Shown: positions 1-64,000 of the stretch, piece after piece
Layout of the letters: each line of letters opens with the position of its first letter
Position numbering within the stretch: position 1 is the stretch's first letter
Source: Cystobacter fuscus
Lineage (GTDB): Bacteria > Myxococcota > Myxococcia > Myxococcales > Myxococcaceae
NCBI RefSeq assembly: GCF_002305875.1
Contig: NZ_CP022098.1
Location: 6,882,001 to 6,946,000, forward strand
Direction of reading: 5' to 3'
DNA length: 64,000 nt
Position numbers and translations under genes: made by a program
The notes under the pieces: generated by a model
Seen by the model: the letters and a program-made list of their open reading frames with translations, nothing else
Told to the model about the DNA's origin: nothing
Databases searched by the model: none

Positions 1-857
1 GGTCCCTCTTCGACCGGGCACATGCCCTCAAGGCGAGTCGCAAGCGCAAGGAGGTGGTGACGACGCTGGCCGGCCGCCACCTGGTGGCGGTGTTCGAGAA
101 GGCGTCCACGCGCACCCACCTGTCCTTCGAGGCGGCCATGTACCAGCTCGGCGGCACGGTGACGACGATCACCTCGGCGAGCAGCCAGATCGCCCGCGGC
201 GAGACGATCGAGGACACCGCGCGCGTCATCTCCGGCTACGCGGACTGCATCATGTTCCGCACCTTCGGGGATGACCGGCTCCAGGCGTTCGCCAAGGCGT
301 CGGCGGTGCCCGTCATCAACGGCCTGTCCGAGGGAGGCCATCCGGTGCAGGTGCTGGCGGACCTGTTCACGGTGGAGGAGCGGCTGGGCGGAGTGAAGGG
401 CAAGACGGTGGCGTTCCTGGGCGACTGCGCGAGCAACATGGGCCGCTCGTTCGTGGAGGCCACGCGCTTTTTCGACTTCCACCTGCGGCTGGGCTGTCCC
501 GAGGGCTACCGTCCGGCGGCGTCGCTGCTGGCGGAGGCCGGGGGGCGCGTGCACGTCACGGCGGACCCCACCGAGGCCGTCCAGGGCGCGGACGTGCTGG
601 TGACGGACGTGTGGACGAGCATGGGCCAGGAGGCCGAGTCCGCGCGGCGCATGAAGGATTTGAATGGCTACCAGCTCGACGAGGCGCTGCTGGCCAAGGC
701 GAAGCCGGGCGCCATCGTGCTGCACTGCCTGCCGGCGCACCGCGGCGAGGAGATCTCCGCGGGGGTGATCGACGGTCCCCAGTCGGCGGTGTGGGACGAG
801 GCGGAGAACCGCATGCACGTGCAGAAGGCGCTCATCGAGCGGCTCATCCTCGGCTGA
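1..857 (+). CDS. argF: Ornithine carbamoyltransferase, 5' end cut by the window edge
   Basis: Carbamoyl phosphate plus L-ornithine gives citrulline (arginine pathway, cytosol). The frame is open from base 3, so about 285 codons are present and roughly 20-30 N-terminal residues lie outside the window; a GTG at 54 is internal, not the start. Visible family motifs are STRTHLSFE (carbamoyl-phosphate loop, usually SxRTR, here with His at the last position), DVWTSMGQE (ornithine SMG loop) and HCLPAHRGEE. A perfect hairpin follows the stop by 9 bases. Pieces of this same gene recur at 9582, 16824 and 21952, so the locus has been a repeated recombination site. The enzyme assignment is secure. Confidence 0.95.
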   Translation, partial: SLFDRAHALKASRKRKEVVTTLAGRHLVAVFEKASTRTHLSFEAAMYQLGGTVTTITSASSQIARGETIEDTARVISGYADCIMFRTFGDDRLQAFAKASAVPVINGLSEGGHPVQVLADLFTVEERLGGVKGKTVAFLGDCASNMGRSFVEATRFFDFHLRLGCPEGYRPAASLLAEAGGRVHVTADPTEAVQGADVLVTDVWTSMGQEAESARRMKDLNGYQLDEALLAKAKPGAIVLHCLPAHRGEEISAGVIDGPQSAVWDEAENRMHVQKALIERLILG

Positions 858-866
858 GCCCCGGCG

Positions 867-895
867 GCTCCCGGCGGCCTCTCCCCGCCGGGAGC
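867..895 (+). terminator. Perfect 11-bp hairpin after argF
   Basis: GCTCCCGGCGG, a 7-base loop, then its exact reverse complement. It starts 9 bases after the argF stop and is followed by a short T-poor tail, so it is probably the argF terminator or a 3'-end stabiliser. The same hairpin is copied with the argF 3' end near 9627 (intact) and near 16848 (mutated). Confidence 0.7.
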
Positions 896-927
896 GTCTC
901 AATCGCAATACCGCCAGGCTCCCACGA

Positions 928-986
928 AACTCCGCCAAACCCGCGCTGGGAGTGCCAGGCGGCGGGTTCGCTTCCCGCCGCTTCCA
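928..986 (+). other. tRNA/tmRNA 3'-end-like remnant (a)
   Basis: GCGGG-TTCGCTT-CCCGC forms a perfect T-arm, followed by an acceptor-like CGCTTCCA. The preceding 35 bases match those before remnant (d) at 13713-13774 (shared ACTCCGCCAA and CCCGC blocks). No complete tRNA can be folded, so this looks like a scar of integration into a tRNA or tmRNA 3' end. Confidence 0.55.
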
Positions 987-1545
987 GTAGAGGTTGCCCG
1001 CCGCCTTGAGTCGAACCCACTCCTAACAAGGAGCCGCGGCTCGCATTAGGGGACCAAATCGATTCTTGTCGGACCAAATTTGGACCAAATCCGTCGGCGT
1101 ATAGGCGGGATGGGGGCCCTGTTGAGGAAGGGCTGGAGCCGAGGGGGCGAGGAAGACCGCTGACGGGTGCCGCCAGGGCTGTGCGCCGGGCCGGTGCAGA
1201 GGCGGTGCAGCCCTCTTCAGGCACACGCCGGCCCAAGCAGCCCACCCAGCAGGGGGGGGCGGCTTGGGGCTGGGCTTCTGGGGCACCGTTACGGCTTGGG
1301 GCTCAACACCACGCGCGCTGGGCTAGCCCCTGCGCTTTAGCCACTCTCGCCCTCGACGTGGGCAGTCCCAGGTGGCTGATCGCGCCCTCGGCGTCACTCG
1401 TCACCAAGAAGAATCACCTCTTCCTTGAGATGAAGATCGACTACGTGAACCGGCTGCCCCTGGGCGTGGATGGGCACTTCGTCCAGGCCGGCACTGGAGG
1501 CTGAGTCGCTCCGTGCGCTCGTCCACCCTGACTGTGAGAGACTGC
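987..1545. other. Non-coding stretch with short repeats
   Basis: No convincing gene. It holds a cluster of GGACCAAAT motifs at 1049-1092 and the left copy of an ~83-bp direct repeat at 1096-1179. Alignment of the two Imm26 blocks (see 13713) suggests that about 520 bases here, roughly 1023-1540, are an insertion between remnant (a) and the immunity gene. Confidence 0.45.
1096..1179. repeat. Direct repeat left of the toxin/immunity cassette
   Basis: About 83 bases beginning GTATAGGCGGGATGGGGGCC are repeated at 3166-3248 in the same orientation with only a few changes. The two copies bracket the 1546-3084 toxin/immunity cassette. Confidence 0.75.
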
Positions 1546-2010
1546 CTATTTCAGGCGTACTTTCAGGTGCTCCTCCGTGGCGTTGGGCCGCCCCATGAAG
1601 GTGTCGAGCAGGCGTTCCTCGACATGGTGCTGATCCCAAACAGCCATTCGCTCGAGCCCAACACACTCGTGGGGCTCGGCACTCCTCGAATGACCGTCCA
1701 GGTCGAAGATCGTGCAGTTATGGAAGTCCAATATGTCCTGCCTGAATGCGACAATAGGTTGAGTCAGCGGTTCCTCAAGCTCTCTCCGCCCGATGATCTC
1801 CCATAAGTTGGGGTCCAAATGACGGACAGCCACCTTGAAGAGGATGGGCTTGGATGCAATCCGATCGAGGTCTGCATCAGGACTCTCGGTCTTGTAGTCG
1901 TAGAATGCATCATGCGTTCGCGTCATCGCCCTCCCGTAGCCGAAAGAACCGTCCGCGAGGCGGATTCTCAAAAACGTCCCTGGCCTATAAAATCTCGGCA
2001 TTCGCGCCAT
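1546..2010 (-). CDS. Imm26-like immunity protein (copy 1)
   Basis: 154 residues. The N-terminal pattern PRFYRPGTFLR..LADGSFGYGR is typical of the Imm26 family found beside polymorphic toxins; it is followed by DLDRIASKPILFK and ends MGRPNATEEHLKVRLK. A paralogue at 13823 shares most of its length. The start is placed 3 bases after the toxin stop (ATG at 2010); a second ATG at 2001 is possible. The gene lies directly downstream of the lipoprotein toxin, the usual toxin-then-immunity order, so it probably neutralises that toxin in the producer. The family call is by eye. Confidence 0.7.
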   Translation of the reverse strand: MARMPRFYRPGTFLRIRLADGSFGYGRAMTRTHDAFYDYKTESPDADLDRIASKPILFKVAVRHLDPNLWEIIGRRELEEPLTQPIVAFRQDILDFHNCTIFDLDGHSRSAEPHECVGLERMAVWDQHHVEERLLDTFMGRPNATEEHLKVRLK

Positions 2011-2012
2011 TT

Positions 2013-3084
2013 CTAATACCCTGTGTAAGGATAGAATTGACCCCACCGATCCGTGGCAGCGTCGTGAAACCGCCTACCCCAAGGATTGTCTTTCGCCACA
2101 CCGCGCACGGCATTCTCGGTCTGATAGGGCTTTCCGGTATCGGATCGGGCGCCACCATGAGAATCAATCAACTGCTGCTCTCTTCCGCGAATCCGCGGCG
2201 TCATCATATCTCTTACCATAGTCAATGGCGGCCCCAACATCGAATTTATCAAGAAACGGGGGAGCGAACACGGCATTGGCATTCCTTGGTTCGTCGTTCT
2301 CATCAATGTGGTGATTCACATCTCGCAAAATAACGGCCAACCACGCCTGCTCTTCGAGGGACTTGGTGAGATCGACGACCATGCTGGTTCGCCCCGCGTA
2401 GTAGCGGTGGGTGTTATTGTTGAGCTTCGTGTAGGTCACATAGAGGCGCCCCCGATTTTTCTTGGTCTCCTGGTCGGGTTCTGATGTTGGCGATACGCCG
2501 GGAGGCGCCAGTGGGGCGGACGTCGGTCCCGTTCGGGTCTTGGGAGCCTTCGTCATTGGGTGTTGACCTTGGACCCACCCAGACACATCGCCGAAGTGCG
2601 TGCCGTAGAACTCATCCGCGATGTCGATCGGGGTCTCCGCCCCGTCCACGGCCGCGCTGACGGTCAAGCAGACCAGGAGAACACTACCGGCCGCAGCGAC
2701 GATCGCTCCTCCCGTGACGATGAGCTCTCCGGCCGCACCGCCAGCCCCTGCTTCTTCCGCTGCTGTGGCGCCCTCTGGCACGATCCGGAGCACGCCTCGG
2801 GGGATGCCGTTTCCCAAGCCCTCGCCAGAAATCCCCTCGAGCAGAGGTGACGAGGATGGACCCAGCGGCGCCACAGGTGAGGCCCCCGGCGTTGCCGCCA
2901 CAGGCACTACTTCCAGGCCAGCGCGAGCTGAATGAAGCGCTTCATTCAGTGCCCCCGATGCAAGGTAACGGCGCGGGACATAAACACAGCGCTCTCGTTG
3001 ACCCGTGGCGCGACGGACGCTCTGGGCAGCGCCGCTACACCCCACAAGAAACATGCAGAGCAGCACAGCCAACAAGCGTGCCAT
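2013..3084 (-). pseudogene. Lipoprotein toxin gene, probably frameshifted near its 3' end
   Basis: Starts at an ATG with AGGAGG six bases upstream. Residues 1-20 are a lipoprotein signal (LLCMFLVGCSG), followed by an Ala/Gly-rich linker with a possible membrane segment (VTGGAIVAAAGSVLLVCLTV). A C-terminal domain holds KNRGRLYVTYTKL, RYYAGRTS and DVNHH, loosely like a GIY-YIG nuclease. The first frame stops at 2164 after YDDAADSRKRAAVD. An overlapping frame continues IRGREQQLIDSHGG to NPWGRRFHDAA and PYTGY, ending at 2013. The span is one base over a multiple of three. The same tail sequence survives at 14281, which argues that the second frame is the true end. One indel around 2180-2200, or a sequencing error, is likely. 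Confidence 0.6.
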
Positions 3085-3165
3085 GCAGCACCTCCTGACG
3101 TTGATGGGCTCCCCCAAGCGGGTGGGGAGGAAGCGAACGTAGCGCGCCCCAAGCAGACGGGGAGA

Positions 3166-3248
3166 GCGTATAGGCGGGATGGGGGCCCTGTTGAGGAAGG
3201 GCTGGAGCCGAGGGGGCGAGGAAGGCCGCGGACGGGGGCCGCCAGGGC
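3166..3248. repeat. Direct repeat right of the toxin/immunity cassette
   Basis: Second copy of the 1096-1179 repeat, same orientation. A further GGACCAAA pair follows at about 3388-3408, echoing the GGACCAAAT cluster beside the left copy. Confidence 0.75.
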
Positions 3249-3561
3249 GGTGGCAGCCACCAGGACAGCCCGGCAGCCACGGCGGGCACCTCGGGCCCGG
3301 TGGAGGTCACCAGGGCACGACGGCAGCGCCAGAAGATAGATCCAGGGCTGGAGGGCTCGCCGCGCTCGCCCAGCGAGGGGTCCAAGGGGACCAAAAAAGG
3401 ACCAAATCGAACGGACGCGCATGGACTCGCCCGGACAGATGGGCGCCCCACTTTCAGAGGGGAAACGGGGGTTGTGCCTCTGGTCCCGAGTGGGGGCAGA
3501 TCTGCCCTTCGCGGCTTCGATCCCGCCGCCTCCACATTCAGAGAAGGTAGGGAGGCGCCCG
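3249..3561. other. Non-coding stretch between repeat and amidohydrolase
   Basis: No gene recognised. It contains the GGACCAAA motifs and tRNA-like remnant (b) at 3511-3536. Open frames here are typical GC-rich background. Confidence 0.4.
3511..3536 (+). other. tRNA/tmRNA 3'-end-like remnant (b)
   Basis: GGC-TTCGATC-CCGCCGCCTCCACA resembles the T-loop, T-stem 3' strand and acceptor end of a tmRNA or tRNA. The 5' T-stem is degenerate and no tRNA body precedes it. It lies 26 bases from the stop of the minus-strand amidohydrolase gene. Confidence 0.45.
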
Positions 3562-4923
3562 TCAGCGCACGGCGCCCTCGGCCTGTCCTTCCCCGGCCCG
3601 TGCGTCCAGCACCACCCGGCCCTCCTTCATGACGAACCGGACCTGCTCCAGCGCGCCCAGGTCCTTCAGCGGGTCCCCCTTCACCGCGAGCACGTCCGCG
3701 AGCTTGCCGGCTTCGAGGGAGCCGAGCCGGTCGTGCAGGCGAAGCAGCTCCGCCGCGTTCACCGTCGCCATGCGCAGGATGTCCACCGGTGACAGGCCCG
3801 CCTCGGCATAGGCGGTGAGCACCCGCCGGCTGGCCTGTCCCCGCGTCAGCCCCGGTATCGCCCCGTACATGTCCGAGCCCGCGGCGAGCGGCACTCCCGC
3901 GGCCGCCGCGCGACGGAGGCGCTCGTGCTGCCGGGCAATGCCCTTCTTGCAGCGCTCCTCCAGGCGGCGCCGGAGCTCCGGGTCGGCCGCCGTCGCCCCG
4001 ACGCTGACGCAATCCGCCGCCGCGCTATCGGTGGGCACCAGGAAGATGCGCTTGCGCGCCATGGTCGCCAGCACGTCCTCGGGCAGCGAGTACGCGTGCT
4101 CGACGGAGTCCACTCCCGCCTGGACCGCGAGGCGCACGCTGTCGTCGTTCGTGGCGTGCGCCGCCACCGGGCGCTTGCGGCGGTGCGCCTCCTCGGTGAT
4201 GGCCTTCAGTTCCTCCAGGGTGAGCAGGTTGGGGCCGTTGTCGACGATGACCTTGATGCAGTCCGCGCCGTCATAGAGCGCCTGCCGCACCGCGCGCCGG
4301 GCCGCCTCCACGCCCGAGACGGTGGCGTACTCCTCCTCGATGAGGCCCTGCGCCAGCGGCTGGAGCGTGTCCATCTGCCCCCCGGGCGGCGCGAGCGCGC
4401 GGGTACACGCGGAGAGGCGCGGCCCCGTCACCCAGCCCTCCTGGATGGCCTTGCGCAGCGCCACGTCCCCATTCCGACCGGAGTTGCCCAGATCGCGCAC
4501 CGTGGTGAAGCCGGCTTCCAGCATCTCGCGGCCCAGCTTCGCGCCCAGCAGCGCGCGCTCGGCGGTACTCGTCCGGGCCACGTAGTCCAGGAGGGAGCCA
4601 TCGCTGTCCAGCGGGACCTCCAGCAGCAGGTGCGAGTGCGCGTCCACCAGCCCTGGCAGGAGGGTGACGTCGCCCAGGTCGATGACCCGCGTTCCCGGAG
4701 GAATGGGGAGGCGGGTGCCCACGGCCTGGATGCTCGGTCCCTCGACGAGGACGACCGCGTCCGGCAGGAGCCGGGCGTTCTTCCCGTCGAAGAGTCTCGC
4801 GGCGCGCAGCGCGAGGCGCGCGGGCCCCTGGGAGTCGGGCGCCTGGCCCCGGGCGGGCCCCGAGAGACTCCAGAGCAGGACCACTCCAACGACCGCCAGC
4901 AATCGCCTGGAAAAAGAAAACAT
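3562..4923 (-). CDS. Secreted metal-dependent amidohydrolase
   Basis: 453 residues. The start is an ATG at 4923 with GAGGAG upstream. An N-terminal signal peptide (RRLLAVVGVVLLWSLSGPARG) implies export. The body is an amidohydrolase-superfamily TIM barrel: LLPGLVDAHSHLLLE carries the HxH metal pair, DCIKVIVD the probable bridging Lys, VAAHAT and SVEHAY further metal His residues, and AAGSDMYG the catalytic Asp. The closest functional group is the imidazolonepropionase/Xaa-Pro dipeptidase-like amidohydrolases; the substrate cannot be read from sequence. The C-terminal GKLADVLAVKGDPL is the usual beta-sandwich tail. It is a single gene with no operon partner. Confidence 0.88.
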   Translation of the reverse strand: MFSFSRRLLAVVGVVLLWSLSGPARGQAPDSQGPARLALRAARLFDGKNARLLPDAVVLVEGPSIQAVGTRLPIPPGTRVIDLGDVTLLPGLVDAHSHLLLEVPLDSDGSLLDYVARTSTAERALLGAKLGREMLEAGFTTVRDLGNSGRNGDVALRKAIQEGWVTGPRLSACTRALAPPGGQMDTLQPLAQGLIEEEYATVSGVEAARRAVRQALYDGADCIKVIVDNGPNLLTLEELKAITEEAHRRKRPVAAHATNDDSVRLAVQAGVDSVEHAYSLPEDVLATMARKRIFLVPTDSAAADCVSVGATAADPELRRRLEERCKKGIARQHERLRRAAAAGVPLAAGSDMYGAIPGLTRGQASRRVLTAYAEAGLSPVDILRMATVNAAELLRLHDRLGSLEAGKLADVLAVKGDPLKDLGALEQVRFVMKEGRVVLDARAGEGQAEGAVR

Positions 4924-5529
4924 CACGCGGCTCCTCGGTAGGGGGCTCCCCACCCTCCCCCGGTCGCCGCGTGAAGACAAGCCACTTCCCTGCAGGGAGG
5001 TGACGCGCGCCACGCAGGCCCTGCCGCCGTGCCCTCCTTGACCCTGTGGGGCCGCATGTGCCCCCAGTGTGCGTGCGCCGTGAAGGTGCACTTGACCAGC
5101 GGGTGGAAGTCCCGCCCGAGGAGGAAGTCGACCCCCTCGGTAGCTATCTGGCGGGGACGAGGGGCGACCCTCGGACTCGAAGCCCAGAGACAGAAGGCCT
5201 CGAAAGGAGGTCGAGCGAGCTTGCAGGCCGCAACGTGAGTGAAGCCCGAGCAGGCCCCGAAAGGGCAATCGTGGGAGCCGACCTGACGCACATACAGGGA
5301 AGGCCAGGCGCCCGGCGAGAAGGTCGACATCAACGTCGCCGGGTGGACCACCGGGGTGGTGGGGCGCGGCATGTGAGCACACGGTGAAGTGCGCAACACG
5401 GGAGACCTGGTCCGAGCGGGGTAGCGACCCGAACACGCCGTCAGGGCGTGGCGACGGCCAGGAGTCGGAAGGGCCCGTACTACCGAGGAAGCGGGTAACG
5501 ACCGTGGAGGGAAGGGGCCCTGGTTCAGG

Positions 5530-6861
5530 GTGCTTCGCAAGGAGCAGACGCAGCGGGAGATTGGCGTGAGCCTAACAACCCCTACAAAGCTCGAAGAGTT
5601 CCGAGCGAAGCTGTACGCGAAGGCCAAGGCGGAGCCGACGTTCCGGTTCTACGCGCTGTACGACAAGCTGCATCGGTGGGACGTCCTGACGGAGGCGCTC
5701 GGGCAGTCGAAGCAGAAGAGGGGCGCCGCAGGAGTGGACGGACAGACCTTCGAGCAGCTCAAGGAGTACGGCGAGGAGCGCTGGCTCGAGGAGTTGCAGC
5801 GCGAGCTGCAAGGGAAGACGTATCGGCCCCAGCCCGTACGGAGGGTGCTGATACCCAAGCCAGGAGGAGGCGAGCGGCCACTGGGTATCCCCACTATCAA
5901 GGATAGAGTGGTCCAGACGGCGGCGAAGCTCATCCTGGAGCCCATCTTCGAGGCCGACTTGAGCGAGGCTGCATACGGGTACCGACCCGGACGCAGCGCG
6001 GTCGATGCGGTCCAAGAGGTCCATCAGGAGCTGAAGCGCGGGCGAACCCAAGTGGTGGATGCGGATCTCTCGAAGTACTTCGACACGATTCCCCATGCGG
6101 AGCTGATGAAGAGCGTGGCGAGGAGAATCGCGGACAAGGCGGTGCTGCATCTGGTGAAGATGTGGCTGAAGGTGCCTGTGGAAGAGAGGGACGAGCAAGG
6201 ACGCCCGAAGTACAGCGGAGGCAAGCGCTCGAAGCAGGGGACACCGCAGGGAGGTGTCATTTCACCGCTGCTGGCGAACATCTACATCAACCGGTTGCTG
6301 AAGGTGTTCGCCAAGAGCGAGCTGATGAAGAGGAGCGAAGCGGTGCTGGTCAACTACGCCGATGACTTCGTGGTGGTAGCCCGTCGGGGTGCCGCGGAGG
6401 TGTTGGCGCAGGTGAAGCAATGGCTCGAGGGGATGAAGCTGACGCTCAACGAGACGAAGACGAGCATTCGCGATGCGCGGAAGGAGCATTTCCGCTTTCT
6501 CGGGTACGAGCTGGGACCCCTGGTCTACAAGAAGACCGGCCAGAAGTACCTGGGAGCCCGACCGTCGAAGAAGGCGATGGAGCATGCCCGAGGTGAAGTG
6601 AGCCGAATCCTTCGGCGTGGCAGGACGGAGCGCTGGGAGGAGATAGCGGGCGAGCTCAACCGGTTCCTGCGAGGGTGGGCGACGTACTTCGCCTACGACT
6701 CGCCGATGCACGCGTTCAACGTGCTGGACTGGCACGTGACCGAACGGGTGAGGAACTTCCTGAGCAGGAGGCACAAGGTGGCGCGAGCAATGTCACGCTT
6801 CAAGTACAACGAGGTGCACCGGAGCCTCGGAGTGCTGGAGGTGCGTGCTCTCCTGCACTGA
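5530..6861 (+). CDS. ltrA: Group II intron-encoded reverse transcriptase/maturase
   Basis: 443 residues from a GTG start inside the intron. It combines retrotransposition reverse transcriptase with maturase activity that helps the intron RNA splice. RT blocks are in order: RPLGIPTIKDRVVQ, AAYGYRPGRSAVDAV, VVDADLSKYFDTIPH, GTPQGGVISPLLANIYIN and NYADDFVVV with the catalytic YADD. The maturase X domain follows (RWEEIAGELNRFLRGWATYF). The chain ends shortly after this with no HNH endonuclease domain, so any mobility would be endonuclease-independent, as in introns that target single-stranded or terminator-proximal DNA. No truncation is visible. Confidence 0.93.
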   Translation: MLRKEQTQREIGVSLTTPTKLEEFRAKLYAKAKAEPTFRFYALYDKLHRWDVLTEALGQSKQKRGAAGVDGQTFEQLKEYGEERWLEELQRELQGKTYRPQPVRRVLIPKPGGGERPLGIPTIKDRVVQTAAKLILEPIFEADLSEAAYGYRPGRSAVDAVQEVHQELKRGRTQVVDADLSKYFDTIPHAELMKSVARRIADKAVLHLVKMWLKVPVEERDEQGRPKYSGGKRSKQGTPQGGVISPLLANIYINRLLKVFAKSELMKRSEAVLVNYADDFVVVARRGAAEVLAQVKQWLEGMKLTLNETKTSIRDARKEHFRFLGYELGPLVYKKTGQKYLGARPSKKAMEHARGEVSRILRRGRTERWEEIAGELNRFLRGWATYFAYDSPMHAFNVLDWHVTERVRNFLSRRHKVARAMSRFKYNEVHRSLGVLEVRALLH

Positions 6862-6886
6862 CACGCGTCGCGTGAAACCTGTCCGA

Positions 6887-6919
6887 GAGCCGGATGCAGG
6901 AAATCTGCACGTCCGGTTC
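6887..6919 (+). ncRNA. Group II intron domain V
   Basis: GAGCCGGATGCAGG then AAATCTGCACGTCCGGTTC folds into the standard 33-34-base domain V hairpin with the basal catalytic triad and a bulge. It confirms the ribozyme class and strand. Confidence 0.88.
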
Positions 6920-7167
6920 GATGAGCGGCGTGGAGGAAACGGACCGTGGGTGAGACTCGGCGAGAAGGCGAGCGAGAGCGGACCTTCGCAGTAGGCGCCG
7001 ACGAGCCCGAGCGGCACCGCGCCTCCCGTCGACTCTACCCCTCCAGCGGGGATGAGAACGGGACATGACGGGGAAAGACGGGATAGGGCGGCACAACGAA
7101 CCGACGTGAGCTCAAGGCGACAGCAGGTAACAGCGCGTCCTGCTTGGGGTTTCCTATCGCCTTGTCT

Positions 7168-7192
7168 GTGGGTTCGATTCCCGCCGCTTTCA
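7168..7192 (+). other. tRNA/tmRNA 3'-end-like remnant (c)
   Basis: GTGGG-TTCGATT-CCCGC is a T-arm with one G-T pair, followed by CGCTTTCA. Like remnant (a) it is followed by GTAGAG. It ends 9 bases before the stop of the minus-strand SUKH immunity gene. Confidence 0.55.
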
Positions 7193-7200
7193 GTAGAGTT

Positions 7201-7536
7201 TCAGTCGTCGTACAACCCGTCCATGAACTCCTGGAAGCTGTTGGCGACGGGGTGGACGGAGCCCTCGACGGAGACGAGGACGACACGAGGCTGTTCGGGC
7301 GAGCCTCGGTAGTCAAAACACAGGTCCTCTCCACCAGGGGTTCTGGCGAAGGGGAAGATGTCGCCTCTTCCAACCCTGAACCCATTGGGCTCGGGGGCCA
7401 TGCCCTGATACATGGATACAACCCGCTTGTAGTCATCGGGAAGTTTGACTCCCCATGCGGACTCGATCCGCTCCAATTCATGTGGACTGACGGAACCTGA
7501 CGCTTTCAGGACGTGCGGTCTCCAGTGAACACTCAT
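7201..7536 (-). CDS. SMI1/KNR4 (SUKH) family immunity-type protein
   Basis: 111 residues. The ATG at 7536 is chosen because GGAGGA lies seven bases upstream; longer frames lack such a site. SUKH features are ELERIESAWGVKLPDDYKRVVSMYQG near the N-terminus (the helix-loop of SMI1/KNR4 proteins) and an acidic middle with IFPF. The family mostly protects bacteria from their own or kin toxins. No toxin gene is adjacent, so this is an orphan immunity gene. It sits beside a tRNA-like scar, as do both Imm26 genes. Confidence 0.8.
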   Translation of the reverse strand: MSVHWRPHVLKASGSVSPHELERIESAWGVKLPDDYKRVVSMYQGMAPEPNGFRVGRGDIFPFARTPGGEDLCFDYRGSPEQPRVVLVSVEGSVHPVANSFQEFMDGLYDD

Positions 7537-7644
7537 TTGAATTCCTCCATCCGAAAATCTATTGGTATCCGCCTCCCCAGATGGACATCTCTCCGGTGTG
7601 CTGTCTCGCAAGCTGGTGTGCGCCATCCGTAATGAGCTGCATTC

Positions 7645-7745
7645 GGCCGGAGGTGTCGGCCGGAGGTGTCAAAGGATTTGAAACGAGAGACCCCCGCCGG
7701 AGGTGTCTCGCCGGAGGTGTCAAAGGATTTGAAACGAGAGACCCG
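7645..7745. repeat. Short tandem repeat, two full units plus fragments
   Basis: Two 35-base units beginning GCCGGAGGTGTCAAAGGATT lie at 7659-7693 and 7710-7744, 51 bases apart. The decamer CGGAGGTGTC occurs twice more around them. It is upstream of the SUKH gene; purpose unknown. Confidence 0.8.
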
Positions 7746-7752
7746 AACCCCA

Positions 7753-7805
7753 GGAAGGGTGTCAGACGATTTGTAAGAGACGAGGTGTCGGAACGAGTCC
7801 TTTGA
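7753..7805 (+). repeat. Inverted repeat, left arm
   Basis: About 53 bases beginning GGAAGGGTGTCAGACGATT recur, inverted and with about ten changes, at 9531-9583, where they form the 5' exon flank of the degenerate intron. The two arms bracket the 7922-8693 gene and that intron. Confidence 0.75.
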
Positions 7806-7921
7806 ACATTCCCCGGGAGCAGGCCTCCACCTGACGAACCGAGTACCTCCTGGAAGTCGGGCGCGGTCCATGCGAACACTCTTTCCTGGGGCATGAGGGG
7901 AAGCCAAGAGGAGGAGCACGC

Positions 7922-8693
7922 ATGGTCGAGGAGAAGAAACCCGAGGCGAGCGGGGAGGAACCGGAGCGGTTGGGGCCGTACCTGATTCGGGAGCAGGTGC
8001 AGCAGTCCCATGACAGCCAGGTGGAGCTCTACCTGGCCACGCACGAGACGAGTGGGGCCACGGCCCTGGTGCGCAAGCACTCCGCCGAGGAGGTCGCGGC
8101 ACCGCGCAAGGACTGGCGGGTGCTCTTCGGCTCCTGGGCCTCGCGGGGCTACTCCGCCATGGAAGTGGAGCACACCGACTGGGCCAGGGCCCTGGACAGG
8201 CAGTCGGCGGAGTCGTTGCTGCTCACGTTGGAGGGGGTGCTCGAGGAAGTGCGGCGCATGGCCCGCGCCGTCGCCGGCACCCACGAGCCGCGCCGCCAGT
8301 GGCGCCTGGAGTGGGGCGTGGTGAGCGCCGCCACGGTGTGCGCCCTGCTCTTCGCGTGGGTACGTCTGGCCCCCCATGTCCCAACCCCCTGCCCCGCCAG
8401 CACCCACGGGCCACGGGGTGCCCACGGCAGCCGGGACGCCGGACTTCGATGCGTGGCTCTCTGATACCTCCCCCCCGGGGCAAACCGTGCTCGCCCGACC
8501 TCTGCCGAAAGAGCCCTTGAAGGGACAGAAGCGCCCGCCCTGCACTCGCTACACCGAGGTCGAGCTCGTCGGCGCCTGCTGGGCGCCTCACGAGCTCAAG
8601 GCCCCGTGCCCGGAGACACTCTTCGAGTACCAGGGCAAGTGCTACCTGCCCTCGTTCAGCGCGAAGCCGCCACCCTCGTCGCTCGATCAGTGA
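7922..8693 (+). pseudogene. Kinase-like/membrane protein gene split by a frameshift in a C6 tract
   Basis: The first frame starts at 7922 with AGGAGGAG seven bases upstream. It reads LGPYLIREQVQQ..VELYLATHE..GATALVRKH, which resembles the start of a Ser/Thr kinase N-lobe but without a glycine-rich loop, so at best a pseudokinase. A helix (ARALDRQSAESLLLTLEGVLEEVRR) and a membrane segment (VVSAATVCALLFAWVRL) follow. A second frame starting at 8376 carries on with PTAAGTPDFDAWLSD, a Cys-bearing motif ELVGACWAPHELKAPCPE and a Pro-rich end at 8693. The C6 run at 8370-8375 is exactly at the junction and the span is one base over 257 codons. Either a real frameshift or a sequencing error is likely. 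Function unknown. Confidence 0.55.
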
Positions 8694-8779
8694 GGAGCGC
8701 CCGAGGAAGGTGATCGGGTCGAGGGCCGGCGCGGTGGTGTGCAGGCTGCTCTTGGCCGTCTCCGCCGTTTCCGGCTTCG

Positions 8780-9530
8780 TGCCCGTTTAGAGCTCACCAT
8801 CACTCCGTCTCCGGCCCCCGCCACTTCGAACCGGACGGGCGGGTTTCCCGCATCCGGCTCACCGCGGAGGCGTCCTCCGCCGGGGTTATGCTTCCGTCCT
8901 TCTGGCCGCCGACTTTCGGAGCCATTCGCCCCTACTCCACCGCTGCCAGCCGGGGGCGGATTTCGCCCAGCGGTCCATCTTCATTCGAGGCTCCTGCGGA
9001 TTTCCGGTGGGTCTTGTCATCCCACTCCCGCCTCACCTCTCGTTCCGAATGCCTCCGGCAGGGCCCCTTGGCTCCACGGGCATTACCCCGCTTCCTCGCT
9101 ACTACGGACCCATCTGCCAGGCTCTCGCCTTCACCGCACTTCGCCTCCTCGGCTCGCGCGGCTACCTTGCTTCCGCGGGCTTTCTCCGCGGGGCGAGGAG
9201 CCCTTCCCTGTTTCCATCCATGGCCTTGTTCACGTGCCGCCGCCCTCTACCCCGCCGGGTGGACCCCCCAAGGTCGTCTTCGGGGAGTTTCTGCTGCCTT
9301 CGCCGTCTTTGAGCCAGCTCGGCACCCGGAGTTGACGAGTCACGAGGCCTCTTCCGGGCGTTCACTCTTCGTTGCGGCCCGCGCACTCGCTCACCCCGCT
9401 TTCCGGGGCTTTGTCGGTGGGCTTCACCGCAGGGCTCTCCCCTCTCGGTGCCACCCAAGCTATGCGGTTCGACCTTCTCCCGCTTCGGGACTTTCACCCT
9501 ATGGGTCCATGGACAGCCTCCAGGCATCAC
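8780..9530 (-). mobile_element. Degenerate, ORF-less group II intron
   Basis: Read on the minus strand it starts GTGATGCCTGG at 9530, has GGGTGAAAGTCCCGAAGCGGG in domain I, and the block CGTAGTAGCGAGGAAGCGGG near 9107. Domain V is at 8822-8862 (GAGCCGGATGCGGG then AAACCCGCCCGTCCGGTTC). Only about 250 bases separate the pre-ORF block from domain V, so the reverse transcriptase gene is gone. The 3' end is approximate. A functional RNA could still splice if helped in trans by the 5530-6861 protein. Confidence 0.75.
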
Positions 9531-9583
9531 TCAAAGGACTCGTTCGGGCACCTCGTTTCCTACGAATCGTCTGACCCCCTTCC
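9531..9583 (-). repeat. Inverted repeat, right arm, 5' exon flank of the degenerate intron
   Basis: Reverse complement of the 7753-7805 sequence with about ten changes. The intron begins exactly after the CCTTTGA shared by both arms, so 7753-7805 preserves the target upstream half in unoccupied form. Confidence 0.72.
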
Positions 9584-9668
9584 AGAAGGCCCTCATCGAG
9601 CGGCTCATCCTCGGCTGAGCCCCGGCGGCTCCCGGCGGCCTCTCCCCGCCGGGAGCGTCTCCATCGCA
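9582..9668 (+). pseudogene. Detached 3' end of argF with its terminator
   Basis: The last ~11 codons of argF, its stop and the whole 11-bp terminator hairpin (equivalent to 823-905) are repeated almost unchanged. It abuts the intron flank on the left. On the right the similarity ends 50 bases before the graspetide ligase stop. It cannot encode a protein. Confidence 0.88.
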
Positions 9669-9716
9669 CTCATGGATGAAGTCGCGGCGGACGGGCCCCA
9701 GCGGCACTCTCCTCGG

Positions 9717-10811
9717 CTACTCCAGGGAGAACAGCCGCCGGTCAGGTGTCTTCCCACGAACCCGCTCCGTCAAGGCCGCATAGGCATCAGAGGCCATGAA
9801 AGCCTTCATCGTCACCGCGGTGGGCACGGAGACGTCGTAGTCCGTCCGCCCGCTGGCAAGCATGGCCGTCATCGCCCGCAGCACAGGGTAGTCCGGCACC
9901 ATCTCCTCCACGAACAGGAACTGGCCCGCCTGGTTGACCTCGAGGAAATAGACGTCCCCCTGCCGATCCACCACCAGATCGATGCAACCGAACACCAGGC
10001 CCAGCTCGCGCATCAGCGCGCGCAGCTTGTCCTCGACCGCCGCCGGCAACGAGACCGCTTCGGCGCGCATCGAGGGGTCCTTGCTGTGCGGCCGCCAGTC
10101 GACGTAGCCGTCGCCCGCCGCCTTGCGCAGGCTCATCGCGAAGAAGCGCTCACCCATCACCGTGACGCGCAGATCACACGCCTTCTCGATGTAGCGCTGG
10201 TAGATGCCGGGACAGACGGCGATGGCGGCGGCGGGCAGGTCGCTGCGCTCGTCCAGGAGGGTGACGCCCACCGCGTACTTCTTGCCGCTGTCGCGCTGCT
10301 CCCACTGATGCATCAGGAAGGACTTGAAGACGATCCGCCCCCACTTCTCGCGCAGGGCCTTGACCTGCTCCGCATCGTTGGTCACCAGGGTCTCGGGAAA
10401 GGCCAGGCCGAGCCGGCGGCAGACCTGCAGTTGCACCAGCTTGTTCTCGGCCCGTCGCGCGGCCTCCGCGCGATTCACCCAGAGCGCATCGCCGTAAGCG
10501 CTTTCCAGGGCGAAGAGGTTGCGCTGGAGCAGCTTCCATTCCCAGGTCACGAAGGTCCGATCCGCCTCCGCACACTCCGGCGCGGGATCCTCGAGCCGCC
10601 GATTCCAGATCGCGCCGAAGCGGTCGCCGCCCGCGACCCTGCCCGACAAGTGCTCGCCTCCCGCATCGATGTGAAAGCCATAGCCGGTGTCCGGTCCCGT
10701 CGGCAACGAGGGCGTCCAGAGGGGAACGACGCCTTGCAGACGAAGCGCCCAGTCGAGAGCGGCCGCGTGGGGATCGGTGGTGGGGGCGAGAATCAGCACG
10801 CTGCGCGGCAT
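9717..10811 (-). CDS. MvdD-like ATP-grasp ligase (graspetide macrocyclase)
   Basis: 364 residues from ATG 10811; a GTG at 10832 in the same frame would add seven. ATP-grasp enzymes of this family join Thr/Ser or Lys side chains of a precursor to Asp/Glu carboxylates through acyl phosphates, giving ester or amide crosslinked peptides. Visible features are the N-terminal pre-ATP-grasp part (VLILAPTTDPHAAALDWAL), ENKLVQLQVCRRLGLAFPET, the grasp Lys in GRIVFKSFL, the hinge region YQRYIEKACDLRVTVMG, and the metal-binding CIDLVVDRQGDVYFLEVNQAGQF with the Asp/Glu/Asn set. The start is 71 bases downstream of a 54-residue precursor gene, on the same strand. No protease/transporter gene adjoins. Recognition and length match MvdC/MvdD-family enzymes. 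Confidence 0.87.
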   Translation of the reverse strand: MPRSVLILAPTTDPHAAALDWALRLQGVVPLWTPSLPTGPDTGYGFHIDAGGEHLSGRVAGGDRFGAIWNRRLEDPAPECAEADRTFVTWEWKLLQRNLFALESAYGDALWVNRAEAARRAENKLVQLQVCRRLGLAFPETLVTNDAEQVKALREKWGRIVFKSFLMHQWEQRDSGKKYAVGVTLLDERSDLPAAAIAVCPGIYQRYIEKACDLRVTVMGERFFAMSLRKAAGDGYVDWRPHSKDPSMRAEAVSLPAAVEDKLRALMRELGLVFGCIDLVVDRQGDVYFLEVNQAGQFLFVEEMVPDYPVLRAMTAMLASGRTDYDVSVPTAVTMKAFMASDAYAALTERVRGKTPDRRLFSLE

Positions 10812-10831
10812 GGACAGGTCCAGAAAGCACA

Positions 10832-10852
10832 CGCCCCGCGGGAAGCGGGGCG
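10832..10852 (-). terminator. Hairpin between graspetide precursor and ligase
   Basis: CGCCCCGC, loop GGGAA, GCGGGGCG: a perfect 8-bp stem in the gap between the precursor stop (10883) and the ligase start (10811). It could attenuate read-through and keep precursor mRNA in excess. No T-tract, so function is inferred. Confidence 0.5.
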
Positions 10853-10882
10853 CGCACGAGCTCGAGATGGGATGGATCCTGC

Positions 10883-11047
10883 TCAGTCCAGGGCGCTGAT
10901 CTCCGGCTCGGGCTGGTCGGGATCGGTATAGACCGTCTTGAACAGGCTACCGTCCTGCTGGTCCTGCTCGGACAGAGTGACTTCGCACGCGGTCATGCGC
11001 GCAAACGGCCGCACGGCTTCGGAAGACTGCGAGACATTGCTGTTCAT
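10883..11047 (-). CDS. Graspetide precursor peptide
   Basis: 54 residues from ATG 11047, with AGAGGAG about eight bases upstream; the longer upstream frame has no such site. The leader contains VRPFARMTACEV, reminiscent of the PFFARFL helix that microviridin ligases recognise. The C-terminal end FKTVYTDPDQPEPEISALD pairs two Thr (38, 41) with a run of acidic residues (Asp42, Asp44, Glu47, Glu49), the composition expected of a core crosslinked by omega-ester bonds. It is immediately followed by the ATP-grasp gene. The core does not match the microviridin TxKYPSDW or plesiocin TTxxxxEE patterns. The leader/core boundary is a guess. Confidence 0.8.
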   Translation of the reverse strand: MNSNVSQSSEAVRPFARMTACEVTLSEQDQQDGSLFKTVYTDPDQPEPEISALD

Positions 11048-11704
11048 CGCCACGACTCCTCTGCTTGGGATGTGCACTGCCCCACGCGAGCCCGTCGCGC
11101 GAAGGCGGCCCACACCGTACTCCCATCCTCGGCGGATTTCAATTCTCTGGGTCCCACGGCTCTCCGAGGAATGCGCAGAACACGATGGGTTGGATGGCGC
11201 CCATGGAAACCTCATCCGGCAGGGGGGGTCGATGACCTTCACGGCGTACGCTCCGGCAGCGTAACACAGTTTCATCATTGCCCCGCACTCAGGCGCCCTC
11301 GATGTGGATGCTCGCCCGGCTCATGACAGGGTCCACCGTCATGTGGTGCCACGCCACCGGGTCGAGGTGGGCCAGTGGCTCGGGCTCGGCGCGCGGGCCC
11401 GCGTCCTCCAGCCACATGGATGCTCTTCCGGCGGCACGGCGCGAGCCGCATCTCGCGAGAGGAGCGCGTCGCGGGTGGAGTGAACGCGGCGGTCGGTGTT
11501 TGACACCTCCTCGTGGGAAGGAGCGGGCACATGGCCCGAGGAATGTGAAGTGTTGGCCCTGAACCAACCAACCGTTCAACCCGTCGATAGCCCCTCTCTG
11601 TTCAAAAGGAATTTCCGCGTGAAGTATAGATGCGACGAATGCCGTGCGCCCGTCGCATGGCGCTCGCGAATTCGACGACTCTTCACGCGGAGACCCAACT
11701 GACA
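11048..11704. other. Intergenic region between the graspetide locus and the protease
   Basis: Should hold the divergent promoters of the precursor (leftward) and the metalloprotease (rightward). A minus-strand frame ending at 11289 reads MWLEDAGPRAEPEPLAHLD then ends MSRASIHIEGA and may be the last ~45 codons of a lost gene; I do not recognise it. Nothing else stands out. Confidence 0.35.
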
Positions 11705-13615
11705 ATGAAGCCCGGTGTGTCTAACAATATTTTGGATTGGATGTCCTTCAGGCGTACGCAGAAAGCCATCGCGCTTGCCTGCTTCGCCGCAGGCTCAGCA
11801 GGAGTGATTGGCACCGGGTGCTCGAATGAGTTCGTGGACGTCGGAAGCGGCGAAGAGGTAGGCAGCACGGCCAGAAGCTTCGAGGAATTCAAGGCGGGCG
11901 TGTACCGCGAGCTCGAGACGGGGGTGTATATCGTTGATGGTGATACGGCATTGGAATCCGAGAAACAGCTCGAAGAATTCTTCATGCTTCACCGGCAGGG
12001 CGGAGCGCTGACCGTCAATCAGGTCAATGGAGCGGACGACCGCTGGAACGACACGCAAAAAGTGAACCTCACCTACTGCGTGAGCACCGCGTTTGGCGCC
12101 AACTACAACGCCGTCGTCCAGGCCATGGCGAGCGCCTCCGCGGCCTGGCAATCGGTGGCGAATGTGCGGTTCATCTACGCGAGCAGTCACGATGTGAATT
12201 GCAATGCGGGCAGTGACAACGTCGTGTTCGATGTCAGCCCCACCAGCGGGCAGCCCTATCTCGCCCGCGCGTTCTTCCCGAGTTACGCTCGGGCGAATCG
12301 CAATGTGCTCATCGACGCGAGTTCATTCGGCACTATTGCGCCCTATACCCTGACCGGCATCTTGAGACATGAACTGGGGCATACGCTCGGTTTCCGGCAC
12401 GAGCATACGCGTCCAGAAGCGGGGGCCTGCTTCGAGAACAACGGGTGGCGCCCCCTGACGACCTACGACTCGGCCTCGGTCATGCACTACCCACAGTGCA
12501 ACGGGAGCAACCGGAGCGATCTCGTCTTGACGGCAAAGGATCAATGCGGTGCGGCCTCGCTCTACGGCGGCAGAGGTGACATCGCGCTTTCGCCCACCCG
12601 CGTCTGGCTGAGTGGCGCAGGCAATTGGAGCTGGGCCAGCAGCAAGATCGTCGCGGGTGACTTCACGGGCGACGGCAAGGCCGACCTGGCCGCCTTCTAT
12701 GACTATGGGAATGCGAACACCGGCCTCTGGCTCTTCCCGTCGACCGGGACGGGCTTCGCCTCCCCCACCCGCCCCTGGCTGAGTGGCGCGGGCAATTGGA
12801 GCTGGGCCAGCAGCAAGATCGTCGCGGGCGACTTCACGGGCGACGGCAAGGCCGACCTGGCCGCCTTCTATGACTATGGGAATGCGAACACCGGCCTCTG
12901 GCTCTTCCCGTCGACCGGGACGGGCTTCGCCTCCCCCACCCGCGTCTGGCTGAGTGGTGCAGGCAATTGGAGCTGGGCCAGCAGCAAGCCCGTCGCGGGT
13001 GACTTCACGGGCGACGGCAAGGCCGACCTGGCCGCCCTCTATGACTATGGGAATGCGAACACCGGCCTCTGGCTCTTCCCGTCGACCGGGACGGGCTTCG
13101 CCTCCCCCACCCGCCCCTGGCTGAGTGGCGCGGGCAATTGGGGCTGGGCCAGCAGCGAACCCGTCGCGGGTGACTTCACGGGCGACGGCAAGGCCGACCT
13201 GGCCGCCTTCTATGACTATGGGAATGCGAACACTGGCCTCTGGCTCTTCCCGTCGACCGGGACGGGCTTCGCCTCCCCCACTCGCCCCTGGCTGAGTGGC
13301 GCGGGCAATTGGAGCTGGGCCAGCAGCAAGCCCGTCGCGGGTGACTTCACGGGCGACGGCAAGGCCGACCTGGCCGCCCTCTATGACTATGGGAATGCGA
13401 ACACCGGCCTCTGGCTCTTCCCGTCGGCCGGGACGGGCTTCGCCTCCCCCACCCGCCCCTGGCTGAGTGGTGCAGGCAATTGGAGCTGGGCCGGCAGCAA
13501 GCCTGTCGCGGGTGACTTCACGGGCGATGGCAAGGCCGACCTGGCGACCTTCTATGACTACGGGAATGCAAACACCGGCATCTGGCTCTTCCCGTCGGCT
13601 GTCTCCTGCCCCTGA
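11705..13615 (+). CDS. Astacin-like metalloprotease lipoprotein with six VCBS-type repeats
   Basis: 636 residues. The start at 11705 follows GGAGAC; ATG 11741 is an alternative. A lipoprotein signal ends at VIGTGCSNE (lipobox Cys), so the protein is membrane-anchored or surface-exposed. The catalytic domain, roughly residues 90-290, has the zinc site HELGHTLGFRHEHTR and the Met-turn SVMHYPQ, both of metzincin/astacin type. Then six 57-residue repeats, each with GDFTGDGKADL (Ca-binding FG-GAP/VCBS motif), probably form a beta-propeller-like adhesion module. The repeats are near-identical even at DNA level. Likely role: predatory or matrix protein digestion; the substrate is not readable. Confidence 0.88.
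   Translation: MKPGVSNNILDWMSFRRTQKAIALACFAAGSAGVIGTGCSNEFVDVGSGEEVGSTARSFEEFKAGVYRELETGVYIVDGDTALESEKQLEEFFMLHRQGGALTVNQVNGADDRWNDTQKVNLTYCVSTAFGANYNAVVQAMASASAAWQSVANVRFIYASSHDVNCNAGSDNVVFDVSPTSGQPYLARAFFPSYARANRNVLIDASSFGTIAPYTLTGILRHELGHTLGFRHEHTRPEAGACFENNGWRPLTTYDSASVMHYPQCNGSNRSDLVLTAKDQCGAASLYGGRGDIALSPTRVWLSGAGNWSWASSKIVAGDFTGDGKADLAAFYDYGNANTGLWLFPSTGTGFASPTRPWLSGAGNWSWASSKIVAGDFTGDGKADLAAFYDYGNANTGLWLFPSTGTGFASPTRVWLSGAGNWSWASSKPVAGDFTGDGKADLAALYDYGNANTGLWLFPSTGTGFASPTRPWLSGAGNWGWASSEPVAGDFTGDGKADLAAFYDYGNANTGLWLFPSTGTGFASPTRPWLSGAGNWSWASSKPVAGDFTGDGKADLAALYDYGNANTGLWLFPSAGTGFASPTRPWLSGAGNWSWAGSKPVAGDFTGDGKADLATFYDYGNANTGIWLFPSAVSCP
12602..13612 (+). repeat. Six near-identical 171-bp tandem repeats inside the protease gene
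   Basis: Units start at about 12602, 12773, 12944, 13115, 13286 and 13457. They differ at only a few positions, mainly at AAGATC/AAGCCC/GAACCC and ACC/GCC sites. Such identity implies recent expansion or gene conversion, so copy number probably varies between strains. Confidence 0.93.
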
Positions 13616-13712
13616 CACCCGCGAGCCATCGAGGTGTTGTAGGAAAGAGCCAGCGCCGCTCCACAGAAGGAGGCGGCGCGGCGCCAGTCCCGGGCGACGC
13701 CCTGGCCGTCGT

Positions 13713-13774
13713 AACTCCGCCAAGCCCGCTCTGGGGAGAGTGCCAAGCGGCAGGTTCGATTCCCGCCGCGTCCA
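13713..13774 (+). other. tRNA/tmRNA 3'-end-like remnant (d)
   Basis: GCAGG-TTCGATT-CCCGC then CGCGTCCA, preceded by a block matching the one before remnant (a). Beyond it AACCCGCTGCTTTGAGCC..CGCTCCT also mirrors the sequence after (a), so (a) and (d) are ends of duplicated blocks that each lead into an Imm26 gene. Confidence 0.6.
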
Positions 13775-13822
13775 TGAAGAACAACCCGCTGCTTTGAGCC
13801 GCGTCCGCTCCTATGCGCGTGC

Positions 13823-14278
13823 CTATTTCAGGCGCACCCTCAAGCGCTCCACGTCATCGTTGGGCCGCCCCATGAAGGTGTCGAGCAGGCGTTGCTCGAC
13901 TCCCACCTCTTCCCAGACAGCCGAGCGCTCAAGTCCGACACACTCCTGGGGCTCCGCGCGCCTCGAATTGCCGACGGTGTCGAAGATCGTGCAGTCGCGG
14001 AAGTTCCCAATGTCCTGCATGAACTGGACGATCGGTTGGGAAAACTGCTCCTCCAGTTCTCTCCACCCAATGAGTTCCCACGCCCTCTCCTCCATATGTC
14101 GGACCATGATCTTGAAAAGGATGGGCTTCGAGGCAATCCGATCCAGATCTGAATCTGGAGTATCGGTCCTGTAATCATAATAAGCATCATGCGGCAGTTT
14201 GAGCACCCTGCCGTAACCGAAAGAACCGTCGTCAAGGGGGGTTCTCAAGAACGAGCCCGGTTTGTAGATTCGCGGCAT
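13823..14278 (-). CDS. Imm26-like immunity protein (copy 2)
   Basis: 151 residues from ATG 14278, three bases beyond the stop of a toxin remnant. The sequence PRIYKPGSFLRTPLDDGSFG and DLDRIASKPILFK match copy 1 at 1546; the two proteins are roughly 60-65% identical by eye and end alike (VRLK). Because its toxin partner has been reduced to about 29 codons, this is an orphan immunity gene that could still protect against the copy-1 toxin or a rival's version. The longer in-frame extension upstream belongs to an unrelated fused fragment. Confidence 0.72.
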   Translation of the reverse strand: MPRIYKPGSFLRTPLDDGSFGYGRVLKLPHDAYYDYRTDTPDSDLDRIASKPILFKIMVRHMEERAWELIGWRELEEQFSQPIVQFMQDIGNFRDCTIFDTVGNSRRAEPQECVGLERSAVWEEVGVEQRLLDTFMGRPNDDVERLRVRLK

Positions 14279-14280
14279 CC

Positions 14281-14370
14281 CTAGTATCCCGTGTAAGGTT
14301 GAAGTTGGCCCCACGACTCTGTCGCGGCGGCGTGGAACCTTCTGCCTTGTGGATTCTCCTTCGCCACGCC
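14281..14370 (-). pseudogene. Residual C-terminal tail of a lipoprotein toxin
   Basis: In the frame ending at 14281 the minus strand reads GVAKENPQGRRFHAAATESW then GQLQPYTGY and stop. This is the counterpart of the tail at 2013-2100. Everything upstream of these ~29 codons is replaced by a SnoaL-like fragment, so the toxin is dead. Confidence 0.75.
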
Positions 14371-14521
14371 CGGCCAGGCCGAGCGGCCGGTCGTTGTGGC
14401 GCACGTCGTCGTCGACGAACTCGCCCAGACCTGCCAGCTCCCGCCGGTTGAGGCAGTCGAGGTAACGCCGGTAGAGGGCGGGAAGATCGGGGGCGGTCAA
14501 GGCGGTCGCCTCGTCGGGCAT
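14369..14521 (-). pseudogene. N-terminal fragment of a SnoaL-like protein
   Basis: About 51 residues (LPALYRRYLDCLNRRELAGL..FVDDDVRHNDRPLGLAG) look like the start of a SnoaL-like/ester-cyclase fold protein. The rest is lost where the toxin tail begins. The IS element ends ten bases upstream of its ATG, so the promoter is displaced as well. Confidence 0.5.
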
Positions 14522-14530
14522 GGCGGCACC

Positions 14531-16284
14531 CTAGAACACCGACCGATTTGATTTTTTAGTAAAATCAGGGATTTACGTGAGGGGATGGACAACAGGGGCT
14601 GAATTTGATCAGGTCGGCACATGACCTTAGCCGTCAGTCCGCCGAAGGTGACCGGAGAGATAGCTCGATGGACTCCTCCGCGGGAGTTGAACGAGCAAGA
14701 GCAACAGATTGTCGAACGGATGAGCCGTAACGGCAAGCTGTTCGCTTTTCTGCGTCTGAATCGGCACAAGCTGATGGATGAGGCTTTTCAGGCGGAACTG
14801 GCCTCCATGTACCGCCAGACAGGAGCAGGGAAAGTGGCTATAGCACCCGGGCTGATGGCAATGGCAATACTCTTACAGGGATACATGGGAGTGTCGGATG
14901 CCACCCTGGTGGAACTGACGGTCTTCGACTTGAGAGTGCAGATGGTGTTGGGCTGGTTGGGTCACAGCGAGCCGGCGTTCTCCCAGGGCTCGTTGTATGA
15001 GTTTCGTCAGCGGCTGATGAGAAACCAAATGGACCGGCGCCTCCTGGAGAAGACAGTCGAGGTGGCGCGGGAACAGAAAGAGTTCGGTGAGCGAAAGCTC
15101 AAGACGCTGTTGCGAGTGGCGATTGACTCAAAGCCACTGGAGGGAGCTGGCCGGGTAGAGGACACCATCAACCTGGTAGGACACGCAGCGCGCAAGGTGA
15201 TGATGTGCGTGGCGAAGCTGCTGGGATGTTCCAAGCAGCAGGCCTGCCGAGAGGCGGGTATTCCCTTGTTGTTGGAAAAAAGTATCAAGAAGGGATTGGA
15301 TGTGGACTGGAGCGAAGCGGGGCAGAAAAAGAAAGCGCTGCAAGCCCTGCTCGAGCAAGTGGAAAGCATGCTGTCCTGGCTAAGAAAGAATCTGGCAGAG
15401 GAGATGGAAGAGGAGCCTTTGAGGGAACACGTTCAGACTCTCGAGCAGATTCGCAAGCAGGACCTGGAGCCGGACCCAGAAGGAGGAGGTGTCCGCGTTC
15501 GCCAGCAAGTGGCGGAAGAGAGACGAGTGTCGGTAGAAGATGGGGAGATGCGTCATGGACGCAAGAGCAAAAGCAAGCGCTTCAACGGATTCAAGCAGCA
15601 TGTGGCCACGGCGCTGGACGAAGAACTCATCCTGGCATGTGCTGTGACGCCCGCCAACCGACCTGAAGCGGAGGCAACACCGGCGCTTGAGAAGGACATG
15701 GAGAAGCAAGGAGTGAAGATTGACGAGTTACACATAGACCGGGGGTATATCAACAGCAGTATCGTGGACAGCGTGCTCGAGGAGGGAGGGGAAGTGCTGA
15801 GCAAGCCGTGGAAGGCACGCAATGGGGAGTTGTTCGCGAAGTCAGACTTCAAAATAGATATGCGAAGCCGGACCATCACGTGTCCGGAGGGGAAGACAAT
15901 GCGCTTCGAACTGGGAAAGACAGTCGAATTCGCGACAAAGGACTGTGAGACTTGTCCATTGCGCGAGAAATGTACACAAGCCCAGATAGGACAAGGACGG
16001 ACTGTGGCAATCAGTGAAGATGAAGCGCTCCAGCACAAGTTGCGCAAATTAATGAAGACACCTGCTGGGCGAGAGCGACTCAGGAAGCGAGTAGGGGTGG
16101 AACATCGACAAGCCCATATAGCGCGACGACAGGGGCGTCGTGCGCGCTATCGGGGCGTGCGTAAGAACGTCTTTGATCTACGACGTGCGGCCAGCATCCA
16201 GAATTTGGAGACATGGCAACGCCATCTAGAGTTGTCCCAGCAGCAGGTGGGATGATGTGGTTTTTAAATCGGTCGGTGTTCTAG
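14531..16284 (+). mobile_element. IS1182-family insertion sequence
   Basis: 1754 bp with perfect 19-base terminal inverted repeats (CTAGAACACCGACCGATTT at 14531-14549 and its complement at 16266-16284) around one transposase gene. CACC flanks both ends (14527-14530 and 16285-16288), and the outermost CTAG is itself a palindrome. The 4-bp target duplication is therefore either CACC or CTAG. The element is complete and probably active. Confidence 0.92.
14621..16255 (+). CDS. IS1182-family transposase
   Basis: 544 residues. It has the N-terminal DUF772-type region (MAMAILLQGYMGVSDATLVE..GWLG..AFSQGSLYEFRQRL), an RNase H-like DDE core with AIDSKPLEGAG (first Asp), LHIDRGYINSS (second Asp), and a C-terminal zinc-type cluster CETCPLREKCTQ. 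A closing YRGVRKNVFDLRRAA..NLE motif is typical of IS1182. Its codon use is less GC-rich than its neighbours. No frameshift is visible, and the gene lies between intact inverted repeats. Confidence 0.95.
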   Translation: MTLAVSPPKVTGEIARWTPPRELNEQEQQIVERMSRNGKLFAFLRLNRHKLMDEAFQAELASMYRQTGAGKVAIAPGLMAMAILLQGYMGVSDATLVELTVFDLRVQMVLGWLGHSEPAFSQGSLYEFRQRLMRNQMDRRLLEKTVEVAREQKEFGERKLKTLLRVAIDSKPLEGAGRVEDTINLVGHAARKVMMCVAKLLGCSKQQACREAGIPLLLEKSIKKGLDVDWSEAGQKKKALQALLEQVESMLSWLRKNLAEEMEEEPLREHVQTLEQIRKQDLEPDPEGGGVRVRQQVAEERRVSVEDGEMRHGRKSKSKRFNGFKQHVATALDEELILACAVTPANRPEAEATPALEKDMEKQGVKIDELHIDRGYINSSIVDSVLEEGGEVLSKPWKARNGELFAKSDFKIDMRSRTITCPEGKTMRFELGKTVEFATKDCETCPLREKCTQAQIGQGRTVAISEDEALQHKLRKLMKTPAGRERLRKRVGVEHRQAHIARRQGRRARYRGVRKNVFDLRRAASIQNLETWQRHLELSQQQVG

Positions 16285-16346
16285 CACCAGGCCGCAGCCG
16301 GAAAGGACGGCGTCAGCGACCATGACAGGAAGGAGCGCTTCGCGCG

Positions 16347-16583
16347 TCAGGTGTGGCCTGCGGAGCGATGAAGGATGGCTTGGCGGACGAACACGGGCGC
16401 GAACAGCTCGACGGAGTACGGCACCGCCACCTCGCCGCTGGTGCGGACGCGCACGAGGAACGGGCCTCCGCACTCGGCGCGAAGCAGGCACACCTCGCCC
16501 GGTTGCCGCTGGTCGAGGTCACCGGGGGCGCTCAGCGGGAGCGGGTCGCCCTCGGAGCCGAAGAGTTCCACCTCCAGCCGTGA
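16347..16583 (-). pseudogene. Truncated copy of the 25349 lipoprotein gene
   Basis: About 235 bases match 25319-25545 at near 88% by eye. The frame reads PGDLDQRQPGEVCLLRAE..FLVRVRTSGEVAVPYSVELF, the C-terminal third of that lipoprotein. The stop codon has changed (TCA to TTG on the plus strand), so the frame runs on into QAILHRSAGHT. No signal sequence or start remains. Confidence 0.8.
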
Positions 16584-16589
16584 GAGCCC

Positions 16590-16812
16590 AGCACCCGCAT
16601 ACCCGGCCCGAGCACCTCAAGCGCAACCCACGGCCCCTGGGTCATGCCTCCACGCGCCAGGCGCTGAGGCAGTTGCGCGAGCAGTATCGGGCCTTCGTCG
16701 CGGCGTTCCGCGAGGCGGCAGCTCAGTGGATGCGCGGGGACTTTTCGGCCCCCTTTGCGCTCTACTCCTTCCCGCCGCGTGTCGTGCCGCGTCCCCCCAC
16801 ACGAATTCTTTG
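16590..16812 (+). repeat. 223-bp direct repeat, left copy (gene 3' fragment)
   Basis: Over 95% identical to 18673-18895. The frame reads TRPEHLKRNPRPLGHASTRQ..REQYRAFVAAFREAAAQW..FPPRVVP, like the C-terminal end of a transposase-type protein, and stops near 16812. The pair brackets the VOC and desaturase genes. Confidence 0.85.
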
Positions 16813-16823
16813 ACACCCTCTCT

Positions 16824-16893
16824 GGCTCATCCTCGGCTGAGTCCGGCGGCTCCCGGCGGCCTCTCCCCCCCGGGAGCGTCTCAATCGCATTCA
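16824..16893 (+). pseudogene. Second detached argF 3' end, with a decayed terminator
   Basis: CTCATCCTCGGCTGAG and the following terminator region match 843-910 with a few changes. The hairpin 3' arm is now CCCCCGGGAGC, which breaks the perfect stem. It joins directly onto the 16590-16812 repeat. Confidence 0.85.
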
Positions 16894-16922
16894 TAGACAC
16901 ACGCTACCGTCAGCCGGCCTGG

Positions 16923-17321
16923 TCAAGCCTGCGGCGCCGTCCAGACCAAGTTCCAGAGGTGGCCGTCGAGGTCTTCGAAGCCCTGGTCATACATGAAGCC
17001 GTGGTCCTCCGGCGGATGCGGGATGCGAGCGCCGGCGGCGGTGGCCTTGGCGATCAGTCTGTCGACTTCCTCCCGGCTCTCACAGCTCAGGCAGATGATG
17101 ACCTCGTTGGCCTCCTTCGCCTGCACGACGGGCTTGTTGATGAAGCTCTTGAAAAAGGCTTCGGTCATCAGCATGGCATTGATACTGCCGTCCACGATGA
17201 CCATGAACGCCGAGCTCTCGTTGGAAAAGTGCGGATTGAAGCTGAATCCGAGAGCGGAAAAGAAGGCCTTGGATTTGTCCAGGTCCCTGACCGGCAGGTT
17301 GAAGATGATCTGCTTGTTCAT
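16923..17321 (-). CDS. VOC (glyoxalase/bleomycin-resistance fold) protein
   Basis: 132 residues. It has the paired beta-alpha-beta-beta-beta layout: FNLPVRDLDKSKAFFSALGF opens the first half and GFEDLDGHLWNLVW closes the second, the latter carrying the Glu/Asp metal-side residues. The protein belongs to the small single-chain VOC group annotated as glyoxalase/extradiol-like; substrate not assignable. It lies 100 bases downstream of the desaturase gene on the same strand, so the two may be co-transcribed. Confidence 0.85.
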   Translation of the reverse strand: MNKQIIFNLPVRDLDKSKAFFSALGFSFNPHFSNESSAFMVIVDGSINAMLMTEAFFKSFINKPVVQAKEANEVIICLSCESREEVDRLIAKATAAGARIPHPPEDHGFMYDQGFEDLDGHLWNLVWTAPQA

Positions 17322-17421
17322 GAAGCCTCCACGTTGGAAGGTGAGTTGACCAGACCGCTTCGCTGTTGCGCCAGGGCAGCTTGCGCACGCGCTCGAACCA
17401 CGCCAGCCAGGAGTCTGGGCG

Positions 17422-18366
17422 CTAGTCTCGCCGCCGCTCCACGCGCCGCTTGATGCGGCTGTAACCGCCCAGGCTGGGGCTCATGACGAAGTTCCAAAGC
17501 GTCGCCGTCCACGATTGGTGCGACAGGAGACCGTCGTAGAATTCCGGCGCCATCGCTCGTAGCTTCGGCAGGCGCGAGCCAGGAACGTAGGGGAAGTCGT
17601 GGTGCTCGTTGTGGTAGCCGACATTGAACGCGAGCACGTTGAGCGGCCCGTAGTACGAGTAGGTCTCCTGCCCTTCGCGGAAGACGTAGTGCTCCGAGAT
17701 GTAGTGTCCGGCAATCGGATGTAGCCCCATGACGATCAGTGAGCTGATCGGCAGATAGGCAAGCGCTTTGCCGCCCCAAAAATGGAACACGGCCACGTTG
17801 AACGCGACCTGCACGAGCAGGTTCGCGATCTCGGAAGCCCCCGGCTTCTTTGGATCCACGAACAGCGGGCGGAGCGCGTAGGCAAAGCCTTGGCAAGAGA
17901 GCCAGAGCAGTTTGCTTGCGCGATTGCGCAGCAAGCGCGCCTCGAACTCCGTCGGGAGATCCGTGTCGAGCCGCTCGTCACCCTGATGGATGTGATGGCG
18001 CAGGTGGTAGTAGCGAAACGTTTCTGAGACCGGCACACCCACGGGCAGATTGATGAAGACACCGAACACACGATTGTGCCAGGGCTTGCGAAACGCGAGA
18101 TTGTGAGAGAGCTCGTGAATGGCCAGGAGTAGCGCCTGGTTGATCACTCCGCCCACCGCATAGGCGACCAGAACAATCAGCCACCAGGGCGCGTCACGCA
18201 ACAGGAAGGCGAGCGAGAGTTGCAGCCCGACGAGCAGCGTGCAGACGTACTTCGTGCGCGAGCACGGGCCGTAGAGTTCCTTGATCTCGGGATGAGTGCG
18301 AAGCATCTCGCGCCGCCGCGCGGCGTGCGGTTCGTCAGCGCTGGACCAGATGAAGCCATTGGACAT
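17422..18366 (-). CDS. Sphingolipid delta-4 desaturase-like fatty acid desaturase
   Basis: 314 residues, integral membrane. Three His boxes bind a di-iron centre: AIHELSHNLAF, YYHLRHHIHQGD and GYHNEHHDFPYVPG. The HNEHHDFP box, the EIKELYGPCSRTKY N-terminus and the C-terminal SPSLGGYSRIKR are hallmarks of DES1-type dihydroceramide delta-4 desaturases rather than acyl-CoA delta-9 or delta-12 enzymes. The probable role is introducing a double bond into a sphingoid base or ceramide; several myxobacteria make ceramides. At least four hydrophobic stretches flank the boxes. It is bracketed by 223-bp direct repeats, suggesting it arrived, or could leave, as a cassette with the VOC gene. Confidence 0.87.
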   Translation of the reverse strand: MSNGFIWSSADEPHAARRREMLRTHPEIKELYGPCSRTKYVCTLLVGLQLSLAFLLRDAPWWLIVLVAYAVGGVINQALLLAIHELSHNLAFRKPWHNRVFGVFINLPVGVPVSETFRYYHLRHHIHQGDERLDTDLPTEFEARLLRNRASKLLWLSCQGFAYALRPLFVDPKKPGASEIANLLVQVAFNVAVFHFWGGKALAYLPISSLIVMGLHPIAGHYISEHYVFREGQETYSYYGPLNVLAFNVGYHNEHHDFPYVPGSRLPKLRAMAPEFYDGLLSHQSWTATLWNFVMSPSLGGYSRIKRRVERRRD

Positions 18367-18373
18367 GGCGCCA

Positions 18374-19163
18374 ACGGTACCTCAGCACCAAGGGGGATGG
18401 GCACAGATACCGCGCTGTGCGCTCGGGTGCGCTACCGCCGCCCCCCCTTGCGGGTACAAGGTCGCTGGGGGCCGTGGTGGAGCTGGTGAACCCAGCGCCA
18501 GAGGAACCGTGCCTACTGGGCATGCACCTCCGAGTGGCCGGGCCTCACGTGCCTGCCGCAGCTGCTGGGCCCGGCTCGGCGACTGTTCCAGTGGTTCAGC
18601 TGGACGAGGCGGTGGAGTCCGAGGCTCGCGCACGGGACAAGCCGGTGTTGGGGGCGCGAGCCGTGAGGGCCCAGCACCCGCATACCCGGCCCGAGCACCT
18701 CAAGCGCAGCCCGCGGCCCTTGGGTCATGCCTCCACGCGCCAGGCGCTGAGGCAGTTGCGCGAGCAGTATCGGGCCTTCGTCGCGGCGTTCCGCGAGGCG
18801 GCAGCTCAGTGGATGCGCGGGGACTTTTCGGCCCCCTTTGCGCTCTACTCCTTTCCGCCGCGTGTCGTGCCGAGTCCCCCCACGCGAAGTCTTTGACACC
18901 CTCTCGGGGACACCCTCTCGGGCCCCGGCCAAGCAAGCGATTCCCTCCTCTCCTGCTTGGGGGAGCCCCCTCCCAGAAAGCACGTGCGCAGCGCGTGCGA
19001 CGGGGCCGGCACTGTCAATCACCGCTTCACAGCCCATGAACCGGGCGACGACTGGTTCAGCAACGAGTGCAAGCGCATATTCCTGTTGTGGTGGCCAGGA
19101 GAGCATCAGCGACTACGGCGACACATGGACCATTCGCGCAGTGGTTAGGATCGGAGACTCGAC
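18374..19163. other. Scarred intergenic region
   Basis: Contains the right copy of the 223-bp repeat (18673-18895). From 18980 to 19150 a frame reads TVNHRFTAHEPGDDWFSNEC, which I do not recognise and which lacks a start. No intact gene. A promoter for the 19164 SDR is expected at the right end. Confidence 0.4.
18673..18895 (+). repeat. 223-bp direct repeat, right copy (gene 3' fragment)
   Basis: Same orientation and over 95% identical to 16590-16812, including the frame QALRQLREQYRAFVAAFREA and its stop. It probably derives from a degraded transposase gene. Confidence 0.85.
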
Positions 19164-19931
19164 ATGAATCCCACGTACGACTTCAAGGGACAGGTGGCCC
19201 TGGTCACCGGCGCCGCGATGGGCATGGGGCTCGCCACGGCCCGTGCCTTCGCACAGAGCGGCGCGGCCGTGGTGCTGGCCGACCTCGACGGAGCTCTTGC
19301 CGCGAAGCAAGCGGCGAAGCTCGTCGAGGAAGGCGGCATCGCGATCGGCGTGACTTGCGACGTGACCGACGAGGCGCAAGTCGCCGCCGCGGTCGACAGG
19401 GCGGTCGCCGAATATGGCCGGCTCGACATGGCGTTCAACAATGCCGGCATCCAGGTGCCGCCGAGCGATGCCGCCGACGAACCGGTCGAGAACTTCCAGC
19501 GCGTGACGGCGGTCAACCAATTCGGCGTCTGGGCATGCATGAAGCACGAGCTGCGCGTCATGCGCGCGCAAGGGTCGGGCGCGATCGTCAACTGCTCGTC
19601 GCTGGGCGGCCTGGTCGGCCTGCCCCAGCGCGCGGCATACCACGGCACCAAGCACGCCGTGCTCGGCATGACCAAGAGCGCCGGTGTGGAGTACGCACCG
19701 CGCGGCATCCGTATCAATGCGGTCTGCCCCGGCACGATCGACACGCCGATGGTGCAGCACATGCTGAAGGGCCAGTCGGACGCGATGGAGGAGATCATGA
19801 AGGAGCAGTCGATCGGCCGCCTCGGCCGAGCCGAGGAGGTCGCGGCCGCCGTGCTATGGCTGTGCAGCCCGGGCGCGAGCTTCGTGATCGGCGTCGGCCT
19901 GCCGGTTGATGGCGGCTTCACCGCGCACTGA
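19164..19931 (+). CDS. Short-chain dehydrogenase/reductase (classical SDR)
   Basis: 255 residues, cytosolic NAD(P)-dependent oxidoreductase. Rossmann glycine motif TGAAMGMG (residues ~16-23), an acidic residue after beta-2 (VVLADLDG, Asp preferring NAD), NNAG, catalytic Ser in IVNCSSLGG, YHGTK with the Tyr-x-x-x-Lys pair, and PG..DTPM cofactor loop. Ends GVGLPVDGGFTAH, as in FabG-like proteins. Not in an operon; substrate unknown. Confidence 0.9.
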   Translation: MNPTYDFKGQVALVTGAAMGMGLATARAFAQSGAAVVLADLDGALAAKQAAKLVEEGGIAIGVTCDVTDEAQVAAAVDRAVAEYGRLDMAFNNAGIQVPPSDAADEPVENFQRVTAVNQFGVWACMKHELRVMRAQGSGAIVNCSSLGGLVGLPQRAAYHGTKHAVLGMTKSAGVEYAPRGIRINAVCPGTIDTPMVQHMLKGQSDAMEEIMKEQSIGRLGRAEEVAAAVLWLCSPGASFVIGVGLPVDGGFTAH

Positions 19932-20044
19932 GGACGGTGGAGACCGCACGATCCCGCCCAACCTCGTGGGATTCATGGGTTTGGGCGACGTGGCCGCGTC
20001 CGTGTTGAAACCGGAGCGGCCCGTGGCCTCCGTTGTCCGCGGGA

Positions 20045-21901
20045 CTACTGCACCTTGACCGTGTACTCCCCCAGATCCTGCAACTGGTACGAATAGCTCG
20101 TGTACGAGACGTTCCAGCCGCTGGCGGCCACGACCCGGTAGTAGAACGTCCCGCCCGTGGTGGGCCTCCAGCGCACCCGCGTCGTGGACGTGGACGTGGT
20201 GTTCGCCACAATCACCTTCCCCTCGGAGTCCAGCAGGTACAGGTCGCAGTCGATGGACGCGGTCGAGCAGCTGAATTCGTAGAGGCGGCCCGCCGTGGCG
20301 GTGAACGAGAACCAATCCTCGTCCCTGGACACCTCGAACTGTGCCGGCACCCAGCTCGCGCTCGGGGTGATGGGCGTGGCCGTGGCCAGCGTGTCCCCAT
20401 GGTCATCCACGCCCAGATCCTGCAGCCGGTACGTGTAGCTCGTGTACGAGACGTTCCAGCCCGAGCTGGCCACGACCCGGTAGTAGAACGTCCCGCCCGT
20501 GGTGAACTTCCTGCGCACCCGGGTGACGGTCGTGGACGTGGTGTCCGCCGCCACCACGTTCCCAGTGGCATCCAGCAGGTACACGTCGCAGTCGATGGAC
20601 GCGGTCGAGCAGGTGAAGTCGTAGAGGCGACCCGCCGTGGCGGTGAACGAGAACCAGTCCTCGTCCCTGGACACCTCGAACTGCGCCGGCACCCCGCTCG
20701 TGCCCGGGGTGATGGGCGTGGCGGTGGCCAGCGTGTCCCCATGGTCATCCACGCCCAGGTCCTGCAGCCGGTACGTGTAGGCACCCACCGTCGAGCCTCC
20801 CGGCTGGATCCGGAAGAAGTAGGTGCCAGGCGTGTTCAACTCCACGCGGACCCGCGCGTACGTGGTGTGGGTGGTGTCCGAGGCCACCACCGTGCCGAGT
20901 GCGTTCAGCAGCACCAGGTCACAGTCGAACGCCGACGTATTGCACGCGAGCTCGTAGATATGGCCCGCGGCGGCCTCGAACGAGAACACGTCCACGTCCG
21001 TGGTCGCGTGGAGGATCGCGCCAACGGACGTGCTCGAGGGCGTCACCGGGGTGGCCTCGGACGGCGTGTCGCCGTGGTCGTCGAAGCCGAGATCCTCCAG
21101 CCGGTACGTGTAGGTGCCCACCTGGCCGGAAGACACCCGGAAGAAGTACGTCCCGGCCGTGGGGTACTCGTAGACGATGAAGCCCGTGCCGCCGTTGTTG
21201 TCGACCGCCAGCACCTGACCGGCCGCGTCCGACAGGCTCACCCGGCAGTCCGTCGCGCCGCCGCCGGGGTTGCACGTGAAGGCGTAGATGTGGCCCGCCT
21301 GGGCCTGGAACGAGAAGACGTCCACGTCCTCCGTCGATTCGAACGCGCCCCCGGTGGGCGGCGCGTCGATGATGACGGGCGAGGACTCGGCGGGCGTGTT
21401 GCCGTGGTCATCCGGAACCGACAGCACACACGCCTCGCCCTGGGGCACGTAGCCGCTCACGCACGCGCAGACCGGCTGCCCCTCCACCACGGAGCAATTC
21501 GTCTTGTGCGGTGCGGTGCAGGGATTGGGCTCGCAGGCGTCGAGCGAGACACACTGCCCGCTTCCGTCCTCCACCTTGCCCGGATCGCACGCGCAGACGG
21601 CCCGGCCCTGCACGTTGGAGCACTGGCCCCGGCCCGCGTGCATGCACGGGTTGGGCGCGCACGGATCGAACGGGGGCGTGCCGTCGCGCAGGCACGTCAG
21701 GCCCTCGGCGTGGTGGCCTGGATCGCAGGCACAGACGGGCCGGTCATCGGAGACCTCGCAGCGTCCGGGACCACAGGCGACGCCCTCGCACGGCGTCTGG
21801 ACGGACTCGTTGTTGCCTCCGGAGCAACTGATGAGACCCACAGCAAAAGCCCACGCACATAGCGCGAGCGACACACTCTCGAATCGGAAGGATTGGCGCA
21901 T
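20045..21901 (-). CDS. Lipoprotein with EGF-like and PPC domain repeats
   Basis: 618 residues from ATG 21901. The signal sequence ends LISCSGG (lipobox). Next come three Cys-rich EGF-like units ([60 protein letters not shown]). Four consecutive pre-peptidase C-terminal (PPC) beta-sandwich repeats follow, each with DDHG(D/N)T, a D(V/E)D(V/W)FSF core and GTYFFRV/TFYYRVV. The third and fourth PPC units are nearly identical. No enzyme domain is present. It is probably a surface adhesin or scaffold in the outer membrane. The argF fragment at 21952 lies 50 bases upstream of the start, so its promoter is probably short or replaced. Confidence 0.86.
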
Positions 21902-21951
21902 TTGGACGCGCCCAGACAGCCGCCCCTCCACGGTTATTCAATGAAGAAGTC

Positions 21952-22070
21952 GAGGCCGGGGGACGCGTGCACGTCACGGCGGACCCCACCGAGGCCGTCC
22001 AGGGCGCGGACGTGCTGGTGACGGACGTGTGGACGAGCAGGGGCCAGGAGGCCGAGTCCGCCCGGCGCAG
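21952..22070 (+). pseudogene. Internal fragment of argF
   Basis: About 118 bases match argF 535-651 with only about five differences, including the ornithine-loop codons DVWTS; the Met of SMG is changed (ATGGG to AGGGG). The match stops sharply at both ends. It lies between two divergent genes and could not make a product. Confidence 0.93.
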
Positions 22071-22093
22071 GTTGTCGTGTATCGTCAGCCACC

Positions 22094-23008
22094 ATGTTGT
22101 TGGAACCCTCCCGTGCGGGGACGCCCCCCGACGCGCCGAAGATCCGTTCGGCGCATGGCATCAAGACCGTCAGGAGCAAGAGCCGGACCTGGAACGGCGT
22201 CACGGTGTACGCGCTGGACATCGAGGTGCTGCCGGGCCGGGCGTGGATCGATCTCACGTCCGAGCAGGGCAGCCTGTCGATCATCCTGGAAACAGTCGGG
22301 GGGCACGTCGAGACACGTCAGACGCTCGACCTGCCCAATCCGGCCCATCACCAGACCCTCCGCCCCATCAGCCTCATCCCCAAGGGCATGACGCTCTGGG
22401 GACATGCGGAAGACAGCCGCCGCGTACGCGAAGCCCGGCTCGACTTCGACTTCGCCCCCCTCGAATCGGTGCTGGGCGAGGAGCTCGACCGGCGGAAGTT
22501 CGAGACGCCCCTGCTGACGTTCCGAGATGACCGCATCTGGCGGATCGGAGAACTCCTGGCGGCCCAATGCGAGACACCCGACTCGCTCAGCCAGCTCTAC
22601 GGCGACAGCCTGACGACCGCCTTGTTCATCGATCTGCTGCGAATGGGCAGGCGGCCCCCCAACGAGCGCAAGCAGGGGGGACTCGCCCCCTGGCAGCTCC
22701 GGAAGGCGAAAGACTATCTCCAGGCCCATCTGTCGGACGACGTGAGGCTTCGGGAGCTGGCCCAGCTCACGGGCCTGTCCCAATCCCAGTTCGGCCGGGC
22801 CTTCAAGGTCTCCACCGGCATGACGCCCTTCCGCTGGCAGACCCAGGCGCGAATTACCCGGGCGCGGGAGCTGCTGCTCGACGGCCGCCTGTCGCTCGCG
22901 GAGATCTCGCTCGCCACGGGCTTCTCCGAGCAGAGTCACTTCACGCGCGTCTTCCAACGCGTGGTGGGCACCTCTCCCGGTGCCTGGCGGCGCGCACGGA
23001 GGTGGTAG
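22094..23008 (+). CDS. AraC-family transcriptional regulator
   Basis: 304 residues. The N-terminal ~190 residues are a ligand/dimer domain without a recognised name. The C-terminal ~100 form the two AraC helix-turn-helix motifs: [34 protein letters not shown] and [22 protein letters not shown] followed by [10 protein letters not shown]. It is transcribed toward the isochorismatase-like gene 128 bases downstream and probably controls it. Confidence 0.9.
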
Positions 23009-23135
23009 CCAGGCTCGTGCGGGTGACGCCGATTTCCGTCAAACGACGCCGAAACGGGTCAATCCCGCGCCTCCCCTCCCTCGATACGGTGGCGCCCGTC
23101 TTTCCCCAACCACCTCGAGACACGGGAGCACGAAC

Positions 23136-23807
23136 ATGGGCGCTTCACCCAACAACAAGGTCGGACTCAACGCGCTGCTGACGCCGGACAACTGCGTGCT
23201 GATCCTCATCGATCACCAGCCGTTCCAGATCAGTGGCGTGCAGAACATCGATCCCGCGTTGATGATCAACAACGTGGTCGCGCTGGCGAAGTCCGCCAAG
23301 GCCTTCAACGTCCCCACCCTGCTGACCACCGTGATCGAGGAGCGCGGAGGCTATCTGATCAAGCAGTTGCAGGACGTCTTCCCCGAGCAGAAGCCCATCA
23401 ACCGCACCACCATCAACACCTGGGAGGATCCGCGCGTCGTCGAGTGGGTGAAGAAGACCGGCCGCAAGAAGATCGTGATGGCGGCGCTCTGGACGGAGAT
23501 CTGCCTGGCGTTCCCCGTCATCCACGCCCTGGGTGACGGCTACGAGGTCTACATCGTGACGGACGCCTCGGGCGGCGTGAGCGTCGAGGCCCACACCGTG
23601 GCCATCCAGCGGATGGTGCAGGCGGGCGCGGTGCCCCTCACCTCGGGGGCCTTCATGGGCGAGCTCCAGCGGGATTGGGCGCGCGAGGAGAGCGTCCCGA
23701 AGGTCGCGCAGATCATGCTCGAGCACATGGGCGCGGTGGGAACCAACTTCGCGTGGGAGCTCCAGTTGCTGGGCAGCCACAACAAGACGCTCCCTCCTGG
23801 GGTGTGA
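23136..23807 (+). CDS. Isochorismatase-like cysteine hydrolase (YcaC type)
   Basis: 223 residues. The start at 23136 begins MGASPNNKVGLNALLTPDNC, as in YcaC-like proteins; longer upstream frames are background. Catalytic triad candidates are Asp in VLILIDHQP, Lys in TGRKKIVMAALW and Cys in TEICLAFPVIHAL; VTDASGGVS is the conserved Asp-Ala-Ser stretch. The family hydrolyses amides or related bonds, but the natural substrate of this branch is unknown. It follows the AraC regulator. Confidence 0.88.
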   Translation: MGASPNNKVGLNALLTPDNCVLILIDHQPFQISGVQNIDPALMINNVVALAKSAKAFNVPTLLTTVIEERGGYLIKQLQDVFPEQKPINRTTINTWEDPRVVEWVKKTGRKKIVMAALWTEICLAFPVIHALGDGYEVYIVTDASGGVSVEAHTVAIQRMVQAGAVPLTSGAFMGELQRDWAREESVPKVAQIMLEHMGAVGTNFAWELQLLGSHNKTLPPGV

Positions 23808-23874
23808 GCGTCCCCGCGGGGAGGGCACGGCGTGCGCCCGATTCGCGCACGCCGCCGGTGCCACGCGAGCCGCC

Positions 23875-25176
23875 TTACGGGTGCGTCTGGATGGCGATGT
23901 GCGAACTGCACGTGTGATTGCCGAGGCCCACGTCCTCGAGATCGATCGGGTTGCCGGCCGAGTCCTTCGGATAGCCCGGACCGGAGGCGGGCGCACCCGA
24001 GTTGTACGAGATGGTGTTACCCGGGATCGCCGGCCCTGGGACCAGGCTCAGGGTCAGGTTGTTGGCACAATAAGAGGGGGCACCCGCCGGGAACGCCACC
24101 TGCAACTGAAGGGGGGCATTCGAGGGGAGGTTGTATTGCGCGATGTACGTCGCGCTGGAGCGCACGGTCCCGCTGCTCGTCCACACCGCGCCGCCCGAGG
24201 ACGTCTGCGAGAGGTCCAGGGTCAGCCCGGGCTCGGGGGTCGTGTTCAGCGGGTTGTAGCAAGGCAGGGGGATGTTGACGAACTCGATGATGGAGCAGGA
24301 CGGGTTGACCTTCTCGATGTCGGTGTTCCAGGAGCCCAGGCCATCCAGGGGATCGATGGTGCCGCCCTGGCGTACGCCCGTGAGCCGGAACGTCGTGGCC
24401 GTGGTGGAGAACTGGGGGCTCGCGCTCTGCTCGATCCACAGACCCGTGGACGGGTTGAACCGCCACATCACGGTCCGACAGCTCCCGTTGAGCACGCAGG
24501 CCGGCATGGTGCCGCCAAGGGCGGCGGGCACGGGCAGGCGCACGTTCATCGTGGCCCCGGCGGCCAGCACGAGCGTGTTGCCCTGGCTGTCCACGGCCGA
24601 CAGCGTCACCGCGCCCACGGTCTCGAGCGCCACCGTCTGGCCGAGCGCGTTGCGCGCGGTGAAGTCACCGGGCATGGTGTCCGGGCCGTGCGGCACGATG
24701 GAGAACAGCACGCTGTCCGAGGGCAGACCGCCCGTCGCGGTGCGCAGGGTATTCGCGAGTACATCCACGCGGATCCCGGAGGACGGATCCAGGAGGGTGT
24801 TATTGACCGTGGGTCTGATCTGTTGCGTGTAGGCCTTGCGGAGCACGTACACCTGGCTGAGCTGGCCCGACATCTGGAGCTTGTTCACCGGGCCGTAGCC
24901 GTCCTTGCGGATGTCGACCACGTAACCCGTTGGCGACTCCGTCACCGAGAGGGAGTACGCCCCCGTGCTGTTGGTGAAGCGGCTGATGCCATTCACCGTC
25001 ACGCGGGCATTGACGATGGGCTGGTTGTTGGCATCCAGGACCCTGCCCGAGAAGACCGCCGACAGCGCGGCGGAGCTGGCCTGGAACTCCTCGGCGGAAG
25101 AAGGAGCGGTGCCGTTCTCGCCACAGGCGAGGCCGAACAGGACTGGGAACATCAGAAGCGCAGAGCGTCTCATCAT
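23875..25176 (-). CDS. Lipoprotein with carboxypeptidase-regulatory-like domain
   Basis: 433 residues from ATG 25176. Signal ends LFGLACGEN (lipobox Cys). Residues ~40-115 form a CarboxypepD_reg/Ig-like domain (FSGRVLDANNQPIVNARVTV..STGAYSLSV..DGYGPVNKLQ). The remainder is an all-beta, threonine/serine-rich region with four Cys residues (ACVLNGSCR, NPSC, PLPCYN) and ends GNHTCSSHIAIQTHP. No catalytic motif. It is probably a surface-displayed structural protein; function unknown. Confidence 0.75.
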   Translation of the reverse strand: MMRRSALLMFPVLFGLACGENGTAPSSAEEFQASSAALSAVFSGRVLDANNQPIVNARVTVNGISRFTNSTGAYSLSVTESPTGYVVDIRKDGYGPVNKLQMSGQLSQVYVLRKAYTQQIRPTVNNTLLDPSSGIRVDVLANTLRTATGGLPSDSVLFSIVPHGPDTMPGDFTARNALGQTVALETVGAVTLSAVDSQGNTLVLAAGATMNVRLPVPAALGGTMPACVLNGSCRTVMWRFNPSTGLWIEQSASPQFSTTATTFRLTGVRQGGTIDPLDGLGSWNTDIEKVNPSCSIIEFVNIPLPCYNPLNTTPEPGLTLDLSQTSSGGAVWTSSGTVRSSATYIAQYNLPSNAPLQLQVAFPAGAPSYCANNLTLSLVPGPAIPGNTISYNSGAPASGPGYPKDSAGNPIDLEDVGLGNHTCSSHIAIQTHP

Positions 25177-25348
25177 CGGGTTCTCCGGGGGTGGACGCGG
25201 CGGGAGTTGCACGGTGCATACCAGCACGAGCGGAGCCGTCCTTACTGCCTTCTCGGAGAGTGAGGCCGCACTGCATCCCCCCGTGTTGTCGACGACGGAG
25301 CAACAAGGAGGGCACGCGGATGTGGCCTGCGGAGCTATGGAGGATGGC

Positions 25349-25864
25349 TCAGCGGACGAACACGGGCGCGAACAGCTCGACGGAGTACGGCACCGCCACC
25401 TCGCCGCTGGTGCGCACACGCACGAGGAACCGGCCCCCGTACTCGGCGCGAAGCAGGTACACCTCGCCCGGTTGCCGCTGGACGATGTCGCCGGGTGCGC
25501 CCAGCGGGAGCGGGTTTCCCTCGGAGTCGAGGAGCTCCACCTCTAGAGGCCCCCGCGAGGCGTCCCAGCGCACCCGCGCACCGGACGGGTTGCAGCAGTC
25601 CGAATAGGCGTGAATCCAGTCCTCATCCCCAGGGCACGCCACCCTCCCCTCGAGCCTCAGGGGCCCATGGTTGAAGACATGGGAGAGAGGAGCGGCCGCC
25701 AGCGCTTGTTCCAGCGTGTCGTCCTCCTCCCCCGCATCATCCGTACAAGCCGCGCCGGCGGGGGACTCGTTCCCACTCCGGGTTTCGTACACCTCCCCGG
25801 TTGAACGACAGGCCCCCGTCCCACCCAACGAAGCCAGCACCAACACGAGACATGGCAACCGCAT
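25349..25864 (-). CDS. Small lipoprotein of unknown function
   Basis: 171 residues. The start at 25864 is preceded by GGAGGTG five bases upstream. The signal ends GGTGACRST (lipobox). An acidic stretch (CTDDAGEEDDTLEQALAA) is followed by a beta-sandwich pattern CPGDEDWIHAY..LEVELLDSEGNPL..QPGEVYLLRAEYGG and VPYSVELF, like the PPC fold. A truncated copy of the gene lies at 16347. No operon partner is evident. Confidence 0.8.
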   Translation of the reverse strand: MRLPCLVLVLASLGGTGACRSTGEVYETRSGNESPAGAACTDDAGEEDDTLEQALAAAPLSHVFNHGPLRLEGRVACPGDEDWIHAYSDCCNPSGARVRWDASRGPLEVELLDSEGNPLPLGAPGDIVQRQPGEVYLLRAEYGGRFLVRVRTSGEVAVPYSVELFAPVFVR

Positions 25865-25985
25865 GGACACCTCCGTGACGCATCAAGTCATTTGGGATTA
25901 ATCAGAGCATCCCGATTTCCAAGAAACAGGGAAGAAGACTATACCGGCGCCCGCTGTCCTTACCCCCTGGAAAGGTCGCGAGCAC

Positions 25986-28922
25986 ATGAGAGTCCGTTGG
26001 AAAGGAAGCGCCCTGCTGGCGCTGTTGATGATGGGTCCGTCCGCGTTCGCCGGCACGGCCACTGTCTATTATTACACACCCTACAAGGCGTGGAGCACGC
26101 CCTACATCCACCATGATGCCAGCGGGAGCTGGACGACGCTACCAGGCACGACCCTGAGCCCGGCCTGCACAGGCTGGGTGGTGGCGACGCTCACCACGGG
26201 GACGGCGAGCACCTTCCAGGCCGTCTTCACCGATGGGCAGAACCACTGGGACAACTACAACAACCAGTCTGGTGCCAATTACAACCTCCCGACCAGCGGC
26301 ACCCATCAGGTCAAGAATGGCCAGCTCCTGGCCAACGCGGGTACCCCCTGCACCACCTCCACCAACAACCAGGCCGAGGTGTATTACTTCACCGGCACGC
26401 GCGGCTGGAGCACCGTCAACATCCATTACGCGCCCACCGGTGGCACCTGGACCACCGCGCCCGGCGTGGCGATGAACGAGACCGCCTGCGCCAACTGGGC
26501 GAAGAAGACCGTCGCCCTGGGCTCCGCCACCGGAATGAAGGCCGCGTTCAACAACGGCACCACCTGGGACAACAACAACAGCTCGGACTACTCCCTGGGA
26601 ACGGGGCTGATCACCGTCAAGGATGGTGTGGTCACCGCCAACGCCGCCTCCCCGTGCGTGACGCTGCCCCCCGACACGAGCGCACCGTCCATTCCCTCGG
26701 GGCTCACCGCCTCGGCCTCCGGCACTCAAATCACGCTGTCGTGGAACGCCTCGACCGATGATCGCGCCGTGACGGGCTACGAGCTGGTGCGCACCGGCGG
26801 CACCCAGGGCACGAAGACCTGGACCACCACGTCCACGAGCTACAGCGACACCGGCCTGAGCGCCCGCACCGCCTACCTCTACACGGTCAAGGCCTTCGAT
26901 GCCGCGGGCAACAAGTCCGCCGCGAGCCTCTCGGCCTCGGCCACCACGGGGGATGCTCCGCCTCCCGCCGCCGCGGGACAGCCGCTGGGGGGAGACATCC
27001 GCGAGGACTCCATCTACTTCGTGCTCACCGCGCGCTTCTACGACGGCGACTCCTCGAACAACCGCGGCGGCAGCATGCACACCCAGTCGGGCAACGCCGC
27101 CAACAACGATCCGATGTTCCGCGGTGACTTCAAGGGCCTCATCCAGAAGCTCGACTACATCAAGGCCCTGGGCTTCTCCGCCGTGTGGATCACCCCGGTG
27201 GTGCTCAACCGCTCCGACTACGACTACCACGGCTACCACGGCTGGGACTTCTACCGGGTCGACCCCCGTCTGGAGTCCTCCGGCGCGAGCTACCAGGATC
27301 TCATCAACGCCGCCCACGCCAAGGGCATCAAGATCATCCAGGACGTGGTCTACAACCACTCCAGCCGCTGGGGCGCCAAGGGGCTGTTCTCGCCCAAGGT
27401 CTACGGCGTGCGTGACAGCCAGTGGAGCTGGTACTACGACGCGCCCGTGTCTGGCTTCACCTATGACGGTCTGACCGTGGAGCCCACCTCCGGCAAGTCC
27501 TATTACAACGGAGATCTGTGGTCGACGGCCGAGCCCACGGGCAATACCTGCCGCAACTGGGGCGTCGCCACGGGCGGCTACAGCAAGGAGGGCTACCGCC
27601 TCTACAACTGCCAGTGGCCCAACCCCACCTCCGGCATGTTCCCGGCGCAGTACTACCACCAGTGCTGGATTGGAAACTGGGAGGGCGAGGACTCGCGCAG
27701 TTGCTGGATCCACGAGGATCTGGCGGACTTCAACACGGAGAGCACGCCCGTGCAGAACTTCCTCATCGACGTGTACAACAAGTACATCGACATGGGCGTG
27801 GATGGCTTCCGCATCGACACCGCGGTCCACATCCCCCGCGTCACCTGGAACCGGCGCCTCTTGCCGGCCGCCCAGCAGCACGCCCAGGACAAGTTCGGCA
27901 CCAAGGGCAAGGACTTCTTCATGTTCGGCGAGGTCGGCTCGTTCGTGAATGACAAGTGGAACCGCGGCTCGCCCAACCACTCCGCGCAATTCTTCACCTG
28001 GAAGGAGCGCCGCACGTACAGCGCCGATGACACCACGGCCGCGCTCGAGCAGTACAACTACGAGCAGACCCAGGGCACGGCCTCGCAGCCCACGTCCACC
28101 AATGCCTTCCTCCAGGGCAATGTCTACCACACGCCGGATCACAGCCAGTTCTCCGGCATGAGCGTGATCGACATGCGCATGCACATGAACTTCGGCGAGG
28201 CCAGCAACGCCTTCTTCAACGGCAAGGACTCGGACGACAGCTACAACGACGCCACCTACAACGTCGTGTATGTCGACTCCCACGACTACGGCCCGAACAA
28301 GTCCAGCACCCGCTACGCCGGAGGCACCGACGCCTGGGCGGAGAACATGAGCCTGATGTGGACCTTCCGCGGCATCCCGACGCTGTATTACGGCTCGGAG
28401 ATCGAGTTCCAGGCCGGCAAGCAAATCGACTGCGGTCCCACGTGCGCCCTGGCCACCACCGGCCGCGCCTACTACGGCGACAACCTCGAGGGCAGCGTCT
28501 CGGCCTCGGACTTCGGTGTGGTGGGCAGCGCCTCGGGCAAGGTCGCCGAGACGCTCGCCAGGCCGCTGGCGAAGCACCTGCAACGCCTGAATCAGATCCG
28601 CCGGCGCATCCCCGCGCTCCAGAAGGGGCAATACTCCACGGACGGCGTCGTGGGCGGCATGGCCTTCAAGCGGCGCTTCACGGACTCGAGCAAGGGCGTG
28701 GACAGCTTCGCGCTGGTGACCATCTCCGGCGGCGCCACCTTCAACGGCATCCCCAACGGCACCTACAAGGACGCCGTCACCGGTGACGTGAAGACGGTGA
28801 CGAGCGGCACGCTGACCGCCAGCGTCTCCGGCAAGGGCAACCTGCGGGTGTACGTGCTCGACCTCGCGGGCAACCCGGCGCCGGGCAAGGTGGGCGTGGA
28901 CGGCCCCTACCTCAAGCCCTGA
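25986..28922 (+). CDS. Secreted GH13 alpha-amylase with two CBM25-like domains and FnIII
   Basis: 978 residues, signal peptide ALLALLMMGPSAFAG. Two starch-binding domains follow (TVYYYTPYKAWSTPYIHH..; EVYYFTGTRGWSTVNIHY..), each with the CBM25-type aromatic pattern. A fibronectin III domain follows (PSIPSGLTASASGTQITLSW). The GH13 barrel starts near residue 335: region I DVVYNHSS, region II GFRIDTAVH with the nucleophile Asp, region III MFGEVGS with the acid/base Glu, and region IV VYVDSHDYG with the transition-state Asp. It should hydrolyse alpha-1,4 glucan outside the cell. The gene is intact, with no neighbours in the same pathway. Confidence 0.94.
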   Translation: MRVRWKGSALLALLMMGPSAFAGTATVYYYTPYKAWSTPYIHHDASGSWTTLPGTTLSPACTGWVVATLTTGTASTFQAVFTDGQNHWDNYNNQSGANYNLPTSGTHQVKNGQLLANAGTPCTTSTNNQAEVYYFTGTRGWSTVNIHYAPTGGTWTTAPGVAMNETACANWAKKTVALGSATGMKAAFNNGTTWDNNNSSDYSLGTGLITVKDGVVTANAASPCVTLPPDTSAPSIPSGLTASASGTQITLSWNASTDDRAVTGYELVRTGGTQGTKTWTTTSTSYSDTGLSARTAYLYTVKAFDAAGNKSAASLSASATTGDAPPPAAAGQPLGGDIREDSIYFVLTARFYDGDSSNNRGGSMHTQSGNAANNDPMFRGDFKGLIQKLDYIKALGFSAVWITPVVLNRSDYDYHGYHGWDFYRVDPRLESSGASYQDLINAAHAKGIKIIQDVVYNHSSRWGAKGLFSPKVYGVRDSQWSWYYDAPVSGFTYDGLTVEPTSGKSYYNGDLWSTAEPTGNTCRNWGVATGGYSKEGYRLYNCQWPNPTSGMFPAQYYHQCWIGNWEGEDSRSCWIHEDLADFNTESTPVQNFLIDVYNKYIDMGVDGFRIDTAVHIPRVTWNRRLLPAAQQHAQDKFGTKGKDFFMFGEVGSFVNDKWNRGSPNHSAQFFTWKERRTYSADDTTAALEQYNYEQTQGTASQPTSTNAFLQGNVYHTPDHSQFSGMSVIDMRMHMNFGEASNAFFNGKDSDDSYNDATYNVVYVDSHDYGPNKSSTRYAGGTDAWAENMSLMWTFRGIPTLYYGSEIEFQAGKQIDCGPTCALATTGRAYYGDNLEGSVSASDFGVVGSASGKVAETLARPLAKHLQRLNQIRRRIPALQKGQYSTDGVVGGMAFKRRFTDSSKGVDSFALVTISGGATFNGIPNGTYKDAVTGDVKTVTSGTLTASVSGKGNLRVYVLDLAGNPAPGKVGVDGPYLKP

Positions 28923-28941
28923 GCCGGGGGCAGCCAGGTGT

Positions 28942-30444
28942 TCAGCGCGAAGGCAGCATCACCATCGCCTCGGCGAAGCGCTCGAACACCTGGCCCGCCG
29001 TGTAGGCCGGCTGCTCGTCGAGGTTGCTCAGCAGGAGCGCGAAGACGACACGGGGGTGCTCGGCGTCGTGAGGGCGCTCGGCGAGCCCCACGTAGGCCTT
29101 CTGCCCCGAGAGCGTCCCCGTCTTGGCGCGGATGAGGCCCCGGAGCTCCGGCGGGAAGGCACTGTTCGCGAGCGTGCCATCCACGCCGGCAATGGGCAGG
29201 CTGTCCACCAGCGCGCTCGCGGACGGCTCCTGGAGGCTGGTGGCGAGCACCCCCACCATCCCCCGCGCGGTGGCCAGGTTGTAGCGGGACAAGCCACTGC
29301 CATCCACGGACCGCAACAGTCGCGGCGGGATGCCCCGGCGCGCGAGCTCCTTCTCCATGGCCTCGCGCAGCGCGGCGTAGCTCTCGTTGCCCGTGCGCTC
29401 GCGGGCGAAGCGCAAGGCGAGCCGCTCGGCGTAGAGGTTGAGGGATTCCTTGTTCGTCACCTTCACGAGCTCGGCGAGCGAGGGACTGACGAAGTCCAGC
29501 AACGACTCGCGTCGCAGGAGCGCGGGCGGGGTGGCCTGCCCCGACGCCTCCGGCACGCGCCAGATGCCCCGCGCGCGCAGGGCCTCTTCCAGACAGGCGG
29601 TGAACAGCGCCTGGGGCTCGTCCACGGACACGCGTAGGGACGCCTGGCTCGGGCACTGTCCTCCCGGCGCGCGCCAGACGCAGCGCGTGCGTCCCGTCCC
29701 TCGCTCGCGCACGCACCCCACCCCGGCCCGCTGGGCGCCCGGGTCGGTGTACACCACGGTCGAGGACGCATCGATGGGCGGGGTGTAGCGCACCTCCAGG
29801 GGCCGCCGCAGGGGCGAGGCACAGTCCTGGCCCTCGGGGCGCGTGAGCGTGAGGTCCACCACGTTCTCCCGGAACACGAAGGCGGTGGGCGCCGCGCTGT
29901 AGGCGGAGGCCGCGTCGTCCCAGGCCCAGCCCGGACCATAGAGATCGTACGGCCCCGGGTTGGTCTGGCTCACCTGGACCGACCCGTGCCACTGCCGGAT
30001 GCCCCGGGCCAGCAGCGCGTCGGCGAGCCGCTCACAGGCCAGGGCCGTCTCGGGAAAGCGCCACGAGCCCAGGGAGGGATCTCCGGACGCCTCCACCACG
30101 AGATCTCCGAGGAAGAGGTTGCCAAGCTGCGCGCCTTCCAACCACACGGGCGTGTGGAAGCGGAAGTCCGGACCGAACGCGGACAGGGCGGCCGAGGTGG
30201 ACACCACCTTCATGGTGGACGCGGGGAGCGAGCGGGCGTGCTCGCGCCGGGCGTAGAGCGGCGTGCCCGTGGCCGCGTCCACCACGAGGACGCCCACGCC
30301 GGTGCCCTCGCGCTCGACGGACTCGAAGAGCGCGTCCGCCACGGCGCTCAGGGTCGGGGCGGGAGGACGGAGCGGGGGCGAGGAGATACAGGCGGGTAGC
30401 GCGAGGACGGCGAGCAGGAGGCTCGCGAACGGGGGACGGCGCAT
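28942..30444 (-). CDS. dacB: D-alanyl-D-alanine carboxypeptidase/endopeptidase, PBP4 family
   Basis: 500 residues from ATG 30444; lipoprotein-like signal LLLAVLALPACISS. The peptidase S13 family trims or cleaves peptidoglycan crosslinks in the periplasm. Active-site motifs are SLPASTMKVVS (SxxK), ESLN (SxN, residues near 360) and RAKTGTLSG (KTG), with the large insertion domain typical of PBP4 between the first two. The stop is 20 bases from the amylase stop; the genes converge. Confidence 0.92.
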   Translation of the reverse strand: MRRPPFASLLLAVLALPACISSPPLRPPAPTLSAVADALFESVEREGTGVGVLVVDAATGTPLYARREHARSLPASTMKVVSTSAALSAFGPDFRFHTPVWLEGAQLGNLFLGDLVVEASGDPSLGSWRFPETALACERLADALLARGIRQWHGSVQVSQTNPGPYDLYGPGWAWDDAASAYSAAPTAFVFRENVVDLTLTRPEGQDCASPLRRPLEVRYTPPIDASSTVVYTDPGAQRAGVGCVRERGTGRTRCVWRAPGGQCPSQASLRVSVDEPQALFTACLEEALRARGIWRVPEASGQATPPALLRRESLLDFVSPSLAELVKVTNKESLNLYAERLALRFARERTGNESYAALREAMEKELARRGIPPRLLRSVDGSGLSRYNLATARGMVGVLATSLQEPSASALVDSLPIAGVDGTLANSAFPPELRGLIRAKTGTLSGQKAYVGLAERPHDAEHPRVVFALLLSNLDEQPAYTAGQVFERFAEAMVMLPSR

Positions 30445-30556
30445 GGAAGCACCGTACGTCCCGGCCCTCCGGCCGTCCAGGAGCGAACGCACGAAGGGCT
30501 CCGCGCGGAACATCCCCCGGGACGAGACGTGTCCCGGCGCACTACCCTTGTCGGCC

Positions 30557-31942
30557 ATGACCACCCTGAGTGTCGACAATCCCTACACGGGCGATGTCGC
30601 CTGTACCGTTCCCCTCGCGGACGAGGCCACCGTGAACACCGTGCTCGATCAGGCCCGAGCCGCCGCCCGGGCGGCGCGAGCCACCTCGCTCGCCCAGCGC
30701 AAGGACTGGTGCGAGCGCATGGTCGCCGCCATGGAGGCGAAGGCGGACGCCATCGCCACGGACATCTCCCGGATGATGGGCAAGCCGCTCGCCCAGGCAC
30801 GGGGAGAGATCCGCGGCATGGCCGAGCGCGCCCGGTACATGATCTCCATCGCGGACACGGCACTGGCGGACGTCGTGCTGCCGCCCAAGGCGGGCTTCGA
30901 GCGCCGGATCGTCAAGGAGCCGCTGGGCGTGGTGGTGGATCTTCCCGCGTGGAACTACCCGCTGCTCACCGCGGTGAACGTGGTGGTGCCGGCGGTGCTG
31001 GCGGGCAACGCGGTGGTGGTGAAGCACTCGCCGCGCTCGCCCCTGTGCGGGGAGCACTTCGCCCGGGCCTTCTCCGAGGCGGGAGCGCCCCCGCACCTCG
31101 TCCAGGCGATGCACTGCGACCACCCCACCAGCGAGCGCGTGGTGGGCGACGCGCGGGTGGACCACGTGGTGTTCACCGGCTCGGTGTACGGAGGACAGCG
31201 GCTCACGGTGGCGGGCGCCGCGCGCTTCCGGCACATGGGGCTGGAGCTGGGCGGGAACGATCCCGCGTACGTGGCACCGGACTGTGACTTCGACAAGACG
31301 GTGGAGAACGTGGTGGACGGCGCCATCTACAACGCGGGCCAGAGCTGCTGCGCGGTGGAGCGCGTCTACGTGCACCGCTCGATCTACAAGCGCTTCACCG
31401 AGGCGTGCGAGGCGCTGGTGCGCGGGTACGTGCTCGGCGATCCGATGAGTGACAAGACGACGCTGGGCCCCATCGCGCAGCCCAACCACCCGCTGGAGCT
31501 GGAGCAGCTCGTGGAGGACGCCCGCGGCAAGGGGGCCCGGGTGGTGGTGGGAGGCAAGCGGACCCAGGTGGAGGGCAAGGGCCGCTTCTTCGAGGCCACG
31601 CTCCTCACGGAGCTGGACGACTCCATGCAGTTGATGCGGCAGGAGTCCTTCGGGCCGCTGCTGCCCATCGCGCCGGTGGACTCGGACGAGGAAGCGCTCG
31701 CGCGGATGAACAAGTCGGATCTGGGCCTGACGGCGAGCGTCTGGACGAAGGATCGGGAGCGCGCCGCGCGCTTCGCCACCCAGCTCGAGTTCGGCACCGT
31801 CTACATGAACCGGTGTGACTCGGTGGATCCGGCGCTGCCATGGATTGGCGTGAAGAACTCGGGCCGTGGACACAGCCTGAGCGCGCTGGGCTTCGATCAG
31901 CTCACCCGGCCCAAGTCCATCCACTTCCGGTTGTCGTTCTAG
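30557..31942 (+). CDS. NAD(P)-dependent aldehyde dehydrogenase
   Basis: 461 residues. Oxidises an aldehyde to the acid. PAWNYPLLTAVNVVVPAVLAGNAVVVKHSP is the cofactor loop, MGLELGGNDPAYV holds the general-base Glu, NAGQSCCAVERVYV the catalytic Cys, and ESFGPLLPI the conserved GP motif. The N-terminus is short, as in succinate-semialdehyde-type enzymes of about 460 residues. Substrate unknown. It diverges from the PBP4 gene, about 110 bases between starts. Confidence 0.92.
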   Translation: MTTLSVDNPYTGDVACTVPLADEATVNTVLDQARAAARAARATSLAQRKDWCERMVAAMEAKADAIATDISRMMGKPLAQARGEIRGMAERARYMISIADTALADVVLPPKAGFERRIVKEPLGVVVDLPAWNYPLLTAVNVVVPAVLAGNAVVVKHSPRSPLCGEHFARAFSEAGAPPHLVQAMHCDHPTSERVVGDARVDHVVFTGSVYGGQRLTVAGAARFRHMGLELGGNDPAYVAPDCDFDKTVENVVDGAIYNAGQSCCAVERVYVHRSIYKRFTEACEALVRGYVLGDPMSDKTTLGPIAQPNHPLELEQLVEDARGKGARVVVGGKRTQVEGKGRFFEATLLTELDDSMQLMRQESFGPLLPIAPVDSDEEALARMNKSDLGLTASVWTKDRERAARFATQLEFGTVYMNRCDSVDPALPWIGVKNSGRGHSLSALGFDQLTRPKSIHFRLSF

Positions 31943-32135
31943 AACTGAAGGGCGGGCACGCCTGTCCGCGAGTGGGCGGCTTCAATCCGCCCCTCTGCCC
32001 GCCACGGCTGAGAACTCCAACCACGGGACATGGTCACCGCCAACGCTGTCATGCCCGGGGTTCCCGGGGGAAGCTGGGGACCCCCGCTCCAGCAGGGCCG
32101 CATCACCGGCCCTTCTCCTTCCACGTCGGAGTGCC

Positions 32136-32615
32136 ATGACCTCTCCCCTCTTCATCCGTGAGGCCCTCCCAGAGGACGCCGCGGCCGTGTGGGCCGTGCA
32201 ACAGGCGGCCTTCCTGCCACTCGCGCCGCGCTTGCCTTCCCGCCCCACCGCACTGAGGGAGGACGAGGCGTACTGGCGCCAGCACCTGGAACGTGTCCCT
32301 CGCCGGACCGTGGTGGTGCACGTGGACGGCGAACTGGTGGCCGCGGGGCGTGTGGACGGTGCAATGCCCCAGGGCGAATTGAAGCGCATCGCCGTGCACC
32401 CCTCCTGGCAGTCCCGGGGCGTCGGGCGTCGACTGGTGGAGGCCCTCGAGGCCCACGCCCGGGAACTCGGATTCGTCCGCCTTCGCGCGGGCACCCGGAA
32501 GCGGCTGCCCGACAACCAGGCCTTCTACGAGCGCCTGGGGTATCGGGTCGTCGCGCTCGAGCCCTATCCCCCCGGCATCGACGATCACACCGTCTGGATG
32601 GAAAAAGACCTCTGA
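32136..32615 (+). CDS. GNAT-family N-acetyltransferase
   Basis: 159 residues. FIREALPEDAAAVWAVQQAAF at the N-terminus; the acetyl-CoA motif A is ELKRIAVHPSWQSRGVGRRL with the Q/RxxGxG/A loop, then NQAFYERLGYRVV. The substrate cannot be predicted. It ends 79 bases before the ECF sigma gene. Confidence 0.88.
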   Translation: MTSPLFIREALPEDAAAVWAVQQAAFLPLAPRLPSRPTALREDEAYWRQHLERVPRRTVVVHVDGELVAAGRVDGAMPQGELKRIAVHPSWQSRGVGRRLVEALEAHARELGFVRLRAGTRKRLPDNQAFYERLGYRVVALEPYPPGIDDHTVWMEKDL

Positions 32616-32625
32616 GCATCCACCC

Positions 32626-32655
32626 CGGTTCCCATTTTCCGGCTCCTGAGCGGTC
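32626..32655 (+). promoter_or_regulatory. Candidate ECF-type promoter upstream of the sigma-factor operon
   Basis: CGGTTCCCATTTTC (32626-32639), then CGGTC beginning exactly 25 bases after its first base, 39 bases before the sigma-factor start. The same 14-mer and the same 25-base offset occur at 35551-35580. The paired spacing suggests a bipartite promoter read by this ECF factor. Confidence 0.55.
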
Positions 32656-32693
32656 TATTTCCTGGAGGAGCGCGCCTTCGGGCGCCGAGCGGC

Positions 32694-33197
32694 ATGGATG
32701 ACATGTGGTTGGGACGGCTCTACGAGCAATACGGCTACCTGGTACACCGGCGCTGCCTCCAGTTGGTGCACCGCCCGGAGGACGCGGAGGACGCCCTGCA
32801 GGAGACCTTCCTGCGGGTGCGCCGCTATGGCCCGCCCCGGAAGGACGGCTCCCTGCTGGCGTGGCTCTACACCGTCGCCACGCGCTGCTGCTTCGACTTG
32901 ATGGAGCGGCGCGGGCGCGAGCCCGTGGCCGAGCAGGCCCAGCTCGCCACCCTGGAGACCCAGGCCCAGGGCTCGCCCGACGACGCCGACCATCGCGCGC
33001 TGCTGGGCGTGGCGCTGCGGCAGCTCGATGGCAAGACGCGCGCCATCGGCGTGCTGCACTTCCTGGACGGCTACACCCAGGAGGAGGTCGCCGAGCGGAC
33101 GGGCTACTCGCGCCGCACGGTGGGCAAGAAGCTCAAGCTGTTCGAGGAACGCCTCCGCCAGCTCTGGCGGGCACACCCCAACGAGGAGAGCCGATGA
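32694..33197 (+). CDS. ECF RNA polymerase sigma factor
   Basis: 167 residues. Region 2 reads YEQYGYLVHRRCLQLVHRPEDAEDALQETFLRV (promoter melting and -10 recognition), followed by a short linker. Region 4 is DGYTQEEVAERTGYSRRTVGKKLKLFEERLRQL (-35 helix-turn-helix). Its stop overlaps the anti-sigma start (ATGA), so translation is coupled. A shared upstream motif suggests autoregulation. Confidence 0.93.
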   Translation: MDDMWLGRLYEQYGYLVHRRCLQLVHRPEDAEDALQETFLRVRRYGPPRKDGSLLAWLYTVATRCCFDLMERRGREPVAEQAQLATLETQAQGSPDDADHRALLGVALRQLDGKTRAIGVLHFLDGYTQEEVAERTGYSRRTVGKKLKLFEERLRQLWRAHPNEESR

Positions 33198-33949
33198 CTC
33201 CGCCCCTTGCCCCTTCTCCCCGAGGCCCCGAGTGCCCGCCCGCGGTGGTGCTCGAGGCCCTGAGTGCCGGTGAGCCGGTACCCGCGGCTTCCCGCTCCCA
33301 CGTGGAGGGCTGTCCCTCATGTGGCGGCCAACTCGCGGCCCTCACCGCGGGCCGTGACGCCTTCCTGCGAGCACGCCCCCCGGAGCGCTTCCTGCGCCAG
33401 CTCGAGCGCCGCGCGGCGGCCCGACCCGCCCCGGGCTCCTGGCGCCGTCCGTGGCTCGTGCTGGCCGCGTGCGTGCCGATGCTCGTGGGCGTGCTCCTCG
33501 TGCCGCGCCTCCTCCCGCGAGAGGAGGGCCCGCGTTACAAGGGCAACGAGTTCAGGGTAGTGGCTGCACGCGCGGGAGGAACGCCCACGTTGCTCGGGCC
33601 GGACAGTCCGGTGCGTGCCGGGGATGCCCTGCGCTTCGCCTACGAAGCGCCCGAGGCCGGCCACCTGCTGGTGCTCGAGCTCGATGGCCGCGGCCTGGCG
33701 AGCGTCTTCCATCCCTTCGGAGGCGGTGCCTCGGTGCCCGTGGCGGCGCTGCAACGGGACTTCCTTCCGGGCAGCGTGGTGCTCGATGACGCACCCGGCC
33801 CGGAGTGGCTCTTCGCCGTCTTCTCTCCCCGGCCGCTGGAGGCCGCGCCCCTGCTCGCCCAGCTCCGCGCACAGGCCGGACGCGTGGAGCCGGCGCTCTC
33901 CTGCCCGGACTGCCGCGTGAGCGCGCTCCGCCTCCAGAAACCGAAATGA
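33194..33949 (+). CDS. Anti-sigma factor, membrane-anchored
   Basis: 251 residues. HVEGCPSCGG near residue 40 is the zinc-type HxxxCxxC of anti-sigma domains. One membrane segment (WLVLAACVPMLVGVLLVPRLL) follows near residue 85-105. The extracytoplasmic part (VRAGDALRFAYEAPEAGHLL..GLASVFHPFGG) resembles DUF4384-type sensor domains. It probably holds the ECF factor inactive until an envelope signal. It overlaps both neighbours by ATGA. Confidence 0.87.
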   Translation: MTPPLAPSPRGPECPPAVVLEALSAGEPVPAASRSHVEGCPSCGGQLAALTAGRDAFLRARPPERFLRQLERRAAARPAPGSWRRPWLVLAACVPMLVGVLLVPRLLPREEGPRYKGNEFRVVAARAGGTPTLLGPDSPVRAGDALRFAYEAPEAGHLLVLELDGRGLASVFHPFGGGASVPVAALQRDFLPGSVVLDDAPGPEWLFAVFSPRPLEAAPLLAQLRAQAGRVEPALSCPDCRVSALRLQKPK

Positions 33950-35532
33950 TGAGACCCGCCCTGCCCTCGTGTTTCCTCTTCCTGCCGGTGGCGCTGCTGC
34001 TCCTGTTCCCGGCCCACGCCCCGGCCGAGACGGTGCGCCTGCTGGTCTCCATCGGCGCCAACGTGGGCGCTCCGGAGGACGCGGTGCTCCGCTTCGCGGA
34101 CGATGACGCGGAGCGTGTCCGGAGGCTGTTCGTCGAGCTGGGCGGGGTGCGCGCGGACCGCGCCTACCTCCTCGTGGATCCGACGGCCACGGCCGTGCGC
34201 CAGCGGCTGGCGGAGGTGGCGGGCCGCATCGCCGAACTCCGCTCCGCCGGCAACGACGTGATCCTGGTGATCTACGTCTCCTCGCATGCCCGGGCCGGCG
34301 TGCTGCACCTGACCGGCACCGGGCTGCCCCTCGCCGAGTTGCGCGACACCACCCAGCAGCTCGGCGCGCGGCTGGCCGTGATCATCGTGGACGCGTGCGA
34401 GAGTGGCACCCTGGCGCAGCGCAAGGGGGGCAGCGCCGCGCCCGCCTATGACGTATCGCTCGAGCGGCTGCCCCTGCGAGGCCAGGTCCTCATCTCCTCG
34501 AGCGGGCCGGGAGAGAGCTCCGAGGAGTGGGATGCCCTCGAGGGCTCGCTCTTCACCCACCACCTGCTCACCGGCCTGCGCGGAGACGCGGACGCGGAGG
34601 GGGATGGGAGGGTGTCGCTCTCCGAGGCCTACGCCTATGCCTACCGGCGCACGGTGGCGGGCTCCAGCAGCGCGGGACAACATCCGGCCTACTCCTGGGA
34701 TTTGTCGGGCACGGGCGAGTTCATCCTCACCGAGCCAGAGGTCGCGCGCAGCGCGCTCGTGTTCCCGGCCCCGAGCTCCGGGCGCTTCGTGGTGGCGAGT
34801 CAGCCCCGCTCGGACGTGGTGGCCGAGGTGGACAAACAGCCCGGGCGGCCACTGCGGCTCGCGGTTCCCCCGGGCCGCTACCTGGTGCGCAAGCGGGCCG
34901 GGGCGAGCACGGGCCTGCTGGAGGTGGAGCTGCCCTATGGCGGCGAGCGCCCGGTGCTGGAGGAGAAGCTCGTCTGGCGCCGCTTCACCGAGGTGGCGTT
35001 GAAGGGGGGCTACGTGGCGCTGCGCAACTCCGCGCTGCTGGGCCTGGCGAGGCTGGAGAGCGCGCCCGTGCCGGGCTCGGGTCACCGGCTCGCGGGGGGG
35101 CTCGGCTACCGCCACACCTGGGGCTCGTGGTGGGCCCTGGGAACACTCTCCGCCACCGGCGCTTCCTACCGGGGCGTGGCGCTCGACATCACCGAGCGCG
35201 CGCTCGGTCTGGGCGTGGCCGCGGGCTACCGTTGGCTGGAGTGGGCGCTCGTGCCGCACCTGGGCCTCTCGGTGGAGCTCACCGGGATACAGCAGACAAT
35301 GCGCCGCGATGCCGAGGAGGAAATCCAGGACAACTTCGGCGCGCCTCCGCTCGCGCCGCGCCATGCGCTCGGGGTGGCCGTGGGGCCCGTGGCCGGAGTG
35401 GAGATTCCCCTGTGGAGCCACGCCTTCGTGCTCGTGCAGGGCCAGCTCCTGCTGCGCCAGCTGCCCTCGGAGCAGCGGCCCTCCGTGCGCCCCGCGGGAG
35501 TCGTCTCCGCGGGAGCCGGCTGGCGATTCTGA
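33946..35532 (+). CDS. Secreted caspase-family peptidase fused to a beta-barrel-like domain
   Basis: 528 residues. Signal peptide LPVALLLLFPAHAPAE. Residues ~28-260 are a C14 caspase fold: VRLLVSIGANVG, LRFADDDAERVRRLF, catalytic His in VIYVSSHARAG and catalytic Cys in VIIVDACESGTLA. After a linker the last ~170 residues are Gly/Trp/Tyr-rich alternating strands (LGYRHTWGSWWALGTLSATG..GWRF) ending in Phe, as in outer-membrane barrels. ATGA overlap with the anti-sigma gene makes a three-gene operon. Role inferred as an envelope-stress-linked protease or receptor. Confidence 0.82.
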   Translation: MMRPALPSCFLFLPVALLLLFPAHAPAETVRLLVSIGANVGAPEDAVLRFADDDAERVRRLFVELGGVRADRAYLLVDPTATAVRQRLAEVAGRIAELRSAGNDVILVIYVSSHARAGVLHLTGTGLPLAELRDTTQQLGARLAVIIVDACESGTLAQRKGGSAAPAYDVSLERLPLRGQVLISSSGPGESSEEWDALEGSLFTHHLLTGLRGDADAEGDGRVSLSEAYAYAYRRTVAGSSSAGQHPAYSWDLSGTGEFILTEPEVARSALVFPAPSSGRFVVASQPRSDVVAEVDKQPGRPLRLAVPPGRYLVRKRAGASTGLLEVELPYGGERPVLEEKLVWRRFTEVALKGGYVALRNSALLGLARLESAPVPGSGHRLAGGLGYRHTWGSWWALGTLSATGASYRGVALDITERALGLGVAAGYRWLEWALVPHLGLSVELTGIQQTMRRDAEEEIQDNFGAPPLAPRHALGVAVGPVAGVEIPLWSHAFVLVQGQLLLRQLPSEQRPSVRPAGVVSAGAGWRF

Positions 35533-35550
35533 AAATGAAAGGGAAAAGGG

Positions 35551-35580
35551 CGGTTCCCATTTTCGGCGGCCCGCCCGGTT
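35551..35580 (+). promoter_or_regulatory. Second copy of the candidate ECF promoter
   Basis: CGGTTCCCATTTTC at 35551-35564 and CGGTT at 35576, 25 bases on, 60 bases before the lipoprotein start. It matches 32626-32655 in sequence and spacing, so the two lipoproteins downstream are predicted members of the ECF regulon. Confidence 0.55.
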
Positions 35581-35639
35581 CCTCCAGAAAGAGTGCCCCA
35601 CCGCCGGGGCCTCCCCCTCGAAACACCCTGGAGGACACC

Positions 35640-36443
35640 ATGAAGTCGAGCCCGCTCATCTCCCGGAGTCTGCGATTCGCCCTGTTGCTCACCGCCTCGG
35701 CTTGCGGAGGCGGCACCACCCCGGAAGACAACCTCCCCCCGGCGCCGCCCGCGGATCCGCGACCCGGGCCAGTGGAACCCCAGACGCCCCCGCCGGAGAT
35801 TCCGCAGCCTCCGCGCAAGCCCCAGCTCACGCTGAATGTCACGATGTCCCCGGCCCCCGGCGTCACCTTCGACAAGCCCGTGCGGCTCGCGATGGGCTGG
35901 TACGCCAACCCGCTCGGTCGAGAGGATCTCACCCAGTGGTCCCAGCCCCTGGCGATCGTCGAGGGCGGCATCGTCTACCAGGGCAGCGCACCCGAGGACA
36001 TCGAGTTCAATGTCTACGATGATCCCCCGGAGGCGGCGATGGCTCCCTTCGGAAAGCATGACATCACCACCCTGTGTGCGATGGGCATCCTGCTCGCGTA
36101 CCAGGACCTGAATGGCAATGGGAAGCTCGACACCATTCCCGTCACGGGCCAGCCCATCGACAGGATTGTTGGCACCTCCATGCGGTGGTGGACGAAATAC
36201 GAGTCCGGGCCGGAGCGATACGCGGTCATTTTCATGGCGGAGGCACTGCCCCAATGGGATGTCCGCAAGGGTTTCAACCTGGCGGAACTGTCGGCCTCCA
36301 ATGGGCCCGTGCCGCTGTCCACACCCATTCCCCTCCAGCTCTTCACGGGCGGACCGCAGTTCGACACGCTCGCCTGCGAGGGTCTCTGGCTCAGGGAGAG
36401 CCCGCCTCCCGCGGATCAGTGCGGCCTCGATCTCACTCCCTGA
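35640..36443 (+). CDS. Lipoprotein, paralogue of the next gene
   Basis: 267 residues from ATG 35640. Signal ends LTASACGGG (lipobox), then a Pro-rich linker (PPAPPADPRPGPVEPQTPPP) that could span the cell wall or extend the domain from the membrane. The globular part has VTMSPAPGVTFDKPVRLAMGW and AYQDLNGNGKLDTIP, a dockerin-like Ca loop (DLNGNGKLD) shared with the next gene. No enzyme motif. It follows the candidate ECF promoter. Confidence 0.8.
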   Translation: MKSSPLISRSLRFALLLTASACGGGTTPEDNLPPAPPADPRPGPVEPQTPPPEIPQPPRKPQLTLNVTMSPAPGVTFDKPVRLAMGWYANPLGREDLTQWSQPLAIVEGGIVYQGSAPEDIEFNVYDDPPEAAMAPFGKHDITTLCAMGILLAYQDLNGNGKLDTIPVTGQPIDRIVGTSMRWWTKYESGPERYAVIFMAEALPQWDVRKGFNLAELSASNGPVPLSTPIPLQLFTGGPQFDTLACEGLWLRESPPPADQCGLDLTP

Positions 36444-36470
36444 CCCACGCGAGCACTCCAGGAGCCCCCC

Positions 36471-37790
36471 ATGAATCCAAAAGCACACCACACGCCGGGT
36501 CCGCTGCTCGCCTTGCTGCTCGCCCTTTGCGCCTGCGGGAGCACGGTGGGTACCGACTACCCGGGAGAGCCCCTGCTCACGTTGGAGGGCCAGATGACCC
36601 TGGCCCCGGGAACGACCCTCGACGGGCCGGTGCGCATCGCGCTGGTCTGGTACCCACGGTGGTTCGTGGTCCCCCTCACCATGGGGGGACCCGTCGCCGA
36701 ATCCGAAGCCGTCGTCGCCGAGGACCAACCCTATGAGGGCACCTTCCCCGCGAACTTTCGCTTCAACATCTACCGGCCTCCGAGCAGCACGCGGTGGAAC
36801 GCCGAGGATGGCACCGAGCAGCAGCTCGCGACGGGCGCCCTGCTCGCCTACCAGGACCTGAATGGCAATGGGAAGCTCGACACCATCCCCTCCACGGGGC
36901 ACCCCGTCGATCGGGTCCTCGGCTCGACGATGGTGTTCGACGCACAGACGATGCACACGCTCGTGTACACGAACATGGAGAAGTCCTTCATGCCCGGGGT
37001 GGAGCTGAAGAAGGGCTTCAACCTGCTGAAGTGGGAGGCTTACGCGTCCGCGTCCCTGCCGCTGTCCACGCCCATCCCGCTGGAGATCTCGGGGGGTCGT
37101 CCACTCCTGGATCTGCTCGTGTGCCAGGGATTCTGGGATGGTGTGGACGCGCAGGGCGAGGGAGAACTGTGCGGCATTTCCGGGCTCGAGGATCCGGATA
37201 CCGAGCCGCCGCCTGCTCCCGCCGAGCCGGTGGACTTCGAGGCCGACGTCGTCGTGAAGCGCACGGGAGATCGGGCACGGGTGACCGTCAGACTCAATCA
37301 CGGTTCCGGACCGGGCACGAAGGTGACGTTGGGTGGGCTCGACCTGACGTACAATCCGGAAACTTGGCGCTACGAGCTGCTGGAGGCCACCGCGGCGCCA
37401 CTGCTCGAGGGGGGCTCGATACGGCTGGACGTCGTCTGGGGCGGAAACAAGTATCGCCGCCCGCTGATCATCCCGGGGCGCGTCGACATCACCGCGCCCA
37501 CGCCTGGCACCCACGTGAAGCTCGGCTCGCCCTTCGAGGTGCGCTGGACGAGGCCCGCCGGAGAGGACAGCTATGCCCTCTTCGTGCGTACGGTGGAGGG
37601 CGGCGAAGCCATGGGTTGGACCATCCCCTCCCATCCGTTGTCACAGAACGTGACCCTGTATGACCAATGGATCTCCGCCGGTCCGGCACGCCTCGAGTTG
37701 TCTGTCTTGGCCGATCCCCTCGATTATGCCCCGGACATGCGGATCCAGGTCGAGGTGATGCTCGAGGTGCCCATCACCATCGATCCTTGA
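36471..37790 (+). CDS. Lipoprotein, longer paralogue with an added C-terminal domain
   Basis: 439 residues. Signal ends LALCACGST. The N-terminal ~230 residues are homologous to the preceding lipoprotein: MTLAPGTTLDGPVRIALVWY, AYQDLNGNGKLDTIPSTG, KKGFNLLKWE and LPLSTPIPLE. An additional all-beta region follows (VDFEADVVVKRTGDRARVTV..PTPGTHVKLGSPFEVRWTRP) resembling an Ig/fibronectin-like module. It begins 28 bases after the previous stop, so they probably share a transcript. Function unknown. Confidence 0.8.
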   Translation: MNPKAHHTPGPLLALLLALCACGSTVGTDYPGEPLLTLEGQMTLAPGTTLDGPVRIALVWYPRWFVVPLTMGGPVAESEAVVAEDQPYEGTFPANFRFNIYRPPSSTRWNAEDGTEQQLATGALLAYQDLNGNGKLDTIPSTGHPVDRVLGSTMVFDAQTMHTLVYTNMEKSFMPGVELKKGFNLLKWEAYASASLPLSTPIPLEISGGRPLLDLLVCQGFWDGVDAQGEGELCGISGLEDPDTEPPPAPAEPVDFEADVVVKRTGDRARVTVRLNHGSGPGTKVTLGGLDLTYNPETWRYELLEATAAPLLEGGSIRLDVVWGGNKYRRPLIIPGRVDITAPTPGTHVKLGSPFEVRWTRPAGEDSYALFVRTVEGGEAMGWTIPSHPLSQNVTLYDQWISAGPARLELSVLADPLDYAPDMRIQVEVMLEVPITIDP

Positions 37791-37802
37791 GGCCAGCTCC
37801 CA

Positions 37803-37863
37803 TTTGGGGGATCAGGCAGGAAGTTCGAGGGTTCGGGCATGAAGGCCCGAGCGGTCTCGCGCA
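37803..37863. promoter_or_regulatory. Putative AraC operator, copy 1 (upstream of hydrolase)
   Basis: About 61 bases including GGATCAGGCAGGAAGTTCGA and GGGTTCGGGCATGAAGGCCC match 39901-39961 at about 90%. It lies 45 bases upstream of the 37908 gene. The arrangement predicts a binding region for the regulator at 38879. Confidence 0.6.
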
Positions 37864-37907
37864 GATTCCTCGACCTCCGCACGGTCTCCTCACCATGGAG
37901 AAGGCAC

Positions 37908-38843
37908 ATGGCTTTCCAACTCGACCCCAGAATCTCCCGGCTCGTCGCGCGGGGCGCGGGGCCGTCTTCCCCGGAGGACTTCCAGGAAGGCGATACGGCG
38001 CGCCTCCGCCGCATCCTCGACGAAGGACTGGCGCAACTCAGCGCCCTTCCCGCGGTTTCGGGTGTGTCCGACAGGACGTTCACGATCGCGACCGGGGATG
38101 GGCATTGGCTCAAATTGAGGTGGTACGCGAAGGACGGTTCGACCCCGGGGTCCGCCGCGATCCATTTCCACGGAGGGGCGATGATCGCAGGCAGCATCGA
38201 CCTCTACGACCCGCTCGTCCGGACATACGTGGCGTGGACGGGAGTCCCCATGCTCGCTGTCGACTACCGCCTCGCCCCGGAGGCATCCGCGGGTACCGCG
38301 GCGTCGGACGGTCTCGCGGCCCTCCTGTGGCTGCTCGACAACGCCAGGGAACTCGGGGTCGACCCCTCACGCATCGCCGTCATGGGCGATAGCGCCGGAG
38401 GGGGAGTCGCCGCCGCGGTCGCGCTCCTCGCCCGCGACCGCAGGCTCGAAATCGCTCGGCAGGTGCTCATCTACCCGATGCTCGACGATCGGACCACGGA
38501 CGCCGACCCGCACCTCGCGGCCGTCCCGACCCTCTTCTCATACGCCTTCAACCGCACCGCCTGGGCGGCCGTCCTCGGTGAGCACGCGGGAACGCAACGT
38601 GTGTCGCCCCACGCCGCGCCGGCTCGGAACACCGACTTCACCGGACTCGCACCTGCGTACATCGAGGTCGGTGAGCTGGACATCTTCCGTGACGAGGATG
38701 TCCGCTACGCGCTCCAGCTCTGGCGAGCCGGAGTCCCGACCGAACTGCACGTCCACCCCGGGCTGCCGCACGCCTTCGATGTCCTGCTCATGGGAGAGCC
38801 TCGCTTCCAAGAGGGAAAGCTCCGCGTCCTGAAGGAACTCTGA
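37908..38843 (+). CDS. Alpha/beta hydrolase, hormone-sensitive-lipase type
   Basis: 311 residues; ATG 37908 follows GGAGAAGG. AIHFHGGAMIAGS is the HGGG oxyanion motif, AVMGDSAGGGVAAAVALLA carries the nucleophile Ser (GDSAG), and PHAFD the catalytic His; an Asp lies in VGELDIFRDE. It is an esterase or lipase of small acyl esters, cytosolic. It is convergent with the AraC gene and shares a leader repeat with the SDR on the far side of that gene. Confidence 0.9.
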   Translation: MAFQLDPRISRLVARGAGPSSPEDFQEGDTARLRRILDEGLAQLSALPAVSGVSDRTFTIATGDGHWLKLRWYAKDGSTPGSAAIHFHGGAMIAGSIDLYDPLVRTYVAWTGVPMLAVDYRLAPEASAGTAASDGLAALLWLLDNARELGVDPSRIAVMGDSAGGGVAAAVALLARDRRLEIARQVLIYPMLDDRTTDADPHLAAVPTLFSYAFNRTAWAAVLGEHAGTQRVSPHAAPARNTDFTGLAPAYIEVGELDIFRDEDVRYALQLWRAGVPTELHVHPGLPHAFDVLLMGEPRFQEGKLRVLKEL

Positions 38844-38878
38844 ACCGAGGTACGTCTTCGCGGCCCAGGCGCCCGCCA

Positions 38879-39817
38879 TCACCGCGCGGTACGCTCCGTC
38901 CCACCAGGCCTTTTCACGCCCGTGGCACGCGGCTTCTGGAGTGCATTCATGGTATCGCGCTTGGGCGGCGTCCCGAACATGCGCGCGTATTCCCGGCTGA
39001 ACTGGGATGGGCTTTCATAGCCAACCTGAAGAGCGGCCTGCATCACGTTCTCGCCCTCCGCCACCATCAGCCGCCGTGCCTCCAGCAGCCGCAACTGCTT
39101 CTGATATTGAAGCGGGGTCATGGACATCAGTCCCCTGAAGTGTTGATGAAAGGAGGACTCGCTCATCCGCGCCGCCGCGGCCAGTTCCTTGATGCGGATG
39201 GGACGCGAGAAATTCCGCCTCAGGATGTAGATCGCGTCGGCGATGCGCTGCATGTGGCCATTCGGTAGCGCGAGTTCGCGGAACTCGCCCCCATGGGGAC
39301 CCGTCAGCAACCAGAAACAGATTTCCCGCATGACGGAGGGCTGGAGCACGGGGATCGCCATGGGCGTCGCGAGCATGCGCACCAGCCGCGTGAGACAATC
39401 CACGACGGGGGCGGAGAGTTCTTCCACGAAAACCGCGGAACCGACATCCCCTCTCGGAGGGTGCGCGGCATCGAGCTGCTCCATGACCTCCCGCATGACA
39501 CCGACATCGAATTCGACGGTCATGCCCAGATAGGGCTCGGTGGCACTCGCCTGGGTCACCCTTCCGAACGCCGGGAGTTCCACTCCGACGACAAGGGCTT
39601 GCATCTCGGTGTAGTCGAACACCCTGTCACCCAGCGACACCTGCTTCGAACCCTGCACGGCGATGCAGAGCGCCGGCTTGTAGATCAAATGATGAGGCAG
39701 GACTTCCCTGCTCGTCTTCATCAGGGCGAGACCCTCTATCGGCGTGGGGAATACACCATCACCGCCACCACTCGCTTCGATGTAGTGCTCCAGGGCCATC
39801 TTCAAGGCTGACGACAT
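38879..39817 (-). CDS. AraC-family regulator with an AraC_N domain
   Basis: 312 residues from ATG 39817 (MSSALKMALEHYIEAS). The N-terminal AraC_N domain (LIYKPALCIAVQGSKQVSLG..YLGMTVEFD) is followed by two HTHs: RPIRIKELAAAARMSESSFHQHFRGLMSMTPLQYQKQ and VMQAALQVGYESPSQFSREYARMFG. It is divergent from the SDR at 40015, with operator copy 2 in between, and convergent with the hydrolase; both are likely targets. Confidence 0.9.
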   Translation of the reverse strand: MSSALKMALEHYIEASGGGDGVFPTPIEGLALMKTSREVLPHHLIYKPALCIAVQGSKQVSLGDRVFDYTEMQALVVGVELPAFGRVTQASATEPYLGMTVEFDVGVMREVMEQLDAAHPPRGDVGSAVFVEELSAPVVDCLTRLVRMLATPMAIPVLQPSVMREICFWLLTGPHGGEFRELALPNGHMQRIADAIYILRRNFSRPIRIKELAAAARMSESSFHQHFRGLMSMTPLQYQKQLRLLEARRLMVAEGENVMQAALQVGYESPSQFSREYARMFGTPPKRDTMNALQKPRATGVKRPGGTERTAR

Positions 39818-39900
39818 ACAGGGTCTCCGCTCAGAGCCACTCGGCCCGCGCACCTTCCTTCCAGCCACTGTACCGCGAACCCCGGGCCCTCCCCACTCGT

Positions 39901-39961
39901 TTTGGAGGATCAGGCAAGAAATTCGAGGGTTCGGGCATGAAGGCCCGAGCGGCCTCTCGCA
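39901..39961. promoter_or_regulatory. Putative AraC operator, copy 2 (AraC/SDR divergent region)
   Basis: Same 61-base block as at 37803, here 54 bases upstream of the SDR start and 84 bases upstream of the AraC start. The two copies are the only such sequences I see in the window. Confidence 0.62.
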
Positions 39962-40014
39962 TATTGCGCTCACCCAACACGCCGGGGAGCAACCCCAGGC
40001 CAAAGGAGAAACAA

Positions 40015-40779
40015 GTGAGCTCAACGGGAAAAGTGGCGATCGTCACCGGAGCCAGTCGCGGTCTTGGACGCAACACGGCCATCAGCCTGGCCAGGATCGG
40101 CACCGATGTGATTGTAACCTATCACTCGAATCGCGCCGAAGCCGACAGCGCCGTCGCGGCCATCGAAGCGCTCGGACGAAAGGCCGTCGCCCTGCGGCTC
40201 GACGCCGGCGACATCGCCTCCTTCGATGGCTTCGCCGAGCAGGTACGAGGGGTGTTGCGGGGCGTGTGGGCAAGAGACCGTTTCGACCATCTCGTCAACA
40301 ACGCGGGGTCACACCACCCGGCCTCGTTCGGTCAGATCACCGAAGAGGACTTCGATCGGCTCTGCAACCTCCACTTCAAGGGCGTGCTCTTCCTGACGCA
40401 GAAGTTGCTACCGCTGATCGCCGACGGAGGAAGGATCGTGAATCTCTCCACCGGGCTCACCCGCTTCGTCAGCGCGGGCAGTGCGGCCTATGCCTCGATG
40501 AAGGGGGCCGTCGAGATCCTCACGCGCTACATGGCCAAGGAACTGGCTCCGCGCGGCATCACCGTCAACGTGGTCGCGCCCGGCGCCACCGAGACGGACT
40601 TCTTCGGAGGTGCGGTGCGCGACAATCCCGCCCTCAACCGGGAGGTGGCCGCGAACACCGCGCTCGGCCGGACCGGTGTTCCCGATGACATCGGTCCGAT
40701 GATCGCCTCGCTGCTTTCCGATGCGAACCGGTGGGTGACCGCCCAGCGCATCGAGGTCTCCGGAGGCCTGCACCTCTAG
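40015..40779 (+). CDS. Short-chain dehydrogenase/reductase
   Basis: 254 residues from GTG 40015, chosen because AAAGGAGAAA lies just upstream. TGASRGLGRNTA (NAD(P) binding), VNNAGSHHPASF, catalytic Ser in IVNLSTGLTR, Tyr/Lys in AYASMKGAVE, and PGATETDFFGG. The Arg after TGAS and the HSN sequence after beta-2 fit NADPH preference. It is regulated with the AraC gene; the substrate is probably a small xenobiotic or metabolite. Confidence 0.9.
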   Translation: MSSTGKVAIVTGASRGLGRNTAISLARIGTDVIVTYHSNRAEADSAVAAIEALGRKAVALRLDAGDIASFDGFAEQVRGVLRGVWARDRFDHLVNNAGSHHPASFGQITEEDFDRLCNLHFKGVLFLTQKLLPLIADGGRIVNLSTGLTRFVSAGSAAYASMKGAVEILTRYMAKELAPRGITVNVVAPGATETDFFGGAVRDNPALNREVAANTALGRTGVPDDIGPMIASLLSDANRWVTAQRIEVSGGLHL

Positions 40780-40843
40780 GAACATCCTCCGCTCGGACCG
40801 CATCGCCTGGCGGGGCGCGGCACGTCGGGAGAGAAAGGTCCGA

Positions 40844-40885
40844 GGCCCTCTCTCCCTCCCCGAGGGGAGAGGGAGGAAGGAGGCC
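40844..40885. terminator. Imperfect GC-rich hairpin after the SDR gene
   Basis: GGCCCTCTCTCCCTCCCC, GA, then GGGGAGAGGGAGG with a closing GGCC. A long imperfect stem, of the kind often repeated across large myxobacterial genomes. It may be a terminator or a dispersed palindrome. Confidence 0.4.
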
Positions 40886-41022
40886 AGGGCGGAACCTGAA
40901 CCCAGGTAACCCTTGGCGTGCATGGGTGTTGAGATGGAGACTCCAGCACTCCTGGCCGCGAGCGGGCCATGCGAGCCCGACCTCGGCTCCTGTTGGATGC
41001 TCGCACTGACACCTGCTCCCCC

Positions 41023-42912
41023 ATGTCGAACCCCTCCGAGTCGAGGACTGCGTCCGCGAAGGCCCTGCCCACGGAAAACCCACCACTCGCCCGTGCTCCG
41101 CCACGCCTCCTGCGCTGGTACCTGGAGAAGGTGGATGCATTCCTCTCGGAGTCCATTCGCCAGGGGCCTGTCCTGGATCTCAACCGGGCACGGTTTCAGG
41201 TGAACCTCTCCGTGGTCATCTCGATCATCACCGCGCTGTTCCTGTTCTTCGTGGCTCCGAAGTTCGAGAGGCCCTGGCCGCTGGTGCTCGTGTCCCTGCT
41301 GAGCTTGACAGGTATCGGCCTCAGCCAGGTGATGCTGCATTGGATGTCCTCGCCTCGCATCCCCGCGATGATTCAGTGCGCCTCCTCGACGGTGCCAACG
41401 ATGACCATCATCCTCTATGTGGGCGAGTGGGGCACCGCCTTGCAGGCCACGGCCATGCTCATCCCCCTGGCGAGTGTCTATCTGCTAGGCATCCGCAAGG
41501 GCTTGATCCCGTGCCTGCTCCTCGCGGCGAACGCGGCCCTCGTCCACCCCTTCCTCCATGCGCGCAACGCCCTCGATTGGATCATCGGCGCTTTCACCGC
41601 GCTCGCCATCCTGACCGTGTGCGTGATGAGCGGGTTGTTCACCCGCTCGCGCGATGAGGCGCAGATGTCACTCGAGCGGGCGCTCAGGACGCAGAGCGAG
41701 AGCGAGCGCAAGCTCAGCAGCCTGTTGGAGAACACGGAGGACGTGGTGTGCTCGCTCGACCTTGGAGGGCGGATCGTCACCGCCAACCAGGCGTTCCGGC
41801 AACTGTATCTCCAGCACCTCTCCCGCGAGCTCCAACCGGCGGATGCCCTGCGCGAGCTGCTGCCCCTGGAGGACCCGACACGCTGGACGGAGCGCTTCCG
41901 GCAGGTGCTCGGCGGGCACCGCGTGCGCTTCGAGGTGACGCTCGCGGTACGGGGTCAGGCGCGGGTGCTGGACGTGTCCCTGGGCCCCATCGCTGGAGAG
42001 GCGGGCATGCCCGAGGGGATGACGCTCTTTGGCAAGGACGTCACCGCCAGCAAGGAGGCCGAGTCGCGCCTGGGGGAGATGCACCGCAACCTGATCGACG
42101 TCTCGCGCCAGGCGGGCATGGCGGAGATCGCCACGGGAGTGCTCCACAACGTGGGCAACACCCTCAACAGCGCCAACGTGTCGGCCGAGCTGGTCATCCA
42201 GGGGCTGCGCGGTCTGCGCGTGTCGAGCGTGGTGAAGACGTTGGAGCTCCTCCGGGAGCATGCGGGCCACCTGGACTCCTTTCTCACCTCCGCCCAGGGC
42301 CAGCAGATTCCCGCCTACCTGGAGGCGCTCGGCAAGGAACTTCCCGAGGCGAAAGAGCGGCTGCTGGAGGAGATGCGCGCGCTCCGGGAGAGCCTGGAGA
42401 ACGTCAAGGCCGTGGTGCGCATGCAGCAGGAGCACGCCCGCTACCTGGGAGTGGTGGAGCCGGTGGCGGTGCCCCAGCTCATCGACGATGCCCTGCGCCT
42501 GCAGGGGCGCTCCTTCGAGGCCCTGGGCATCCAGGTGCGCCGCGAGTACGGCCCGGTGCCCCTGGTGATGGTGGACCGGCACAAGCTGCTGCAAATCCTG
42601 TTGAACCTGTTGAACAACGCCCGGCACGCGCTGGAGGGGCGCGAGCGCTCGAACAGGTGGCTCACCGTGCGCGTGTCGCGTGCGGCGCAGGCGCGGCTGC
42701 GCATCGAGGTGGAGGACAACGGGACGGGAATCGCGCACGAGCATCTGCCCCGCCTGTTCACCCAGGGCTTCACCACGAAGAAGACCGGGCACGGCTTCGG
42801 CCTGCACATCAGCGCGCTGTCAGCCACCGAGCTGGGCGGCTCGCTCTCCTGCACAAGCCAGGGCCTCGGCCAGGGCGCCACCTTCACCATCGAGGTTCCC
42901 CTGGAAGCATGA
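41023..42912 (+). CDS. Membrane histidine kinase with PAS domain
   Basis: 629 residues from ATG 41023. Five or six membrane helices (residues ~65-220; VVISIITALFLFFVA.., LVLVSLLSLTGIGLSQ.., ALTVCV-like) form a sensor. A PAS domain follows (LLENTEDVVCSLDLGGRIV). The H-box is MAEIATGVLHNVGNTLNS, the HNVGN variant common in myxobacteria. ATPase boxes: LLNLLNNARHAL (N), DNGTGI (G1), TTKKTGHGFGLH (G2). No receiver domain; the cognate regulator is not obvious but the 46263 response regulator is near. Confidence 0.9.
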   Translation: MSNPSESRTASAKALPTENPPLARAPPRLLRWYLEKVDAFLSESIRQGPVLDLNRARFQVNLSVVISIITALFLFFVAPKFERPWPLVLVSLLSLTGIGLSQVMLHWMSSPRIPAMIQCASSTVPTMTIILYVGEWGTALQATAMLIPLASVYLLGIRKGLIPCLLLAANAALVHPFLHARNALDWIIGAFTALAILTVCVMSGLFTRSRDEAQMSLERALRTQSESERKLSSLLENTEDVVCSLDLGGRIVTANQAFRQLYLQHLSRELQPADALRELLPLEDPTRWTERFRQVLGGHRVRFEVTLAVRGQARVLDVSLGPIAGEAGMPEGMTLFGKDVTASKEAESRLGEMHRNLIDVSRQAGMAEIATGVLHNVGNTLNSANVSAELVIQGLRGLRVSSVVKTLELLREHAGHLDSFLTSAQGQQIPAYLEALGKELPEAKERLLEEMRALRESLENVKAVVRMQQEHARYLGVVEPVAVPQLIDDALRLQGRSFEALGIQVRREYGPVPLVMVDRHKLLQILLNLLNNARHALEGRERSNRWLTVRVSRAAQARLRIEVEDNGTGIAHEHLPRLFTQGFTTKKTGHGFGLHISALSATELGGSLSCTSQGLGQGATFTIEVPLEA

Positions 42913-42997
42913 CGCCGCCCCATGTCGCGCCAACGCGCCAGATGAAGGGCGGGCTCCTCGGCAAGGTGGTCCTCCGCCTCGCCTGAGGAGCCGGACG

Positions 42998-43894
42998 TCA
43001 GGCCCTCGCGCCCGTATGGGTGAGCAGCGCCCGGGAGAGTTCCCCGAACAGCGGGCGGGGAAGATCATGGCCCATCCCTTCCAGCATGAGCAGCTTCGCT
43101 CCGTGGATGCGCTCCGCCACGGCGACCCCATGCGCGGCGGGGAACATCGGGTCATCCGTCCCATGGATGACGAGCGTGGGCACGCGCAGGTGCTTCAGCG
43201 CCTCGGCCTGCTCTTGCGTGGGAGAGGGCACGAACCCGTGGTTCATCGAGGCGACCGGGTTGCGCGCGCGGTCGAACATCCGCTCCACCGTGCGCCGGCA
43301 CTCCTGCTCATCGAAGGGGGGTGCGCTGGCGGCCATCGCCCGAGCCATCTTCACCTGGAGATCGATGATCTCCTCGCGGTTGCGAGGCGGGTTGCTGGCC
43401 GCCGCCAGCTGCACCTCGATCGCGCGGGAGGCAGGCGGTGGAAGCGCTCCTTCCGGAGTCTTCCCCTGGAAGGCCTGATGGAAGGTCTCCACGACTCCGG
43501 GACGCAGCGGCGTGGACATCATCACCGTGAGGGAGAGCACTCGCTCCGGGTGACGGATGCTCACGAGCTGGCAGATCATCCCGCCCAACGAGGCACCCAC
43601 CAGGTGGGCCGCGGCGATGCCGTACGCATCGAGCACCCCCAGCGCGTCCCGGGCCAGGTCCTCCAGCGTGTAGGGGTTCTTCTGGAAGTCGAAGCAGGTC
43701 GACTGGCCGGTGTCCCGGTGATCGTAGCGGATGACGTAACGCCCCCCGGCGACGAGCTGCTCGATGAACTCCTCGGGCCAGAGAATGCCCTGGGCCGAAG
43801 CGCCCATCACCAGCAGGATCGGCGGGCTGCCGGGCTCGCCGAAGCTCTCGGTCCACAACTCGATGCCATTGGACTTCACCATGCGTTCCGCCAT
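42998..43894 (-). CDS. Alpha/beta hydrolase
   Basis: 298 residues. LLVMGASAQGILWP near the oxyanion position, VIRYDHRDTGQS, nucleophile elbow HLVGASLGGMICQ, acid in VIHGTDDPMFP and His in EGMGHDLP. It resembles aclacinomycin methylesterase RdmC/DnrP-type hydrolases, but the substrate is unassigned. The gene runs opposite to both flanking kinases. Confidence 0.9.
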   Translation of the reverse strand: MAERMVKSNGIELWTESFGEPGSPPILLVMGASAQGILWPEEFIEQLVAGGRYVIRYDHRDTGQSTCFDFQKNPYTLEDLARDALGVLDAYGIAAAHLVGASLGGMICQLVSIRHPERVLSLTVMMSTPLRPGVVETFHQAFQGKTPEGALPPPASRAIEVQLAAASNPPRNREEIIDLQVKMARAMAASAPPFDEQECRRTVERMFDRARNPVASMNHGFVPSPTQEQAEALKHLRVPTLVIHGTDDPMFPAAHGVAVAERIHGAKLLMLEGMGHDLPRPLFGELSRALLTHTGARA

Positions 43895-44094
43895 ACCGCT
43901 GCCCCCGTGTATCGCTCGTAGCGTTTCAGTGGTTCACTGCCCGTGATGAAGAGACCGTCTTAGCCCAGGAAACAGCCCGACGAGCCCCTTCTGGCACGTT
44001 CCAGGACGGAATTGACGAGACGAGCCCGGTGTCGCTCAGGTCACAATCGACAACCCGCCGAAACAGACTGCACACGCCACGTCGATTGCTCGCC

Positions 44095-46266
44095 ATGCCG
44101 CATCCCTCCCGCCTCCGAGCTCCGCTGGCTCGTTCGACGCTCGTCCACATGGGCGTGCGCATCGCGGTCATCATCGCCCTGACCACGCTCCTCAGCTACA
44201 TCCACATGTACAGCACGCTGCACACCGAGGCGCTCGCGCAGCTCAGGCAGCATGTCGTGGAGCGCGGCCAACGCGAGCAGGCCATCTTCGTGCTGGCCGA
44301 GGACAACCACGTCCTGCTCAAGAAGACCCTGGAGGATCGGCTCCAGGCCCTTACGCCGGAGGAGGTGGACGCCCGTTTCGCTCGCCTCTTCGTCCAGCGG
44401 CCCGATGGAACCTTCCGCAGCCGTACCGAGGGCTTCGATGACTCGCGGGAGCCGTGTGTCTTCGTCCCCCGGGGCGTGAACGTCGACACGGACATGCGCC
44501 GGAGGATTCTCGCCTCGTACGACGTGCTCTCCTGGTACGGACCCGCCTTCCATGTCCGGTTCACGAACACCGCCGTCACGCTGCCCGAAGGGGTGCTCAT
44601 CCTCTACTGGCCCGGCAATGCCACCTGGTGCCTGGGAGTCGAGCCGGAGTTCCGGATCACCGACTTCACGCACTACACCATCAGCCTCCCCCAGAACGAT
44701 CCCGAGCGGAAGACGATCTGGTCCGGCGTCTACGAGGACCCGGTCAGCCACGAGCCGATGGCCTCGATCTCCACTCCGGTGGAGCGGGAGGGCCGCCACC
44801 TCGCGACCCTCAGCCACGACGTGCTCCTCGAGGAGTTGATGACCCGCACCATCAACGATCACCTGCCGGGTGCGTACAACCTCATCTTCCGCGACGATGG
44901 ACACCTCATCGCCCATCCCGAGCAGACAGGCGCCGCGGACCCGCGGGCCCACCTGCGGAGCATCATCGAGCAGGCGAAGAACCGCCCACCTGGCGAGACC
45001 GTGCTGGAGCTGCCCGAGTACGGCGAGTACCTCGCCCTGACCCGGCTCCAGGGTCCCGGTTGGAACTTCGCCACCGTGCTCCCGGAATCCACGGTGACCC
45101 GGCCCGCCTTCAACGCGGCCCGCACCGTCCTGCTGCTCGGAATCCTCTCGCTCTGCCTCGAGCTGGCCATCCTGTATTGGGTGCTCCAGCAGCAGATCAC
45201 CCGTCCGCTGTTCGCCTTCACCCAGGCCTCGGAGCGGGTGGCCGCCGGTGAGTTCCACGTCGAGCTGGACACCTCCCGGGGCGACGAGCTGGGGCAACTG
45301 GCCCGCGCCTTCCGGAGCATGGCCGACCAGGTGCAACGGCGCGAGGAGGAGCTGCGTCATGCCAACGAGGGGCTCGAGCAGCGCGTCGAGGAGCGGACGC
45401 GCGAGCTCAAGGACGTCCACATGCAGCTGGTGCAGACCGCCCGCCGCGCCGGCATGGCCGAGATCGCCACCAACGTGTTGCACAACGTGGGCAACGTCCT
45501 CAACAGCATCTACACCTCCGCCCAGCTCGCCAAGGAGCGCGTGGCGGAGCTGCGGTTGGAGCACGTGGGCCGCATCGCCCTCCTGCTCCAGGAGCGCCAG
45601 TCCGACCTCGGCACCTTCCTCACCCAGGACACGCGCGGGCGCAACGTCATGCCCCTGCTGAGCAAGCTGGGACAGAACCTGCTCGACGAGCGCCAGCAGA
45701 TCACCTCACTGCTCGAGGAGGTGGGGCGGTACACCGAACACGTGGGCGACATCGTCAAGGTGCAGCAGAACTACGCGCGCACGCCCCGGATGCATGAGTC
45801 CGTCCAGTTGGCCGACCTGGTGGAGGACGCGTTGCGCATCAACTCGGCCGGACTCACCCGTCACCAGGTGAAGGTGGTACGACACCTGGCGGCCCTGCCG
45901 CCGATGCTCACCGACAAGAACAAGACGCTGATGATCCTCGTCAATCTGGTCAGCAACGCCAAGTACGCCATGGATGGAGTGCCACCGGCCGAGCGGATGC
46001 TGCGCGTGGAGCTGGCGCCCGCCGAGTCCGACCGCGTCCGCATCCAGGTGCACGACAACGGCATGGGCATCGCGCCGGAGATGCTCACCCGCATCTTCCA
46101 GTATGGCTTCACCACCCGGGAGGAGGGGCATGGCTTTGGCTTGCATTCCAGCGCCATCGCGGCCCAGGAAATGGGGGGCTCGCTGACCGTCCACAGCAAC
46201 GGCCCGGGGCATGGAGCCACCTTCACGTTGGAACTCCCCTACCTCCCCCATCAGGAGGCCGCATGA
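44095..46266 (+). CDS. Membrane histidine kinase with periplasmic Cache sensor
   Basis: 723 residues from ATG 44095. Membrane helix 1 (RIAVIIALTTLLSYIHMY), a ~300-residue periplasmic double-Cache-like domain (ISTPVEREGRHLATLSHDV..YNLIFRDDGHLIAHPEQ), and helix 2 (TVLLLGILSLCLELAILYWVL) are followed by a HAMP (FTQASERVAAGEFHVELD) and a coiled coil. The H-box is MAEIATNVLHNVGNVLNS, then LVNLVSNAKYAM, DNGMGI and GFTTREEGHGFGLH. Its stop overlaps the response regulator start (ATGA): a coupled two-component pair. Confidence 0.92.
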   Translation: MPHPSRLRAPLARSTLVHMGVRIAVIIALTTLLSYIHMYSTLHTEALAQLRQHVVERGQREQAIFVLAEDNHVLLKKTLEDRLQALTPEEVDARFARLFVQRPDGTFRSRTEGFDDSREPCVFVPRGVNVDTDMRRRILASYDVLSWYGPAFHVRFTNTAVTLPEGVLILYWPGNATWCLGVEPEFRITDFTHYTISLPQNDPERKTIWSGVYEDPVSHEPMASISTPVEREGRHLATLSHDVLLEELMTRTINDHLPGAYNLIFRDDGHLIAHPEQTGAADPRAHLRSIIEQAKNRPPGETVLELPEYGEYLALTRLQGPGWNFATVLPESTVTRPAFNAARTVLLLGILSLCLELAILYWVLQQQITRPLFAFTQASERVAAGEFHVELDTSRGDELGQLARAFRSMADQVQRREEELRHANEGLEQRVEERTRELKDVHMQLVQTARRAGMAEIATNVLHNVGNVLNSIYTSAQLAKERVAELRLEHVGRIALLLQERQSDLGTFLTQDTRGRNVMPLLSKLGQNLLDERQQITSLLEEVGRYTEHVGDIVKVQQNYARTPRMHESVQLADLVEDALRINSAGLTRHQVKVVRHLAALPPMLTDKNKTLMILVNLVSNAKYAMDGVPPAERMLRVELAPAESDRVRIQVHDNGMGIAPEMLTRIFQYGFTTREEGHGFGLHSSAIAAQEMGGSLTVHSNGPGHGATFTLELPYLPHQEAA

Positions 46267-46772
46267 GTGCATGTGTGAGCAAGAAGCGGATTCTCGTCAT
46301 CGACGACTCCGAGGCCATTCACACCGACTTCCGCCGGATCCTCGGTTCGCCCCAGCGCCGGAGCCAGAGCGACATCGATCAGTTGGAGGAGGCGCTCTTC
46401 GGTTCGGCGCCCGTTCGCGCCGCGGTCTGTGACGAGAACACGTTCGAGATGGATTCGGCCTACCAGGGGCAGGAAGGGTTGGCCAAGATCCAGGCGGCCC
46501 TGAAGGCCCACCAGCCCTATTCGCTGGTCTTCCTCGACTACCGGATGCCGCCCGGCTGGAATGGCGCCGAGACGCTGCGTCGGTTGCGCGAGGTGGATCC
46601 CTCGCTGGGCGTGGTGCTCTGCTCGGCCTACTCCGACTACTCCTGGGCGGAGCTGATGCGGGAGTTCAAGGATCTCAAGCTGCTCAAGGAGCTGAGAAAG
46701 CCCTTCAACAGCCAGGAAGTGCGCCAGCTCGCGCTCAAGCTCACCGGACAGGAACCCGCGTCCGGAAACTGA
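46263..46772 (+). CDS. Response regulator with an enlarged receiver domain
   Basis: 169 residues, receiver only. Acidic pair Asp14-Asp15 (ILVIDDSEAIH), phospho-acceptor Asp92 (LVFLDYRMPPG), switch Ser/Ala in CSAYSD, and Lys146 in ELRKPF. About 37 extra residues lie between the acidic pair and Asp92 compared with CheY-size receivers (RRSQSDIDQLEEALFGSAP region). With no output domain it probably acts by protein contact. It is translated with the 44095 kinase. Confidence 0.9.
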   Translation: MSACVSKKRILVIDDSEAIHTDFRRILGSPQRRSQSDIDQLEEALFGSAPVRAAVCDENTFEMDSAYQGQEGLAKIQAALKAHQPYSLVFLDYRMPPGWNGAETLRRLREVDPSLGVVLCSAYSDYSWAELMREFKDLKLLKELRKPFNSQEVRQLALKLTGQEPASGN

Positions 46773-46844
46773 AGCCGGGTTGAATCCAAGCTGGGGGGCT
46801 CGGGAGTCCTGACGTCGATGGCAACCGACGGAAGGAATCCTGGA

Positions 46845-48890
46845 ATGAAGATTCACTGGCTCATGCTGTACCTGCTGCTCGGCCCGGCGTGCGGTGCGAT
46901 GACGCGGGCGAACACGACCCCGGCGGGCGTGGCATCAGACGACACCTCGAAGCCATGGAGCGGCGATAGCGGGCTGGATTGGAACGGCATGGACAGCCGC
47001 GTCGCGCCAGGCGACGACTTCTACGCCCATGCCAACGGCGGCTGGCTGAGGAACACGCCGATTCCGGCGGATCGCTCCTTCCACGGAGTGGACCAGACGC
47101 TCCAGGAACTCTCGATCGAGCGGACCCGTCTGATCATCGAGGAGGCCTCGAAGACGCGAGGCTCCAAGCCAGGTGACTTCTATGTGAGTTTCGTCGACGA
47201 AGCCACGATCCAGGCCAGGGGCCTCGAGCCAGTCAAGCCATGGATGAAGGCAATCGCGGGCACCGCCACCCGCGAGGCGCTCGCGATCGAGATGGCAAAG
47301 CTCGCGCGCCATGACATCGGTGGGCTCTTCGTGCCCGACGTGGGTCGGGACGACAAGAATCCGGATGTCTATGTCGCGAGCCTGCGCCAGTCAGGCCTGG
47401 GACTACCGGATCGCGCGCTGTACCTCGAGGAGGATGCACGGCTCGCGTCGATCCGGACCGCCTATCGGGCCTATCTGACGAAGATGCTGACGCTCGCGGG
47501 GGAGCGTGATGCGGACGAGCGCGCGGCGGCCGTGTTCGCGTTCGAGACGGCACTCGCGGAGGCCCACTGGACACGCGCGGACGCACGCGACGCGGAGAAG
47601 ACCTACAACAGGTGGTCGCTCGCCGACTTCGAACAGAAGGCACCGGGCTTTCCCTGGCGCGACTACTTCGCCGCGCTGGAGCTGCCCTCCCAGCCCGCCT
47701 ACATCGCGCAGCAGCCGAGCGCCTTCGCCGGCGAGGCGCGGGTCTTCGCCAGCACGGCGCTGCCAGTGCTCAAGGACTACCTGATGCTCAGGATGCTGAG
47801 CAGCTACGCGCGTTATCTCTCCAGGCCCTTCGAGGAGACACGCTTCGCTTTCTATGGCACGACGCTCGCCGGAACGCCCGAGCAGCAGCCTCGCGCCAGA
47901 CGCGCCGTGATGCTCGTGAGCAACTTCATGGGCGACGCGGTGGGCAGGGAATACGTGGCGCGCCACTTCCCGCCACGGGCCCGGGCCCAGGTCGAGGCGA
48001 TGGTCCAGAACGTGATCGCCGCGATGGGAGACCGGCTGGAGCGGCTCGACTGGATGGCGCCCGAGACGAAAGCGAGGGCACGCGCCAAGCTCGCCAATGT
48101 CCGGGTGAAGATCGGGCATCCAAACACCTGGCGCGATTACACCGCGCTCGAGATCGAACCGGACGATCTGGTCGGCAACGTGGCGCGCGCCAACGCCTTC
48201 GAATACCGGCGACGGGTGGGCCAGCTCGGGCGACCCGTCGACCGCGACGAGTGGCTCTCCCCGGTCACGGCTGCGAACGCCTTCGCCCACATGACCGCGA
48301 ACGAGATCATCTTTCCCGCGGCCATCCTGCAGCCGCCCTACTTCGACCCGAACGCCGATCCGGCCGTCAACCATGGCGGCATCGGCGTCACGATTGGCCA
48401 TGAGCTCAGCCACCTCTTCGACGACCAGGGACGCAAGTTCGATGCATCGGGCCGGCTCGCCGAGTGGTGGACGCCGCGAGACGTCGAGCGGTTCACCGCG
48501 CTCACCGACAAGCTGGTCGCACAGTATGACGCTTATGAGCCCATCCCCGGACAGCACATCCAAGGCGCGCTGACACTGGGTGAGAACCTCGCCGATCTGG
48601 CCGGACTCGCGGTGGCATATGACGCCTATCACCGGTCGCTCGGAGGGAAACCCGCGCCGGTGATTGGAGGCACCACGGGTGAACAGCGCTTCTTCCTCGG
48701 CCATGCGCAGAGCAGGCGGAGCAAGCATCGCGAGCCCGCGCTCAGTGCCCGGCTCCTGTCGGATGCGCACGCCCCGGCTCGGGAGCGCGTGTGGACCGTG
48801 CGCAACCTCGACTCCTGGTATGCCGCGTACCAGGTAGGACCAGACCAGAAGCTGTACCTCGCGCCCGAGGACCGTGTCCGCATCTGGTAG
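46845..48890 (+). CDS. M13-family zinc metallopeptidase (neprilysin/PepO-like)
   Basis: 681 residues. ATG 46845 follows GGAAGGA; the signal MLYLLLGPACGAM has a lipobox-like Cys, so it is probably an envelope lipoprotein. N-terminal MDSRVAPGDDFYAHANGGWL is the M13_N start. The catalytic domain has the zinc site ITIGHELSHLFDD (HExxH) and the third ligand region LGENLADLAGLAVA (ExxxD), plus NAFAHMTANEIIFPAAILQPPYF. It should cleave small peptides; intact length. Confidence 0.93.
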   Translation: MKIHWLMLYLLLGPACGAMTRANTTPAGVASDDTSKPWSGDSGLDWNGMDSRVAPGDDFYAHANGGWLRNTPIPADRSFHGVDQTLQELSIERTRLIIEEASKTRGSKPGDFYVSFVDEATIQARGLEPVKPWMKAIAGTATREALAIEMAKLARHDIGGLFVPDVGRDDKNPDVYVASLRQSGLGLPDRALYLEEDARLASIRTAYRAYLTKMLTLAGERDADERAAAVFAFETALAEAHWTRADARDAEKTYNRWSLADFEQKAPGFPWRDYFAALELPSQPAYIAQQPSAFAGEARVFASTALPVLKDYLMLRMLSSYARYLSRPFEETRFAFYGTTLAGTPEQQPRARRAVMLVSNFMGDAVGREYVARHFPPRARAQVEAMVQNVIAAMGDRLERLDWMAPETKARARAKLANVRVKIGHPNTWRDYTALEIEPDDLVGNVARANAFEYRRRVGQLGRPVDRDEWLSPVTAANAFAHMTANEIIFPAAILQPPYFDPNADPAVNHGGIGVTIGHELSHLFDDQGRKFDASGRLAEWWTPRDVERFTALTDKLVAQYDAYEPIPGQHIQGALTLGENLADLAGLAVAYDAYHRSLGGKPAPVIGGTTGEQRFFLGHAQSRRSKHREPALSARLLSDAHAPARERVWTVRNLDSWYAAYQVGPDQKLYLAPEDRVRIW

Positions 48891-49604
48891 TGCGAGGCCC
48901 CGCCCGGGTGGAGCCGGTGGAGTCGCTCGTCTGCCAGGCGCGCCCTCGCGGAGTCGCGTGATTTCGCTGCTTCCCGGACAAGGCCGTATTACAAGAGGCT
49001 CGAGCACCTGCTCGGATAGTAGCTGCCCGAATAGGTACGATATTCGCCAGCATTTGGAGTCACAACCTCGTCCCGGGCAGTCTCACACATACGACCAGCA
49101 ACCACCAAGGAGGGCATCAAGCAGTCAAAGCCGAGATCACATGGCTCGAACCTGGAAGGCCCGCCCGGGGAGATCCTGAGAAGATTCTAAGCCAGGCGCC
49201 ACAACCCGCCCCTGCAGGGGCTGAGTGTATTCCTCAGAGATCTCTCAGCTACGGCGGCACGACAGGCCCTACATCCAATGAGTTCGCGGGGTTACGAACT
49301 CGCTTTACTTCATTGGCTCTCATTCACTATGAGGCGCCCCCTCTTCGCCCCCCTCTTGCTGTCGCCTTGGAATCACCTGGCCACAGCCTGCAAGTGTTTC
49401 CCGATCAGTTCTCTCATTCATTGAGAAGAAGATGATTTTCAAGAGTCTGAATTAAGTGGCTTCTATGATCACAGCTCATAAGCCAGCCACAATCACACAT
49501 CACCACGGAAATAAAATCATGGAAAATTCCGTGAAGTTCGTCTTTTGCGTCACGGCGCGCATCGAGGCGCAGGTCAGCGATCTCGGGATGTCGGGGGATG
49601 GGTA
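48891..49604. promoter_or_regulatory. Long AT-richer region upstream of the NRPS cluster
   Basis: About 700 bases, the least GC-rich non-coding DNA here, especially 49,230-49,560. It contains a hairpin at 49280-49301 (GAGTTCG, 8-base loop, CGAACTC) inside wider arms CCAAT/ATTGG at 49275 and 49312. A weak second inverted repeat (TTCTC/GAGAA) lies at 49409-49427. It is probably the promoter and leader of the cluster. Confidence 0.5.
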
Positions 49605-49605
49605 A
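49465..49605 (+). CDS. Possible 46-codon leader ORF
   Basis: ATG 49465 (or ATG 49519, 28 codons) opens a frame ending ..VSDLGMSGDG and TAA at 49603-49605. The last A of the stop is the A of the next gene's ATG (TAATG). The overlap could couple translation. The product has no known similarity and the ribosome site is weak, so it may be fortuitous. Confidence 0.3.
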   Translation: MITAHKPATITHHHGNKIMENSVKFVFCVTARIEAQVSDLGMSGDG

Positions 49606-51416
49606 TGTCCGGGATTGCCGGGTGGATCGATCGCGAACGCGACCTGAGGACTGAAGGGCTGGCCGCGTCCCAGCTCGTGGCGGCGCTCGTCGCGCGTGGG
49701 CGTCACGGCGAGGGTCTGTGGCTAAGCCCACGGGCGATATTGGGGCAGCGGACGGATGCCGTCTGGGTAGGGACGGCCCAGCCGGCTGTGATTGAGCAGA
49801 ACGGTCGGGCGATGGTTGCGGCGGTGTGCGATGGGTACCTTCACAACGCGGATGACCTGTGGGCCGCCGCGGGTGCTGGTCCCAGTGCGGGAGGGCCCCC
49901 GTCGGTGGCCGAGGTCGTGCTGCATGCCTACCTGCGGTGGGGGCACGAGGCGGTGGAGCGGCTGGAGGGCAACTTCGCCTTCGCCGTCTGGGACGCTCGG
50001 ACCGACGAGCTGCTACTTGGACGAGACCGGGTGGGCATCAAGCCACTGAGCTATGCCCTGCTACCCCATGGCGTCGTGTTCGCCTCGGAGGTCGCGGCCC
50101 TGGCGGCGCACCCCCTGGTGACTCCGGAGGTCGACGACAATGGGCTATGCGCCCTCGTTACCCAGTTGCGCAGCCCCGGGCGCGGGGCGCTGCGCGGCAT
50201 GTACGAAGTACCGGCGGGCGGTACGGTCCGATTCACGCGCGACCGGGAGCTCCACCGCCGGTACTGGACGCTGGAGGCCCGCCCCCACACCCTCGGCCGC
50301 GAAGACACCATCAAGCAGATCCGTGAGCTGCTCGTTGACGCCATCAGCCGAGATCTGCGCGGCCTCGATCCCGCGGTCCTGCTCTCGGGTGGCCTGGACT
50401 CCAGCGCGCTGACAGGTCTGATCGCCAGCAACTCCGGCAAGCCACCGCGGACATTCACGGTGATGTTCGGCGACACGGCGGCCGCGGTGCCAGATCGGCC
50501 GTTCGCCGAAGAGGTTGTCCAGATGTGGGGCTGCGAGCACCACGAGGTCGCGGTCCGCCCGCAGGAGCTGTCTGATCCAGTGCTCCTGTCGTCCGTGCTC
50601 GCGGCGAAGGACCACCCGTCACCCTTCGGGGACAAGAACATCACCCCGTTCATATTCAGCCGGCGCGTCGCGGAGCGGGTGCCAGTGGTACTCAGCGGAG
50701 AGGCCGCTGATGCCATCTTCAGCGGCCTCTCCGGTGCGACCGACGGGGTGCGCGAGCCCTCCATGTTTCCTTGGATCGCGCGAGCCCGCGGGTTCGGCAT
50801 GGAGTACGGAATCGGCACCGGGCTGTTTGACGAGGCGTTACTGAGATCGGTGGACGTCGCCGGCTACCTGGATCGGCTGTACCGCGAGGCCAAGGCAGAG
50901 GTACCGCAGCTCGCGGGCACCGCCGCCGCCGACCGTGTGGCGCGAGAGGTGGACTATCTCCATGTGACGCGCCTGTTGGAGCAGACGGTCTATCACTCGG
51001 AGCGGCTCGGAGCGGCGGCGGGGCTTCAGATCCGATTCCCTATTGCCGACCACCGCCTGGTCTCTTATCTGTACAACGTTCCATGGCAATTGAAGCGCTT
51101 CGACGGACGTGAGAAGAGCCTGCTCCGGGCCATTGCCAAGGATCTGGTGCCCCCGTCGGTGCTCACGAGGGCCAAGGTTCCCTACCCGATCACCTATGAC
51201 GCGCACTACAAGGCCTCGCTCATCACACGGCTGCGGATGCTGCTCGATGACTCGACTGCCCCCGTACGTCCGTTGATTGACCTTCGTCGCGCCGCGGAAG
51301 TCATCGAGAACCACCGCCTGCTTGACCGCGGTGGCTGGCTCGGTCGGGCCGACGTCGAAATGGTCCTCCAACTCGACAACTGGCTTCGTCGATTGCGCGT
51401 ACGCGTCAATCTCTAG
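49605..51416 (+). CDS. Asparagine-synthetase-like amide/lactam synthetase without glutaminase Cys
   Basis: 603 residues. The N-terminus MSGIAGW aligns with the MCGIAGW of asparagine synthetases, but the glutaminase nucleophile Cys2 is Ser. The glutamine-pocket motifs are altered too (RGPDG to RGRHG; NGEIYN to DGYLHN). The synthetase half keeps the ATP PP-loop VLLSGGLDSSALTG, a GEAADAIFSG loop and the KSLLRAIAKD..LTRAKVPYP end with its Lys. Such glutaminase-dead members (beta-lactam synthetase, carbapenam synthetase, lasso cyclases) adenylate a carboxylate and use an amine or ammonia. It is the first large gene of the NRPS cluster, 25 bases before the adenylation gene. Start fixed by family alignment. 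Confidence 0.85.
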   Translation: MSGIAGWIDRERDLRTEGLAASQLVAALVARGRHGEGLWLSPRAILGQRTDAVWVGTAQPAVIEQNGRAMVAAVCDGYLHNADDLWAAAGAGPSAGGPPSVAEVVLHAYLRWGHEAVERLEGNFAFAVWDARTDELLLGRDRVGIKPLSYALLPHGVVFASEVAALAAHPLVTPEVDDNGLCALVTQLRSPGRGALRGMYEVPAGGTVRFTRDRELHRRYWTLEARPHTLGREDTIKQIRELLVDAISRDLRGLDPAVLLSGGLDSSALTGLIASNSGKPPRTFTVMFGDTAAAVPDRPFAEEVVQMWGCEHHEVAVRPQELSDPVLLSSVLAAKDHPSPFGDKNITPFIFSRRVAERVPVVLSGEAADAIFSGLSGATDGVREPSMFPWIARARGFGMEYGIGTGLFDEALLRSVDVAGYLDRLYREAKAEVPQLAGTAAADRVAREVDYLHVTRLLEQTVYHSERLGAAAGLQIRFPIADHRLVSYLYNVPWQLKRFDGREKSLLRAIAKDLVPPSVLTRAKVPYPITYDAHYKASLITRLRMLLDDSTAPVRPLIDLRRAAEVIENHRLLDRGGWLGRADVEMVLQLDNWLRRLRVRVNL

Positions 51417-51441
51417 TCTCCTCAAAACAAGGCAAAAGAAT

Positions 51442-52971
51442 ATGTCGACGACATCAGCAGGTGACCTCTACAGCCTGTTCTCGCATCAGGCCGCCAGGGT
51501 TGCCGCCCGAGATGCGGTGCGCGACCAGCGCGGCAGTTTGACCTACGCGGAGCTTGCCCGCCGCGCGGATGTGCTCGCGGTGGCGATCCGCGAGATGTGT
51601 CCGCAGCCGGGTACCCGCATCGGTCTACACCTGGGGCGCACGGCCGACGTGGTGGTGGCAGTGCTCGCGATCATCGCGACCGGCCACACGTACGTGCCGC
51701 TCGATCCGGCGTACCCACTTGAGCGGCTCAAGTTCATGGCCAGCGACAGTGGACTGACAGTCATCATCTCCGACCGGGAGGCGCCTGACGGAATCGGCGT
51801 CGCGAGAGTGCTTCGCCTGGACCGGGTCGACTGGTCCCGGGACGTCCCCGTTTCGCCGAGGATCGAGGCCGACCCCGAGAGCGCCGCCTACATCATCTAC
51901 ACCTCGGGCTCGACGGGTCTGCCGAAGGGCGTGGAGGTACGCAGGCGCAGCGTGGTGGCCATGGTGAACGCCGTGTGCTCGCGGCACCAGTTTGGCGAAA
52001 CCGACGTGTGGACGCTCTTTCACTCCTACTGCTTCGACTTCTCGGTTTTCGAGATGTGGGGAGCGTTGGCCACGGGTGCCACCCTCGTGGTGGTGCCGGC
52101 GGAGGTCGCCGCCTCGCCGCGCGCCAGTGCCGAGTTGCTCGTACGGGAGCGGGTCACGGTCATGAACATCGTGCCGTCGGTCTTCCGCTACCTGACCGCG
52201 GCCACGCGGCAGCTCGCGGATCGCCCCGTAAGCGTGCGCCGCATCATTTTCGGTGGCGAGTCGATCGATGTGGCCGACATCCGCTCCTGGCGGGACTCGG
52301 TTCGTGCCGACTGTGAGTTCATCAATACCTACGGCATCACGGAGACCACGGTGTTCGTCACCACTCGACCGATTCTGCCCGCCGAGCTCCAGTCCACCGG
52401 CGATGAACGCGAATTCGCCACCGACCTCGGCGAGCCATTGAATGGCTGGGAGCTCCAGGTCCTCGACGACAGCGGCGCTCCCGTCGAGCCGGGGGGAATT
52501 GGCGAGATCTGGGTTGCCGGTGATGGAGTCGCTGTCGGCTATCTCAACCGGCCCGAACTCACCGCGGAACGGTTCCGCCAGCTGGCGCTCCCTGGCCATC
52601 CTCCGAGGGTTTACTACCGCAGTGGTGACCTGGCCACGCGGACGACGAACAACGTGTATTGCTATTCGGGTCGAGCCGACGATCAGGTGAAGATCAACGG
52701 CTTCCGGATCGAACTCGGAGAGGTCGAGGCGGCGCTGCGCAAGGCCTCCGGGCTCCGGGAACTGGCCGTGGTCTGTACCCGTAGCCGGGTAGGAGGCCGG
52801 ATGCTGTCTGCCTTCTACGCCGCCGACGCCGTTTCGACGCAGGAACTCACCGCGCTCGCCCGCGCGACGCTCCCCGCCCACATGGTGCCCGGACGATTCG
52901 TTCAGTTGGCGGAGTTGCCGCGAAACGCGTCTGGCAAGACCGACCGGCGGGCACTGTCGGAGCGTCAGTAG
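51442..52971 (+). CDS. Stand-alone NRPS adenylation enzyme
   Basis: 509 residues: an A domain alone, no carrier or condensation domain. Core motifs: YIIYTSGSTGLPKG (A3), FDFSVFEMWGAL (A4), INTYGITETTVFV (A5), YRSGDLATR (A7), GRADDQVKINGFRIELGEVE (A8) and NASGKTD with the catalytic Lys (A10). By eye the ten-residue pocket code is D-F-F-N-I-G-T-V-F-K, close to the Thr code DFWNIGMVHK but with Phe for Trp and changed rim residues, so a Thr-like or small hydroxy/branched residue is plausible. It should aminoacylate a carrier in trans; the best candidate is the first PCP of the giant NRPS, which has no A domain of its own. Confidence 0.9.
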   Translation: MSTTSAGDLYSLFSHQAARVAARDAVRDQRGSLTYAELARRADVLAVAIREMCPQPGTRIGLHLGRTADVVVAVLAIIATGHTYVPLDPAYPLERLKFMASDSGLTVIISDREAPDGIGVARVLRLDRVDWSRDVPVSPRIEADPESAAYIIYTSGSTGLPKGVEVRRRSVVAMVNAVCSRHQFGETDVWTLFHSYCFDFSVFEMWGALATGATLVVVPAEVAASPRASAELLVRERVTVMNIVPSVFRYLTAATRQLADRPVSVRRIIFGGESIDVADIRSWRDSVRADCEFINTYGITETTVFVTTRPILPAELQSTGDEREFATDLGEPLNGWELQVLDDSGAPVEPGGIGEIWVAGDGVAVGYLNRPELTAERFRQLALPGHPPRVYYRSGDLATRTTNNVYCYSGRADDQVKINGFRIELGEVEAALRKASGLRELAVVCTRSRVGGRMLSAFYAADAVSTQELTALARATLPAHMVPGRFVQLAELPRNASGKTDRRALSERQ

Positions 52972-53011
52972 CCCCGCACAGACCTGCCGCCATTCGAGCC
53001 CGAGGAATCCG

Positions 53012-54778
53012 ATGAGCAAGAAACCCCGTAACTTCTCCAGCGACCCGAGTCGGCCCAGCTTCCTGGAGGAGCTCTATCAGGGCAGGTTCCGCTGGGACCT
53101 GATCCGAGACTTTCCTGTCCAGGATGCACAGGACCGGGCCGAGGGCGACCGCCTCGTCGAGCAGTTGAACGTCCTGCTTCGCGAGCGAATCGACCCCACG
53201 GCCGTTGACCGCGACCGCCAGCTACCTGAAGGCTTCCTCGCGGAGCTGGCCACGCGCGGCTACTTTCGGCTGCAGGCGGATCGAGCGGTCGGCGGGCACG
53301 AACTCTCGCACTACAACACGTTCCGGGTCGTCGTGGCGGCCGCGAGTTGGAGCACGCCGGTCGCACTGTCGATCGCGATCGAGAACGCGCTCGGCGCCAG
53401 CGCGTTCCTCTCGGTTGTGCCCGAAGGGCCGCTGCGTGAGTTGTTGCGCGCGCATGTTGCTCGCGGCGGCCTCTCGGCCAGCGCCGACAGCGAGCCCCAG
53501 GGGGCGGCGAACCAGCGTCGCGCCACCACCGCCACGCGAGTCGAAACGGCGGAGGCCTATCTGCTGAACGGCCAGAAGGTCTTCGTGGGGCACGCGCCCG
53601 TCGCCGAGCTGGTCAGCGTCTCGGCGACGATCCGCGACAACGGCCAGGAGCGGGTCCAGATGTTCTTCGTGCGGACCGACAGCCCTGGCGTGACCGCCGG
53701 ACAGTGGCACGAGTACATGGGAATCAAGGGCTTCCCCAACGGCTGGCTGAACTTCGACAACGTGCTCGTGCCCGCGGACCAGATGTTCGTGGAGCGCGCC
53801 TCCGAGCATCAGGTCCGGGTGACCCCGGAGACCGCGAAGATGGTGGCTCGGGGCCGGCTGCACCTCATCGCGGCGCCGTCGCTGGCGATCGCCAAGCTGT
53901 GCGTGCAATGGGCGCGAGACTTCGTGCTGCGGCGGGAGGTCGACGGCCGGAAGCTGGCGGACTACCAGGAGATTCAACAGCAGCTGGCGGAGTCGCTCGC
54001 GCAGACCTTCGCGATCGAGACGATGTCTCAGTGGTGCCTGCTTCCGGATGACCAGGGGCGGCAGATCAACCAGCGCTTCGAGCAGAACGCCTCCAAGAAC
54101 GTCAGTTCGCTGCTCTGCTGGGACGTCGTCGACCGGACGATGTCGCTGCTGGCGGCGGAGGGCTATGAGACCGCGCACAGCAAACAACAGCGGGGTGCGC
54201 CGCCGGTCCCAGTCGAGCGGTTCATGCGCGACGCGCGCAACCTGCGGATCTCCGGGGGCGTGGACTTCCAGATCGACAACTGGATCGCTCGGATGTCGAT
54301 CCTGTCGTACTACTACCCCGAGCCCGACCACGCGGACGAACTGGCGAAGAACGAGCCAGTCCGGGGCGATTTCGACGGCGCCGTCCTCACCGACCGCAAC
54401 CTCGGCCACCTCCGCTGGGTCGCGGACGAGGTCCATCGGTTCGGGGCGACCTGTCTGGAGTTGGCGCGCCGCAACCCCGACCGTGCCTCGCTGCAGGAGA
54501 ACGAGCGGACTCTCATCTTGCTCACCGGCATTGCCCGAGAGCTCCTCGTCATGTCCCTGACGCTCGCCCGCGCCTCCAAGATGGCCTCGACCGGCGACCA
54601 CAGCGGGCAGGAGCTGGCCGACGTGTATTGCGTATCGGCCGGGCACCGCATCGCCGATCTGCGTCGCCGGCTCTCCGCCAACGCTCCCGCCAATGTCCCA
54701 TCGCTCAACGCCGCCTGGCTGAGCGGCACCACCCTCGATCACCTCACCTACGACGCCGCCACCGGCTCCCGGCGCTGA
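53012..54778 (+). CDS. Long acyl-CoA-dehydrogenase-like flavoprotein
   Basis: 588 residues; GAGGA precedes ATG 53012. ACAD layout: N-terminal helices (LPEGFLAELATRGYFRLQAD), middle beta domain (LNGQKVFVGHAPVAELVSVS..GIKGFPNGWLNFDNVLVP) and C-terminal helices, plus a ~150-residue extension as in VLCAD/ACAD9. The position of the MCAD-type catalytic Glu (IYEGT) reads RISGGVDFQIDN, i.e. Gly415, so the usual alpha-proton base is missing. In biosynthetic clusters such proteins act on carrier-bound or free keto acids; one such group makes epoxyketone warheads. It starts 41 bases after the A-domain gene. Confidence 0.85.
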   Translation: MSKKPRNFSSDPSRPSFLEELYQGRFRWDLIRDFPVQDAQDRAEGDRLVEQLNVLLRERIDPTAVDRDRQLPEGFLAELATRGYFRLQADRAVGGHELSHYNTFRVVVAAASWSTPVALSIAIENALGASAFLSVVPEGPLRELLRAHVARGGLSASADSEPQGAANQRRATTATRVETAEAYLLNGQKVFVGHAPVAELVSVSATIRDNGQERVQMFFVRTDSPGVTAGQWHEYMGIKGFPNGWLNFDNVLVPADQMFVERASEHQVRVTPETAKMVARGRLHLIAAPSLAIAKLCVQWARDFVLRREVDGRKLADYQEIQQQLAESLAQTFAIETMSQWCLLPDDQGRQINQRFEQNASKNVSSLLCWDVVDRTMSLLAAEGYETAHSKQQRGAPPVPVERFMRDARNLRISGGVDFQIDNWIARMSILSYYYPEPDHADELAKNEPVRGDFDGAVLTDRNLGHLRWVADEVHRFGATCLELARRNPDRASLQENERTLILLTGIARELLVMSLTLARASKMASTGDHSGQELADVYCVSAGHRIADLRRRLSANAPANVPSLNAAWLSGTTLDHLTYDAATGSRR

Positions 54779-54799
54779 CCGGTCAAGAAAGAGCAACCC

Positions 54800-57700
54800 A
54801 TGAACACCGCACCACGGCAAATCCCTCTCTCCGTCGGACAAGAGGCCATGTGGATTGGCTGGAAGCTGGATCCCAGCCAATGGTCGCACATCATCCCGAC
54901 CCCATTCCTGGTGCGCGGCACGCTCGATATGACGCGGCTGCGCACGGCCATCGCGGCACTGGGAGAAGCCTACCCACAGCTTCGGGCACGGATCACGTCG
55001 GGCGCCGACGGGCTCGTGCTGGACTGGCCCGACTCGCCGCCTATCGAGGTGCGGGAGTCGACCTTCGTGGGCGACCGTGACGCGGCCGTACGCCGGACCT
55101 GGCAGCGCCCCTTCGACCTTCGCCGAGGGCCGTTGGCCCGGGTCGATGTGTTGCGTGGGCCGGACGAGACGGTCCTGCTGCTCGCGATCCACCACCTCGT
55201 GTTTGACGGGGCGTCGATCCTGATCCTGCTCGATGCCTTGCGCCGGGCCTATGCGGGCGAGTCGCTGCCTCCGGCCGACCCTACCGCGGCGTTGACGGAG
55301 TATGCTCGCCGTTCGCGGGAGCTGGCCGATACCACCGCCGGTGATCCGTCCCGGGAGTACTGGCGCCAGGTCCTGGGCGCGGCGGCTCCGGAGTTCGCCC
55401 TGCCCGCCACCGTCGATGCACCGCAGTACACGGTCCGGAGTGAAACACTCGAGCCACGGCTCGTCGCCGACTTGCGCGGCCGCGCCGAGGACCTGGGCGT
55501 TTCCTATGTCACCGTCCTGATGGCCGGGTATTTCGCGCTGCTGCGCCGGCACACCGGCTCCGAGGACGTGATCTCGTTCCTGCCGTTTCACGGGCGGACC
55601 ACCGAATCGCTGCGCGACCGGATTGGCTACTTCGTGAACGCACTGCCGATCCGCAGTGAGGTCCGCGGTTCGGACAGCTACGCCGCTCTGGTGCACCGCC
55701 TGCGCGGCCGGGTCAAGGATGCGATGCGGCACGGCGAGCTGCCGCTGCCGGCCATCATGCGAGCGGCTGGGCTGACCGGCCCGGCCGCCCGTGCGCGGAC
55801 CCACCAGACAGTGTTCCAGTATTGGAATGCGGGATTGCGTGATGGCGTCGATGTGCAGGCACTGCGGCTGAGCGCTCCCGATGCGACCGCCACCTTGAGC
55901 CTGCTGGACATGGAAAGCACCGCGGGGTTCACCCTGGCCGTCATGGTCCGCGAGGACAGCGCGGGAACGCATGTGCTGTGGAAGGATCCGGCCGGGGCCG
56001 TGGGCCCGACCAGGGTCGCCGCGATGGCGGCCGACTATCACGCGATCCTGCGCGAGCTGAGTACGAACCCGAACGCCGCGCTGCCCGCACTGGCCGCGCC
56101 GAGCCCGACAGCGTCTTCCGCCCCCCTCGCCACCAATACCCGCCCCGCGGCCGCGTACCCCGCCGAGGTCGCCGCGATGGTCGGCGTCTGGCAGGAGGTC
56201 TTGGGCGTCGGCGGGATCACCCCCGAGGACTCGTTCTTCGAGCTGGGCGGGCATTCGCTGCTCGCGGAGAGTCTGGTTCTCGCGGTGTCGCGTCACTTCG
56301 GCACGGAGGTCTCGATCCGGACGTTGTTCGAGTATCCGCGCCTGGCTGACTTCGCGGAGCAGGTCCGGGCGTCGAAGCCGAACGTGGCCGCCGAGAGCAT
56401 TTCTCCGCCCGCTGCCCCCGTCGTGGAGATACCCGCGTCCAGCTTCCAGCAGCGCATCTGGTTCGCCGAGCGGGTGGAGTCCGGCCGTGCCACCTACAAC
56501 GTCCCGCTGGCGTGGCGGGTTCCCGGTGGCGGCCTCGATGCGACGGAGTTGTCCCACGCGCTGGCCAGGATGGTGGCGCGACACGAGTTGCTGCGCACCG
56601 CGTTCCACGAGCGCGACGGCGAGTTGTGGCAGGTCGTCGGCGAGCCGTGGTCACCCCACGTCGACAGCGTCAACCTGCGCGATTGCGCGGACTCGGAGGC
56701 GGCGCTGCGCGACTGGCTGGCCGGTGCCTCCCACCATGAGTTCGATCCGGCGTCTGGACGCCTGCTGACCGCGGCCCTCGTTGAGCTCCCCGGGGCCGAC
56801 CAGCTGGTTTTCCTGTGCCTGCACCACCTGCTGTGGGACGGCGAGTCGATGGGCGTCCTGCTGCGGGAGCTGAACTCCTATTACAGGCCCACCGCCGCCG
56901 GCAGCACGGTGGTCGTGTCTGCTCCGCCGGCAACCGACTCCGGTCTCCCGGCGATGGCGCGCGCCGCCTCGGCCCATCAGGAACGGATGTGGTTCGTCGA
57001 CCGGTTCGAGGCCGGCCACGTGTACCCGACGTCGCCCGTGTACCACAACCTGCCTCTGTTCCTTCGGGTTGACCGTCTCGCCGCCCCCGACGTGCTGGCC
57101 AAGGCGCTCGACGCGGTCGTACGGGCACACGAGTCCCTGCGCACCGTGCTCGACAGCGTCGAGGGTCGGATCGTGCAGCGAGTGCGATCCGAGGTGACGG
57201 TCAGCCCGCAGTGGCTGCCAGCGCGGCCCGGGGTGGCGGGCGCCGGTGTGCCCGAGGCACTGACCGACTGGGCGGCGGCCCCGTTCGATCTGACGAGCGG
57301 CTGTCTGCTGCGGGTCGCCGTGTTGCCCGAGCAGTCTGGCGGCGGTTGGCTGGCACTCGTTGGCCACCAGGCGGTGGTCGACCGGGCCTCCCTGCGGCTC
57401 GTCGCCGAGCAACTCCTGGCCGGCATGGCCGGCGAGGCCCCCGTCCAGAGCAGCTACGCCGGCTGGCTGGATGAGGTGTCGGCCGCGGTCAAGGCCGAGC
57501 ACCTGGACTCCCGTGCGGCTCGACTGCAACCCGCCGTCGACGTGCTGCGGCTCCCCGAGCGGCGGCCGCGCGAGGCGATCCACGTCTACGAGGAGCGGCG
57601 CGTCGCGTTCTCGTTGCCCACCGCCCTCGTGGCCAACGCGGAACGGCTTGGCTTCAACGTCTCGGACGTGCTGCTGGGAGCCTTCACCGCGCTGCTCGGC

Positions 57701-60700
57701 TGGTATTCCGGCCAGCAGGACATGGTCATCGGCGTCAGTCACCCCGGGCGGCGCGCGGAGACCCGGCATGTAGTCGGCCCGCTGGCCAACCTGTTGCCGG
57801 TGCGGCTGCGCCCGGCCGTGAGCATGCCTTTCACCGCGCTCGTCGGGCAGACGGCCGCCGAGACGGCCCACGCCCGAGCGCATGATCAGGCGTTCTTCGA
57901 CGAGCTGGTACGCCGGGTCGACCCGTCCAAGGACATGAGCCGTACGGCCTTGTTCGACGTGCTGTTCACGTACTCCGAGGATCCCAGGCTGATTCGTACC
58001 TCCGGCGGCCTCGTCGCCGAGGAGGTTCAGACGGCCAGCGGATACGGCAAGTACGATCTGCACCTGTTCCTGCAGCCGGGCTCCAGTTCGCTCGAGGGCT
58101 GGCTTGTCTTCAATGGCCGGTACTTCGACGACGACCAGGTGCGGGCCATGACCGAGCACTATCGCGCGCTGCTCGACCAGCTCATCGCCGCACCCGAGCG
58201 GGCGATCGGCGATGCCGATCCGTTGACCGAGGACGAGCGGTACACCCAGCTGATGGTGTGGAACGCCACCGATGCCGGGTACCCCGAGACGGCGGTCCAC
58301 GATCTCATCCGGCAGCGGGCACTCGCCCGGCCCCAGGCGGTGGCCATCACCGCGGGGGACATCTCGCTGACCTACCGCGAGCTGCTGGATCGGGCCGAGG
58401 CACTGGCGCGGGCGCTGGTGGCGAAGGGCGTCGGCCGTGGCGACCTGGTGGCCCTGCTGCTGCCGCGCGGCCCCGAGCAGGTCCAGGCGATGCTGGCCGT
58501 CCTGCTGGCCGGCGCCGGGTACCTGCCGATAGACCCAGCACTGCCCCGTGACCGCGTGCAGTTCATCCTCGCGGACTCGGGCACCCGGTGGGCCATCGTG
58601 GCCGACGATGCGGTGCCGCATCCGGGTCTGGACGGCTTCGCCGGACAGGTCATGCACCCGACCCAGTCCGACAGCTCCGGAGCGGCGCTGCCGCGGGTCG
58701 CGCTGGATACGCCGGCGTACTGCATCTACACGTCTGGGACGACCGGCCGGCCCAAGGGCGTCGTGATCACGCATCGCAACCTCGTCCGGCTGCTGGTCAA
58801 CGACCGCTTGCCGTTCAGCTTCGGTGCGTCCGACGTCTGGACGATGTTCCACTCCTACGCCTTCGATTTCTCGGTATGGGAGTTGTTTGGCGGCCTGGTC
58901 CACGGCGGACGGGTGGTCCTGGTCACCCAGGAGCAGGCGAAGGACCCCGAGCAGTTCTGGGAGCTGCTGCAGCGCGAGCGCGTCACGGTCCTCAACCAGA
59001 CGCCCAGCGCGTTCCGGCGGCTGCTCGGGTTGAAGCCCCAGTCGCCCAGCAGCCTCAGCCGGTTGCGCTACGTCATCTTTGGCGGAGAGGCGCTGCGTCC
59101 GGCCATGCTCGGCTCGTGGATGGAGCGCTACCCGCATGTGCGGCTGGTCAACATGTACGGCATCACCGAGACCACCGTGCACTCGAGCATCCGCACGGTC
59201 ACCCGGGCTGATGTCGACTCCGACGCCAGCATCATCGGCACGCCGATCCCCACGACCACGCTCCTGCTGCTGGACCCGGTCACCCGCGGCCGGCTGTTGC
59301 CCGTTGGCGCGGTGGGCGAGATCTTCGTCGGCGGCGCGGGCGTGGCCGGCGGCTACCTGAACCGGCCGGAACTCACGGCGCAGCGCTTCGTCGCCTCGCC
59401 CGTCGGCTCCGGCACCCTGTTCCGCAGCGGGGATCTCGCCCGCTACACCCCCGACGGCGCGCTGCACTTCATTGGCCGCGCCGATTCCCAGGTGCAGCTG
59501 CACGGCTACCGCATCGAACTCGGAGAGATCGAGTCCTGCCTGCGCGAGCATCCCGCGGTCGTCGAAGCGGTCGTCATCGCCGAGGACGATCGCCTCGTCG
59601 CGGTCGTCCAGAGCCGGGCCGGGGTCGCCCTGGCCGAGCTGCGTGGCCACCTGGCACGCAAGCTGCCCGAGTACATGATCCCCTCGGTGTTCCAGCTCGT
59701 CGACAAGATGGTGCTGACCTCGAACGGCAAGCTCGACGTCGCCGCCGTGCGTGCCCGTGCCGTCCCGCTGGACAGCGGCGCCGGCTCCGAGCCTCGCACC
59801 CCCACGGCTGTCGCGATGGCTGGCATCTGGTCCGAGCTGCTCGGTGTCGACAATGTGTCCGCCGATGACTCCTTCTTCGCCCTCGGCGGTCACTCCATGC
59901 TGGCGGTCCGGCTGGTCAACCAGCTCCGCCGTCGGTTCCAAATCGACCTGCCGATGAAGACGCTGTTCGAGTGCCCCCGGCTGCAGGATCTCGCGGACCT
60001 GATCGACCAGAAGATCGGCGGGCAGCCGTCCGCCGGGCACTCCGGATCGTCCTCGGCGCGCGCCGCGGGTGAGCTGGCCGCCACCGCCTTCCAGCGACGC
60101 CTGTGGCTCGCCGAGACCTTCGACGAGCAGGCCCGCAACAACGTGGTCCTGGCCTGGAAGGCAGCCGGCAGGCTCGACGTCGAGCTGTTGGGTCGCGCCC
60201 TGAGCCAGCTCGTGGCCGGGCACGAGTTGCTGCGGACGGCATTCGTGGCCGACGAGGACACCGTCCGGCAGGTGGTGACCGGCGGATGGCGGCCCGAGGT
60301 GGAACTGCTGGACCTGCGCGCCTCGCGTGACCCCGACGCCGAGATGGCGCGGTGGCTCGACACGGCCGCCAGCAGACGATTCGACCTCGCCTCGGGCCGG
60401 CTGCTGCGAGCGGCCGTGGCCGACCTCGGCGCTCAGGGGCACGCGCTGCTTTTGTGCCTGCACCACCTCGTCATCGACGGTGAGTCCGTCCCCGTGCTCC
60501 TGGCCGAGCTGGACCGTTACTACCGTGCGGTCGTCACCGGCGAAACCGCGGCGCCGCCAGCCGTGCAGTACCGGGACTTCGTGGCCTCGCAGGAGGCCCG
60601 CCAGGACACGGCGCGGCGCGAGGACGCGCTGGACTACTGGCAGCGAAAACTGGCCGACGCACCGGCGAACCTGGCGTTCCCCGCGCCGGTTCCGGCGGGC

Positions 60701-63700
60701 CGCAACGGCGCTGTTCGCGTGCCACTCCCGGCGGGCCTGCCCGACCGGCTGCGGCCGCTGCAGACCCAGCACGGGGTCACGTGGTTCATGGCGTTCGGCG
60801 CCGCGCTGGCCGTCGCGCTGCACCGGTGGACGGGACAGCGCACCATCACCCTGGGCGTGCCGGTCTCGACCCGGGACCCCGCCAGCTTCACTGGGCTGCT
60901 CGGACCCTGCCTGAACACGCTCGTGCTCCGCTCGGACCTGGCCGCCGGCGCTCCCCTCGGCGACGCCCTCCAGGCGATGCGCACCGAGATGCTCGGCGCG
61001 CTCGAACACGCCGGGGCTCCGTTCGAGGAGGTCGTGAACCGGCTCTCCCCGGCCCGCGGTGTGGGGCACACGCCCTACATCGATGTGACGCTCAACATGA
61101 ACCTGCGCAGCGCCCGGCGGGCCCTGCTGGGCGGGATCGAGCTGACCCCGCTGTTCTTCGACTCGCTGTGGTCGCACGAAGCGAAGTTCGGTTTGACCCT
61201 GACGGTCGCCGAGCAGGACGGCGAACTGACCGCCATTCTGTCGTATCAGGGGCAGCGTGTATCCGCCGCGGACGCCGCGGCACTGGCCGACAGCATTGCC
61301 GGGCTGCTCGGCGAACTCACCGAAGCGCCACAGGGTCGTTCGTCCCGGGGGAGCGCGACGAGCGCCGCCGATGACCGGGTGCAGTACCGACACTTCGTCA
61401 CCGCGCAGATCTCGCAGCGGGACAGCGTGCAGCGCCGGAACGATCTGGCCTACTGGGAGAACAAGCTGGCGGGTGCCCCGGCCTACGTGGAGTTCAGCCC
61501 CCCGGCGGAGCCTGGACCCCACGGCGTCGTGACGATCCCACTGCGCGCCGACCTGCTGGAGCGGTTGCGACCGTTGCAGGCCCGGTATGGCGTCACACCG
61601 TTCATCGTCACGGCGGCGGGCCTGGCCGCTCTGCTCCACCGCTGGACCGGCCACGCCGACGTGGTGATCAGCAACCCGATCGCGAACCGTGACAACCCGG
61701 ACTTCGCCGAGCTGCTGGGGCCGTGCCTGAACACGGTGGTGCTGCGCTCCCAGCTCGCCAGCAACGCGACGTTCCTGGACGTCTTGCACGGCATGCGCTC
61801 GGAGGTGCTGGAGGCTTTCGAGCACGCGGGGGCACCGTTCGAGGAGGTGGTGGAGCGGCTCAACCCGCACCGCCGACCCGGTCGGACTCCGTACGCGGAC
61901 GTGTCGCTGACCTTCAGCGCCGTGCCGGCACAGCCCGCCTCGCTGGCCGGACGCCCGTTGCAGGCCGCCGACATCAGCCACGCGGGTGCTGGCTACGCCG
62001 GCAAGCTTGGCCTCACCGTGGGCTTCACCCTGGACGGTACGAAGCTGTCCGGCAACGTCGCGTACCATGGGGCGCGCTATCGCCGTGACGACGTGGAGCG
62101 CTTCGCCACCCTGCTGGGCCGGCTGATGGAGCTGATGCCGGACCACCTGGATCAGCCGGTGGCGGCGCTCGACGTCGCCGCGGACGAGCTCGCGCGGCTG
62201 CGCCGGTGGGAGCGCGGACCCGAGCCCGAGCCGATGACGCCGGTCCCCGCACTGGTGCTGCGGCACGGCCGCGACCGGGCCTCGGCACCGGCCGTCGAGT
62301 CGCTCCGTGGAACGCTGGACTACCAGGGACTCATCGGACGTGCACGGGCGCTGGCGGCCCGGATCCGACCGAGGCTGCGCGGCGCGGACCCGGTGGTCGC
62401 GCTGCTGCTCCCGCGCGGCGAGGACTTCACGGTGGCGATGCTGGGAAGCTGGCTGGCGGGTGCGGCCTTCTGCCCGATCGACCCGGTGTGGCCAGACAGT
62501 CGGGTGAGGTTCGTTCTCGAGGACCTCGACACGCCCGTGTTGCTCACCGACCACGACGGCGCGGCACGGTCAGGCTCCGTGCCGACCCTCCGCGTGGATG
62601 AGACGGACGCGACCGCGGGGGGCAGCGAGGCGGACGACCCGAACTGGAGCGCCGGATCCACCGCGTACGTGATCTACACCTCCGGCACCACGGGTACCCC
62701 GAAGGGCGTGGTCGTCACGCACGGGGGATTGGCCCAGCTGATCCAGTGGACCGCGCGCCACTACGCGATCGGCGACCGCGACCGCTGCTCGCATCTGATG
62801 AGCGTCGGGTTCGACGCCTCCCAATGGGAGGTCTGGTCCGCGCTGGCGACCGGCGCCTGCCTGGTGCCGCACGTGGAGCCAGTCGTCGCATCGACGGTCG
62901 GAGCCTGGCTGGACCAGCACGGCATCGACGTCGCGTTCATGGCCACGCCGCTCGCGGAGGCCGTATGGAGGGCCGGGACGGGCCCGAAGCGGCTGCGCTG
63001 GATGTTCATCGGCGGCGCCTCGCTCTCGGAGTGGCCGCCGCCCGGGCTGCCCTACAGGGTAGGCAACGCCTATGGCCCCACCGAGAACTCGGTGGTCGCC
63101 ACGATCCACGACCTCGAGGCAGTGCCGCAACCTCCCCTCAACCGGATCGGCCGGCCCATCGCTGGGGTTCGCGTGCTCGTGCTCGACCCACAGGGGCGCC
63201 GGTGTCTCGTGGGCGTCCCCGGTGAGATCTGCCTGGCTGGCGGCGGTCTGGCCACCGGCATTCTCCGGCGGCCAGACCTGACCGCCGACAGGTTCCGCTC
63301 GGTGGAACTCGATGGCGAGTCGATCCGGATCTACCGGACCGGCGACCTTGGCCGCTGGCTCGCCGATGGCACCGTCGAGTACCTGGGCCGGGCCGACCGG
63401 CAGCTCAAGATCCGCGGGTACCGGATCGAGCCCGGCGAGATCGAGCAGGTGCTGCTCCGCCAGCCGGAGGTGGCCCAGGCGGTGGTCCATGGCGATTCGC
63501 AACAGACCCCCGCGCTGGTGGCCTACGTGATCCCCAGCCAACCCGGCCGCACCGACACCGCGCGGTTGCTGGCGCGGCTGCGCTCCAGCTTGCCGGCCTA
63601 CATGGTCCCCGAGGCCGTGGTGTGGCTCACGGAATTGCCCCTGAACACCAGCGGCAAGGTCGACGTGGCCAGGCTGCCCCGTCCGATCCGAACGGACCTC

Positions 63701-64000
63701 GTCGGCGGGGGCGGATTCACGGCCCCTGGCAGCGAGCTCGAGCGCCGCATCGCCACGGTGTGGTCGGAGGTGCTGGGCACCCAGGACGTCGGTGCGCACG
63801 ACAACTTCTTCGACCTCGGCGGCAACTCGCTGAGCCTGGCCAGGCTGCATAGCCGACTGGTCGCGGAGCTGGGCCGCGACATCCCCATCGTCGACCTGTT
63901 CGAACACCCCACCGTGGCGGCGCTCGCCACGGCCTTGGAGAACGGCGCGCAGTCGGCACCGGTCCGGCCCCGCCGTGCGGCCCGGCCCGTTCGCCGCGGC
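54800..64000 (+). CDS. Giant NRPS, continues beyond the window; includes two half C domains
   Basis: At least 3067 residues in one open frame with no stop to the last base. Order by residue: C1 7-430 (HHLVFDG at 131-137), PCP1 (Ser486), an N-lobe-only C 544-700 (HHLLWDG 675-681), full C3 ~720-1140 whose motif is HQAVVDR (856-862, catalytic His lost), A2 ~1150-1640 with pocket DFWNIGMVHK (Thr), PCP2 (Ser1699), full C4 ~1760-2180 (HHLVIDG 1888-1894), a C-lobe-only C 2190-2480, A3 ~2490-2950 with pocket about D-A-W-M-F-G-A-V-V-K (hydrophobic), PCP3 (Ser3010). There is no thioesterase or reductase yet. C1-PCP1 has no A domain and probably takes its residue from the stand-alone enzyme. Start ATG 54800 lies 21 bases after the ACAD stop. 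Confidence 0.95.
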   Translation, partial: MNTAPRQIPLSVGQEAMWIGWKLDPSQWSHIIPTPFLVRGTLDMTRLRTAIAALGEAYPQLRARITSGADGLVLDWPDSPPIEVRESTFVGDRDAAVRRTWQRPFDLRRGPLARVDVLRGPDETVLLLAIHHLVFDGASILILLDALRRAYAGESLPPADPTAALTEYARRSRELADTTAGDPSREYWRQVLGAAAPEFALPATVDAPQYTVRSETLEPRLVADLRGRAEDLGVSYVTVLMAGYFALLRRHTGSEDVISFLPFHGRTTESLRDRIGYFVNALPIRSEVRGSDSYAALVHRLRGRVKDAMRHGELPLPAIMRAAGLTGPAARARTHQTVFQYWNAGLRDGVDVQALRLSAPDATATLSLLDMESTAGFTLAVMVREDSAGTHVLWKDPAGAVGPTRVAAMAADYHAILRELSTNPNAALPALAAPSPTASSAPLATNTRPAAAYPAEVAAMVGVWQEVLGVGGITPEDSFFELGGHSLLAESLVLAVSRHFGTEVSIRTLFEYPRLADFAEQVRASKPNVAAESISPPAAPVVEIPASSFQQRIWFAERVESGRATYNVPLAWRVPGGGLDATELSHALARMVARHELLRTAFHERDGELWQVVGEPWSPHVDSVNLRDCADSEAALRDWLAGASHHEFDPASGRLLTAALVELPGADQLVFLCLHHLLWDGESMGVLLRELNSYYRPTAAGSTVVVSAPPATDSGLPAMARAASAHQERMWFVDRFEAGHVYPTSPVYHNLPLFLRVDRLAAPDVLAKALDAVVRAHESLRTVLDSVEGRIVQRVRSEVTVSPQWLPARPGVAGAGVPEALTDWAAAPFDLTSGCLLRVAVLPEQSGGGWLALVGHQAVVDRASLRLVAEQLLAGMAGEAPVQSSYAGWLDEVSAAVKAEHLDSRAARLQPAVDVLRLPERRPREAIHVYEERRVAFSLPTALVANAERLGFNVSDVLLGAFTALLGWYSGQQDMVIGVSHPGRRAETRHVVGPLANLLPVRLRPAVSMPFTALVGQTAAETAHARAHDQAFFDELVRRVDPSKDMSRTALFDVLFTYSEDPRLIRTSGGLVAEEVQTASGYGKYDLHLFLQPGSSSLEGWLVFNGRYFDDDQVRAMTEHYRALLDQLIAAPERAIGDADPLTEDERYTQLMVWNATDAGYPETAVHDLIRQRALARPQAVAITAGDISLTYRELLDRAEALARALVAKGVGRGDLVALLLPRGPEQVQAMLAVLLAGAGYLPIDPALPRDRVQFILADSGTRWAIVADDAVPHPGLDGFAGQVMHPTQSDSSGAALPRVALDTPAYCIYTSGTTGRPKGVVITHRNLVRLLVNDRLPFSFGASDVWTMFHSYAFDFSVWELFGGLVHGGRVVLVTQEQAKDPEQFWELLQRERVTVLNQTPSAFRRLLGLKPQSPSSLSRLRYVIFGGEALRPAMLGSWMERYPHVRLVNMYGITETTVHSSIRTVTRADVDSDASIIGTPIPTTTLLLLDPVTRGRLLPVGAVGEIFVGGAGVAGGYLNRPELTAQRFVASPVGSGTLFRSGDLARYTPDGALHFIGRADSQVQLHGYRIELGEIESCLREHPAVVEAVVIAEDDRLVAVVQSRAGVALAELRGHLARKLPEYMIPSVFQLVDKMVLTSNGKLDVAAVRARAVPLDSGAGSEPRTPTAVAMAGIWSELLGVDNVSADDSFFALGGHSMLAVRLVNQLRRRFQIDLPMKTLFECPRLQDLADLIDQKIGGQPSAGHSGSSSARAAGELAATAFQRRLWLAETFDEQARNNVVLAWKAAGRLDVELLGRALSQLVAGHELLRTAFVADEDTVRQVVTGGWRPEVELLDLRASRDPDAEMARWLDTAASRRFDLASGRLLRAAVADLGAQGHALLLCLHHLVIDGESVPVLLAELDRYYRAVVTGETAAPPAVQYRDFVASQEARQDTARREDALDYWQRKLADAPANLAFPAPVPAGRNGAVRVPLPAGLPDRLRPLQTQHGVTWFMAFGAALAVALHRWTGQRTITLGVPVSTRDPASFTGLLGPCLNTLVLRSDLAAGAPLGDALQAMRTEMLGALEHAGAPFEEVVNRLSPARGVGHTPYIDVTLNMNLRSARRALLGGIELTPLFFDSLWSHEAKFGLTLTVAEQDGELTAILSYQGQRVSAADAAALADSIAGLLGELTEAPQGRSSRGSATSAADDRVQYRHFVTAQISQRDSVQRRNDLAYWENKLAGAPAYVEFSPPAEPGPHGVVTIPLRADLLERLRPLQARYGVTPFIVTAAGLAALLHRWTGHADVVISNPIANRDNPDFAELLGPCLNTVVLRSQLASNATFLDVLHGMRSEVLEAFEHAGAPFEEVVERLNPHRRPGRTPYADVSLTFSAVPAQPASLAGRPLQAADISHAGAGYAGKLGLTVGFTLDGTKLSGNVAYHGARYRRDDVERFATLLGRLMELMPDHLDQPVAALDVAADELARLRRWERGPEPEPMTPVPALVLRHGRDRASAPAVESLRGTLDYQGLIGRARALAARIRPRLRGADPVVALLLPRGEDFTVAMLGSWLAGAAFCPIDPVWPDSRVRFVLEDLDTPVLLTDHDGAARSGSVPTLRVDETDATAGGSEADDPNWSAGSTAYVIYTSGTTGTPKGVVVTHGGLAQLIQWTARHYAIGDRDRCSHLMSVGFDASQWEVWSALATGACLVPHVEPVVASTVGAWLDQHGIDVAFMATPLAEAVWRAGTGPKRLRWMFIGGASLSEWPPPGLPYRVGNAYGPTENSVVATIHDLEAVPQPPLNRIGRPIAGVRVLVLDPQGRRCLVGVPGEICLAGGGLATGILRRPDLTADRFRSVELDGESIRIYRTGDLGRWLADGTVEYLGRADRQLKIRGYRIEPGEIEQVLLRQPEVAQAVVHGDSQQTPALVAYVIPSQPGRTDTARLLARLRSSLPAYMVPEAVVWLTELPLNTSGKVDVARLPRPIRTDLVGGGGFTAPGSELERRIATVWSEVLGTQDVGAHDNFFDLGGNSLSLARLHSRLVAELGRDIPIVDLFEHPTVAALATALENGAQSAPVRPRRAARPVRRG

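What the first reader, a model, noticed from the sequence alone, without database searches (positions are those of the whole stretch)
49605..64000. NRPS cluster pairing an amidotransferase-like enzyme, a trans-acting A domain and an ACAD: possible epoxyketone-type pathway
Seen: four same-strand genes with gaps of 21-41 bases: Ser2 asparagine-synthetase-like enzyme, stand-alone A domain, long ACAD, giant NRPS whose readable residues are Thr then a hydrophobic one. Known: peptide epoxyketone pathways (epoxomicin, eponemycin, and macyranone from Cystobacter) use an ACAD-type flavoenzyme on a C-methylated PKS-extended peptide, often ending Thr-Leu, and macyranone also uses an amidotransferase and an odd C domain. 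Inference: this may be a relative or variant, with the PKS just past the edge.
Basis: partly seen in the sequence, partly recalled or inferred. Interest (0 to 1): 0.8.

Follow-up and report, generated by a model that had tools for sequence, protein, structure and literature searches.

The report
Macyranone-type proteasome inhibitor gene cluster
This myxobacterial gene cluster very probably makes macyranone, an already described peptide that blocks the proteasome with a reactive epoxyketone; what is less expected is that clusters with much the same gene order occur in Streptomyces and that the big assembly enzyme carries spare half-domains.

Summary
The window lies in a 12,349,744-base genome, the exact size published for Cystobacter fuscus DSM 52655; macyranones come from C. 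fuscus MCy9118. Past the window edge the operon continues: MFS exporter, second stand-alone A domain, one PKS module (KS-AT-ACP, no C-methyltransferase) and a stand-alone thioesterase. The ACAD is an EpxF-family epoxyketone synthase (PDB 9gn5, E 1.9e-177; next best ACAD 79 bits) and keeps both residues essential in EpxF (Arg273, Ser406). Gene content and host species fit the macyranone pathway; the deposited macyranone sequence could not be compared. Not found in print by my searches: related clusters in nine Streptomyces records; absence of the island from another genome of the genus; an extra, dead condensation N-lobe (HQAVVDR instead of HHxxxDG) in 10 of 11 clusters and an extra C-lobe; no Cys2 nucleophile in 6 of 6 asparagine-synthetase-like enzymes. 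Another myxobacterial ACAD clade has Ala at the Ser406 position (9 of 9 read, of 18 hit), which predicts vinyl ketones. Which N-lobe works is not settled.

The parts
49605..51416 (+). Asparagine-synthetase-like amide synthetase; SGGLDSS loop present, but Ser instead of Cys at residue 2, so no glutaminase nucleophile
   Evidence: Pfam/NCBIfam (TIGR01536 281.7 bits, cut-off 267.1); residue 2 is Ser in 5 of 6 and Ala in 1 of 6 cluster homologues, starts set by homology
51442..52971 (+). Stand-alone adenylation domain, proposed to load the first carrier domain in trans
   Evidence: Pfam AMP-binding, TIGR01733 390 bits; NRPS module 1 has no A domain
53012..54778 (+). EpxF-family acyl-CoA-dehydrogenase-like epoxyketone synthase; Arg282 = EpxF Arg273, Ser414 = EpxF Ser406
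   Evidence: phmmer to PDB 9gn5 EpxF E 1.9e-177; residues and tree
54800..64000 (+). NRPS, 3074 aa, stop at 64024 just past the edge. The same operon goes on (window numbering): MFS exporter 64026-65261, second stand-alone A domain 65264-66847, PKS KS-AT-ACP 66844-69837, thioesterase 69834-70568
54800..56134 (+). NRPS C1, first condensation domain (HHLVFDG), proposed to join an acyl-CoA-type starter to the first amino acid
   Evidence: Pfam Condensation 187.6 bits; motif
56180..56359 (+). NRPS carrier domain T1, without a cis A domain
56426..56911 (+). Extra condensation N-lobe with intact HHLLWDG (profile positions 4-167 of 456 only)
   Evidence: joined directly to the following C-lobe in L022
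56945..57484 (+). Second N-lobe, catalytic motif changed to HQAVVDR, identical in 10 of 11 clusters read (absent in L022)
   Evidence: dN/dS 0.31-0.40 in four pairs
57485..58249 (+). Condensation C-lobe of module 2
58310..59731 (+). Adenylation domain, Thr code (DFW-N-IG-MVH)
59822..60004 (+). Carrier domain T2
60068..61375 (+). Condensation domain C3, complete and with intact motif (HHLVIDG)
   Evidence: AlphaFold model matches solved C domains, best Z 38, rmsd 3.2 over 414 residues
61379..62188 (+). Extra condensation C-lobe (profile positions 172-450), 44.7% identical to the C-lobe of C3
62273..63658 (+). Adenylation domain, hydrophobic (Leu-like) code
63746..63937 (+). Carrier domain T3

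Best explanation
This is the macyranone biosynthetic gene cluster (or its strain orthologue) in Cystobacter fuscus. Proposed pathway: the first condensation domain joins a methylmalonyl-type starter directly to an amino acid that the stand-alone A domain loads on carrier T1. Thr and a Leu-like residue are added by modules 2 and 3. The asparagine-synthetase-like enzyme turns the free carboxylate of the starter into an amide, probably from free ammonia because its Cys2 is missing. The single PKS module adds an alkylmalonyl unit (methylmalonyl is the simplest, since there is no methyltransferase and the ACAD needs a beta carbon). The stand-alone thioesterase frees the beta-keto acid, and the EpxF-like flavoenzyme decarboxylates, desaturates and epoxidises it to the epoxyketone, which inhibits the 20S proteasome of other organisms; the MFS protein exports it. 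Shown here: gene content, domain order, family of the ACAD and its two catalytic residues, relatives and island state. Inferred: substrates, order of amidation, product, export. Known for macyranone A from the literature: the epoxyketone and its proteasome inhibition.
For: The genome has one EpxF-like ACAD; its other six ACAD hits at E <= 1e-5 score at most 61.5 bits against 1324.5. EpxF match E 1.9e-177; Arg273 and Ser406 conserved, both essential in EpxF (PMC12624316). PKS KS-AT-ACP without methyltransferase, as stated for macyranone (PMC11212132). No loading module before C1, as the macyranone starter mechanism is described (PMC5577590 and PMC6274090, passages). Stand-alone thioesterase. 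29 kb including the whole operon are 97% identical in a second genome of the genus (G003).
Against: No sequence of the MCy9118 cluster could be compared, and the macyranone paper is not held, so the match rests on gene content and species. The A-domain codes were not checked against the macyranone structure. Genome mining of this kind has misled before: a cluster first taken for an epoxyketone pathway turned out to make matlystatins (PMC5719088, passages). The PKS acyltransferase motif (TAGH, with GHSLG) is neither the usual malonyl nor the usual methylmalonyl signature as I recall them. The second stand-alone A domain has no assigned role. The amidotransferase lacks Cys2, so the nitrogen source is unclear.
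Confidence: 0.86

Rival explanations
1. A sibling cluster, not macyranone: same logic, but a different peptide, for instance because strains of C. fuscus carry different epoxyketone clusters.
For: Related Streptomyces clusters differ in the last A-domain code and in accessory genes, so the chemistry does vary within this gene order. The deposited cluster could not be compared.
Against: Same species name as the producer, only one EpxF-like gene in the genome, and the described pathway features that I could test are present.
Confidence: 0.1
2. The ACAD stops at the unsaturated (vinyl) ketone, as MatG (matlystatins) and SnaO (threopeptin) are reported to do, so the warhead is an enone rather than an epoxide.
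For: PKS modules using methylmalonate and vinyl ketones occur together in matlystatin and threopeptin (PMC5719088, PMC11212132, passages).
Against: Ser406, needed for epoxidation in EpxF (S406A stops at the enone), is kept here and in 11 of 11 window-type ACADs, while 9 of 9 ACADs read from the other myxobacterial clade have Ala. MatG and SnaO themselves could not be checked at this position.
Confidence: 0.08
3. The ACAD is a catabolic VLCAD-type or prolyl-carrier-type dehydrogenase that happens to lie near an NRPS.
For: It has the ACAD domains and weak NCBIfam hits to several ACAD families, all far below their cut-offs.
Against: 594 bits to EpxF against 79 to ACAD9, 72 to VLCAD and 38 to prolyl-PCP dehydrogenase; tree split with 100/100 support; gene order kept with NRPS, PKS and TE in distant bacteria.
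Confidence: 0.01

Closest known systems
Macyranone pathway (Cystobacter fuscus MCy9118)
   Same: Species, amidotransferase-like enzyme, ACAD, PKS module without methyltransferase, free-standing thioesterase, no loading module
   Different: No difference known to me; sequence identity and product could not be tested
Epoxomicin / eponemycin / TMC-86A pathways (EpxF, EpnF, TmcF)
   Same: NRPS then one PKS module then EpxF-family ACAD; Thr-Leu-like order as in epoxomicin (recalled); both catalytic residues of EpxF
   Different: No C-methyltransferase in the PKS; thioesterase on its own gene; asparagine-synthetase-like gene and trans A domain; extra condensation lobes (their NRPSs were not examined here for lobes)
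Matlystatin (MatG) and threopeptin (SnaO) pathways
   Same: Methylmalonyl-type PKS step and an EpxF-like ACAD
   Different: Those are reported to stop at the vinyl ketone; the window enzyme keeps Ser406
Unnamed-product Streptomyces clusters (L016-L024)
   Same: ACAD-NRPS-MFS order in 8 of 9 records, followed by PKS-TE in 7 of these 8; 55-67% identical ACAD; dead N-lobe in 8 of 9 (not L022). L024 has its NRPS and MFS on another contig
   Different: No second stand-alone A domain between MFS and PKS; asparagine-synthetase-like gene in 4 of 9 within the stretch fetched; last A-domain code differs in 6 of 7 read (L023 is close)

Membership tests
Macyranone biosynthetic cluster | EpxF-family ACAD with intact catalytic Arg and Ser | tested here: met
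   roles of the residues from PMC12624316
Macyranone biosynthetic cluster | PKS module without methyltransferase | tested here: met
   Pfam on the 997-aa PKS: KS, AT, ACP and linker models, no methyltransferase; the feature is stated in PMC11212132
Macyranone biosynthetic cluster | Amidotransferase gene and free-standing thioesterase (features recalled from the JACS 2015 abstract) | tested here: met
Macyranone biosynthetic cluster | First C domain acts on an acyl-CoA without a loading module | tested here: inconclusive
   Only the absence of a loading module was tested: the NRPS starts with C1-T1; the reaction is described in PMC5577590 and PMC6274090
Macyranone biosynthetic cluster | A unique condensation domain (recalled from the abstract) | tested here: inconclusive
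   Extra and dead lobes found, but the paper was not readable, so it is unknown whether this is what was meant
Macyranone biosynthetic cluster | Sequence identity to the deposited MCy9118 cluster | not testable with these tools
   No such record was offered by the collections used; paper not held
Macyranone biosynthetic cluster | 2-methylmalonamide peptide epoxyketone product | not testable with these tools
   needs chemistry
Epoxomicin/eponemycin-type cluster | C-methyltransferase in the PKS module | tested here: not met
Catabolic VLCAD/ACAD9 | Groups with VLCAD/ACAD9 in a tree | tested here: not met
Class II glutamine amidotransferase | Cys2 nucleophile | tested here: not met
   Ser in 5 of 6, Ala in 1 of 6, although the asparagine synthase model TIGR01536 passes its cut-off

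The most novel reading that the evidence does not exclude
The NRPS uses a three-lobed condensation unit: the active N-lobe (HHLLWDG) works with the C-lobe of module 2, while a second, catalytically dead N-lobe (HQAVVDR) sits between them as a conserved non-catalytic part (for example a docking or gating piece), matched by a spare C-lobe after C3. An asparagine-synthetase-like enzyme without Cys2 makes the terminal amide from free ammonia. The operon is shared between Streptomyces and Cystobacter by horizontal transfer.
Probability: 0.35. Interest if true: 0.5.

Novelty: already known. Interest (0 to 1): 0.4.

Why it matters
Peptide epoxyketones are the scaffold of the drug carfilzomib (PMC12624316). 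If this is the macyranone cluster, the complete C. fuscus DSM 52655 genome gives a deposited strain with the pathway. The Streptomyces relatives give hosts with easier genetics and candidate proteasome inhibitors. The Ser/Ala position gives a one-residue test that may sort EpxF-like clusters into likely epoxide makers and likely vinyl-ketone makers. The conserved dead N-lobe is a concrete case for asking what non-catalytic condensation lobes do.

Tried and rejected
Catabolic or prolyl-oxidase reading of the ACAD: rejected on scores and tree. Epoxomicin-type (gem-dimethyl) reading: rejected because there is no methyltransferase.

Pairing of the extra lobes by AlphaFold: the model of active N-lobe + dead N-lobe + C-lobe has mean pLDDT 70.8 and pTM 0.42. 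Its matches to solved C domains have rmsd of 19.9 to 27.6, so the lobes are not packed as in a C domain. Of the 50 rows shown, 46 begin in the dead N-lobe and 4 in the active one; Foldseek gives rmsd 22.8 to 28.9. The C3 model is clear; none of its 50 rows reaches into the extra C-lobe.

An alternative, that the extra N-lobe and the extra C-lobe are two halves of one C domain split by an inserted module, was not excluded: their profile ranges 4-167 and 172-450 fit together and they are 46% and 45% identical to the lobes of C3. L022, where the active N-lobe is joined directly to the module 2 C-lobe, speaks against it.

A link between the dead N-lobe and the stand-alone A domain was considered and dropped: L022 has the A domain but no dead lobe, and six records (L016-L021) have the dead lobe but not this A domain beside the ACAD. 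Methylmalonyl against ethylmalonyl by the AT motif: not decided. Looking for MatG or SnaO: 9 of 394 actinomycete genomes had a match at E <= 1e-60, seven of them new; none was identified as these. Two (L072, L073) lie beside PKS genes (Pfam on L072 and its continuation only). Literature: macyranone 14 papers, epoxyketone with ACAD 10, Cystobacter with epoxyketone 5, epoxyketone with Streptomyces and amidotransferase 0, partial or split condensation domains 4, vinyl ketone with ACAD 2; apart from the papers cited, only listings were seen. That the Streptomyces relatives, the dead lobe or the Ser/Ala split are not in print rests on these searches of an open-licence library alone. (methylmalonamide) and one search added nothing.

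That G003 may be C. fuscus DSM 2262, G001 C. ferrugineus and g26 Corallococcus are guesses from size and recall; nothing rests on them.
Full report
Where it is. The window is G000:C1:6882001-6946000 of a single-contig genome of 12,349,744 bases. That is the exact size published for Cystobacter fuscus DSM 52655 (PMC5658505, part 1 of 2 read). The macyranones were isolated from C. fuscus MCy9118 (PMC10913735 and PMC8009326, passages). The macyranone paper itself (JACS 2015) is not held, so what I say about it comes from passages in other papers or is marked as recalled.

The operon. I fetched the DNA past the window. Eight genes lie head to tail from 49605 to 70568 in window numbering: asparagine-synthetase-like enzyme, stand-alone A domain, ACAD, NRPS (54800-64024), MFS exporter (64026-65261), second stand-alone A domain (65264-66847), PKS (66844-69837) and thioesterase (69834-70568). 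The last four joins are gaps of one and two bases and two overlaps of four bases. carB follows on the other strand (named by eye and by its 99% match in G003). Pfam shows the PKS as KS-AT-ACP without methyltransferase or KR, and the last gene as a thioesterase.

The ACAD. Against all PDB sequences the best match is EpxF, the epoxomicin warhead enzyme (9gn5, E 1.9e-177, 594.5 bits). Next come ACAD9 at 79 bits and VLCAD at 72; prolyl-PCP dehydrogenase scores 38. In a tree of 38 rows it falls with EpxF, apart from VLCAD, ACAD9 and six other ACADs of its own genome (split 100/100; the program warns of long branches, and EpxF's exact place within the group is open). The genome has no second gene of this kind: the other six hits at E <= 1e-5 score at most 61.5 bits. 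EpxF Arg273 is needed for decarboxylation and Ser406 for epoxidation; the S406A variant stops at the unsaturated ketone (PMC12624316, parts 1 and 2 of 4 read). Both residues are kept in the window enzyme (Arg282, Ser414).

A-domain readings. The NRPS A domains read DFW-N-IG-MVH, which is the Thr code, and DAW-F-FG-AVV, which is close to the Leu code. The codes of reference are recalled. Module 1 is C-T without an A domain, so the neighbouring stand-alone A domain probably loads T1. The lack of a loading module agrees with the macyranone starter mechanism as told by PMC5577590 and PMC6274090 (passages).

Why macyranone. Same species name, one EpxF-like gene, PKS without methyltransferase (stated for macyranone in PMC11212132, passages), separate thioesterase and amidotransferase (recalled from the abstract). 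I put 0.86 on this being the macyranone cluster or its strain orthologue. The deposited sequence could not be compared, and one earlier EpnF-based prediction of an epoxyketone turned out to be the matlystatin pathway (PMC5719088, passages).

An island with Streptomyces relatives. In a second genome of the genus (G003) 29 kb including the whole operon are 97% identical. A third (G001) has both flanks (window 48914 and 70640) but a different 1.8-kb stretch between them, without a match to the cluster proteins. G001 and G002 have no match for the ACAD at E <= 1e-60. So 2 of the 4 genomes held for the genus carry it. A pattern scan of named genomes, which finds close relatives only, gave nine records with relatives at 55-67% identity, all Streptomyces. 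In 8 of the 9 the order ACAD-NRPS-MFS is kept; in 7 of these PKS and TE follow. In L023 no PKS or TE of this type was found after the MFS in the stretch fetched, and L024 is split over contigs. The asparagine-synthetase-like gene is present in 4 of 9 (L020, L021, L023, L024) and the first stand-alone A domain in 3 of 9 (L022, L023, L024), within the stretches fetched. In the ACAD tree the Cystobacter pair sits inside the Streptomyces clade (9 rows 100/100, 11 rows 99/98) and away from the other myxobacterial clade, which points to horizontal transfer, most simply from actinomycetes (inference).

Extra condensation lobes. Between T1 and the Thr A domain lie an N-lobe with intact HHLLWDG (Pfam positions 4-167 only) and then a full C domain whose motif is HQAVVDR. 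After C3 lies an extra C-lobe (positions 172-450). HQAVVDR is identical in 10 of 11 clusters read (window, G003, eight Streptomyces; absent in L022). In L022 the active N-lobe (65.6% identical) is joined directly to the module 2 C-lobe (48.4%) and the dead lobe is gone. Since L023 and L024, which branch outside in the ACAD tree, have the dead lobe, L022 most simply lost it; this suggests that the active N-lobe and the module 2 C-lobe can be a working pair. dN/dS of the dead lobe is 0.31, 0.39, 0.33 and 0.40 in four pairs, and of the extra C-lobe 0.10, 0.39, 0.35 and 0.41. All are below 1, so both look maintained; in the three Streptomyces pairs they lie in the upper part of the range of the 13 domains, so they are less constrained than most. 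AlphaFold did not settle the pairing: pTM 0.42, and 46 of 50 aligned rows begin in the dead lobe rather than the active one, at rmsd near 21, which if anything speaks against my reading. C3 itself models as a normal C domain.

The amide. The asparagine-synthetase-like enzyme has Ser at residue 2 in 5 of 6 homologues and Ala in 1 of 6, never Cys (starts set by homology), so it should not hydrolyse glutamine, though the NCBIfam asparagine synthase model passes its cut-off. Free ammonia as nitrogen source, or another amine, is inferred.

Warhead class by one residue. At the Ser406 position Ser is found in EpxF and in 11 of 11 window-type enzymes (window, G003, nine Streptomyces). Nine of nine ACADs read from the other myxobacterial clade have Ala; 18 genomes with such hits were found and nine were not read. 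Of seven further actinomycete relatives two have Ser, one Ala, three Val and one Ile, and one myxobacterial outlier (G129) has Phe; one of the two with Ser lacks the Arg. In the three loci of the Ala clade read more widely (G016, L077, L078) the ACAD follows NRPS and PKS genes, with a thioesterase gene recognised in G016, L030 and L031. By analogy with S406A these should make vinyl ketones. MatG and SnaO, reported to stop there (PMC5719088 and PMC11212132, passages), could not be checked.

Self-protection. The genome has a single proteasome-family match, in an open frame of 196 aa, the size of HslV; the name HslV is inferred. The producer therefore seems to lack the 20S target.

Verdict. Observation confirmed, interpretation supported, cluster most likely already known. 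Interest 0.4, for the Streptomyces relatives, the conserved dead lobe and the possible Ser/Ala rule rather than for the cluster itself.

Noticed in passing
L015, L030-L037; clusters in L077, L078 and L027-L029: A second clade of EpxF-like ACADs in unnamed myxobacterial genomes of the same family has Ala at the EpxF Ser406 position (9 of 9 read, of 18 hit) and lies beside NRPS and PKS genes; predicted vinyl-ketone makers.
   Followed up: partly
L016:1899-9691: In Streptomyces canus no asparagine-synthetase-like gene was found beside the ACAD; instead there are an A-T-TE protein, a P450, a prephenate dehydrogenase, an aminotransferase and an O-methyltransferase, which looks like supply of a hydroxylated or methylated tyrosine.
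   Followed up: partly
window 5097-9503: Two group II intron D1-D4 matches on opposite strands (5097-5238 + and 9367-9503 -), a further group II intron match at 6885-7038 and a reverse-transcriptase-like frame at 5530-6861 (by eye).
   Followed up: no
window 46818-48890: The M13 peptidase gene beside the island is open here, reduced to fragments at this place in G003, and lacks its middle 1.3 kb in G001.
   Followed up: partly
L022:11770-18912: The S. viridiviolaceus NRPS lacks the dead N-lobe and also lacks the last A-T, while an A-T-like match follows the thioesterase gene (33% identity).
   Followed up: partly
window 33805-35532: A caspase-domain (Peptidase C14) protein gene.
   Followed up: no
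L072, L073: EpxF-like ACADs with Val at the Ser406 position lie beside PKS genes; in L072 the neighbours are a KS-AT-KR-ACP-TE module, a P450 and an FAD enzyme.
   Followed up: partly
window 65264-66847 (L009:2264-3847): A second stand-alone A domain, code about DSA-L-IA-EVW, found in the two Cystobacter-genus genomes and not between MFS and PKS in the Streptomyces clusters; role unknown.
   Followed up: no

Follow-up and report, generated by a model that had tools for sequence, protein, structure and literature searches.

The window analysed here is a 64,000-nucleotide stretch of contig NZ_CP022098.1 of Cystobacter fuscus. Its last open reading frame, at positions 54800 to 64024, encodes a non-ribosomal peptide synthetase (NRPS) of 3,074 amino acids, and the 3' end of the frame at 64024 falls slightly past the window (L004 11025). 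A lobe-level HMM scan of this protein gave the domain order C1-PCP1-N*-[C3-A2-PCP2-C4]-oC-A3-PCP3 (Table 1), where N* is an orphan N-lobe and oC an orphan C-lobe of a condensation (C) domain, and C* denotes both lobes taken as one condensation domain. From its specificity code, A2 is of a kind that we take to be threonine-type. PCP1 is without an adenylation (A) domain in cis, and the stand-alone A domain encoded upstream is the likely loader, presumably acting in trans. Homologues of this stand-alone A domain (50-55%) adjoin the related loci L022, L058, L087, L089 and L090, and homologues of the asparagine synthase adjoin most relatives. Further genes of the cluster encode an MFS transporter, a second ligase, a KS-AT-ACP polyketide synthase (PKS) module without a methyltransferase and a free thioesterase. 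The gene set found is that of a macyranone-type system, i.e., an EpxF/EpnF-type dehydrogenase, an NRPS followed by one PKS module, a free thioesterase and an amidotransferase. As judged from these gene types, the cluster is an epoxyketone, macyranone-type system. The biosynthesis of macyranone is said to involve an amidotransferase and a free-standing thioesterase. Protease or proteasome inhibitors of the epoxyketone type are the probable products. For the homologues MatG and SnaO, the vinyl ketone has been proposed as the end point (PMC5719088, PMC11212132), so that the warhead of the window's cluster is not certain.

Table 1. Genes and NRPS domains at the locus (positions in the window)
Feature	Positions	Strand	Basis
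Asparagine synthase / glutamine amidotransferase	49545..51416	+	Pfam Asn_synthase 9.5e-63
Stand-alone A domain, code DFFNIGTVF, likely PCP1 loader	51445..52971	+	Pfam AMP-binding
Acyl-CoA-dehydrogenase-like putative warhead enzyme, EpxF family	53012..54778	+	PDB 9gn5 EpxF E=1.9e-177; next ACAD 2e-21
C1, starter-type, complete, HHLVFDG	54815..56089	+	Pfam PF00668 profile 4-405; own clade in lobe trees
PCP1, no cis A domain	56165..56374	+	HMM; Pfam PP-binding, three stretches
N*, HHLLWDG at 56822-56842	56423..56914	+	PF00668 profile 4-167 only; tree grouping; dN/dS
C3, complete, motif GHQAVVDR, opens nested block	56954..58213	+	Pfam profile 7-452
A2, code DFWNIGMVH	58289..59764	+	HMM; code by alignment
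PCP2, nested carrier	59792..60019	+	HMM
C4, complete, HHLVIDG, closes nested block	60071..61333	+	Pfam profile 3-443; clade apart from C*
oC, motifs C4-C7: QYRHFVTAQ, GPCLNTVVLR, HAGAPFEEV, NPHRRPGRTPYADVSL	61376..62140	+	Pfam profile 171-450; clade with undivided C-lobe
A3, code DAWFFGAVV (hydrophobic)	62234..63679	+	HMM; code by alignment
PCP3	63725..63946	+	HMM

An earlier note on this DNA had read an N-lobe only, with HHLLWDG and a break near residue 700, after PCP1, and a C-lobe only between C4 and A3; the scan agrees with it on both. N* covers residues 542-705, with HHLLWDG at residues 675-681, and ends in the last N-lobe helix, after which the full C domain C3 begins at about residue 719. 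oC covers residues 2193-2447, directly after C4, and starts at the opening motif of a C-lobe. The two lobes lie about 1,490 residues apart, separated by C3-A2-PCP2-C4. Against the 456 positions of PF00668, of which C1, C3 and C4 each span most or nearly all, N* aligns to 4-167 and oC to 171-450, so that full-length coverage is reached by the two together and by neither half alone. N* is 46% identical to the N-lobe of C4 and oC 44-45% identical to its C-lobe, whereas identity of either to C1 and C3 is 27-30%. When concatenated, N* and oC align to C4 over 421 columns with 45% identity and join without a large gap or overlap. The two further claims, that the lobes add up to exactly one C domain and that both resemble C4, thus held up when the halves were aligned to C1, C3 and C4: C4 is the closest, and the halves are not full C domains. 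These results confirm, at the level of sequence, that the two halves make up a single, C4-like C domain.

Across all NRPS frames examined, we counted 129 ordinary lobe pairs, and unpaired lobes were confined to the split family, with one N-lobe and one C-lobe in each complete protein, the other cases being fragments cut by locus ends and L084, which was rejected as an orphan C-lobe since a single C-lobe had been matched twice. Within the same frames, no complete protein had N* without oC. The split is present in 14 proteins, 13 besides that of the window. Twelve of these have the form found in the window, N*-[C3-A2-PCP2-C4]-oC (type II). They include the same-genus genome G003 (about 95%), which shares the window's layout, and ten Streptomyces records, i.e., nine genomes and one linear plasmid (L016-L021, L085, L086, L087 and L091, the last being a complete linear plasmid of S. 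coelicoflavus). Whole-chain comparison, for the fully aligned Streptomyces records only (L016-L021), gave about 57% identity with alignment end to end. The other two split proteins (type I; L022 and L088) are N*-[PCP-C]-oC without C3-A2, the smallest nested block seen. The insert is therefore C-A-PCP-C in the window, as the earlier note had it, but this is not its sole form. That the layout arose by an assembly error, a concern raised at the outset, or by a very recent duplication in this strain is scarcely credible: the 13 further records are split in independent assemblies, the complete plasmid among them, and lobes that differ from C4 to the extent given above are not a recent copy. Conservation of the layout between myxobacteria and Streptomyces makes the split look like a working design, not an error.

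A search for relatives in which the domain is intact found two with an undivided C* (L040 and L041), the N-lobe being about 60% identical to N* and the C-lobe about 51% identical to oC. In this arrangement (type III; Streptomyces genomes G246 and G305), a C1-PCP1-C3-A2-PCP2-C4 protein is accompanied in the same cluster by a separate, undivided C*-A3-PCP3 protein. In three further proteins (type 0; L058, L089 and L090), the order is C1-PCP-C, with an ordinary complete C domain after PCP1; L058 and L089 adjoin the same asparagine synthase, and all three adjoin the same stand-alone A domain. G928/L055, considered as a further undivided C*, was rejected, being a C1-PCP-C protein. N* and oC have their nearest relatives in the lobes of the undivided type III C*: N* clusters with the undivided N-lobe of L040/L041 in the N-lobe tree (87), and oC clusters with their undivided C-lobe in the C-lobe tree (SH-aLRT 99). 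The paired-lobe tree places undivided and split C* together (100/99) and apart from C4 (98/97). Phylogenetically, N* and oC are thus shown to share a common origin with an undivided C domain.

The direction of change is less simply read from the trees. In the C1 tree, type III lies inside the split group and monophyly of the split forms alone is rejected (AU p=0.009). In the C* tree, the undivided form stands outside the split ones with weak support (89/83), and its nested placement is not rejected (p=0.35). Because its C1 sits inside the split group, type III is no simple 'before' state; the pattern suggests that the split is old, with later re-joining or replacement, and that type III is not a preserved ancestor. 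The C1-PCP-C proteins would be better candidates for that state. An origin compatible with the best explanation is that PCP-C or C3-A2-PCP-C was inserted into the lobe linker of the C domain after PCP1, and that the two lobes were secondarily re-joined in G246 and G305. We hold this view tentatively, at somewhat short of even odds. In its favour, C* and C4 are close paralogues, no nested unit seen is smaller than PCP-C, the same upstream genes also accompany C1-PCP-C proteins, and the C1 tree nests the two-protein form among the split forms. The C* tree, with the undivided form outside, and the long branches on which the type I rows lie weigh against it, and the pattern ascribed to re-joining would also be expected had the C*-A3-PCP3 protein been replaced horizontally. 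Where the earlier note had seen the insertion of a C-A-PCP-C unit as a route of module gain, the undivided relatives bear out that the block sits at the lobe junction, but a split that is old, shared with Streptomyces and kept under purifying selection lends no support to a gain within this lineage.

Both orphan lobes retain core motifs of a C domain. HHxxxDG is kept in N* of 13 of the 14 split proteins, the exception being L088 with HHLVWDA, and the C-lobe motifs are kept in oC, with Asn replaced by Asp in one motif of L086 and L087. C3 lacks HHxxxDG and carries HQAV[V/A]D[R/D] in 14/14 orthologues, in the form HQAV[V/A]DR in every type II protein and HQAVADD in type III. In three close pairs, dN/dS was 0.30, 0.17 and 0.10 for N* and 0.11, 0.37 and 0.34 for oC, ratios that are rough since the pairs are very close. 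These values are similar to those of the other C domains, of which C3 tends to be highest (0.35-0.47), and indicate that both orphan lobes are under purifying selection.

For the undivided C* of L040, the AlphaFold2 model is a single complete C domain (pLDDT 86.4, pTM 0.85), with C domains as the best solved matches (TM up to 0.84). The least certain inner loop of this model, residues 175-179, connects the final helix of the N-lobe to the opening helix of the C-lobe, i.e., it is the lobe junction, which is the site of the block in the window. The two-lobe V-shaped fold is thus predicted for the undivided relative. For the nested N*-PCP-C-oC of L022 (996 aa, 9 rows), helices and strands of N* and oC follow one another in the model as they do in undivided C*, but the pTM of 0.43 gives no usable lobe-lobe information and is uninformative on pairing. 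In the window, the stretch from N* through oC is about 1,930 aa long.

We propose, with a probability of roughly 60%, that N* and oC assemble in cis into an active C* that wraps around a module and transfers the chain on PCP1 to PCP2 in the nested block. The inter-lobe loop of C* would then hold the folded C3-A2-PCP2-C4 block, with the lobes meeting in one chain. C1 would cap residue 1 on PCP1; C*, with its donor PCP1 just ahead of the N-lobe, would join residue 1 to threonine on PCP2; and C4 would hand the chain on from PCP2 to PCP3, while oC would act as the C-A platform of A3. The warhead, of epoxyketone type, would then be built by the PKS, the thioesterase and the EpxF-like enzyme, and C3 would be non-condensing, kept as a platform for A2 or in another role. 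On this account, three intact C domains (C1, C* and C4) match three bonds, namely cap to PCP1, PCP1 to PCP2 and PCP2 to PCP3. Type I proteins, which are without C3, have no C domain other than C* between PCP2 and the donor carrier, and so none that could otherwise fill PCP2; the simplest account is that C* performs the PCP1-to-PCP2 step. Against this, C* and PCP1 are on different proteins in type III, and the altered motif in N* of L088 does not fit.

The main rival holds that the orphan lobes are not an enzyme: oC would be a platform for A3, N* a docking element or spacer after PCP1, C3 would condense PCP1 to PCP2 and C4 would make the last bond. A lone C-terminal subdomain of McyB, co-expressed with its A domain, restricts the specificity of that A domain (reviewed in PMC11546977), the HQAV.D motif of C3 is strictly conserved, and the order C1, C3, C4 is collinear if C* is left out. 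In addition, some C domains remain active when the second His is lost (PMC11546977), so that C3 could still condense. We nevertheless consider this rival unlikely, given that N* keeps HHxxxDG in all split proteins but one, that core motifs are kept in both lobes, that N* is never found without oC in a complete protein, that type I proteins are without any C3, and that the dN/dS of C3 tends to be the highest. In another arrangement, N* would pair with the C-lobe of C4 and oC with its N-lobe, a crosswise pairing that would yield two interlocked C domains. In L022 the two N-lobes are 82% identical and may be interchangeable, and the tether between C4 and oC is short (4-8 residues in the Streptomyces proteins compared). 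We regard this as quite improbable: in type III an N*-type lobe runs directly into an oC-type lobe, as the N-lobe of C4 does into its own C-lobe, and the lobe trees agree with the nested pairing. The preferred reading, assembly of N* with oC, would make C* a discontinuous C domain that encircles the module holding its acceptor, the enclosed carrier protein, with some 1,490 residues between the meeting lobes; distant bacteria would have conserved it, and natural variants have a smaller insert or the domain whole. For this fuller description we see an even chance.

The split C domain is real, conserved and unusual. The usual picture of NRPS modules is that of beads on a string, and this rule would be broken by a conserved C domain with a whole module inside it. 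Such a domain would also confuse annotation, which reads C-PCP-C-C-A-PCP-C-C-A-PCP. A natural test set is at hand in the three forms, with C-A-PCP-C between the lobes, with PCP-C between them, or with C* whole on a protein of its own, and epoxyketone-type inhibitors are a drug-relevant class. In the literature on split, interrupted or discontinuous C domains we found no matching description, and the authors of the macyranone study may have noticed the arrangement earlier. Macyranone, from C. fuscus MCy9118 (Keller et al. 2015, doi 10.1021/jacs.5b03833), belongs to the epoxyketone family, and the passages on it in PMC8009326, PMC11212132 and PMC6274090 describe a PKS module without a methyltransferase and a starter condensation proposed to proceed directly from acyl-CoA. 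All the gene types named for macyranone are also present here, a likeness at the level of gene types, so that the window may hold the macyranone cluster or a close relative. The epoxomicin, eponemycin and TMC-86A systems (EpxF, EpnF and TmcF) share with it an EpxF-like flavoenzyme, an NRPS followed by one PKS module and a thioesterase, whereas the PKS of the window is without a methyltransferase; the literature searched on these three describes no split C domain. X domains and other non-condensing C-like domains (HRxxxDD) likewise have an altered conserved motif, as C3 does with HQAVxDR/DD, but C3 precedes an A domain and is not known to recruit a P450. The junction of the window's block is at the same donor/acceptor lobe hinge as that of XUC units (CAsub-A-PCP-CDsub; PMC11546977). 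An XUC swap is engineered and rebuilds whole C domains, which would give two chimeric complete C domains, whereas in the window C-A-PCP-C lies inside one C domain and the lobes stay apart and unpaired in sequence. If our reading is true, nature inserts at the lobe hinge that engineers now use.

C3, the first complete condensation domain of the nested block, carries HQAV[V/A]DR in place of HHxxxDG, and the replacement is strictly conserved in its orthologues; in type III, where the split domain is undivided and lies on a separate protein, the C3 motif is HQAVADD. C3 is a C domain whose active site is altered yet constrained.

In S. inhibens (L022), identity between the orphan N-lobe and its counterpart in the nested C domain is 82%, versus 44% for the C-lobes, a disparity read as gene conversion or recent duplication of one lobe alone. 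PCP1, the carrier preceding the orphan N-lobe, is a tandem pair in L018 and L087; both copies score identically in L087, which points to a recent duplication there. In S. coelicoflavus the L091 cluster lies on a linear plasmid of 308 kb, which may give the cluster a route of spread.

Features and their positions
Feature	Locus	Positions	Strand
Orphan N-lobe	L022	10022-10480	
N-lobe of nested C domain	L022	10841-11320	
C3	window	56954-58213	
Cluster on plasmid	L091 (NZ_CP108219.1)	64515-93432	
PCP-C-PCP protein	L088	14349-16280	+
PKS with AT domain	L004	13845-16838	
Compact cluster	window	49545-54778	
Compact cluster, continued	L004	10976-17569	

In L088, a PCP-C-PCP protein containing EHHLIHDG, the signature of ureido-forming C domains (PMC11212132), adjoins a type I split NRPS with acyl-CoA-dehydrogenase-like enzyme (ACAD), PKS and thioesterase. 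The PKS of L004, which continues the window's cluster, has the AT specificity motif TAGH, neither HAFH nor YASH, suggesting an unusual extender unit. This cluster encodes an asparagine synthase, a stand-alone A domain, an EpxF-like ACAD, the NRPS, an MFS protein, a second ligase, a KS-AT-ACP without methyltransferase and a free thioesterase, and is predicted to be of the epoxyketone type, macyranone-like.
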